Shown here piece by piece: positions 1-35,259 of a stretch of 35,259 nucleotides of DNA (position 1 is its first letter; every line of letters begins with the position of its first letter). Below the pieces are notes generated by a model. The model ran no database searches. It was not told the origin of the DNA and worked only from the letters and a program-made list of their open reading frames with translations. The stretch spans positions 1 to 35,259 of the forward strand of contig SLNR01000030.1 of NCBI GenBank assembly GCA_007132905.1. The letters run 5' to 3'. This stretch comes from Candidatus Sumerlaeota bacterium. GTDB lineage: Bacteria; Bacillota; SLNR01. The translations under genes were made by a program, and so were the position numbers.

Positions 1-35
1 AGACTGGCCTATAGTTAAAAGCCCGATTTTTGGGT

Positions 36-662
36 TCATACATTTTCCTCCTCTTTTCGATAAGCTTTTTTTTTGAATTTTTCCTTCAAATCTAAAGTTA
101 ATGGTTTTCCCATAACCACTTCCGACACGTATTCACCATGGATGAGAAATTGCCCTTCACGTATACCTTCCACCACGAAGCCTGATTTTTTGTAAAGCTG
201 GATAGCTCGTTTATTGGTGTGAAAAACACTCAAAAACAATTTCTTTAAGCCTAGATTCCGACTCCAAGCCTCAATGTATTCCATCATTTTGGTGCCAATT
301 CCTTTGTTTCGATATCCTTGAACCAACAACATGCCAATGCCCGCTGCATGGCAGTTTTTTTTCAGCTGTCCTCTCTGCACAAAAGCATGTCCGATGATTT
401 GTTTGTCCACTTCGACTACCATAATATAAGGATAAGAAGTCATGTATTGGATCACCTCCGCTAGATCGGAGACAGTCCAACGGGCTTTTTCTGCGGCTAG
501 ATAGATCTCTTCGGCAGTTACTTTGCTGGTAGTGTCGACAATGGCCGCTGCATCTTTGGTTTCGGCGGGCCTAAGCAGCACTTTTTTTTCATCTTCAATA
601 GTAAAATGCATTACCAAATTGCTCATGAACATCCTCTTTTCTTCAGTTGGGATCTTTATCAT
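36..662 (-). CDS. GNAT-family N-acetyltransferase
   Basis: Probable acetyl-CoA-dependent N-acetyltransferase; the substrate is unknown. The fold is recognisable: an N-terminal beta strand with LRPAETKDAAAI, a strand ending VVEVDKQIIGHAFV, then the acetyl-CoA pyrophosphate loop near QGYRNKGIGTKMM, followed by LFLSVFHTNKRAIQLYKKSGF, the usual GNAT C-terminal 'N..A..LY...GF' signature. Length (208 aa) is normal for a single GNAT domain with a short N-terminal extension. It is the only gene on the minus strand and is divergent from the ABC transporter operon. Two starts are possible: the annotated ATG with GGAG 8 nt upstream, or Met13 (MSNLVMHF), which has AAGAGG 6 nt upstream. The family call is firm, the substrate cannot be told. 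Confidence 0.85.
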   Translation of the reverse strand: MIKIPTEEKRMFMSNLVMHFTIEDEKKVLLRPAETKDAAAIVDTTSKVTAEEIYLAAEKARWTVSDLAEVIQYMTSYPYIMVVEVDKQIIGHAFVQRGQLKKNCHAAGIGMLLVQGYRNKGIGTKMMEYIEAWSRNLGLKKLFLSVFHTNKRAIQLYKKSGFVVEGIREGQFLIHGEYVSEVVMGKPLTLDLKEKFKKKAYRKEEENV

Positions 663-763
663 TAGAAATACTCCGCAAGCACGGTGAATCCTTCAGAGCC
701 TTTGGACAAAGTAAAATCTTCCCCCGGCATTATACATATATTTATGCATAAACATATTTTACC

Positions 764-789
764 AACTCATGGAACTGAGTTTATGAGTT
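764..789. promoter_or_regulatory. Inverted repeat upstream of the transporter promoter
   Basis: AACTCAT and ATGAGTT form perfect 7-bp arms around a 12-nt centre, 40 bp upstream of the -35 box of the ABC operon and in the divergent intergenic gap. It could be an operator or an mRNA hairpin; nothing else in the sequence decides which. Confidence 0.25.
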
Positions 790-828
790 TTTGTCAATCC
801 TCTATGTATAAGTTTTTTTGAAAAAAGG

Positions 829-857
829 TTGACAAACCAGGCAGGAGTGGTTACACT
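829..857 (+). promoter_or_regulatory. Sigma-A type promoter of the ABC transporter operon
   Basis: A perfect TTGACA (829-834) is followed after 17 nt by TACACT (852-857). Transcription would start near 864 and leave a leader of about 170 nt before the substrate-binding protein. The rest of the 663-1033 gap is AT-rich and holds no convincing gene. Confidence 0.7.
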
Positions 858-1033
858 ATAAAACATGTATAAATATCAAACATAAAAAATAAAGATGTAG
901 ATTGAGAAGTTGCTTTAATCTTGTTGGCAAATGATCTTCTTTATTTTTTAATAATAGAAAAAGGGGGAGTGCGAAACAAATTTTGACTTGCGACGGGCAT
1001 AGACCGGCACAAGAAAATGAAGGGGGAAAAAAC

Positions 1034-2587
1034 ATGAAAAAGAAATTGCTCGTTTTATTATTTATCATTGCTTTGATGGTTCCGATGGTTTCTGGCTGCG
1101 GGGGGCAGGCAACCCGGGCAGATGAATTGGTTATCGCTGTTCCCGAAGAGATCCAGTCTACGGATATGCACCAAATTACCTGGAACAACGTAGTGCATGA
1201 TTTGCTGTATGAACCCTTGGTTACTTTTGATTTGGACCTAGAAGAAATTCATCCGGCCGCCTGCAAATCATTTGAAGTGTCAGAAGACGGAAAGACGATT
1301 ACGTTTATTTTTGATGAAGAAACAAAATTTTCCAATGGCGATCCTTTAACGGCCGCCTCGGTTCAGGAATCTTTTGAAAGATACATGGAGGTCAGCGCTT
1401 ACGGGGATGATTTTGACCCGATCACGAACATGACGGTAAAAGACGACCAAACCCTGATGATTGAATTCAGTGACCCTCCGGCTTTCATCTGGCCTGTCTT
1501 TGCTACCGCTTACGGAGGCATCGTTCATACGGAGGCGGCAGAAGAGGTGGGCAGTGAAGAATTCGGGTTAGAGGCAGTCGGCAACGGACCTTATTATGTT
1601 GATGAATGGGTCCAGGGTTCGCACATTACTCTTTTGAAAAACCCTTATTATCAAACCTTTAATCCGTTTATCGAAGGAAAAGCAAATTTCGAAAAAATCA
1701 CGGTTCGGTTTATTCCGGAAGACTTTACCAGAGTAAGCGAACTTGAGGCAGGAACGGTGGATATTATCTTATCTGTTCCCGTAGAAAACATCAGCGATCT
1801 TGATTCCAATGAGAATATTCAGTTGTACGATTATCTTCAGACCGGTATCAACTATCTAGCTGTCAATACCGACGATCCCGTTCTTGGCGATTTGAATGTC
1901 CGTAAAGCCATGGCTTTGGGAATTGATAAAGAACAGCTTAAAGGGACTTTGGAGGATACGGTTGTCACACAGTACGGGCTTTTATCTTTGGCACAGCTTT
2001 GCTATGACGAAGAGCTGGAAAATGAGCTGGAAGAATTGTACTCTTATGATCCTGAACAGGCTCGGCTGCTTTTGATAGAAGCAGGCTTTACCGAGAAAAA
2101 CAGTGACGGGTTCTTAATAAAAGACGGCGAAGTGCTTGGATTTACTTTAATGGTCACCAACGATAATCCTTTCCTCAAGAAATCCGGCCCGGTAATCCAA
2201 AGTCAATTGGCTGACATTGGTATTCAAGTCGAATTAAACGAATATGACTCAAGGCATATCCGAACCCAGGTTTCAGAAGGTGATTTTGAGGTGGCCATGC
2301 GCTTTTACTGGTGGGCGGATCCGGATATATTGACTTATGTTTACGGCACGGGCAATCTACCCTGGTCATCGCAAGAAGTCGACAGTTTATTCAATATTGC
2401 TCGCTATGAAATGAATAGGGAGAGACGAACAGAGCTCTACAGCGTTGCACAGAAATTAGTGGTGGAAGAAATGCCGATTGTGCCGCTCTTTTCTGAGCGC
2501 CAATACATGGCTGCTCAAGATAATATAAGCGGTTTGAAAGTAGCTGTCGACGGCAAAGCTTATCTAGGCGATGTTGTCAAAGAATAA
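1034..2587 (+). CDS. Peptide/nickel-type ABC transporter substrate-binding lipoprotein
   Basis: Extracellular solute receptor of a family 5 (oligopeptide/dipeptide/nickel, SBP_bac_5) ABC importer, anchored to the membrane by lipid. The chosen start MKKKLLVLL lies behind a GGGGG ribosome site and gives 517 aa, normal for the family; the longer ORF start at 983 has no signal peptide. A positively charged, hydrophobic signal is followed by the lipobox VSGC with Cys22. Family features include DLLYEPLVTFD, the YYVDEWVQGSHITLLKNPYY segment, the VRKAMALGID motif and a C-terminal IVPLFSERQYMA segment. The gene heads an operon with a serine hydrolase, two permeases and two ATPases. Peptide is the likeliest ligand given the peptidase genes around it, but this family also carries nickel, haem or sugars. 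Confidence 0.9.
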   Translation: MKKKLLVLLFIIALMVPMVSGCGGQATRADELVIAVPEEIQSTDMHQITWNNVVHDLLYEPLVTFDLDLEEIHPAACKSFEVSEDGKTITFIFDEETKFSNGDPLTAASVQESFERYMEVSAYGDDFDPITNMTVKDDQTLMIEFSDPPAFIWPVFATAYGGIVHTEAAEEVGSEEFGLEAVGNGPYYVDEWVQGSHITLLKNPYYQTFNPFIEGKANFEKITVRFIPEDFTRVSELEAGTVDIILSVPVENISDLDSNENIQLYDYLQTGINYLAVNTDDPVLGDLNVRKAMALGIDKEQLKGTLEDTVVTQYGLLSLAQLCYDEELENELEELYSYDPEQARLLLIEAGFTEKNSDGFLIKDGEVLGFTLMVTNDNPFLKKSGPVIQSQLADIGIQVELNEYDSRHIRTQVSEGDFEVAMRFYWWADPDILTYVYGTGNLPWSSQEVDSLFNIARYEMNRERRTELYSVAQKLVVEEMPIVPLFSERQYMAAQDNISGLKVAVDGKAYLGDVVKE

Positions 2588-3614
2588 GGCTATGAAACAG
2601 ATTGAAAATACTGAAAAAAGAATAATGAGTGAGTTTGGTGAATACGAGCCCGGGGCGGCCCTGTTGGTGGCCGCAAAAGGCCGGGTGCTTTACAATCGAG
2701 GCTTTGGGCTGGCCGATTTGCAAGACGGCCGGCCTATTCAGTCCGACACGCCGTTTCTTATCGGTTCTGTGACCAAGCAGTTTACGGCAGCCGCGGTTTT
2801 GAAACTGGTGGGTGAAAAAAAGCTGGCACTGGAAGATCCGCTGCTTCGGCATTTCCCTTCTTTTTCTGCTTATGAAAAAGACATCCGCCTTCATCACCTG
2901 CTGACTCACACTTCCGGTATCAAAGAGTATCTGGGGGATGTTTTTTGGGAGGCGGCAGCCAAGCGGCCAAAAGATCTCAACCAAGAGGATGTACTCACTA
3001 TGATCTATGGCGATTTGGAGTTGGATTTTCCCCCGGGTACGGATTGGAAGTACAGCAATTCCGGTTATGTGATATTGGGCTCTTTGGTGGCGAAGGTGTC
3101 GGGTTGTTCTTTTGGACAGTATTTGAAGGAGAATTTCTTTGTCCCTTTGGGAATGAAGGATACGACTGCGCCTGCTTCACTAGGCGAAGCGGCGGAAAAT
3201 ACGGCCAAAGGCTATGAAAAAGACGGTCTAGGTTTTCGGCCGACTCCTTTTCATATGGGGACAGTAGGCTGGGGAGATGGAAATATCATCTCCACTACGG
3301 AAGATCTTCATCGGTGGAAAGAAGCTTTCTTTTCAAACCGCCTACCGGTGGAGACGTCATTGCTCAAAAAAGCGATCACTTCAGCAAGGCTTACAAACGG
3401 GCAAAAGACGCAGTACGGATACGGATGGTACATTGGCCGAAGAAGAGGATTAAAAGAGATTTGGCACAGTGGAGGAACACTAGGATTTACGGCACGGGCC
3501 AGCTTTTTCCCTAAAGCAGATGTTACGATGATCCTTCTTGCCAACAGACAAAATGCCCCTTTAGATCTCCTGCTAGGCGATTTAGCCGATGTTTTCCTGC
3601 ACGAAAATTTCTAA
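2571..3614 (+). CDS. Serine hydrolase, beta-lactamase/DD-peptidase fold (class C-like)
   Basis: Member of the beta-lactamase-related serine hydrolases (PF00144 type), which include D-aminopeptidases, esterases and DD-peptidases. The three active-site motifs are present: SVTK (66-69, nucleophile Ser66), YSN (161-163) and HSG (299-301). No signal peptide is visible, so the protein is probably cytoplasmic. It overlaps the upstream gene by 17 nt; a shorter start at 2592 is also possible and neither has a strong ribosome site, suggesting translational coupling. The catalytic domain is complete, but the same reading frame continues past the TAA stop for 65 more sense codons with typical protein composition (see the next feature), so a C-terminal domain has been cut off. 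Substrate unknown; its place in a peptide transporter operon suggests D-amino-acid peptides or cell-wall fragments. Confidence 0.85.
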   Translation: MLSKNKAMKQIENTEKRIMSEFGEYEPGAALLVAAKGRVLYNRGFGLADLQDGRPIQSDTPFLIGSVTKQFTAAAVLKLVGEKKLALEDPLLRHFPSFSAYEKDIRLHHLLTHTSGIKEYLGDVFWEAAAKRPKDLNQEDVLTMIYGDLELDFPPGTDWKYSNSGYVILGSLVAKVSGCSFGQYLKENFFVPLGMKDTTAPASLGEAAENTAKGYEKDGLGFRPTPFHMGTVGWGDGNIISTTEDLHRWKEAFFSNRLPVETSLLKKAITSARLTNGQKTQYGYGWYIGRRRGLKEIWHSGGTLGFTARASFFPKADVTMILLANRQNAPLDLLLGDLADVFLHENF

Positions 3615-3891
3615 TCGGGCGGCTATACAAAAGTCAAAAAAGAAGCTGTGGATTATTTGTGCGGAACCTACCGCGCAGATGATATGCAAACAGAGATTCG
3701 GTTTGATTGTCAAAACAATAAGCTGTTTATCTGGAGAAGGACCTATAAAGTCAATGGCTGGTTTTTACTTAAAGCGTTTCAAAAGGACTTTACCGAGCAG
3801 AAATGGGGCTGAAAGTGATACAAGGATCAAAGAAGAAGACGGGCAGAGAAAGATGATCATTGAATCAATCGGCCGGGTGATGGTGCTTTGA
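3615..3891 (+). pseudogene. Detached C-terminal domain remnant of the serine hydrolase
   Basis: Directly after the TAA at 3612-3614 the same frame stays open for 65 codons (through VDYLCGTYRADDMQTEIRF and LFIWRRTYKVNGWFLLKAF) to a TGA at 3810-3812. The protein-like sequence then resumes in the +1 frame as ESDTRIKEEDG and RKMIIESIGRVMVL before stopping at 3889-3891. This resembles the small beta-rich C-terminal domain found after the catalytic domain in many PF00144 proteins. One nonsense codon and one frameshift separate it from the active part. No ribosome site lets it be made on its own. A sequencing error is less likely to explain two independent lesions. Confidence 0.65.
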
Positions 3892-3963
3892 AAATAAGCG
3901 GATAAGAAAGATTGGATGTCGGACAAAAGTGATGGTGGAAAGGATTGGCAGGAGGGAAATGTT

Positions 3964-4911
3964 GTGAATGACATACTAGAATATGCGGCACGGCGTCTTT
4001 TTATGGGTTTGCTGGTGGTGGTGGCGGTTTCTATTTTGATTTTTTCTTTGATGCAGTTTATGCCGGGAGATCCGATCCAGATGATCTCTGATCCCCGGGT
4101 ATCCGAGCTGCGAAAAGCCCAACTAAGAGAAACCTGGGGTTTGGATCAACCGGTATATCTTCAGTATTTTTTCTGGATTGGCAGGATTTTACGGGGAGAT
4201 TTCGGCACCTCCATTGTCAGCGGACAGCAGGTTTTGACCATGATCAAGGCTAGGCTTCCTTATACTTTGATGCTGACCGGGACGGCCCTTCTGCTGCAGT
4301 ACATTATTGCTGTTCCTTTGGGTTTGATCGCGGCTGTAAAGCGAAACACCCGTCTTGACCATGCGGCGATCACTTTATCGGTAATTTTGTGGTCTATACC
4401 GACTTTTTGGCTGGGAATTCTTTTGATGTTGGTCTTTGCCATTCAGTTGAATCTGCTGCCTTTATCCGGTTTTAGTGGGATCCATTCGCTGATACTGCCG
4501 GTGGCGACAATGACACTGCCCTCTTTGGCAAGTGTGCTTCGCCTGACGCGCTCAGAAGTACTTGAAGTGCTTCGTGAAAGGTATGTGGTGACGGCGGCGG
4601 CCAAAGGACTGAAGAAAAACCGGGTCCTGATGGCCCATGTGCTGAGAAATGCATTGATCCCTGTAACGGTCATGTTCTTTTTGTACCTGCCCTGGTTGAT
4701 AGGAGGATCTGTTATTATTGAGAGTATCTTTGCTTGGCCGGGCATGGGTGGTTTGTTATGGAGATCCATTTCCCTGCAGGATTTTCCCGTGGTGCAGGGT
4801 ATTGTGTTGATGATCGCTCTGCTGACGGTTTTATCGAATACCTTGGGCGATATCTTAGCCGGACTTTTGGATCCAAGGGTTAGAATGGAACTGAGGGGGG
4901 AAATCCTTTGA
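3964..4911 (+). CDS. ABC transporter permease, DppB/OppB family
   Basis: Integral membrane permease of the peptide/nickel importer. The GTG start at 3964 is chosen because GGAGGG lies 7 nt upstream; the ORF-track ATG at 3916 would add 16 hydrophilic residues with no ribosome site. The 315-residue product begins with a cytoplasmic RRLFMG segment and a first membrane span, followed by the family motif FMPGDP. There are about six spans in all, and the EAA-like coupling loop RLTRSEVLEVLRERYVVTAAAKGL contacts the ATPase. The C-terminus has the usual DPRVR ending. It precedes the partner permease with a 4-nt overlap. The family is certain, the transported ligand is inferred from context. Confidence 0.92.
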   Translation: MNDILEYAARRLFMGLLVVVAVSILIFSLMQFMPGDPIQMISDPRVSELRKAQLRETWGLDQPVYLQYFFWIGRILRGDFGTSIVSGQQVLTMIKARLPYTLMLTGTALLLQYIIAVPLGLIAAVKRNTRLDHAAITLSVILWSIPTFWLGILLMLVFAIQLNLLPLSGFSGIHSLILPVATMTLPSLASVLRLTRSEVLEVLRERYVVTAAAKGLKKNRVLMAHVLRNALIPVTVMFFLYLPWLIGGSVIIESIFAWPGMGGLLWRSISLQDFPVVQGIVLMIALLTVLSNTLGDILAGLLDPRVRMELRGEIL

Positions 4912-5756
4912 CCTGGTTTATGGGACTGAGCTCTGTTTTAAAGGATGGATTAAAGAACAAATCGTTTTTAGTGGGAGCTTTGATCATCATAAGTATCTTG
5001 TTCATTGTCCTTTTTGCTGATGTCATTGCTCCTCACTCTTACCGGAGCATTCATACAGAGGATGCCCTTACAAGCCCTAACAGCGAATATCCGTTTGGCA
5101 CAGACAACTTCGGCCGTTGTATCTTCAGCCGGGTTATGTTCGGAGCAAGAATTGCCTTTAAGGTCGGTTTAGTAGTGGTGCTGATCGAAACTTTGATAGG
5201 GGTAACCTTGGGGCTTATTGCCGGATTTTACGGCAATAGGCTGGATAAAGTAATCTTATTCATCACGGATATGACCTGGTCACTGCCTCCGATTGTCATG
5301 GCTTTGGCCATTGTGACCATCCTTGGGCCAAGTCTGAACAATGTCATCGTGGCTATTGCGGTGGTTAGTTGGGCGCAATTTACCAGGATTGTCAGGGTCA
5401 AGACCCAATCCATTAAGAATATGCCGTTTATCGAGTCGGCAAAAGCTTTTGGCGAGTCAAACGCCAGTATTATTTGGCGTTATATTTTACCGAATGTGCT
5501 TTCGCCAATCATTGTTTTATCTACCTTGGCGCTGCCTGCCGCCATTTTGGCGACCACGGCTTTGGGTTTTTTGGGCCTGGGAGCACAGCCGCCTCTTCCC
5601 GATTGGGGTCTTATTTTAAGAGACGGCATCAATTATACGAGATCGGCCCCTTGGATATCCATTTTTCCCGGCTTGGCGATTGTATACACTGTGTTAGGTT
5701 TTAATCTTCTGGGAGAAGGCTTAAGAGATCTTCTTGATCCAAGACTTAAGGTGTAG
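4908..5756 (+). CDS. ABC transporter permease, DppC/OppC family
   Basis: Second permease of the importer, 282 aa. It starts at TTG 4908, overlapping the previous stop as TTGA, with a GGGGGG ribosome site about 7 nt upstream; ATG 4920 is the only near alternative. The protein has an N-terminal span (FLVGALIIISILFIVLF), the periplasmic motif YPFGTDNFGRCIFSRVMFGAR that marks the OppC family, and the coupling loop ending ESAKAFGESNASIIWRYILPN. The C-terminal GLRDLLDPRLK is also typical. It pairs with the upstream permease to form the translocation channel and is followed immediately by the ATPase genes. Confidence 0.92.
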   Translation: MTWFMGLSSVLKDGLKNKSFLVGALIIISILFIVLFADVIAPHSYRSIHTEDALTSPNSEYPFGTDNFGRCIFSRVMFGARIAFKVGLVVVLIETLIGVTLGLIAGFYGNRLDKVILFITDMTWSLPPIVMALAIVTILGPSLNNVIVAIAVVSWAQFTRIVRVKTQSIKNMPFIESAKAFGESNASIIWRYILPNVLSPIIVLSTLALPAAILATTALGFLGLGAQPPLPDWGLILRDGINYTRSAPWISIFPGLAIVYTVLGFNLLGEGLRDLLDPRLKV

Positions 5757-5766
5757 GAGGGAACGA

Positions 5767-6753
5767 ATGATGAAAACACCCTTATTATCGGTAAAAAATT
5801 TGACCATCGCCTATCAATCTCCCTCCGGATCTTTTGCGGCAGTGGATCATTTAAGCTTTTCTATTAAGGAGGGGGAAATTTTTGCCCTGGTGGGCGAATC
5901 CGGCTGCGGTAAATCAACCGCTGCATTAGGGTTTATGCGCCTAGTCCCCGAGCCGGGCTCTATTTGCAGCGGGGAGATTGAATTTGAAGGTAGAGATTTA
6001 CTTTCTTTACCAGAGAAGGAAATGGAGAAGGTCCGGGGCCGCCGTATGGGCATGATTTTCCAAAATCCTTTGGATTCTTTAAATCCGGTCTATACCGTGG
6101 GCAATCAAATTCAAGAGGCGGTTGTATTGGATAAAATAACAAAAAAAGAGGGAATGAAAAAGGCCATTGAGCTGCTCCGTGATGTAAGAATTTCCGATCC
6201 TTCCCATCGGGCTTCAAACTTTCCCCATGAACTCAGCGGCGGAATGAGGCAGAGGGTGATGATTGGCATGATGCTGTCAAGAAATCCAAAATTGCTGATT
6301 GCCGACGAGCCGACAACGGCTTTAGATGTCACTATACAAGCACAGATTCTTGATCTGTGCAAGGATTTGAAAGAAAAATACGGCACCTCCATCTTAATCA
6401 TCACCCATGATTTTGGTATTGTGGCGGAAATTGCGGATAAGGTGGGGGTCATGTATGCAGGAAAGCTAGTAGAAGTCGGTGAGGTGTTTAAGATTTTCGA
6501 TCAACCCCTTCACCCTTACACCCGCTTATTAATGAAAGCTCTTCCGCAGACCAGTAAAAAAGAGGGAAGACTTAAAACAATCCCGGGGACTGTCCCCAAT
6601 CTAATGAATCCTCCCACAGGGTGTCGTTTTCATCCCCGCTGTCCTTTTACCGAGCAAATTTGCAGAGAAAAAGCTCCTCCTATGGAATCAGGCGGAGAAG
6701 ATCATTACTTCGCCTGTCACCGAAAGGAGGCTGAGAATGGAAGCCATACTTGA
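5767..6753 (+). CDS. Oligopeptide ABC transporter ATPase, DppD/OppD family
   Basis: Cytoplasmic ATP-binding subunit, 328 aa from ATG 5767 (ATG 5770 is equally possible; AGGAGGG lies just upstream). Visible motifs are Walker A GESGCGKS (43-50), ABC signature LSGGMRQR (156-163), Walker B LLIADEP (176-182) and the switch His in ITHDF. The C-terminal extension has the peptide-ATPase signature GCRFHPRCPFTEQIC, known in this family and associated with an iron-sulfur site in some members. It overlaps the next ATPase gene by 17 nt. Together they form the heterodimeric motor typical of peptide importers. Confidence 0.93.
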   Translation: MMKTPLLSVKNLTIAYQSPSGSFAAVDHLSFSIKEGEIFALVGESGCGKSTAALGFMRLVPEPGSICSGEIEFEGRDLLSLPEKEMEKVRGRRMGMIFQNPLDSLNPVYTVGNQIQEAVVLDKITKKEGMKKAIELLRDVRISDPSHRASNFPHELSGGMRQRVMIGMMLSRNPKLLIADEPTTALDVTIQAQILDLCKDLKEKYGTSILIITHDFGIVAEIADKVGVMYAGKLVEVGEVFKIFDQPLHPYTRLLMKALPQTSKKEGRLKTIPGTVPNLMNPPTGCRFHPRCPFTEQICREKAPPMESGGEDHYFACHRKEAENGSHT

Positions 6754-7717
6754 AGTAGACCGCGTAAAAAAGCACTTTCACATGGCTAGAGGTTTGATCA
6801 AAAAGAAAATAGTAACCGTCAAAGCCGTGGACGATGTTAGTTTTCACATCAAAAGGGGAGAAGTCTTCGGGTTGGTGGGGGAAAGCGGTAGCGGAAAAAC
6901 GACCATGGCCAGGTTGATTTTAAGGCTGGTCGAACCGACTGAAAATTCCATCGCGCTGGAAGGAGAGGATATTTTTTCAGCCACCGGGCGATCATTGCAC
7001 CGGATTAGAAAAAAGATGAGCGTAGTGTTTCAAGATCCGGCGGCGTCGTTAAATCCCCGCAGTACTATTATGGATTCGCTGCTGCGGCCCCTTCATGTTC
7101 ACAGGATTTCTGCCGGGGAGTCAGCCGAGAGGATCGAAGAAGTTACAGGTCAAGTCTCTTTGGGAAAAGAACTCCTTCATCGCTATCCCCATCAATTAAG
7201 CGGCGGTCAGCAGCAGCGGGCCAGTATCGCCCGGGCACTGGTCCTGCGGCCAAAACTTATGGTCCTGGATGAGCCGACATCGGCTCTTGATGTTTCTGTA
7301 CAGGCCCAGATTTTAAATCTGTTTCTTGATCTGCAAAACACTTATGACCTTACCTATTTGTTCATCACTCATAATTTGTCAGTGGTGCGCTATATATGCG
7401 ATCGAGTGGGTGTGATGTACCTGGGCAAGATGGTTGAAATTGCTCCGGTGGATCGTTTGTATGCTCATCCGCGCCACCCATACACTATGGGACTGATATC
7501 GTCAGCACCGGTTTTAAATCCCCATTTGCGGAGCCGAAAGAAGATCTTTCTTCAAGGGGATCCGCCAAGTTTGGCAAATCCACCTGAAGGCTGCTGTTTG
7601 TCTTCACGTTGTCCTTACGCAGATGAGGGCTGCTTTGCTGAAGTTCCTCCCCTAAAAGAAATTGATTGCGGCCATTGGGTGGCGTGCCGACGCAGTAGTG
7701 AAATTTCAGAGAAATAA
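6737..7717 (+). CDS. Oligopeptide ABC transporter ATPase, DppF/OppF family
   Basis: Second ATP-binding subunit, 326 aa. ATG 6737 has an ideal AAAGGAGG site 6 nt upstream inside the preceding gene. Motifs: Walker A GESGSGKT (48-55), signature LSGGQQQR (154-161), Walker B LMVLDEP (174-180), switch region FITHNLSVV, and a C-terminal Cys-containing tail CCLSSRCPYADEGC that marks the peptide-transport subfamily. It is the last gene of the operon; a strong terminator follows within 20 nt. Confidence 0.93.
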   Translation: MEAILEVDRVKKHFHMARGLIKKKIVTVKAVDDVSFHIKRGEVFGLVGESGSGKTTMARLILRLVEPTENSIALEGEDIFSATGRSLHRIRKKMSVVFQDPAASLNPRSTIMDSLLRPLHVHRISAGESAERIEEVTGQVSLGKELLHRYPHQLSGGQQQRASIARALVLRPKLMVLDEPTSALDVSVQAQILNLFLDLQNTYDLTYLFITHNLSVVRYICDRVGVMYLGKMVEIAPVDRLYAHPRHPYTMGLISSAPVLNPHLRSRKKIFLQGDPPSLANPPEGCCLSSRCPYADEGCFAEVPPLKEIDCGHWVACRRSSEISEK

Positions 7718-7732
7718 AGGGAAGACAATGAC

Positions 7733-7770
7733 AGTGCTGTCAGGCTTTGGGCCGGCAGCACTTTTTTTTT
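7733..7770 (+). terminator. Rho-independent terminator after the ABC operon
   Basis: AGTGCTG (7733-7739) pairs with CAGCACT (7756-7762); the inner GGC/GCC can add pairs. A run of nine T follows. It separates the transporter operon from the M20 peptidase gene. Confidence 0.9.
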
Positions 7771-7871
7771 GTCCTAGAATAAAATGACCGTGAAGGAAAA
7801 GACTGCCTAAAAGAGGAATGTTCATAGCAATAGCAAATGTGCACTAGATAAAGAGAAAGGGGCGGTCTTTT

Positions 7872-9053
7872 GTGAAGATCACACCGGACATTGACGAAAA
7901 AGAAGCAAGGCAGCTTTTAGAGGAAATGATCGGCATCAATTCGGTGAATCCTGATCTTGCACCAGGCGGCGAAGGCGAAAAAGCGCTGGCTGAATACATG
8001 AAGGAAAAATTTGAATCCATAGGGATCGCTGCGGAAGTAGTTTCACTCGGGGGCAGCCGGGCCAATGTGGTGGCCCGTCTTTTAGGAAAACAGGAAGGGA
8101 AAACCCTTATGTTAAACGGCCATTTGGATACAGTCGGACTAGAGGGGATGGAGGGAGACCCTCTTAAAGCAAAGATGGAGGGAGATCGGGTTTATGGACG
8201 TGGAGCCGGGGATATGAAAGCGGGTCTGGCGGCCATTTTTTTGGCCATGAAAGCTCTAAAAGAACAGAATCTTCCCCCTCAAGGAAAAGTCCTATTTACC
8301 GGGGTGGCCGATGAAGAGTATAAAAGCATTGGCACAGAAGATGCCGCCCGAAAATATGAAGCGGATGGCTGCATTATCACCGAACCGAGTCACGGGGACA
8401 TTGTGGTGGCGCACAAGGGATTTATCTGGATGGAGATTGATATCTACGGGAAAGCTGCTCACGGAAGCAATCCTCAAGAAGGCATCGATGCCATTGTAAA
8501 AGCGGGTAAATTTTTGACGGCCATGGAGGATTACGGTAAAAATACACTGACCCAAAGATCTCATCCTCTGCTTGGTTCTCCCAGCATCCATGCTTCGCTG
8601 ATTAAAGGCGGCAGGGAGTTAAGCACTTATCCCGACCACTGTTGTGTATCGCTGGAAATTCGCACCCTGCCCCAAGAGGAGCCAGAGAAATATCAACAAG
8701 AGATCCAGGATTTGATTGGCCGGATTCAAAAGGAAGATCCTGACTTTAAAGGCCGGGCGGCGATTACTTTTTCTCGCCCGCCGATGGAAGTGGACCCCTC
8801 TGAGCCGATTGTACAAAGCATGATTGCCGGGGCGAGAGAGGCCGGCCAAAAGGAGCCATCGCAGGTTGGCAAAAGCGGCTGGCTGGACTCGGCCATTCTG
8901 CAGGTAGCTGGTATTCCGACCGTCATTTACGGTCCGGCAGGGGCCGGTTATCACGGGGCGGTGGAATACACCGAGCTGAGCAGCATTGTCGAGGTAGCGA
9001 AAGGCCTTTATGTGGCGGCTCACGATTTTCTTGGAGGAGGTTCTAAGCGATGA
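7872..9053 (+). CDS. M20 family metallopeptidase (ArgE/DapE/CPG2-like)
   Basis: Zinc-dependent amidohydrolase or dipeptidase, 393 aa. All expected metal and catalytic positions of the family are seen: H84 and D86 in NGHLDTVG, bridging D114 in GRGAGDMKAG, catalytic E148 and metal ligand E149 in ADEEYKS, E171 in ITEPSHGD, and C-terminal H361 in GYHGAVEY. The lid/dimerisation domain lies between about 185 and 300. GTG 7872 is the start, with GGGGCGG upstream. No signal peptide, so cytoplasmic. The substrate cannot be told from sequence: acetylornithine, succinyl-diaminopimelate, N-acyl amino acids or dipeptides are all possible. The position after a peptide importer favours a peptide. Its stop overlaps the start of the next gene (ATGA). 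Confidence 0.88.
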   Translation: MKITPDIDEKEARQLLEEMIGINSVNPDLAPGGEGEKALAEYMKEKFESIGIAAEVVSLGGSRANVVARLLGKQEGKTLMLNGHLDTVGLEGMEGDPLKAKMEGDRVYGRGAGDMKAGLAAIFLAMKALKEQNLPPQGKVLFTGVADEEYKSIGTEDAARKYEADGCIITEPSHGDIVVAHKGFIWMEIDIYGKAAHGSNPQEGIDAIVKAGKFLTAMEDYGKNTLTQRSHPLLGSPSIHASLIKGGRELSTYPDHCCVSLEIRTLPQEEPEKYQQEIQDLIGRIQKEDPDFKGRAAITFSRPPMEVDPSEPIVQSMIAGAREAGQKEPSQVGKSGWLDSAILQVAGIPTVIYGPAGAGYHGAVEYTELSSIVEVAKGLYVAAHDFLGGGSKR

Positions 9054-10222
9054 AGAAGCAGTTTGCTTGGCTTATTTCTTGTCTTTTGATATTAGCCCTG
9101 CTATTAACAAGCTGTGCGGGTTTCGATAAGAAAGAGCAGGACCAAAATGAATTTTATAATCTGGGGGTTGACACAGAAAGGCTGCCTCTTCATGTAACCG
9201 AGGCATCTCTTTTTGATCTTTCTTACGGTGATCTTGAAAAAAGGATCGGGCTGGCCGGGAAAAATCTTGAGTCAAAGGATATGACTCAGCTGTCTATCCC
9301 GTTTTTGGCCCATCTTTCTTATGACACGAAAACCCTCTGGCCAAGTGAAAAAGCAAAGCCCCGGAATTTTTCACCACAGACATGGCTGGATGAAGCCAAA
9401 GACCCGGGGCTCGGGATAAAAAAACTCCATGAAAACAACATTACCGGGCAAGGGGTGCAGGTGGCGGTGCTGGGCAGCCCGACTCCCCTTTTGGACCATC
9501 AAGAGTTTCATGACAATTTCTTGTATTCTTACGTCAGATCAGATACTGAATATGATGAACTGCTTGGTTTTGAGGGAATGGTTGCTGCTTCGATTTTGGC
9601 AGGGAAACAATGCGGAGTGGCCAAAGAAGCCGTCGTACACTATTTTTCGGTTACTGATTCAGGACCCGGGTTTTCTTATTACTGTCAAGCGGTAAAAATG
9701 GTCTTAGAGTCCAATCAAGGGCTTCCCAAAGAAGAGCAAATCCGCCTGATTTCAATATCTGACGGTATTAGTGAAGAAGATGAAGGATGGCTTGATTGGG
9801 AACTTTGTCTAGAGAAGGCCAAAGAAGCAGAAGTGGATATCCTATATTTTAACAATGCGGCCCTAAATGGTTTTTTTTGGGGAGGATGTCCTCCTTATAA
9901 AGACAGAAATGACCCCAAAAACTATCGGCCCGCCGAGGTGCTGTCAGGAATCGTGATTGATAAGGATGCCGTGTTGGTCCCGGGGGATTATCGGACCACG
10001 GCTCTTCCCACCGGAGAAGATGTTTACATGTATTGGGGAGAGGGTGGCTTTGGATGGGCCATTCCCTATCTTTCGGGACTTTGTGCCCTCGGCTGGCAGG
10101 TAAATTCCGACTTGACTCTGCAGGAGATGTTGGAAATGATGAAGGAAACAGCTTATATTTCCGCTAACGGATGGAAAATTATCAACCCTCCTGCTTTCGT
10201 GGAGCAGGCAGCTTCGAAATAA
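9050..10222 (+). CDS. Lipoprotein with subtilase-like fold lacking the catalytic triad
   Basis: A 390-aa exported lipoprotein: charged start, hydrophobic core and lipobox LTSC with Cys22. The body resembles a subtilisin-type (S8) domain in order and spacing. GQGVQVAVLGSPTPLLDHQEF matches the first catalytic block (usually V-I-D-T-G followed by H-P-E-F), EGMVAASILAGKQCGVA matches the His block (H-G-T..VA..IAG), and GFGWAIPYLSGLCALG matches the Ser block (G-T-S-M-A-T-P..AG..AL). The catalytic positions read Gly142, Glu175 and Gly335, so Asp, His and Ser are all replaced. Proteolysis is therefore not expected; binding of peptide or wall material is one guess. It is translationally coupled to the M20 peptidase by a 4-nt overlap. 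The fold assignment is by eye and should be checked by structure-based search. Confidence 0.6.
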   Translation: MKKQFAWLISCLLILALLLTSCAGFDKKEQDQNEFYNLGVDTERLPLHVTEASLFDLSYGDLEKRIGLAGKNLESKDMTQLSIPFLAHLSYDTKTLWPSEKAKPRNFSPQTWLDEAKDPGLGIKKLHENNITGQGVQVAVLGSPTPLLDHQEFHDNFLYSYVRSDTEYDELLGFEGMVAASILAGKQCGVAKEAVVHYFSVTDSGPGFSYYCQAVKMVLESNQGLPKEEQIRLISISDGISEEDEGWLDWELCLEKAKEAEVDILYFNNAALNGFFWGGCPPYKDRNDPKNYRPAEVLSGIVIDKDAVLVPGDYRTTALPTGEDVYMYWGEGGFGWAIPYLSGLCALGWQVNSDLTLQEMLEMMKETAYISANGWKIINPPAFVEQAASK

Positions 10223-10252
10223 TAAAATAATTGCCCAAGACGGAAGGAGAAC

Positions 10253-10291
10253 ATGAAAAAGAAGAGAATGAGTAGGGAATTACTTTGCTGA
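10253..10291 (+). CDS. Possible 12-codon leader ORF
   Basis: ATG 10253 follows an excellent GGAAGGAG site and reads MKKKRMSRELLC to a TGA at 10289-10291 that abuts the AGGAGG of the thioredoxin-like gene. It may be a translational coupling device or a gene remnant. Nothing proves that it is translated for a purpose. Confidence 0.3.
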   Translation: MKKKRMSRELLC

Positions 10292-10300
10292 GGAGGAACG

Positions 10301-10831
10301 GTGGTGGATCCTGCAGATTTTTTTCATACCGGTTATAATTTTTTCAGTTATGTGGAAAAATTGGGGGATGACGGCTTAAAAATGTCTTCACGTTATGATA
10401 GATGGAATCTGCGTGAAGAGGACCGATCTTTTTTCGGGGGGATAAATCAACCTGTTCATATATTGGTTTTATCAGAAGCCTGGTGTCCTGACTGTGTGAA
10501 CAATGTGCCCATTATAGCCAAGTTGTCGGAAACCAATCCCGATATCAAAGTCATGGTTTTCCCCAGAGATGATTATCCAAAAATCATGGATTTATACGAA
10601 ACAGACAATAAGCGCATTATTCCTACGGTCATTTTTTTTGATCAGCATTTCAATGAAATAGGTCGGTGGATCGAACGGCCGGCTTCTGTTCAAAAGATTT
10701 TGGAAGAAGGAACGGAAGAGGAGAAAAAAGAAGTGAAAAAGAGGTACATGGAAGGTGCGTATATTGATGAAGTGGTGGGTGAGATAAAAGAAATTATTTC
10801 GAAAGGACTTGAAGATGCTGCAGAGCAGTAG
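10301..10831 (+). CDS. Thioredoxin-like protein with CPDC motif
   Basis: A 176-aa protein with a thioredoxin fold. VHILVLSEAWCPDCVNNVP contains the redox-type CPDC (Cys62 and Cys65), followed by IKVMVFPRDD and the cis-proline region RIIPTVIFFD, then a charged, helical C-terminus rich in Glu and Lys. This arrangement resembles the bacillithiol-associated or 'thioredoxin_9' type proteins rather than classical TrxA. There is no signal peptide, so it is cytoplasmic. AGGAGG at 10291-10296 lies 4 nt before GTG 10301 and 7 nt before GTG 10304; the second is perhaps the true start. Partner unknown. It sits last in the peptidase block. Confidence 0.75.
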   Translation: MVDPADFFHTGYNFFSYVEKLGDDGLKMSSRYDRWNLREEDRSFFGGINQPVHILVLSEAWCPDCVNNVPIIAKLSETNPDIKVMVFPRDDYPKIMDLYETDNKRIIPTVIFFDQHFNEIGRWIERPASVQKILEEGTEEEKKEVKKRYMEGAYIDEVVGEIKEIISKGLEDAAEQ

Positions 10832-10959
10832 GTAAAGAAAGTTGTGTTTTTTGAATCAGTGACAAAGGAAAAATGAAAAAAGCAGGAATAACTTTTTCTG
10901 TATAGAAAAAAGATTGTGTTTCGATACAACAAAAAGACATTTTCGTTGATAGGGTAAGA

Positions 10960-11226
10960 AACAGCAGAGATAGGGATGTAGTCCTTTGGTGGATCGTCAA
11001 AGAGAGCCGGGTTTGCTGAAAACCGGTACGATTGCCACAGCGGCCGTCGCCCTTGAGCTGCCGGCTGAAAAAAAGTAGGCTGGGTCGGGTGGGCCTTCGT
11101 TATCAGGCCTGGGTACGGGAAGCAGGATCTCTGTACCCGCTGAGTTTGCAGCTGCGAAGCTGCAATGAAATAGGGTGGTAACGCGATGAAAACCTTCGCC
11201 CCTTAAAGGAGCGGAGGTTTTTTATT
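10960..11226 (+). ncRNA. T-box leader with apparent valine specifier (GTC), upstream of ilvB
   Basis: tRNA-sensing transcription attenuator. The stem I base pairs AGCAG (10963-10967) and AGGG (10972-10975) with CCCT and CTGC. The apical part has the AGAGAGCCGGG...AACCGG element. The T-box sequence AGGGTGGTAACGCG occupies 11172-11185; the consensus has C where the second A is. A terminator hairpin (AACCTTCGC/GCGGAGGTT plus T-run, about 11191-11226) follows. Aligning without gaps to the second T-box downstream puts GTC (11046-11048, Val) at the specifier position, ahead of GCCCTTGAGCTGC. The UGGU in the antiterminator suits a tRNA ending ACCA, as tRNA-Val does. The 5' end is approximate and I could not find a convincing promoter in 10832-10960. 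Confidence 0.85.
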
Positions 11227-11246
11227 TATTCTCAGGAGGTGTAGGG

Positions 11247-12917
11247 ATGACGATTTCTGGAGCACAAGCGGTGCTTAAGTGTCTTGAAAAGGAAGAAGTT
11301 GAAGTTGTTTTTGGTTTTCCGGGAGGAGCCGTGCTCCCGCTGTACGATGCATTGTATGATTCTTCTCTTCGTCATATACTGACAAAGCATGAGCAGGGAG
11401 CGGTTCATGCGGCGGATGGTTATGCCCGGGTAACCGGCAAAACAGGGGTATGCTTCGCCACTTCGGGACCGGGAGCCACCAATTTAGTTACAGGGATTGC
11501 CAATGCTTATATGGATTCGGTTCCTTTAGTGCTAGTAACAGGTCAGGTTCCGACCGGTTTTATCGGGACCGATGCTTTTCAGGAAGTAGATATGACGGGG
11601 ATTACTGCCCCCATCACCAAACACAATTATCTAGTGAAAAAGGCCAAAGACATCCCCAGAATTATGAAAGAGGCTTTTTACATCGCCCGGACGGGGAGGC
11701 CGGGTCCCGTATTGGTCGATATACCTGTAGATGTGAGTTCTCAGAAAATGAATTATGCCTACCCGAAAGAAATTGATCTTCCAGGATACAGACCGACAAA
11801 AAAAGGCCATCTTCTTCAGATCGAACGGGTGGTTGAGGCAGTAAAAGAGGCGGCCAGACCGGTGATCGTGGCCGGAGGAGGTGTTATTTCCGCCAATGCT
11901 TCCGATCTCTTGTTGACTTTTGCAAGGACGCAGAACATGCCCATTGCCAATACCATGATGGGGCTAGGAAGTGTACCGGCGGATCATCCCCTGTTTTTGG
12001 GGATGCTCGGTCTCCATGGAAGGCCGGCGGCCAATTACGCTGTTTCAGAGTCGGATCTTCTTATCGCCGTCGGGGTTCGTTTTGGAGATCGAGTGATCAG
12101 GAAGGTGCAGGGTTTTGCTCCTAAAGCGAAAATAGTTCACATGGATGTGGATCCGGCTGAAATCGGTAAAAATGTCCATGTCGATGTCCCGGTGGTGGGC
12201 GATGTGGGGTGTATTCTATCGGATTTAAATGAAAGGATTCCTATAGAGGCGGATACCAGAGAGTGGATTGAGATGGTAAGCGTGTGGAAACAGGAACAAA
12301 AAACAAAGGCGGCAGACAAGCCAATGCATCCCAACAGGATCTTGGCTGAATTGGCTTCTGTGGTGGACAGCGACTGTATCATTACAACCGATGTAGGACA
12401 GCATCAGATGTGGACGGCCCAGCATTATCCTTTTCAAAAGCCAAGAACCTTGGTCTCTTCCGGAGGGCTCGGGGCCATGGGATTTGGCCTCCCGGCGGCT
12501 ATTGGAGCGCAGATAGGCAGTCCGGATAAAACCGTCGTCAATATTTCCGGAGACGGAAGTTTCCAAATGAATCTACAAGAATTAGCAACCGCCTTAGAGT
12601 ACGATTTGCCTATCAAAGTATTGATCATGAACAATCGGTGCCTGGGCATGGTCCGTCAGCTCCAGGAGTTTAAGTGCTCGGGCCGCTACAGCCAGGTTAT
12701 GACAAAAAAGGTGCCTGACTTTGCGGCCATTGCGCAAGCTTACGGGGCGCTTGGGATGAGGGTAAAAGATCCCGACCAGATTCGACCTGCGATAGAAGAA
12801 GCCATTTCCCATCCGGGGCTTTCAGTTATTGACTGTTGTATTGACACAAGTGAAAATGTGCTTCCCATGGTTCCGGATGGGGCTGCTTTATATGAAATGA
12901 TACAAGAAGGAGGGTGA
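11247..12917 (+). CDS. ilvB: Acetolactate synthase large subunit, copy 1 (Leu at the 2-ketobutyrate selectivity position)
   Basis: Thiamine-diphosphate enzyme that condenses two pyruvates to 2-acetolactate, the first common step to valine and leucine (556 aa, usual length). It has the N-terminal pyrimidine-binding domain with the activating Glu in KHEQGAVHAADG, a central FAD-binding domain (about 190-340), and the C-terminal pyrophosphate domain with GDGSFQMN..LATALEYDLPIKVLIMNN. The segment MVRQLQEF carries Leu472 where most anabolic enzymes have Trp (E. coli AHAS II Trp464, Arabidopsis Trp574). Changing that Trp lowers preference for 2-ketobutyrate and gives herbicide insensitivity in well-studied enzymes. 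AGGAGGTG precedes ATG 11247. Controlled by the Val-type T-box directly upstream; followed by ilvN. Confidence 0.95.
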   Translation: MTISGAQAVLKCLEKEEVEVVFGFPGGAVLPLYDALYDSSLRHILTKHEQGAVHAADGYARVTGKTGVCFATSGPGATNLVTGIANAYMDSVPLVLVTGQVPTGFIGTDAFQEVDMTGITAPITKHNYLVKKAKDIPRIMKEAFYIARTGRPGPVLVDIPVDVSSQKMNYAYPKEIDLPGYRPTKKGHLLQIERVVEAVKEAARPVIVAGGGVISANASDLLLTFARTQNMPIANTMMGLGSVPADHPLFLGMLGLHGRPAANYAVSESDLLIAVGVRFGDRVIRKVQGFAPKAKIVHMDVDPAEIGKNVHVDVPVVGDVGCILSDLNERIPIEADTREWIEMVSVWKQEQKTKAADKPMHPNRILAELASVVDSDCIITTDVGQHQMWTAQHYPFQKPRTLVSSGGLGAMGFGLPAAIGAQIGSPDKTVVNISGDGSFQMNLQELATALEYDLPIKVLIMNNRCLGMVRQLQEFKCSGRYSQVMTKKVPDFAAIAQAYGALGMRVKDPDQIRPAIEEAISHPGLSVIDCCIDTSENVLPMVPDGAALYEMIQEGG

Positions 12918-12921
12918 GAAC

Positions 12922-13437
12922 ATGCAGCATACACTGTCGGTATTGGTGATTAATAATCCAGGGGTGTTAAACCGGGTGAGCGGTCTTTTCAGTAGGCGGG
13001 GATTTAACATTGACAGTATTTCCGTAGGAGCTTCTGAGCATCCTCAGATGTCAAGAATGACCATTGTCGTTCGGGGAGACAAGACAATATTGGAACAGGT
13101 AACCAAGCAGCTGCATAAGTTGGTGGAAGTGGTAAAAATCAGTGATATCACGAAAGAGAATTATGTGGATCGAGAGTTGGTGTTGATCAAAGTCCAGGCG
13201 GATCCATCCGTAAGAGGAGAAATTATGCAGTTAACGGATATTTTCCGGGCAAAAGTCGTTGATGTGGCCCCAAAGACTTTGATCATCGAGGTGACCGGGG
13301 ATACCGGAAAAACAGAAGCCATTATCCAGTCACTGAAAAAATTTGGCGTCAGGGAACTTGTGCGGACCGGAAAAGTAGCCATGCTTAGAGGCTCACGGTT
13401 TGACCGCGGTTTAAAGGAGGTAGACGAAATTGGCTAA
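12922..13437 (+). CDS. ilvN: Acetolactate synthase small (regulatory) subunit
   Basis: Regulatory partner of IlvB, 171 aa. An N-terminal ACT domain (about 1-78, beginning [21 protein letters not shown] with the GVLNRV ligand-site motif) binds valine in characterised homologues. The C-terminal ALS_ss_C domain (about 83-158) includes [10 protein letters not shown] and the conserved EVTGD. AAGGAGGGTG lies just before ATG 12922. It is the only small-subunit gene in the window, so it may serve both IlvB copies. Its end overlaps ilvC by 8 nt. Confidence 0.95.
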
Positions 13438-14422
13438 AATGTATTACGAGGACGATGGCAACCTAGATAGGCTGAAAGGAAAAAAGATCGCTGTGTTAGG
13501 TTACGGAAGCCAGGGGCACGCCCATGCTTTAAACCTTCATGAAAGTGGTCTTGATGTAGTAGTGGGGCTTTATGAAGGAAGCCGCTCATGGGAGAAAGTA
13601 AAACAGGACGACTTGGAGGTTTATTCGGTGAAAGAAGCTTCCAAACAGGCAGATGTGATCATGTTTTTGATCCCGGATCATGTACAGGCAAAAACTTATC
13701 AACACGAGGTGCTGCCGCATTTAGAGGAAGGGAACGCACTGGCTTTTGCTCATGGTTTTAATGTTCATTTTCGCCAGATTGTGCCTCCTGAGTATGTCGA
13801 TGTTTTCATGGTGGCGCCAAAAGGCCCCGGCCATCTGGTACGAAGAATGTATGAGCAGGGGGTGGGGGTCCCCGGATTATTGGCAGTCCATCAGGATTAT
13901 ACCGGGCGGGCCAAGGATATTGGTCTGGCTTACGCCAAAGGGATCGGTTGTACCAAAGCAGGTTTGATGGCGACGACTTTCCAGGAAGAGACAGAAACGG
14001 ACCTGTTTGGCGAACAAGCTGTATTATGCGGAGGGGTGACCGAGCTGATTAAAGCTGGTTATGACACCCTTGTGGAAGCCGGCTATCAACCGGAAGCTGC
14101 CTACTTTGAATGCCTGCATGAAATGAAACTGATTGTTGATTTGATTTATGAGGGCGGCTTGACTGGCATGCGCTATTCAGTGAGCGATACGGCCAAGTAC
14201 GGCGATTTTAAAGTAGGAAAGAGAATTATCAATAAGCAGACTCGACAGGAAATGAAAAAGGTGTTGGAAGAGATCCAATCGGGCGAATTTGCCAGAGAGT
14301 GGATTTTGGAAAACCAAACCAACCGTCCTGTATATAACGCACTGCAGGAGCAAGAAAAAAATCATTCCATTGAAGAAGTGGGAGAAAAGCTTCGCCGCAT
14401 GATGCCCTGGCTAAAAAAATAA
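13430..14422 (+). CDS. ilvC: Ketol-acid reductoisomerase, class I
   Basis: Isomerises and reduces acetolactate or acetohydroxybutyrate to the dihydroxy acid, using Mg2+ and NAD(P)H; 330 aa, class I size. The start is TTG 13430, with AAAGGAGG 9 nt upstream; the first ATG (13439) is too far from any ribosome site. N-terminal Rossmann motif [13 protein letters not shown]; the following loop reads [11 protein letters not shown], where many homologues have GLREGSKS. The catalytic knotted domain has the metal-binding [19 protein letters not shown] and later [16 protein letters not shown]. It overlaps ilvN, indicating translational coupling. Confidence 0.96.
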
Positions 14423-14428
14423 GCAGAA

Positions 14429-14472
14429 GCCGGCATGGATGTTTTTGCCGGCAGAGAAAACTTCGCGTTTTC
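14429..14472 (+). other. Two adjacent small hairpins between ilvC and ilvD
   Basis: GCCGGC (14429-14434) can pair with GCCGGC (14447-14452), and GAAAAC (14456-14461) with GTTTTC (14467-14472). Neither has a full T-run, so they are not clear terminators; they may influence mRNA processing or expression of ilvD. Confidence 0.35.
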
Positions 14473-14494
14473 AAATGTGGAAAGGGTGATATAG

Positions 14495-16171
14495 ATGCGC
14501 AGCGATCAAATGAAAAAAGGGGTGGGAAAAGGGCCGCATCGATCTTTGTGGAAGGCCCTGGGCGTGACGGATAAAGAGCTTGACCAGCCAATTGTCGGGG
14601 TGGTTCACGCCAAGAGCGAGATCGTGCCGGGTCATATGCATTTGGATACGGTGACAGAAGCTGTCAAAGCCGGCATTCGCATGGAAGGAGGAACTCCGGC
14701 CGCCTTTCCCACTATCGGCGTTTGTGACGGAATTGCCATGAACCATAAAGGCATGAAATATTCCCTGGCGAGCCGGGAATTGATTGCCGATTCAATCGAA
14801 GTCATGGCCGAGGCCCATCCTTTCGATGCGTTGGTGATGGTGACCAACTGTGATAAAATAGTGCCCGGAATGCTGATGGCGGCCGCACGCCTCAATATAC
14901 CCACACTGGTAATCAGCGGCGGTCCCATGATGACGGGCCGTTTCCGGGGAAAAGATATCGATTTAAGCACCATGTTTGAGTATGTGGGGGCTGTATCTTC
15001 CGGGAAGATGTCGGAGGAAGATTTAAAAGAGGCAGAAGAAGGGGCCTGTCCGGGCTGCGGTTCCTGTGCGGGGATGTTTACGGCCAATTCCATGAACTGC
15101 TTGACCGAAGCGTTGGGGATGAGTCTGCCCGGAAATGGGACGATACCGGCTGTGCAGGCAGCCAGAATCCGCCTGGCAAAAGAAGCGGGAATGAAGGTGA
15201 TGGAGGCGTTTCGTGAAAATCTTTGCCCCAGGGATGTGATGACTGAAGAAGCCTTCATGAATGCTTTGACGGTGGATATGGCTCTTGGATGTTCGACCAA
15301 TACGGTCCTTCATCTCCCGGCGATTGCCAATGAGGTTGGAATTTCGATGGATTTGGATAAGATCAATGACATCAGCGATCGCACCCCTCAACTATGCAAA
15401 TTGAGTCCGGCGGGGCATCACCGTATTCAAGATCTGCATGAGGCAGGCGGGATACAGGCGGTGATGAAAGAATTAGGCAAAAAAGGTCTTTTGTATGAAG
15501 ATTCCCTTACTGTGTCGGGACAAACGGTTAGGCAGCACATGCAAGCGGCAAAAGAAGTAGACCGGGATATCATTCGTTCCTTTGACGACCCTTACAATAC
15601 AACAGGGGGAATTGCCGTGCTGAGAGGAAACATTGCTCCGGATGGCGCGGTTGTAAAACAGGGAGCGGTTGCTGCTTCGATGCTTGTGCATTCCGGCCCG
15701 GCCCGGATTTTCTCTAGTGAGGAAGAAGTAACAGATGCGATCTTAGCAGGCAGGATAAAGCCAAAAGATGTTATAATTATCCGCTATGAAGGCCCGAAAG
15801 GAGGGCCCGGGATGCGCGAAATGCTGACTCCCACTTCGGCTTTGGCGGGTATGGGTTTAGACGAAAGTGTGGCCTTGATCACCGACGGTAGATTTTCAGG
15901 GGCGACGAGAGGCTCATCAATCGGTCATGTGTCCCCCGAAGCGATGGAAGGCGGGCCTATTGCATTTTTGCGTGAACATGATATAATAGACATCGATATT
16001 CCAAAGAGAAAGTTAGAGGCAGATCTATCCGCAGAAGAATTTGAGAAGAGAAAAGAGAAATGGCAGGCTCCCGAGCTTAAAATCAGCCATGGTTATCTGG
16101 GACGCTATGCTAGGTTAGTTACTTCGGCTAGTTCGGGAGCGGTGTTTAAAAACGACTTCGATAAAAAGTAG
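14495..16171 (+). CDS. ilvD: Dihydroxy-acid dehydratase
   Basis: Iron-sulfur dehydratase forming 2-ketoisovalerate and 2-keto-3-methylvalerate from the dihydroxy acids; 558 aa, normal. Cluster cysteines are visible at Cys119 ([10 protein letters not shown]) and within [17 protein letters not shown] (Cys185, 188, 191). Other family blocks are [33 protein letters not shown] and the C-terminal [16 protein letters not shown] 14495 has AAGGGTG upstream. It ends the first T-box-controlled gene group. The next gene is separated by a second T-box, not by an ordinary terminator. Confidence 0.96.
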
Positions 16172-16200
16172 GAACATACAGAAAATGAATAAGAAAAGTA

Positions 16201-16497
16201 ATGATGGGAAGAGTAAGTGCTGGAGGTACAGCATACAGAGAGCCGAGTAGCTGAGAGTCGGCGCTGGCAAACAGTATTGAAAATCGTCCCTGAACTGCAG
16301 GCTGAAAGAATCCCTGGGGATTTAAAGTAAGCCGTGCCGGAATTCTCAGGCAGCCGTTATCATGCCGGGGTATGCGGCTTGTCCAAGTACCTTGTGAGGC
16401 ATGCACCGAAAGGTGTATGTAAAATAGGGTGGTACCGCGATAGGAATATCCTCTCGCCCCTTGTTTAAAAAAGCATTGGGGGTGAGAGGTTTTTTTT
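16201..16497 (+). ncRNA. Internal T-box leader with apparent isoleucine specifier (ATC), upstream of second ilvB
   Basis: Second tRNA-dependent attenuator, between ilvD and the second ilvB. It has the stem I element AGAGAGCCGAG, the specifier region GAAAATCGTCCCTGAACTGC with ATC (16283-16285, Ile), a perfect T-box AGGGTGGTACCGCG (16426-16439), and a terminator CCTCTCGCCCC (16450-16460) pairing with GGGGGTGAGAGG (16478-16489) plus eight T. Only about 30 nt separate it from ilvD and I see no promoter there, so it probably acts on read-through transcripts from the upstream ilv genes or from a promoter inside ilvD. Confidence 0.88.
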
Positions 16498-16549
16498 ATG
16501 GAAGGCAGTGCTGAAAGAGGCATTTACATAAGAAGGAAAGTTGAGGTGC

Positions 16550-18220
16550 ATGAAAATGACTGGTTCAGAAATCTTAGTTCGTTGTTTAGAAGAGTTGGAG
16601 GTCGATACGGTGTTTGGCTACCCGGGAGGGGCCGTTATCCCTTTGTATGATGTGTTGGTGGAAAGCGAAAAAATCCGCCATGTAATGGTCCGTCATGAAC
16701 AGGCGGCTGCTCACGGGGCCGATGGCTATGCTAGGGTAACGGGGAAAACCGGAGTATGCATTGCTACTTCCGGTCCGGGAGCGACGAATTTGGTTACGGG
16801 GATCGCTACTGCCTATATGGACTCTATTCCCATGGTGGCCATCACAGGACAAGTTCCGGTGTCGATGTTAGGGAAAGACTCTTTCCAGGAAGTGGATATT
16901 ACCGGGATTACTCTTCCCATCACTAAGCATAATTATCTTGTCAAAGATGTTAAAAACTTGACAAAAACTATCCGGGAAGCGTTCTATATTGCCTCTTCCG
17001 GCAGGCCGGGTCCTGTCTTGATTGATTTGCCAAAAGATGTCTTGACCGATCAGTGCCGCTATACTTTTCCGAAGGTAAAAGAACTGCCTGGTTATAAGCC
17101 TACCTACCAGGGACACCCGACTCAGATGAAAGGGGCGGCAGAAGTGATGGCTTCTGCTAAAAGGCCGATTATTTACGCCGGCGGCGGAGTCATTCACAGT
17201 CAGGCACATCGAGAATTGCTGGCCCTGGCAGAATTGCTGTCCATTCCAGTTACGACAACACTTATGGGAATGGGGGCTTTCCCGGGAGACCATCCGTTAT
17301 CTTTAGGCATGCTAGGTATGCACGGTACTCCTACAGCTAATTTTGCGATCGGCGAAGCCGATTTGGTCATTGCTTTGGGAGTAAGATTTGATGACCGGGT
17401 CACCGGAAAGTGTGAGGCCTTTGCCAATAAGGCGAAAATCATCCATGTGGATATCGATCCTGCCGAAATCGGAAAAAATGTTGGTGTGGATATTCCGATT
17501 GTCGGAGATGTGAAAAATGTGCTCAATACTTTTTTGGTACAGCTTTCAAAGCAGCAGCAGCGAGAGTGGCTGGAGCAGATTCGCAATTGGAAAGAACAAT
17601 ATCCCATGGAATACAAGAAAGACGGTCAATTGAGACCTCAAATGGTGGTACAGAAGATTTGCGAGGCAACAAATGGTGAGGCTATTATTACAACTGAAGT
17701 CGGTCAGCACCAAATGTGGGCGGCTCAGTTTTATAAGTTCAGTCAGCCTCGGTCGTTTGTATCTTCAGGGGGTTTGGGAACCATGGGATTTGGATTGCCG
17801 GCCACTGTGGGGGCTCAAGTGGGCTGCCCTGACCGCACTGTCTTCAATATTTCCGGCGACGGCAGTTTCCAAATGAACGCGCAGGAGCTTATGACGGCCG
17901 TTGCGAATAAACTACCTATAAAGATTGCTATTCTCAACAATCAGTATCTGGGAATGGTCAGGCAGTGGCAGGAAATGTTTTGTGACCGGCGATATGCTTG
18001 CACCGATGTTTCCGACCAACCGGATTTTGTGAAGCTAGCCGAAGCCTATGGGGCAGTAGGAATGAGAATAGACAAAGAAGATGAGGTGGAGGAAGCTCTT
18101 CAAAAAGCCATGCAGATAGACGACCGGCCTGTTGTGATGGATTTTCGCGTTGAAAAGGAAGAGAATGTGCTGCCTATGATTCCGGCGGGTAAAACCGTAG
18201 AAGATATTATTTTAAGTTAG
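16550..18220 (+). CDS. ilvB: Acetolactate/acetohydroxybutyrate synthase large subunit, copy 2 (Trp at selectivity position)
   Basis: Paralogue of the first IlvB with the same three-domain plan: RHEQAAAHGADGYARVTGK at the pyrimidine domain, a central FAD domain, and GDGSFQMNAQELMTAV..ILNNQ at the diphosphate domain. The start MKMTGSEIL (ATG 16550) matches the usual family N-terminus; TTG 16541 from the ORF track and ATG 16556 are alternatives. It keeps the canonical Trp473 in MVRQWQEM, unlike copy 1, which predicts better use of 2-ketobutyrate and thus a role in isoleucine synthesis. That agrees with the Ile-type T-box in front. It has no small-subunit gene of its own next door. Confidence 0.94.
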   Translation: MKMTGSEILVRCLEELEVDTVFGYPGGAVIPLYDVLVESEKIRHVMVRHEQAAAHGADGYARVTGKTGVCIATSGPGATNLVTGIATAYMDSIPMVAITGQVPVSMLGKDSFQEVDITGITLPITKHNYLVKDVKNLTKTIREAFYIASSGRPGPVLIDLPKDVLTDQCRYTFPKVKELPGYKPTYQGHPTQMKGAAEVMASAKRPIIYAGGGVIHSQAHRELLALAELLSIPVTTTLMGMGAFPGDHPLSLGMLGMHGTPTANFAIGEADLVIALGVRFDDRVTGKCEAFANKAKIIHVDIDPAEIGKNVGVDIPIVGDVKNVLNTFLVQLSKQQQREWLEQIRNWKEQYPMEYKKDGQLRPQMVVQKICEATNGEAIITTEVGQHQMWAAQFYKFSQPRSFVSSGGLGTMGFGLPATVGAQVGCPDRTVFNISGDGSFQMNAQELMTAVANKLPIKIAILNNQYLGMVRQWQEMFCDRRYACTDVSDQPDFVKLAEAYGAVGMRIDKEDEVEEALQKAMQIDDRPVVMDFRVEKEENVLPMIPAGKTVEDIILS

Positions 18221-18247
18221 CATGCGGAATGCAAAGGAGGGAAAAGC

Positions 18248-19246
18248 ATGGGGTCTTTGTTGTTTCAAAAAATGAACTTAAAAGGATTAGAGCTGAAAAA
18301 CAGAATTGTCATGCCGCCGATGGCGAACGGTAAAGCGAAATCCAACGGACATGTATCAGAAGATATCTTGGATTTTTACCGCCAGAGAGCAGAAAACGGT
18401 CTCGGTCTGGTGATTGTGGAACATTGTTTTGTAAACGAAAGAGGAAAGGCTCATGAAGGACAGCTGGGAATCCACGATGATCATGTTATGGAGGGGCTTA
18501 TAGCTTTGGCAAAAACCATCAAGGAGACAGGGAGCCTGGCAGTGGCTCAGATTTCTCATGCCGGAAGCCAAGTCACTTCTGATGAAGCGCACGACACACC
18601 GCTCAGTGCCTCTGCTGTTTTGCACCCTGTCATGGAAGAAGCTCCTCTTCCTGAAAAGATGAGTTTGCAGGAAATTCAAGATTTGGTGGAAGATTTTCGA
18701 AAAGCGGCGATAAGAGCAAAAAAAGCTGGTTTTGACGGGGTTGAAATCCACGGCGCTCATGGATATCTATTGAACCAGTTTTACTCACCTTTAACCAACC
18801 AAAGAGATGATGAATATGGAGGTTCTCGAAAAAGCCGGCTGGCGCTGTCTCTGGAAATAACAGCGCAGATCCGTCATGCAGTGGGCAAAGATTATCCTGT
18901 GCTGTATCGGTTAGGTGCTGTAGATGGGATAAAAGAAGGGCTGGTGCTTGAAGACGGGGTCTATGCGGCAATGAGGTTGGAAAAAGAGGGCATAGATCTT
19001 TTGGATGTCTCAGGGGGAATGAAGGGGTCAAGAGCCGGCAGATCCGGTGCAGGGTATTTTGAATTCGCCTCTTCTGCCGTCAAGGAAAAGGTGTCAGTTC
19101 CTGTTTTGGTGACCGGCGGCATAACCGAGCCCAAAGAAGCAGAAAGAATCTTGGAAAACAAGAGTGCTGATTTGATTGGGGTGGGACGCGCCCTGCTGAA
19201 AGATCCTTTTTGGGCAAAAAAAGCCCGATCAGAACTAGAAGATTAA
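18248..19246 (+). CDS. Old yellow enzyme family NADH:flavin oxidoreductase
   Basis: FMN-containing TIM-barrel enoate reductase-like enzyme, 332 aa, single domain. Characteristic segments are LKNRIVMPPMANGKA at the first strand, AQISHAGSQ, GFDGVEIHGAHGYLLNQFYSP (FMN and substrate site), LTNQRDDEYGGS, and the phosphate-binding end VLVTGGITEP..GVGRALLKDP. It lacks the C-terminal iron-sulfur/FAD-NAD half of 2,4-dienoyl-CoA reductases, so it is YqjM-like in architecture. AAAGGAGGG precedes ATG 18248. It follows the second ilvB by 27 nt and is probably cotranscribed, though a role in branched-chain metabolism is not established. The substrate is unknown. Confidence 0.88.
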   Translation: MGSLLFQKMNLKGLELKNRIVMPPMANGKAKSNGHVSEDILDFYRQRAENGLGLVIVEHCFVNERGKAHEGQLGIHDDHVMEGLIALAKTIKETGSLAVAQISHAGSQVTSDEAHDTPLSASAVLHPVMEEAPLPEKMSLQEIQDLVEDFRKAAIRAKKAGFDGVEIHGAHGYLLNQFYSPLTNQRDDEYGGSRKSRLALSLEITAQIRHAVGKDYPVLYRLGAVDGIKEGLVLEDGVYAAMRLEKEGIDLLDVSGGMKGSRAGRSGAGYFEFASSAVKEKVSVPVLVTGGITEPKEAERILENKSADLIGVGRALLKDPFWAKKARSELED

Positions 19247-19252
19247 GTTGTG

Positions 19253-19880
19253 ATGACTGGCCTGCCTGTTCATACCATATATTCTCAGGATCTTGATCTT
19301 CTCATAGGATCATTCCTGAAAAAGAGATGGGGCTGGGGAGATCGGCATCACCAAACGCAATTCAAATCATAGATTTGAGAAAATTAAAAAGACCGCAGCA
19401 AAGATGAATTTTATGGTTTTTTTAAAGGCAGGAAGTCTCAACTGATCACGGCCATTTGCTGGTCTTTGGACTCAAAGAAGATCTTTGGGAAAAAAGAAAA
19501 ATGCCAATAGATACCGCCGGAGGCGGTGCTAAAGCGGGTAGAAGAGAATAAAAAGCTGCCGTAGCCGCCCATCCAATGAAAAGCGGGTATCAGTTTTACG
19601 GTGGGGATTTACTTGGGAAGCATCTTGCTTTGGGTTACATGAAGATTTTTGAGGGAAGATGGGGGCCATAAGAGAATAAGCGCGCTTTATCCCGGGCATT
19701 TGAAAAGAAACGCCCGGGTTCTGTAGGCAGTTGTGCTCATCATGTGAAGGAGTAGGGAAGTACGCAATTTTCTTTTACCAGGATAGGGATGCAGGGGCAA
19801 ATTTAGTAGAGGTCTTCAAAAAAGGGAGTATGAAACTGTATTTCCTGCTGAAAAAGGATATTCGTCGAACTGTTGACTAA
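19253..19880 (+). pseudogene. Decayed PHP-domain phosphoesterase gene
   Basis: Pieces of a PHP (polymerase and histidinol phosphatase) domain protein can be read in order across shifting frames. Frame of 19253: LPVHTIYSQD, normally the LH.HT.YS metal motif. Frame of 19338: GEIGITKRNS (normally GITDHNS), running on to KIKKTAAKMNFMVF. Frame of 19441: TDHGHLLVFGLKEDLWEKR, then after a stop AAVAAHPMKSGYQFYGGDLL and YMKIFEGRWGP, and after another stop SCAHHVKE. A last shift gives GKYAIFFYQDRDAGANLVEV, ending at TAA 19878. There are several frameshifts, at least three internal stops, and substitutions in metal ligands. No ribosome site or usable ORF remains. This explains most of the long gap after the oxidoreductase. 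Confidence 0.7.
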
Positions 19881-20038
19881 TAAAGTTGAGATAGATGAGA
19901 AAGAACTATTTCCTGGTCTTATTGCAGTAATTCTTGCTTAATTGGCGATGACTATTATAAAGAGAAATTTTGACTGCATTTTTTTTAAAAAAATAAAGGG
20001 AACAAGCAGAAAATAGAGAAATAGGTACCGAAACTGGG

Positions 20039-20062
20039 AGGCGCTGGTTTCCATCAGCGCTT
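20039..20062 (+). other. Hairpin in the leader of the vor operon
   Basis: GCGCTG (20041-20046) pairs with CAGCGC (20055-20060), extendable by two pairs, followed shortly by TTAACTTTTT. It could be a weak terminator closing upstream transcription or a stabilising 5' stem for the ferredoxin gene 55 nt downstream. Confidence 0.4.
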
Positions 20063-20114
20063 AACTTTTTGCGGTAAAAAATAGAGAGATTAAGGTGTGA
20101 AAGGAGGCAAAATT

Positions 20115-20318
20115 GTGCAGAAAGTCGTTGTCAATGAGGAACGCTGCAAAGGGTGTGCACTTTGCACCATCTCGTGTCCCAAAAACATCATGAAATTGTC
20201 AGAAAAGATCAATGCCGCTGGGTACCATCCCGCTACGTGCGTAGACCAGGATGAGTGCATCAGCTGCGCCATGTGCGCCCAGAATTGTCCCGACATAGCT
20301 ATTGAAGTGTATCGTTAA
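20115..20318 (+). CDS. vorD: 2-oxoacid:ferredoxin oxidoreductase delta (ferredoxin) subunit
   Basis: Small electron-carrier subunit, 67 aa, with two [4Fe-4S] motifs: CKGCALCTISCP and CISCAMCAQNCP, each C-x2-C-x2-C-x3-C-P. GTG 20115 is chosen because AAGGAGG lies 7 nt upstream; the ORF-track start at 20097 would place that ribosome site inside the gene. It receives electrons from the catalytic subunits encoded just downstream. First gene of a four-gene cluster; possible TTGACT at 19970 with a weak -10, so the promoter is uncertain. Confidence 0.88.
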   Translation: MQKVVVNEERCKGCALCTISCPKNIMKLSEKINAAGYHPATCVDQDECISCAMCAQNCPDIAIEVYR

Positions 20319-20358
20319 TCTTTGTCTTGTAAAGAATGTAAGGAAAGGAGATTAGATA

Positions 20359-21429
20359 ATGGAAGAGAAAAGAATTCTCATGAAGGGTAACGAAGCAGTT
20401 GCTGAAGCTGCTGTCCGTGCCGGATGCCGCTTTTTCTTCGGTTACCCTATCACCCCACAGAATGAAGTTCCTGAGTATCTATCAAGAAGAATGCCTGAAG
20501 TGGAGGGTTGTTATCTTCAGGCTGAAAGTGAACTGGCGGCTATTTATCAAGTATATGGTGCAGGGGCTGCCGGCAGAAGAGTTATGACCTCTTCTTCTAG
20601 CTGCGGGATCAGCTTAAAATCAGAGGGAATTTCGTATATTGCCGCAGCTGAAGTTCCGTGCGTTATAGTTGACATGTCAAGAAGAGGCCCCGGCATCGGA
20701 GGACTTCAACCCACCCAGTCTAGCTACCGCCAAGCAACAAAGGGCGGCGGACATGGTGGCTATCGTTGTATTGTTCTTAGTCCTTCTTCCGTCCAGGAGG
20801 CTGCGTCATTGATGTTTGAAGCGTTTGAACTGGCTGATAAATGGCGAAATCCTGTTTATATTTATGCGGACGGTTTGATCGGACAGGTTATGGAGCCCCT
20901 TGTGCTGCCTGAGATGACTAATGTGGACGAGCTTCCCGAAAAGCCTTGGGCTTTGACCGGTAAAGGGGAGAGGAAAGACCGAAATCTCATTACTTCCGGT
21001 GTTCCCGAAGATAAGTTTGAATATCTGATGTTTGATAAATACAAGCAGATTGAAGAAGAAGAGCAGCGATGGGAAGAGAAGAATCTAGAAGATGCTGAAT
21101 ATGTAGTGGCCGCTTTTGGAAGTGTAGGCCGCATTGCATCGACCGCCGTGGACCAGGTAAGAAAAGAAACCGGCCAAAAGATTGGGATTATTCGCCCGAT
21201 TACGGCCTGGCCGTTTCCTAAGAAAGCTTTTGATGCCATCCCTGATACAGTTAAAGGGATTATGGTTATCGAGGCCAATGGCGGCCAGATGGTAGAAGAT
21301 GTTGAAAATGCCATAAAAGGTCGATTCCCGGTATACTTCGAGCATACCTACGGCAGCTTGATCCCGGCCGCAGAAGAAATTGTAGCAATGGTAGAGAAAT
21401 TAGGTACTGGTAAGGAGGTGCGCTGGTAA
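20359..21429 (+). CDS. vorB: 2-oxoacid:ferredoxin oxidoreductase alpha subunit (VorB-like)
   Basis: Catalytic alpha subunit, 356 aa, of a CoA- and ferredoxin-dependent 2-oxoacid oxidoreductase. The pattern MKGNEAVAEAAVRAGC, FFGYPITPQNEVPEYL, QAESELAAIYQVYGA, MTSSSSCGISL and GPGIGGLQPTQSSYRQATKGGGHGGYR closely resembles VorB of 2-ketoisovalerate oxidoreductases; KorA of 2-oxoglutarate enzymes is the main alternative. The reaction would be 2-ketoisovalerate + CoA + oxidised ferredoxin giving isobutyryl-CoA + CO2 + reduced ferredoxin, or the reverse. AGGAAAGGAG precedes ATG 20359. Its stop overlaps the next start (TAATG). Confidence 0.87.
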   Translation: MEEKRILMKGNEAVAEAAVRAGCRFFFGYPITPQNEVPEYLSRRMPEVEGCYLQAESELAAIYQVYGAGAAGRRVMTSSSSCGISLKSEGISYIAAAEVPCVIVDMSRRGPGIGGLQPTQSSYRQATKGGGHGGYRCIVLSPSSVQEAASLMFEAFELADKWRNPVYIYADGLIGQVMEPLVLPEMTNVDELPEKPWALTGKGERKDRNLITSGVPEDKFEYLMFDKYKQIEEEEQRWEEKNLEDAEYVVAAFGSVGRIASTAVDQVRKETGQKIGIIRPITAWPFPKKAFDAIPDTVKGIMVIEANGGQMVEDVENAIKGRFPVYFEHTYGSLIPAAEEIVAMVEKLGTGKEVRW

Positions 21430-22169
21430 TGGAAAAAGTTTTTGGTAGACCCGAAACTTATTTAGATACACCCCTTTCATTCTGTGCTGGTTGCAGTCAT
21501 GGAATCATTCAGAGACTGGTTGCTGAGGTTATAGATGAAATGGGTCTTCAAGATGAAACAATCGGTGTTGGCGGCATTGGGTGTTCGAGCTGCAGATTTT
21601 TTGACATAGATGCTATTGGTGGCGCTCATGGACGTGCTCCGGCGATCGCCACAGGTATTAAAAGAAGCCACCCCGACAAAACCGTATTTACTTATCAAGG
21701 AGACGGCGACTGCACGGCGATTGGCTGCTCAGAAGTAATACATGCCGCTGCTAGGGGAGAAAAGATTACGGTTGTCATGGCCAACAACACAAACTTTGCT
21801 ATGACTGGCGGACAGATGTCTCCGACCACCTTGATGGGGCAAAAGACCACCACGACGCCGGCAGGGCGAAGTGCAGAAGCTAACGGAATGCCTTTGAAGA
21901 TGGCCGAAATGCTGGCTCTTCAAGAAGGAGCAAAATATGTGGCCAGAGTATCCGCAGCGAATACAAAAGAGATAGCTAAAACGAAAAAAGCATTACGAAA
22001 AGCATTTGAAGTACAGAAATCCGGGGAAGGTTTTTCGTTTGTGGAAGTCCTCTCTTCCTGTCCGACCATTTGGGGTGTCTCCCCTGTGGAAGCAGTAAAG
22101 CGGATTGAAGAAGAAGTTACCGAAGTCTATCCCCTGGGCGAGATAAAAAAACCCGAGGAGGTGGCTTAG
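21429..22169 (+). CDS. vorA: 2-oxoacid:ferredoxin oxidoreductase beta subunit, thiamine-diphosphate binding (VorA-like)
   Basis: The 246-aa beta subunit that binds thiamine diphosphate. It begins with the FCAGCSHGIIQRL motif and has GVGGIGCSSC, the diphosphate/Mg motif GDGDCTAIG (91-99) and the matching NNTNFAMTGGQMSPTT further on. Cysteines near the N-terminus are consistent with a proximal cluster contact or structural role. Overlapping start TAATG with the alpha gene and AAGGAGG upstream indicate coupled, stoichiometric translation. Confidence 0.87.
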   Translation: MEKVFGRPETYLDTPLSFCAGCSHGIIQRLVAEVIDEMGLQDETIGVGGIGCSSCRFFDIDAIGGAHGRAPAIATGIKRSHPDKTVFTYQGDGDCTAIGCSEVIHAAARGEKITVVMANNTNFAMTGGQMSPTTLMGQKTTTTPAGRSAEANGMPLKMAEMLALQEGAKYVARVSAANTKEIAKTKKALRKAFEVQKSGEGFSFVEVLSSCPTIWGVSPVEAVKRIEEEVTEVYPLGEIKKPEEVA

Positions 22170-22170
22170 T

Positions 22171-22713
22171 ATGGCAATGGAATTTCAACTGGCAGGATTT
22201 GGCGGGCAGGGCATTATGGTTATGGGCCAGGTAATGTGCTATGCCGGCTTAGAAAACGAAGGAAAACATGTGTCTTGGTTCCCGTCTTACGGCGCTGAGA
22301 TGCGCGGTGGAACAGCCAACTGTGCTGTAGTAGTATCAGATGAAGAGATTGGATCACCGGTTATCGGAAAACCAGACGCTATTGTGGTCATGAACAATCC
22401 GTCTCTTCTTAAGTTCGAAAAAGATGTGAAGCCAGGGGGGCACTTATTTGTCAACAGCACTCTGGTAGATCGCAAGCCTTCCAGGGATGATATTAATATT
22501 GTTAATATCCCTGCGAATGACATTGCAAATGAATTGGGCAGCGGGCGAGTTGCCAACATGGTGATACTTGGAGCAGTGGTAGCAAAAACAGATGTGGTGA
22601 AATTGGATTCTGTTAAAGAAGCATTGAAAGCGCATCTACCCAAACGGCACCACAAATTACTGCCTATGAACTATGAAGCACTAGATAAAGGGGCCGAATT
22701 GGTTAAAGGTTAA
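22171..22713 (+). CDS. vorC: 2-oxoacid:ferredoxin oxidoreductase gamma subunit (VorC-like)
   Basis: The 180-aa gamma subunit with the defining nucleotide/CoA-site sequence GFGGQGIMVMGQV near the N-terminus, WFPSYGAEMRGGTANC, and the C-terminal stretch APAN-like IPANDIANELGSGRVANMVILGAV. ATG 22171 starts one base after the beta stop, with GAGGAGG just upstream. Last gene of the cluster; a strong terminator follows 45 nt later. Confidence 0.87.
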   Translation: MAMEFQLAGFGGQGIMVMGQVMCYAGLENEGKHVSWFPSYGAEMRGGTANCAVVVSDEEIGSPVIGKPDAIVVMNNPSLLKFEKDVKPGGHLFVNSTLVDRKPSRDDINIVNIPANDIANELGSGRVANMVILGAVVAKTDVVKLDSVKEALKAHLPKRHHKLLPMNYEALDKGAELVKG

Positions 22714-22755
22714 TATTTTCTTTGCCAACGAGTCTTATATAGTTATGTTTTCAAT

Positions 22756-22795
22756 GGGGACCCAGCAGTGGTTTTTCTGCTCGGTCCTTTTTTTT
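22756..22795 (+). terminator. Rho-independent terminator after the vor operon
   Basis: GGACCCAGCAG pairs with CTGCTCGGTCC, interrupted by one mismatch, followed by a run of eight T (22788-22795). Confidence 0.92.
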
Positions 22796-22822
22796 GAATT
22801 TCTAAAAGGACTTTTTTAAAAT
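22794..22822 (+). promoter_or_regulatory. Possible promoter of the MaoC-like gene
   Basis: TTGAAT (22794-22799), then 17 nt, then TAAAAT (22817-22822). The -35 box shares bases with the end of the preceding terminator T-run. Fair match only. Confidence 0.4.
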
Positions 22823-22907
22823 ATAACGAATAGTATAGATTCATAACCTGGTAATAGTACTTGCTATAAAAGCCAACCGTGTTTTTTTACAGAAAGGAGA
22901 TGGATTC

Positions 22908-23390
22908 ATGTATCAAGAGACAGTTAAGAAAAAAATGGGAAAGATGATCGATGAATTAAAGGTTGGCGACAAAGCAAAGTTTACTAAGAAGATTACTGAC
23001 AGGGAGATACACCTTTATATGGGAGTAACAGGAGATACCAATCCTATCTACATGGATAGAAACTATGCCGGACGTACCCAATTTGAAGAGCCAATTGTCC
23101 CGGGTGTTATCTTGATGGGACTGATCGTGGCGACGATCAGCAACGAATTACCAGGGAATGGTTCAATCACGGTTTCGCAATCGGTAGATTTTGAGGCTCC
23201 TGTCCGGTGGAACGATATGGTGACAACAACCGTAGAAATCATCAGTATTGATAAAAAGAAGAACCGAGTTGTTCTGCGGGCTATTTGCACTAACCAAAAA
23301 AATGAAACGGTGGTTAAAAGTGAAGTAGTTGTGATGCCGCCCATACGTCTTAAGCCTGTAATGAGCTATGCCTTTGAAGATTATGTGTAG
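22908..23390 (+). CDS. MaoC-like hotdog-fold protein with His-to-Tyr change in the hydratase motif
   Basis: A 160-aa single hotdog domain of the MaoC/(R)-specific enoyl-CoA hydratase group. The family block is GDTNPIYMDRNYA followed by GVILMGLIVATISNELPG and the hydratase strand VDFEAPVRWNDMV. In active (R)-hydratases the motif is D-x-N-P-x-H-x-D with a catalytic Asp and, five residues on, a catalytic His. Here Asp43 is kept but the His position is Tyr48. The protein may therefore use a different mechanism, or bind acyl-CoA without hydrating it. AAAGGAG lies upstream of ATG 22908. It is flanked by terminators on both sides and so is a single-gene unit. Confidence 0.8.
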   Translation: MYQETVKKKMGKMIDELKVGDKAKFTKKITDREIHLYMGVTGDTNPIYMDRNYAGRTQFEEPIVPGVILMGLIVATISNELPGNGSITVSQSVDFEAPVRWNDMVTTTVEIISIDKKKNRVVLRAICTNQKNETVVKSEVVVMPPIRLKPVMSYAFEDYV

Positions 23391-23409
23391 AATCTGTTTA
23401 CTTGGTCGG

Positions 23410-23438
23410 CCCGGGGCTTTTAAAGCTCGGGTTTTTTT
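23410..23438 (+). terminator. Rho-independent terminator after the MaoC-like gene
   Basis: CCCGGGGCTT pairs with AAGCTCGGG with one bulge and one G-T pair, followed by seven T. Confidence 0.85.
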
Positions 23439-23495
23439 GTGGCCGGCATAGTAGAGGGCAGGAGTCCAAAAAACAATCAATGAGACATGGAAAAG

Positions 23496-23524
23496 ATGGC
23501 GTCATTTTTGATAACATGGCGTCA
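23496..23524. repeat. Direct repeat ATGGCGTCA, two copies
   Basis: Exact 9-bp copies at 23496-23504 and 23516-23524, 20 bp apart start to start, about two helical turns, in the otherwise featureless 380-nt gap before queT. A regulator site is possible, chance is not excluded. Confidence 0.3.
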
Positions 23525-23734
23525 AGTAACGGTTCTTTATTTAACTGTCAGATAGTTATTTCTTTTTTTAATCTTGCACCTGTCTAAAAAATGAAGGATA
23601 CGGACCGATCTGGTTTAAGCTAATATAGAAGAGAGATCCATATTTAAAAGTCTGATAATGAATATCTCACAAAGAGGTATTGAAACGTAAAGATAGCTCG
23701 AACAAGGAGAAAAATAATATAAGTACAGCTTTGA

Positions 23735-23801
23735 AAGCAAATTTTTTGCTTCTGAGGTGGCATGCTGCCCAAAGACGATAAAAAAAGGGTAGGATGTCGT
23801 T
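23735..23801 (+). other. Structured leader of queT: hairpin and possible H-type pseudoknot
   Basis: AAGCAAA/TTTGCTT (23735-23751) forms a tight hairpin. CATGCTGCCC (23761-23770) pairs with GGGTAGGATG (23787-23796), with one mismatch and one G-T. GACGA in its loop (23774-23778) can pair with TCGTT (23797-23801), giving an H-type pseudoknot with an A-rich loop, just before the ribosome site at 23808. QueT genes elsewhere are controlled by preQ1 riboswitches, but this does not match the preQ1-I consensus I know. Confidence 0.4.
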
Positions 23802-23822
23802 GTTTTGAAAGGAGAGGACATA

Positions 23823-24290
23823 ATGCGAATAAGCACATCGGCCTTGGCCAGGGCGGGAATTATTGCTAGCGTTTATGTGGTTGTCAGTTACATTCTCATG
23901 CCCATCAGTTACGGCCTGGTTCAGTTTAGGGCTGCGGAAGCGTTAACGTTGCTGCCGATTCTCTATCCGGAAGCAATTTGGGGGGTATTTATAGGATGTT
24001 TCATTGCCAACATATTAGGCGGGCTTGGTCCTTGGGATATATTTGGAGGTAGTTTGGTTACTCTTTTGGCGGCCTATGTTACATACCGCTACCGGCACTC
24101 GCTGATTGCCTATCTATCGCCGATAGTGCTTAATGCCTTTTTGGTAGGAGCTTATCTTAGTGTGCTTCTTGAAGTTCCTTATGTTATTGTTGCCGCCAGT
24201 GTGGGAATCGGACAGGCCGGAGTTATTTTATTGCTGGGAGTCCCTTTGATTCGATTCTTGAAAATGGCCAAGAAGAAAGGAAACATCTAA
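23823..24290 (+). CDS. queT: QueT family queuosine-precursor transporter (ECF S component)
   Basis: A 155-aa hydrophobic protein with about five membrane spans. The early ARAGIIASVYVVVSYIL and the conserved segment VQFRAAEALTLLPILYPEAIWGVFIGCFIANILGG are characteristic of the QueT family, predicted substrate-binding components of energy-coupling-factor transporters for queuosine precursors such as preQ1 or queuine. ATG 23823 has AAAGGAGAGG upstream; the ORF-track start at 23805 would be a TTG ahead of this site. No ECF ATPase or EcfT gene is nearby, as expected for members that share a common energising module. Possibly controlled by the structured leader. Confidence 0.85.
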   Translation: MRISTSALARAGIIASVYVVVSYILMPISYGLVQFRAAEALTLLPILYPEAIWGVFIGCFIANILGGLGPWDIFGGSLVTLLAAYVTYRYRHSLIAYLSPIVLNAFLVGAYLSVLLEVPYVIVAASVGIGQAGVILLLGVPLIRFLKMAKKKGNI

Positions 24291-24378
24291 TTTTAAGTAT
24301 TGTTGAATTATCTTGCCCCCTTTTGCCGATTCGGTTAGAATCGGGCTGTGAAGACAAAGCGCGGTGGGGTGGGTATAC

Positions 24379-24648
24379 ATGGCCAGAAAAAATGATCGGG
24401 AAGTAGCGAGCTGTTATGAATGTGCAGGGCTTCAGGCCTGCTATAAAACGAAAACTCCTGACCTTACGCGCAGCCTGGGAAGAGAAAAGGCAAAAAGATG
24501 CCATTCGCTGAGAAAAGGTTTGACAACACAGACAGTCAAGATAGATGGTGCAGAGAAAGGAATGAGCAGAAAGAAAGCCGAGAAGCTGGTCAATAAAGAC
24601 AGAGGTGAGTGGATTTTGCCCGGGGTGGTCCGGATCTTCTCAAAATGA
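24379..24648 (+). CDS. Small basic Cys-containing protein of unknown function
   Basis: An 89-aa, Lys/Arg-rich protein that I do not recognise. It begins MARKNDREVASCYECAGLQAC, giving CYEC and a third Cys five residues on, with a fourth in KRCHSL. This is compatible with a metal or nucleic-acid binding knuckle, but that is only a guess. The C-terminus (GMSRKKAEKLVNKDRGEWILPGVVRIF) is helical then strand-like. Start ATG 24379 follows GGGTGGG at 5 nt; a GTG at 24364 is also in frame. It sits between queT and the SAM riboswitch. A hairpin CCGATTC/GAATCGG (24326-24344) without a T-run lies in front. Confidence 0.6.
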   Translation: MARKNDREVASCYECAGLQACYKTKTPDLTRSLGREKAKRCHSLRKGLTTQTVKIDGAEKGMSRKKAEKLVNKDRGEWILPGVVRIFSK

Positions 24649-24675
24649 CGGAAAGCAAGCAGTGATTGATTTTTC

Positions 24676-24705
24676 TTGACATTTTCATAAATAATGTGCT
24701 AATAT
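24676..24705 (+). promoter_or_regulatory. Sigma-A type promoter of the SAM-riboswitch operon
   Basis: TTGACA (24676-24681), 18 nt, TAATAT (24700-24705). Transcription would begin near 24712, just before the riboswitch aptamer. Confidence 0.8.
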
Positions 24706-24729
24706 TGCTCTATGGTTACAATTGAATAG

Positions 24730-24878
24730 CTCTTATCAAGAGAGGTGGAGGGACTGGCCTGATGAAACCCGGCAACCGGTTCTATATGAATACGGTGCCA
24801 AATCCTGCAGAACAGTGATTCTGGGAGATGAGAGAATGATTAGAGGCAACTCTTCCATGAATGGGGAGTTTTTCTTTT
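24730..24878 (+). ncRNA. SAM-I (S-box) riboswitch with terminator
   Basis: The aptamer runs from CTCTTATCAAGAGAGGTGGA to GGGAGATGAGAG (24730-24834). It contains the invariant elements GGACTGGCCTGATGAAACCC, GGCAACC and GGTGCCAAATCCTGC. The expression platform is a hairpin AACTCTTCCAT/ATGGGGAGTT (24848-24870) with a T-rich tail. In known members SAM binding promotes termination, so the methionine synthase genes are expressed when SAM is low. Confidence 0.95.
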
Positions 24879-24897
24879 TGCGAAGAAGGTGGAAACG

Positions 24898-25515
24898 ATG
24901 TTAAAGAAAATTGACCGGCATACTCTCAATTTATCATCTAATAGAATAAAACCGATTTTGGGAATGACAGCTGAAAAGGCGGATTCTTTCCATATTGACA
25001 AGGCCATTGATAAACAGTTAACAAAAAGCGACCACCTTATTCATCCGCTGGGCGTTTGGGAGATCTTTCCGATCAATAGGCTTTTACAAGAGAATAAAGC
25101 AATCCTGGGGGATAATTCAGTTCTTGAAGGCTCATCAATTATGAATCATCTTGCCGGTTGTTCCTACGCCGGTGTGCTGGCCGCCACGATTGGTGTTTGG
25201 CTGGAAAAAAAAGTAGATGCCTTGTTTGCAGATAATGAATATCTTAAGGCTGTCATCCTTGATGCTATCGGTTCAGAGGCAGCCGAAAACACAATTGACA
25301 TACTTAACACTTGGTTTTTAGAAGAACAAGGGCTTGTCCAAGGACAGTATACAAAACGCTATAGTCCTGGCTACGGCGACTGGAATATTGAAATACAGCG
25401 GGATTTACTATCACTGGCCAAGGCAGAGAGAATTGGCATGAAAGTCAATGACGCTTCCATCCTTATTCCGAGAAAATCGGTGACGGCTGTTGTTGGCTTT
25501 AAGGAAAATAGATAG
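24898..25515 (+). CDS. Methionine synthase reactivation domain as a separate protein
   Basis: A 205-aa protein resembling the C-terminal activation domain of cobalamin-dependent methionine synthase, which binds SAM and reductively methylates inactive cob(II)alamin. The SAM-site signature of the family (R-x-S-x-G-Y) is seen in RYSPGYGDW (154-162); LAGCSYAGVLAATIG and AIGSEAAEN are further family segments. ATG 24898 has AAGGTGG upstream; GTG 24889 would place that site inside the gene. It lies directly behind the SAM riboswitch and 16 nt before the MetH start, which lacks this domain, so the two proteins should work together. Confidence 0.85.
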   Translation: MLKKIDRHTLNLSSNRIKPILGMTAEKADSFHIDKAIDKQLTKSDHLIHPLGVWEIFPINRLLQENKAILGDNSVLEGSSIMNHLAGCSYAGVLAATIGVWLEKKVDALFADNEYLKAVILDAIGSEAAENTIDILNTWFLEEQGLVQGQYTKRYSPGYGDWNIEIQRDLLSLAKAERIGMKVNDASILIPRKSVTAVVGFKENR

Positions 25516-25531
25516 AGATGGGGAATTTTCC

Positions 25532-27952
25532 ATGAAGGGCAATTTGGTAAAGGAATTAGAAGACAGAGTTTTTGTATTTGACGGCGCCATGGGAACCATG
25601 CTGCAATCGATGGGCCTTAAATCAGTTGAATGTCCTGAGGTTTGGAATATGACAAGAGAGCAGGAGGTAGCTTTTGTCCACGAAGCCTATCTAAAAGCGG
25701 GGTCGGATTTGATCTTGACAAATACTTTTGGAGGAAGCTCAATAAAGTTAAGAGAGTATAACCTTGAAAAGCAGGCTTACGATATCAATTTTAAGGCTGC
25801 TGAACTTGCAAAAAAGGCTGCTGCCTCTTACGGTGGGCTAGCGGTCGGCACGATCGGCCCTTTAGGACAGCATATCCGACCATTCGGCGAAATATCTTTT
25901 GACAAGGCGCTTAAGTCTTTTTGTGAGCAAACCAAGGCTTTGACAGCAGGCGGCGTGGATGTCATTAATATTGAGACCATGTCGGATATTTCAGAAATGC
26001 GCGCAGCTTTAATTGCTGCAAAAGAAGCAGCAGATTTACCCGTTATAGCCCAGATGACTTTTGGAGACGGGCTTAGGACCGTATTTGGTACGGACCCTAC
26101 CACGGCCGTTACCGTCATGGAGTCACTAGGAGCCGATATGGTGGGGGCTAATTGTTCAGGGGGGCCCCAAGAGCTACTGCCGGTCATAGAAGAAATGGCC
26201 AAAGTGGCTACGGTTCCAATAGTGGTGAAACCCAATGCGGGTCTGCCTGTTTTAAGGCAAGGACAGACTGTTTTTCCAGCTTCACCCCAAACCATGGCAG
26301 ATTATGCCGAATTATTTGTCGAACAGGGGGTAAATATAATAGGGGGCTGCTGCGGGACCAAGCCCGAGCATATCGAAGCTGTCAGAGAAAGAGTGTCCGG
26401 AAAACAGCCGAAAAAGCAAAAGAATATGCATAAATCGAGGCTTTGCAGCCGCAACAAAACAATAACGTTGCCGGATGATACCGGTATACTTATCATCGGA
26501 GAAAAAATTAACCCCACCGCCAGTAAGAAGCTGCAGAAAGAACTGACGGAGGGGAAACTAGATCATGTAAGGCAACTTGCGAAACAGCAGGGAAAAGAAG
26601 GGGCTCATGTCCTTGATCTTAACGTGGGGATAGCGGCAGTCAATGAGAAAGAAGTGATGGGCAGGGTTGTCGAAGCAGTTAGTGCAGCTGTTGATAACCC
26701 GGTAGCCATTGATTCCATGGATGTAAATGTTCTTGAGGAAAATGTAAGAAAGTATCCGGGGAAAACATTAATTAACTCCGTTACAGGTGAAGAAGATAAA
26801 CTGAAGCAAATCTTGCCCATGGCAAAAAAATTCGGAGCCGCGATCATTGGCTTGGCCGTGGATGAAAACGGGATTCCCGAGACCGCCGAGCAAAGACTGG
26901 CGATTGCTGAATTGATTATAAAAAAAGCCCTTAAGGCAGGGATTCGCCGAGAAGATATTTTCATTGATTGTTTGGTGATGACGGCCGCAGCCAATCCCGA
27001 AGCTGCAAGAGAAACCATGAAGAGCATTCATATGATTAAAGAGAAAACGGGAGTAAAAACCGTGCTTGGTTTAAGCAATATTTCTCACGGTCTACCAAGC
27101 CGCGATATCTTAAACAGTACTTTTTTCGGGGCCTGTCTGGGATCGGGGCTAGATGCTGTTATTTTGGATCCGGGGCAAGAGTCCGTTAAAAAAGTCCTAA
27201 GATGTTGGGATGTATTGACAGGCAGGGACAAAGGGGCTCGGCAATATATTGAACTTTATAGCGAGAAGAAGGACCCAAGAGAAGGAAAGAAGGAATTGGC
27301 AAGTGGTGATGCCGCAATAGAGGATCAATTGAAAACGGCCATTGTTGATGGAGACAAAGAAAGTGCGTTGGCATGGCTGAGAGATGGGCAAAGAAGTCAT
27401 TTTGAGCCGATGGATCTGGTTGATCAAGTACTGATTCCTGCGCTAGAAGAAGTGGGGGAGAAATACGAAAAAGGGCTGTGCTATCTACCTCAGCTTATTC
27501 TCAGCGCAGAGGCGGCGGAGTTGATTTCAAACGAAATAGAAAAAGGTTGCAAAGACATGGAAACCCGCCGCCACGGTACGATTGTAATGGCAACGGTGAA
27601 GGGAGATATCCATGATATTGGCAAGAACATTGTAAGTGTCTTATTGAGAAATCATGGGTTTAAAGTAGTTGATTTGGGCAAAGATGTAGACAGACAAACC
27701 ATTGCGCAATCAGCCCAGAGGGAAAAGGCAGATATTATCGGGTTAAGTGCTTTGATGACAACGACGATGCAGGAGATGGAGGAGACGATTGACTATCTTA
27801 AGAGAAAGAAAGTCAATGGCCAAATTATGGTCGGCGGAGCTGTTATAACTCCTGATTACGCGGCACAGATAAAAGCGGATGGCTATGGAACTGATGCACA
27901 AGATGCAGTTCGCAAGGTGAAGCTACTGATGAATAAAAGAGCTAGAAAATAA
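25532..27952 (+). CDS. metH: Cobalamin-dependent methionine synthase lacking the reactivation domain
   Basis: Transfers the methyl group of methyltetrahydrofolate through cobalamin to homocysteine. The 806 residues from ATG 25532 (GGGGAA upstream) hold three modules. The homocysteine-binding zinc barrel covers about 1-290, with Cys208 in ANCSGG and Cys273-Cys274 in GGCCGT. The pterin-binding barrel covers about 310-560 (IGEKINPT, LDLNVG, NSVTGE). The cobalamin module covers about 600-806, with GDIHDIGKNIV supplying the DxHxxG ligand (Asp692, His694, Gly697). E. coli MetH has a fourth, SAM-binding domain; here it is the upstream gene. The ORF-track start at 25490 overlaps that gene and is less likely. 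It is controlled with its partner by the SAM riboswitch. Confidence 0.93.
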   Translation: MKGNLVKELEDRVFVFDGAMGTMLQSMGLKSVECPEVWNMTREQEVAFVHEAYLKAGSDLILTNTFGGSSIKLREYNLEKQAYDINFKAAELAKKAAASYGGLAVGTIGPLGQHIRPFGEISFDKALKSFCEQTKALTAGGVDVINIETMSDISEMRAALIAAKEAADLPVIAQMTFGDGLRTVFGTDPTTAVTVMESLGADMVGANCSGGPQELLPVIEEMAKVATVPIVVKPNAGLPVLRQGQTVFPASPQTMADYAELFVEQGVNIIGGCCGTKPEHIEAVRERVSGKQPKKQKNMHKSRLCSRNKTITLPDDTGILIIGEKINPTASKKLQKELTEGKLDHVRQLAKQQGKEGAHVLDLNVGIAAVNEKEVMGRVVEAVSAAVDNPVAIDSMDVNVLEENVRKYPGKTLINSVTGEEDKLKQILPMAKKFGAAIIGLAVDENGIPETAEQRLAIAELIIKKALKAGIRREDIFIDCLVMTAAANPEAARETMKSIHMIKEKTGVKTVLGLSNISHGLPSRDILNSTFFGACLGSGLDAVILDPGQESVKKVLRCWDVLTGRDKGARQYIELYSEKKDPREGKKELASGDAAIEDQLKTAIVDGDKESALAWLRDGQRSHFEPMDLVDQVLIPALEEVGEKYEKGLCYLPQLILSAEAAELISNEIEKGCKDMETRRHGTIVMATVKGDIHDIGKNIVSVLLRNHGFKVVDLGKDVDRQTIAQSAQREKADIIGLSALMTTTMQEMEETIDYLKRKKVNGQIMVGGAVITPDYAAQIKADGYGTDAQDAVRKVKLLMNKRARK

Positions 27953-28091
27953 TTTTCCCGGCGGCAGGAGCAAGCCAATGATGCAAAGACAACCGGAGCT
28001 CTTTTGAAGATGAGGAAGATCTGGGCACAGACGAGATGATTACCAAAAGAAGAAGCAGAGAATTTACTGCTAGATAACAAGGGGGAAGAAA

Positions 28092-29294
28092 ATGATGGAA
28101 AGAGACGATCGGTATTTATTTACTTCTGAATCGGTCACCGAAGGGCATCCGGATAAAATATGCGATCAGATTTCAGACACCATATTGGATGCTATTTTGG
28201 AGAAAGATCCTAATGCTAGAGTTGCTTGTGAAACAACGGCAACAACAGGGCTGGTATTAGTGGTGGGTGAAATCACAACGGATTGTTATGTGGATATTCC
28301 CAAGCTGGTAAGAGATAAAGTAAAGAGCATTGGATACACGAGAGCCAAATACGGATTTGATGGTGACACATGTGCTGTGCTTACATCGATCGATGAACAG
28401 TCTCCTGACATTGCCCAAGGGGTTGATAAAGCTCTAGAAGCAAAAGACGGGAAAATGGATGAATCCGACATGGGGGCCACCGGGGCGGGCGACCAAGGCA
28501 TGATGTTCGGTTTTGCCTGCCGAGAAACCCCTGAGCTGATGCCTTTGCCAATCATGCTGGCTCAGAAATTAGCGAAACGGTTAGCACAAGTAAGAAAAAG
28601 TAGAGAAATCCCTTATCTAAGACCCGATGGGAAGAGCCAGGTGACCGTGGAGTATGATGGAAATAAGCCGGTTAGGGTGACCGCTGTGGTTATCTCGGCT
28701 CAACATAAACCTGATGTAGAACTAAAGACCATCCGGGAAGACGTGGTGGAGAAAGTCATCAAACAGGTGATACCTAATGAGCTGCTGTCTAATGAAACAG
28801 AGTATTTTGTTAATGCAACGGGGCGTTTTAGCATTGGCGGACCGCAGGGTGATGCCGGCCTCACCGGCCGGAAGATTATTGTGGACACATATGGTGGTGC
28901 TGCCCGTCACGGGGGAGGCGCTTTCTCAGGAAAAGACCCTACCAAAGTAGATCGATCAGCTTCATATGCTGCTAGATACGTGGCCAAGAATGTCGTAGCG
29001 GCAGGTTTGGCAGAACGATGCGAAATTCAACTAGCTTATGTTATAGGAGTTGCAAAGCCGGTCTCTGTTATGGTGAACACCTTTGGCACGGGGCTTATAA
29101 ATGATGTTGAAATTGAAAGTTTGGTACAAAAACATTTTGATCTGCGACCTGCAGCGATTATCGAGTCAATGAATTTAAGAAGGCCAATTTATCAGCAAGT
29201 GGCAGCCTACGGGCATTTTGGACGTGATGATTTGGATTTGCCCTGGGAGAAAACCGATTTGGCTGAGAAATTAAAAGAAGATGCGGCTGTCTGA
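28092..29294 (+). CDS. metK: S-adenosylmethionine synthetase
   Basis: Makes SAM from methionine and ATP with release of phosphate and diphosphate; 400 aa, typical. Motifs: [23 protein letters not shown] (N-terminal ATP site), the signature [10 protein letters not shown] and the P-loop-like [19 protein letters not shown]-type segment near residue 275. AAGGGGGAAG precedes ATG 28092; ATG 28095 is equally possible. A 139-nt gap without promoter or riboswitch separates it from metH, so it may belong to the same SAM-responsive transcript. A terminator follows. Confidence 0.97.
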
Positions 29295-29301
29295 TAAGCC
29301 A

Positions 29302-29335
29302 AAAAAAAAAGAGAGGTGAGAGCCTCTTTTTTTTT
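29302..29335 (+). terminator. Terminator after metK
   Basis: AGAGG (29312-29316) pairs with CCTCT (29323-29327), extended by an A-run pairing with the T-run on the far side. Nine or more T follow; it could act in both directions. Confidence 0.8.
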
Positions 29336-29380
29336 ACAGTTTTAAAAAGATTTTCTAACCAGGCTATTTTTGGGAAAAGG

Positions 29381-30097
29381 GTGGTTGCTAAGGTGATCAG
29401 GGGGAAGGATTTTTGGGAAGGGATGCTGCAGTTTTTGTATCCGCAGCAAGAGAAATGTTTGTGCTGTGAAAAGGGCTTAACGGAGAATGAAGAACTTATT
29501 TGTACTTTCTGTGTCCAGGAGATTCTGTGGGTGCCTCCTTTTTTGTGCCAAAAATGCGGCCGGGTATTGAAGGATCAGGTTGATTTATGTTATCAGTGTT
29601 GTGTTACGGATTATTCATTTGATGTATGCCGAGGTATCGCTGTAAGCAAATCGGCGGCAAAGCTTCTTTTTTCGCTTGAGCATACGGGCTGCCATCGTGC
29701 GGCTGAGTTTATCAGCCGACAAATGGCAAAGAAACTTCATGAAGTTAGTTGGGATGATCCTGTTATCATTCCTGTTCCGTCAAAAAAGAATAGCAACAAT
29801 GCAGATTGTCCCATTGAGATGCTAGCTGAAAAAATTGGTTTGGCAGCAAATGTGAGCGTGTATAAGGATGTTTTATGTTTTGAGGCATTTTTTGAGAGCC
29901 GGCAGAAAAAAGATCAAGGCGGTTTAATTGACCAAAACAGCCGTTATTTTGTGAAAAAGCCCGAAATGATTAACGGTAGAAACATTGTGCTCATTGATGC
30001 AAAATGGGGGGAAGGTGCGGTAATGACCCTTTGTTCTGCACTGCTAGGCAAAGCTGGCAGTAAAAGGATCGGCGGTCTGGTTTTTTTGACGGTATGA
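29381..30097 (+). CDS. ComF-like protein with degenerate phosphoribosyltransferase site
   Basis: A 238-aa protein with the layout of the ComF family: an N-terminal zinc-ribbon region (FLYPQQEKCLCCEKGL, ICTFC, FLCQKCGRVL, LCYQC: four Cys pairs), a middle part with IPVPSKKN, and a C-terminal phosphoribosyltransferase-like fold. The normal PRPP-binding motif (two acidic residues followed by a TTG-A-T loop) is replaced by VLIDAKWGEGAVM, so phosphoribosyl transfer is doubtful. ComF proteins are linked to DNA uptake. Start unclear: GTG 29381 has its ribosome site too close, while GTG 29393 (AAAAGGGTGG upstream) or ATG 29423 may be used. It stands alone between metK and selA. Confidence 0.7.
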   Translation: MVAKVIRGKDFWEGMLQFLYPQQEKCLCCEKGLTENEELICTFCVQEILWVPPFLCQKCGRVLKDQVDLCYQCCVTDYSFDVCRGIAVSKSAAKLLFSLEHTGCHRAAEFISRQMAKKLHEVSWDDPVIIPVPSKKNSNNADCPIEMLAEKIGLAANVSVYKDVLCFEAFFESRQKKDQGGLIDQNSRYFVKKPEMINGRNIVLIDAKWGEGAVMTLCSALLGKAGSKRIGGLVFLTV

Positions 30098-30327
30098 TAA
30101 TTTTAAAATCATTAAGAAGAGAGGCATTCTTTTAGATATTGTATGATAAGAGGAGAGCTTTTTTAAAAAAAGAATATAACAAATATAGGTCGATGAATAT
30201 CAATGCGAAAATACTGAACTAAAACATACCTAAATTGAAAAAGATAGTTCCGGCAGGGAATTTTTATAACATTCGGGAGCAGATTATTTTCTTAAGTTGT
30301 TTCAGATGATACTGAGGAGGTTTTAGT

Positions 30328-31752
30328 ATGGCGGGAAAAGATATCAGTAAGGAGTATCGAAAACTTCCGTCCGTAAATGCTTTGCTGCAGGAAGAAAGCG
30401 TTCAAGATCTTCTAAAGGAGGGCTGTGCCCGGTTTTTGCTAATTGATTCGATCCATGATGTTTTGGAGAAAAAGCGAACGGCCATAAAGAAAAAGCACGA
30501 AGCAGCTGAAAGAATTATTGTCCCCGAGATTTCAGAAATAGCCGCCGAAGTGGCTCAGTCGGCGAAAAAGAAACAAAGAAGATTCTTAAACCCCGTCATA
30601 AATGCCACGGGTGTTATACTGCATACCAACCTTGGAAGAGCAGTTTTGCCGAAAAGAGCGGTAGAAGCCATCCAAAGGGCGGCCGGTGCGTATACAAATT
30701 TAGAAATCGATCTAGATACGGGGAAAAGAGGACTTCGCTATCAAAATGTTGAGTCTCTTTTGTGTAAATTGACGGGTGCTGAAGCTGCCTTGGTGGTTAA
30801 TAATAATGCGGCAGCTGTTTTTTTATCGCTGGCAACTTTGGGCAAAGGAAAGGAAGCTATTGTGTCAAGAGGGCAGCTGGTGGAAATCGGGGGTTCTTTT
30901 CGCATACCGGATGTAATGGAACAAAGCGGAGTCAAACTTGTTGAAGTAGGGACAACCAATAAGACGCATGTGCAGGACATACAAAACGCCATTGGACCCG
31001 AGACCGGCCTTTTGGTTCGCGTTCACACAAGCAACTATCGGGTAGTGGGTTTTACAGAAGAAGTAGAGCTTAAGGAAATGGTTGAATTGGGATGTCAATA
31101 TCAGATTCCTGTTTTGGACGATTTGGGCAGTGGGTGTTTGCTGGATTTAACAGAACATGGAATGGAAGAGGAGCCGCTGGTCCAAAACAGCGTCAAAGCC
31201 GGAGCAGATCTAGTCACTTTCAGCGGTGATAAATTGTTTGGGGGGCCCCAGGCAGGGATTATTCTGGGAAAAAGAAAATATATTGAAAGAATAAAGAAGA
31301 ATCCTTTACTTAGGGCGTTTCGCATTGATAAGCTAACGCTGTCAGGACTCGAGGCAGTGCTTGTTTTGTATCTAGAAGACGAAGAATGGGAAAAGACTCT
31401 GCCAGTATATCAGATGCTTTTTCGCTCATATGAAGATACAAAAAAAGCCGCTGACTCCCTGGCTCATGGGCTCAGGGAAGTTTGGCTGCAACAGGATGTG
31501 GTAGAAACTCAACAAGCTACTTCGCGACCGGGTGGCGGGTCTCTCCCCGAAACAGAAATTATGAGCGAAGTTGTTGTTTTAAAGGCCAGAAACCTGTCTG
31601 CTGGAGAGCTAGAGCGCAGTCTTAGAGAACATGTTCCCCCTATCCTTTGCCGGGTGAGCCGCGATTTTGTGATTATTGACCCTAGAACACTCATTGAAGG
31701 GGACAAAGAGGAGATTATCAGGGCTTTTGAGCTGATGGAAAATGGACAGTAG
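30328..31752 (+). CDS. selA: L-seryl-tRNA(Sec) selenium transferase
   Basis: Pyridoxal-phosphate enzyme that converts seryl-tRNA(Sec) to selenocysteyl-tRNA(Sec) using selenophosphate; 474 aa, usual. The N-terminal tRNA-binding part begins YRKLPSVNALLQEE. INATGVILHTNLGRA and the cofactor lysine in FSGDKLFGGPQAG (Lys302) are family signatures. GGAGG lies upstream of ATG 30328. The 230-nt gap before it is AT-rich and shows no clear promoter. selB follows 29 nt downstream and tRNA-Sec lies beyond that; selD is not in the window. Confidence 0.96.
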   Translation: MAGKDISKEYRKLPSVNALLQEESVQDLLKEGCARFLLIDSIHDVLEKKRTAIKKKHEAAERIIVPEISEIAAEVAQSAKKKQRRFLNPVINATGVILHTNLGRAVLPKRAVEAIQRAAGAYTNLEIDLDTGKRGLRYQNVESLLCKLTGAEAALVVNNNAAAVFLSLATLGKGKEAIVSRGQLVEIGGSFRIPDVMEQSGVKLVEVGTTNKTHVQDIQNAIGPETGLLVRVHTSNYRVVGFTEEVELKEMVELGCQYQIPVLDDLGSGCLLDLTEHGMEEEPLVQNSVKAGADLVTFSGDKLFGGPQAGIILGKRKYIERIKKNPLLRAFRIDKLTLSGLEAVLVLYLEDEEWEKTLPVYQMLFRSYEDTKKAADSLAHGLREVWLQQDVVETQQATSRPGGGSLPETEIMSEVVVLKARNLSAGELERSLREHVPPILCRVSRDFVIIDPRTLIEGDKEEIIRAFELMENGQ

Positions 31753-31781
31753 CTGTAGTAAGGTGTGCGGGAGGTTTTTAT

Positions 31782-33713
31782 ATGAAATACATTATTGTCG
31801 GCACAGCAGGTCATGTAGACCACGGGAAAACAACATTGATTCAAAACCTAACCGGTATTGATACCGACAGATTGAGAGAGGAAAAGGAGCGAGGAATATC
31901 CATTGAATTAGGTTTTGCTCCGTTTGTGCTGCCAAGCGGACGGCTCGCCGGGGTTGTGGATGTGCCCGGACACGAACGTTTTATAAAGCATATGGTGGCC
32001 GGAGTCGGTGGTATTGACCTTGTTTTGTTAATTATTGCTGCCAATGAGGGGGTAATGCCTCAGACGCTGGAACATCTTCATATTTTGGATTTGCTTGGTG
32101 TTGAAAAAGGGATCATAGTTATTACAAAAGCGGACTTGGTGGAAGAGGAATGGCTATCGTTGGTAGAAGAAGATGTTGAAGAAGCAGTTAGGGGCACTGT
32201 ATTAAACGGTTCACCGATTAAAACCGTCTCTGCTTATACAGGAGAAGGAATGGATGAATTAAAAAAGACTATCGACCTCATGACAGCTGAAGTAGCTGGC
32301 AAGGACACCAGTGCTTATAGCCGGCTTCCTATTGACCGTGTTTTTACTATAAAAGGATCGGGGACGGTGGTGACAGGAACTTTGATCGCCGGAAAAGTGC
32401 AAAACAAAGATATAGTGGAAATATTACCTGACAAGAAAAAGGCGCGTGTTCGCCAAATCCAGGTTCACGGGAAAAAAGTTGAAGAAGCACAGGCGGGGCA
32501 AAGAGTTGCCATCAATCTAGCCGGCATAGAGACAGATGAAATAGCAAGGGGAGATGTGCTGTCAGCGCCAAATTTCATGGAGCCAACCCAGGCTTTGGAT
32601 GGAAAAGTTAGGCTGGTTGATGTTTCATATAAAAAAGAACAGCTAAAAGCTCTTCAAAATAGAGCAAGGATTCGATTTCACACAGGCACAACTGAAACCT
32701 TGGGTCGGGTTATACTTCTTGATAGGGAACTGCTTAATCCAGGTGAAACAGCGTTTGCTCAGTTCTTCCTGGAAGAACCGATTGTGGCGGCCCGGGGGGA
32801 TCTATTTGTGCTGAGGTCTTATTCTCCTGTTACTACAATTGGCGGCGGTAAAATTATTGAACCTTTTACAAAGAAAAGAAAACGGTTTAAAGAAGATGTA
32901 TTGAATGAACTCAAAGTAAAAGATCAAGGGAAATCTTCTGAGCTAATTGAGCAGTTTTTTCTTGAGAGTGAAAGTTTAATTCATTATTATGGGGATTTAG
33001 CAGAAGTGATGGGAATAACAGAAAAAGAAGTGGAAGAAGGGATTAAGGCACTTGAAAAAGAAGGCAAAATTATCTATTTGGATTTTGATAAACAGAAAAT
33101 AGTTCTGCTTAGAGAAATTTTGGATAAACACTGCAGGCGAAGTGTCGATATCCTTACCAGTTTTCACAGACAGCATCCACTTAAAGCAGGATTGCCGCAA
33201 GAGGAGTTTCGTATGCGTCTATTCAGAAACTTATCCCCAAAAGAATTTTCTGAAATAATGGAATATATGGAAAAAGAAAAAATTATAAGGGTGGAAAATC
33301 AAAAGATAAAATTACCTGAGTTTAATATTACTATGAGCGCACAACAAAAGAAACTTCAAAAGCATATAATTCAAGAACATGATCGAAACCCTTTTTCTCC
33401 TCCTTTGGTTCAGGGGATTGCAGAGCAAAAAAACCTATCGGAAAGTGAAGTAAAAGAGGTGTGCGAGGCATTAGTGGAAATGGGAGCTTTGGTTAAGGCT
33501 GCTGACGGCCATTATTTTTCGAAAGAGGCGGTTAAAAAGGCTCAGAAAAAAATTGAAGAGCACTTTGAAAACAATCCATCTTTAACCTTGGCCGAGTTTC
33601 GTGACATGCTCAAGACGAGCCGAAAATATGCACTGCCTCTTCTTGGCTACTTTGATGAACAAAATGTAACTAAACGGATTGGTGACAAACGAGTATTCAC
33701 TGGAAAAAAATAA
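31782..33713 (+). CDS. selB: Selenocysteine-specific elongation factor
   Basis: GTPase that delivers selenocysteyl-tRNA to UGA codons marked by a SECIS hairpin; 643 aa. G-domain motifs are GHVDHGKTT (10-18), DVPGHE (60-65) and ITKADL. EF-Tu-like beta domains follow. The C-terminal third holds winged-helix modules that bind the SECIS RNA, ending with the strand GDKRVF. AGGAGG-like site GGGAGG before ATG 31782. Cotranscribed with selA in all likelihood. No obvious terminator follows, and the 290-nt stretch to tRNA-Sec contains no gene that I can see. Confidence 0.96.
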   Translation: MKYIIVGTAGHVDHGKTTLIQNLTGIDTDRLREEKERGISIELGFAPFVLPSGRLAGVVDVPGHERFIKHMVAGVGGIDLVLLIIAANEGVMPQTLEHLHILDLLGVEKGIIVITKADLVEEEWLSLVEEDVEEAVRGTVLNGSPIKTVSAYTGEGMDELKKTIDLMTAEVAGKDTSAYSRLPIDRVFTIKGSGTVVTGTLIAGKVQNKDIVEILPDKKKARVRQIQVHGKKVEEAQAGQRVAINLAGIETDEIARGDVLSAPNFMEPTQALDGKVRLVDVSYKKEQLKALQNRARIRFHTGTTETLGRVILLDRELLNPGETAFAQFFLEEPIVAARGDLFVLRSYSPVTTIGGGKIIEPFTKKRKRFKEDVLNELKVKDQGKSSELIEQFFLESESLIHYYGDLAEVMGITEKEVEEGIKALEKEGKIIYLDFDKQKIVLLREILDKHCRRSVDILTSFHRQHPLKAGLPQEEFRMRLFRNLSPKEFSEIMEYMEKEKIIRVENQKIKLPEFNITMSAQQKKLQKHIIQEHDRNPFSPPLVQGIAEQKNLSESEVKEVCEALVEMGALVKAADGHYFSKEAVKKAQKKIEEHFENNPSLTLAEFRDMLKTSRKYALPLLGYFDEQNVTKRIGDKRVFTGKK

Positions 33714-33977
33714 TCGATGGACGGTTTCTAATAAATGGCCTATGTATATGGAGGATAAAATAAGGCATTGAACTAGCAATGATAATGGTTTCATTTAATA
33801 GTCTTATAGAAGAAAAACGTGAATAGCCCGGCCCTCAAAGGCTTAGAAAAAGAGAGAACCAATCAATAAAATGAAGTTAAGGATCTGATACAAAAAGGTA
33901 TGATGAAATGAAACCGAAATATCCTGCGAACTGTCATTACCACGGATGTGAATTATCTGGAAAAAGAAATAGCCATA

Positions 33978-33986
33978 TGCTATAAT
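33978..33986 (+). promoter_or_regulatory. selC: Extended -10 promoter of the tRNA-Sec gene
   Basis: TGC directly before a perfect TATAAT (33981-33986) fits the extended -10 (TGn) class. A weak -35, TGGAAA, lies 17 nt upstream. Initiation near 33993 would leave about 12 nt of 5' leader before the tRNA. Confidence 0.65.
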
Positions 33987-34004
33987 TCGGTTAGGGATCA
34001 TCAA

Positions 34005-34101
34005 GGGGGCGGATTGGGCCTGGTGGTTCATCTGGACTTCAAATCCAGTGCGAGGCAGTGATCCTGTCTTGGGTGGGTTCGATTCCCACACGCTCCCGCC
34101 A
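34005..34101 (+). tRNA. selC: tRNA-Sec (anticodon UCA)
   Basis: A 97-nt tRNA with the hallmarks of bacterial tRNA-Sec. The acceptor GGGGGCG pairs with CGCTCCC (one G-T). A long D stem of six pairs (TGGGCC/GGTTCA) has a 4-nt loop. The anticodon arm is CTGGA-CTTCAAA-TCCAG with TCA. A long variable arm has seven pairs around TGATC. The T arm is GTGGG-TTCGATT-CCCAC. Discriminator G is followed by encoded CCA. The eighth acceptor pair, usual in bacterial tRNA-Sec, would be a G-A mismatch here. It follows selA and selB. Confidence 0.96.
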
Positions 34102-34192
34102 TTAATTTCTGATTAAAGCGCCTGCATTTTGGATTATCATGGAAGTGAGGGACACTATTGTTCAGAATAACTTAAATATACCTTCTTTTTGG

Positions 34193-34219
34193 AGGGGATC
34201 CGCGAGAATCCTCTTTTTT
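34193..34219 (+). terminator. Rho-independent terminator after tRNA-Sec
   Basis: AGGGGAT (34193-34199) pairs with ATCCTCT (34208-34214), one G-T pair, followed by six T. The remainder of the gap to the next gene (34220-34500) has no convincing feature; the ORF-track extension from 34319 has no ribosome site. Confidence 0.8.
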
Positions 34220-34501
34220 GTTAACTGGGCCCGGTGGATTTAATGTATCACCTGCAAAGGTGAAAGACTGCTCCATCTGTTCACAGCTAGAAAGAGGGAT
34301 AGACGGGATTTTATAAGATTGGCTGCTTTCTTTGAATGTGTTGACAGGATTTACCTGCCTACAAAAGGGTTCTGCTGCTTTTTGATCAAAAAGCATATAT
34401 GCCCTAGCTATTTTCTGCACGAGGTGTTTTTTGTGGATGAAAGAGAAGAGAACTATCTGACCGAAAAAGAAAAAGTAAATATTGTGCGAGAAGAGGAGAC
34501 A

Positions 34502-34951
34502 ATGGGACCCGGTGATTGGGTTTGGTTTATTCTTATAGGGCTTCTTTTGCCGATTCTTTTTTTCGTAGCTTTTGGACTGCCGGGTCTTATTGCCGGATTG
34601 TTATTTTTTGGGTTGTATCTTTTTTTGGTCTATGTAGGAACGCTTTCTGACCAAGAAAAAGATAAAATGGAAGAAAAAGCAGAAAAAATTGAAACAGCTG
34701 TTCAAAGTAGGGTTGAAATTTTTTCAACACGGGGGCAAGACCAGCCGAAAGCCTCCCAAGCGATGTCTCTTTCTTCTTTACCCGGTTTTCGAACCATGAC
34801 GCCGTGGAAGATGATAACGGCAACGTTTTTTTATATACTTGTCATTGTGTTGGCCATTGGAGCCATCACGAGAGGATTTTTTTTCATTGGATTCGTTGTA
34901 ATCCTTGCTGTGGTTATTCTCTTTTTTAGCATTCAAGATGAGGTGTATTAA
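34502..34951 (+). CDS. Small membrane protein of unknown function
   Basis: A 149-aa protein with an N-terminal hydrophobic pair of spans (WVWFILIGLLLPILFFVAF and a second through LFFGLYLFLVYVG), a charged helical middle (DQEKDKMEEKAEKIE) and two closely spaced C-terminal spans. I do not recognise the family. ATG 34502 is chosen because AGAGGAG lies about 4 nt upstream and the protein then begins with its first span; GTG 34433 with GAGGTG upstream would add 23 mostly charged residues. The ORF-track start at 34319 is unsupported. No neighbour suggests a role. Confidence 0.6.
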   Translation: MGPGDWVWFILIGLLLPILFFVAFGLPGLIAGLLFFGLYLFLVYVGTLSDQEKDKMEEKAEKIETAVQSRVEIFSTRGQDQPKASQAMSLSSLPGFRTMTPWKMITATFFYILVIVLAIGAITRGFFFIGFVVILAVVILFFSIQDEVY

Positions 34952-35069
34952 TATCAAAATTACTTAAGAGGGATTTATGTAAAAGTGATATTCAGTAACT
35001 AAGAGGTATTATGATTAAGGGAGGAAAAAAATTCGAAAGATTATCATAAGTGCAGTTTTATCGAAATCA

Positions 35070-35078
35070 TGTTATAAT
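35070..35078 (+). promoter_or_regulatory. Possible extended -10 promoter
   Basis: TGT followed by a perfect TATAAT (35073-35078) upstream of the gene starting at 35229. No good -35 is seen. Confidence 0.45.
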
Positions 35079-35228
35079 GTATAACTGAATAATGATATTT
35101 ATGAAGAATAGCTATCAAATTAAAAGCTGGACTTTTTATGTTGTTGGATATCCTGCATGAGTGGTCATTGTGTTAGCTCGTAGGCTTTATAACTGCAAGA
35201 AAAAAAACATTGACCGAGGATGATTGTT

Positions 35229-35259
35229 ATGTGGTTCTCTCTACAAGATATTTTAAAAA
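35229..35259 (+). CDS. Start of a gene cut by the window edge
   Basis: ATG 35229 follows CGAGGATG and reads MWFSLQDILK before the window ends. Too short to identify; the start looks plausible because of the ribosome site and the promoter-like sequence upstream. Confidence 0.4.
   Translation, partial: MWFSLQDILK

Follow-up and report, generated by a model that had tools for sequence, protein, structure and literature searches.

In bacteria, subtilase-family pseudoproteases are known best from a single case, CspA and CspC of Clostridioides difficile. CspC keeps the catalytic Asp, has Thr in place of His and Gly in place of Ser, and acts as a signaling pseudoprotease, and in the Csp family the subtilase domain carries a jelly-roll insert of about 130 residues (PMC6636752). 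CspC and CspA form a heterodimer (PMC12880746). Here we describe a putative lipoprotein from a Candidatus Sumerlaeota bacterium (assembly GCA_007132905.1) that is predicted to share the fold and in which all three catalytic residues are replaced. It is encoded on contig SLNR01000030.1, of which positions 1 to 35,259 were analyzed and are called the window throughout; the locus is laid out in Table 1.

Table 1. Features of the pseudoprotease gene and its neighbors, in window positions.
Feature	Position	Strand	Basis
Oligopeptide/nickel-type substrate-binding lipoprotein of ABC importer	1031..2587	+	Family-library match
Class C beta-lactamase / D-aminopeptidase-like serine hydrolase	2571..3614	+	Family-library match
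Importer, two permease and two ATPase subunits	3916..7717	+	By sequence
M20 ArgE/DapE-family deacylase	7872..9053	+	TIGR01910 above its cut-off
Putative S8-fold pseudoprotease lipoprotein, 390 aa	9050..10222	+	ORF, predicted structure, fold search, profile match
Signal peptide and lipobox (LLTS-C22)	9050..9115	+	Sequence by eye
Family-specific N-terminal module ahead of S8 core	9248..9409	+	At expected prodomain position; no I9 match
Former catalytic Asp, Gly142 (GGC)	9473..9475	+	MAFFT and HMM alignment
Former catalytic His, Glu175 (GAG)	9572..9574	+	MAFFT and HMM alignment
Former catalytic Ser, Gly335 (GGA)	10052..10054	+	MAFFT and HMM alignment
Thioredoxin_9-type protein, downstream	10301..10831	+	Pfam

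The open reading frame is real and intact, with an ATG start, 390 uninterrupted codons, and a codon composition like that of its neighbors (codon-fit index of 0.77 versus 0.76 to 0.79; GC1/2/3 of 0.56/0.37/0.45). Its signal peptide and lipobox bear out the lipoprotein assignment made in the initial annotation and suggest that the protein is membrane anchored and extracytoplasmic. Lipobox-like N termini were seen by eye in further family members, e.g., G311, G424, and G435, and most members with an assigned N terminus are, again by eye, lipoproteins or have an N-terminal hydrophobic segment. The module ahead of the S8 core contains a conserved FDxxTxWP motif, which reads YDTKTLWP (residues 91 to 98) in the window protein. 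An I9-type prodomain, typical of many but not all S8 enzymes, found no match in any of 30 family members.

By prediction, the window protein has a complete subtilase (S8) fold. The AlphaFold model has a pLDDT of 88.1 and a pTM of 0.86, and all 50 of the matches listed in a PDB fold search are S8 folds (subtilases, peptiligases, and PatG/PagA-type proteins; probability 1.00), consistent with the subtilase-like blocks first recognized by eye and not with an unrelated fold. Searched alone, the protein matched no Pfam family, PF00082 included, and nothing useful in NCBIfam. Against a profile built from 22 triad-intact homologues only, it scored 278 bits (E = 5.5e-87, one target), while the best of 1,000 shuffles reached 8.7 bits. 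Pfam Peptidase_S8 is matched by 28 of the 30 aligned family domains, and the family profile finds solved subtilisin-like proteases, with best E values of 1.9e-21 (9ues) and 3.4e-21 (3afg); it is through the family that sequence homology to peptidase family S8 is evident. In NCBIfam, the family comes closest to the type VII secretion mycosin (TIGR03921), which 26 of 30 members match with E values down to 5.2e-9. This falls far short of an equivalog assignment; the window protein itself scores 13.2 bits (E = 0.036), and the cut-off is 278.75. Judged from sequence, the family is a membrane-anchored S8 lineage without a model of its own, distinct from the Csp lineage, and it exposes a blind spot of family models, none of which recognizes its most altered member.

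The triad columns were placed twice, with MAFFT and with hmmalign against the intact-only profile. Both alignments put Gly142, Glu175, and Gly335 in the Asp, His, and Ser columns, in agreement with the replacements named in the initial annotation; an off-by-one assignment of the His position to Phe174 was rejected, as Glu175 occupies that column in both. Over the 30 domains, Asp is present in 28, His in 25, and Ser in 23, with the complete triad intact in 22. The window protein thus lacks the Asp-His-Ser triad required of an active S8 peptidase, and, because all three catalytic residues are replaced, the alignments indicate that the S8 mechanism of peptide cleavage is not available to it. The AAGN motif, which carries the oxyanion-hole Asn, is present in five canonical S8 outgroups and absent from the window protein and all aligned family members, although the exact residue register is uncertain. 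This family-wide change in the oxyanion region, together with PatG/PagA macrocyclases and peptiligases among the fold matches listed, would fit a protein that is still an enzyme, with rearranged or different residues performing ligase, cyclase, or unrelated chemistry in the old cleft. We regard this as very unlikely, as there is no nucleophile at the triad positions and the replacements vary among triad-less members (Glu, Gln, Arg, or Gly for His; Gly, Asn, Asp, or Ala for Ser), none being conserved.

Relatives occur in about two dozen genomes at 26 to 35% identity to the window protein; in the alignment of 30 domains identity is 26 to 34%, rising to 35% over the tree columns. The distribution is patchy, with one or a few carrier genomes in several classes. 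Whole-genome searches turned up relatives elsewhere in the phylum, in classes other than that of the window genome, and a class-level search found no other genome in the latter class. When genome contigs were searched by peptide pattern, the window protein as query returned no relatives, and the G040 relative returned itself and one MAG labelled Sedimentisphaerales. A plasmid search gave no match, and viral contigs gave two matches that, at 23% identity, are too distant to place. Tandem family copies are found in G311, G435, and G517. In G311 (L037, 5499 to 9280), three triad-intact copies lie in tandem and a fourth lies elsewhere in the genome. In G532 the copies are fused, one protein (L088, 5958 to 8606) containing two S8-like domains, each with an incomplete triad.

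Triad deficiency affects eight of the 30 domains, and the residues at the Asp/His/Ser positions differ among them: G/E/G in the window copy, A/E/N and D/H/A in domains 1 and 2 of the G532 protein, D/Q/G in G233, D/H/N in G415, D/H/D in G417a, D/R/S in G413, and D/G/G in G517b. A tree built without the triad columns needs seven triad changes, at least six of them forced by well-supported branches, and the triad therefore appears to have been lost about seven separate times within the family. The change of Ser to Gly is common to the window copy and G233, yet G233 sits within a clade of otherwise intact members, so the two losses are most simply separate. Such repeated loss suggests that proteins of this family may bind rather than cut. 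A broader and tentative extension is that binding or sensing is the main use of the subtilase fold throughout the lineage, with catalysis dispensable and the triad hence lost some seven times; if true, the window protein would stand at the end where catalysis is gone altogether.

Loss of catalytic residues could also mark an inactive, decaying copy without function. Broken copies do exist elsewhere in the family: that of G053 is frameshifted, and that of G180 is a fragment containing a stop. The window copy itself ranks with the most divergent members and has lost 16 of 65 other conserved positions. The 49 positions that it keeps (75%) are nonetheless the same share as in triad-intact G417b, and its uninterrupted frame, normal codon usage, good structure prediction, and retained signal peptide and lipobox argue against decay. 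Sequencing error is unlikely because the changes from His to Glu and from Ser to GGA each need more than one base change. Triad loss also recurs, and in one case selection could be gauged: the triad-less G233 copy gives pairwise NG86 dN/dS values of 0.07 to 0.11 against three triad-intact congeners, rough values as dS is saturated (2.2 to 3.0), and these congeners give 0.12 to 0.15 among themselves. On these rough values, G233 is under purifying selection and is not decaying. For the window copy, which stands on a long branch (1.62), selection is not directly measurable, as it has no close relative. The initial annotation had held that close homologues with an intact triad would point to simple decay; intact homologues do exist, but none is closer than about 35%, and recurrent independent loss, purifying selection on G233, and the state of the window copy itself weigh the other way. 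We therefore find decay improbable.

Taken together, the fold, the triad replacement, the intact reading frame, the recurrent loss, and purifying selection on G233 favor retention for binding. The window protein is probably an extracytoplasmic, lipid-anchored S8 pseudoprotease kept as a binding protein, Csp-like in its way of working without being a Csp member, and a binding role is likely. A peptide or protein ligand would sit in the subtilase cleft or elsewhere on the surface of the fold. The observation behind the initial annotation is thus confirmed, and its interpretation is partly supported.

The genomic context was part of that interpretation. An Opp/Dpp-type importer cluster (1031 to 7717) is followed after a 154-base gap by the M20 gene, whose stop codon (9051 to 9053) overlaps the ATG of the S8-like gene at 9050 in the 4-base sequence ATGA. 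The overlap and the position downstream of the importer are both real, and the predicted M20 peptidase is an M20 protein better called an ArgE/DapE-family deacylase. In the source genome, the ligand might be a compound that the importer and M20 enzyme encoded with it take as substrate. As a functional clue, this neighborhood does not extend to the family: in the fetched loci neither an M20 gene nor a peptide importer adjoins any other member, with one weak M20-like ORF lying about 4 kb from the family gene in L089. The neighbors are instead TldD/TldE-like proteins and aldehyde ferredoxin oxidoreductase in G233, FtsK and BacA in G388, and DUF4932 and PspA in G435. As neighbors differ between members, the operon cannot alone fix function, and a peptide-uptake reading specific to the source genome is a guess.

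The same linkage bears on whether the protein is a regulatory or scaffold partner that binds and gates an active peptidase, either the M20 enzyme or the canonical subtilisin of the source genome (contig C134), rather than a peptide receptor. Besides the ATGA overlap, such a partnership would fit the active (DHS) and inactive (DGG) copies side by side in G517, the presence of both kinds in G417, and the comparable CspC:CspA heterodimer (PMC12880746). Linkage to M20 is not conserved, and G233, G413, and G415 each have one family copy found, which is triad deficient. Furthermore, the window protein carries an export signal, whereas M20 enzymes of the ArgE/DapE type are normally cytoplasmic. We think gating of a peptidase rather unlikely for the window protein and prefer a binding protein.

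Other parts of the window have features of their own. Two acetolactate synthase large subunits (11247 to 12917 and 16541 to 18220) are encoded in one cluster, flanking ilvN, ilvC, and ilvD, and a T-box leader (16192 to 16464) precedes the second ilvB copy. The frameshifted G053 copy lies between ilvD and ilvB (L044, 3356 to 12999), and the window copy is also near ilvBNCD; this may be chance, and a link of the family to ilv genes was judged compatible with chance. A SAM riboswitch (24730 to 24834) precedes a methionine-synthase region, and selenocysteine machinery (selA-like, selB-like, and tRNA-Sec genes) is grouped at 30328 to 34101. A ComF-like protein (29381 to 30097) has, by eye, DAKWGEGAV in place of a phosphoribosyltransferase loop of the DDVxTTGAT type and is possibly a degenerate enzyme.

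How does this protein stand relative to known subtilases? With Peptidase_S8 proteins (PF00082) such as subtilisin and Tk-SP (3afg), it shares the predicted fold and the order of the three blocks, but it lacks the triad, and neither the AAGN oxyanion motif nor a recognizable I9 prodomain is present in its family. A Csp-type sensor of spore germination might be considered, given that the source genome encodes Spo0A and that the S8 pseudoprotease CspC has a similarly altered triad (PMC6636752). This is extremely unlikely: at 390 residues, with its block spacing, the window protein has no room for the jelly-roll insert, and it is a predicted lipoprotein; no CspB partner was found, the one Pfam-recognizable S8 protein found in the source genome (94% complete) being a canonical secreted subtilisin without Csp features. 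Csp proteins have a prodomain and the insert and are soluble spore proteins with a role in SleC activation, whereas the window protein has neither prodomain nor insert and appears to be lipid anchored; unlike CspC, it has also lost the Asp, and it belongs to another S8 lineage. A separate lineage with independent triad losses offers natural replicates for asking what a non-cutting subtilase fold does. Among known proteins, CspC and CspA come closest in their way of working: in them a subtilase fold with replaced catalytic residues serves a non-catalytic role, and, as with Csp, some genomes that carry the window protein's family contain both active and inactive paralogues.
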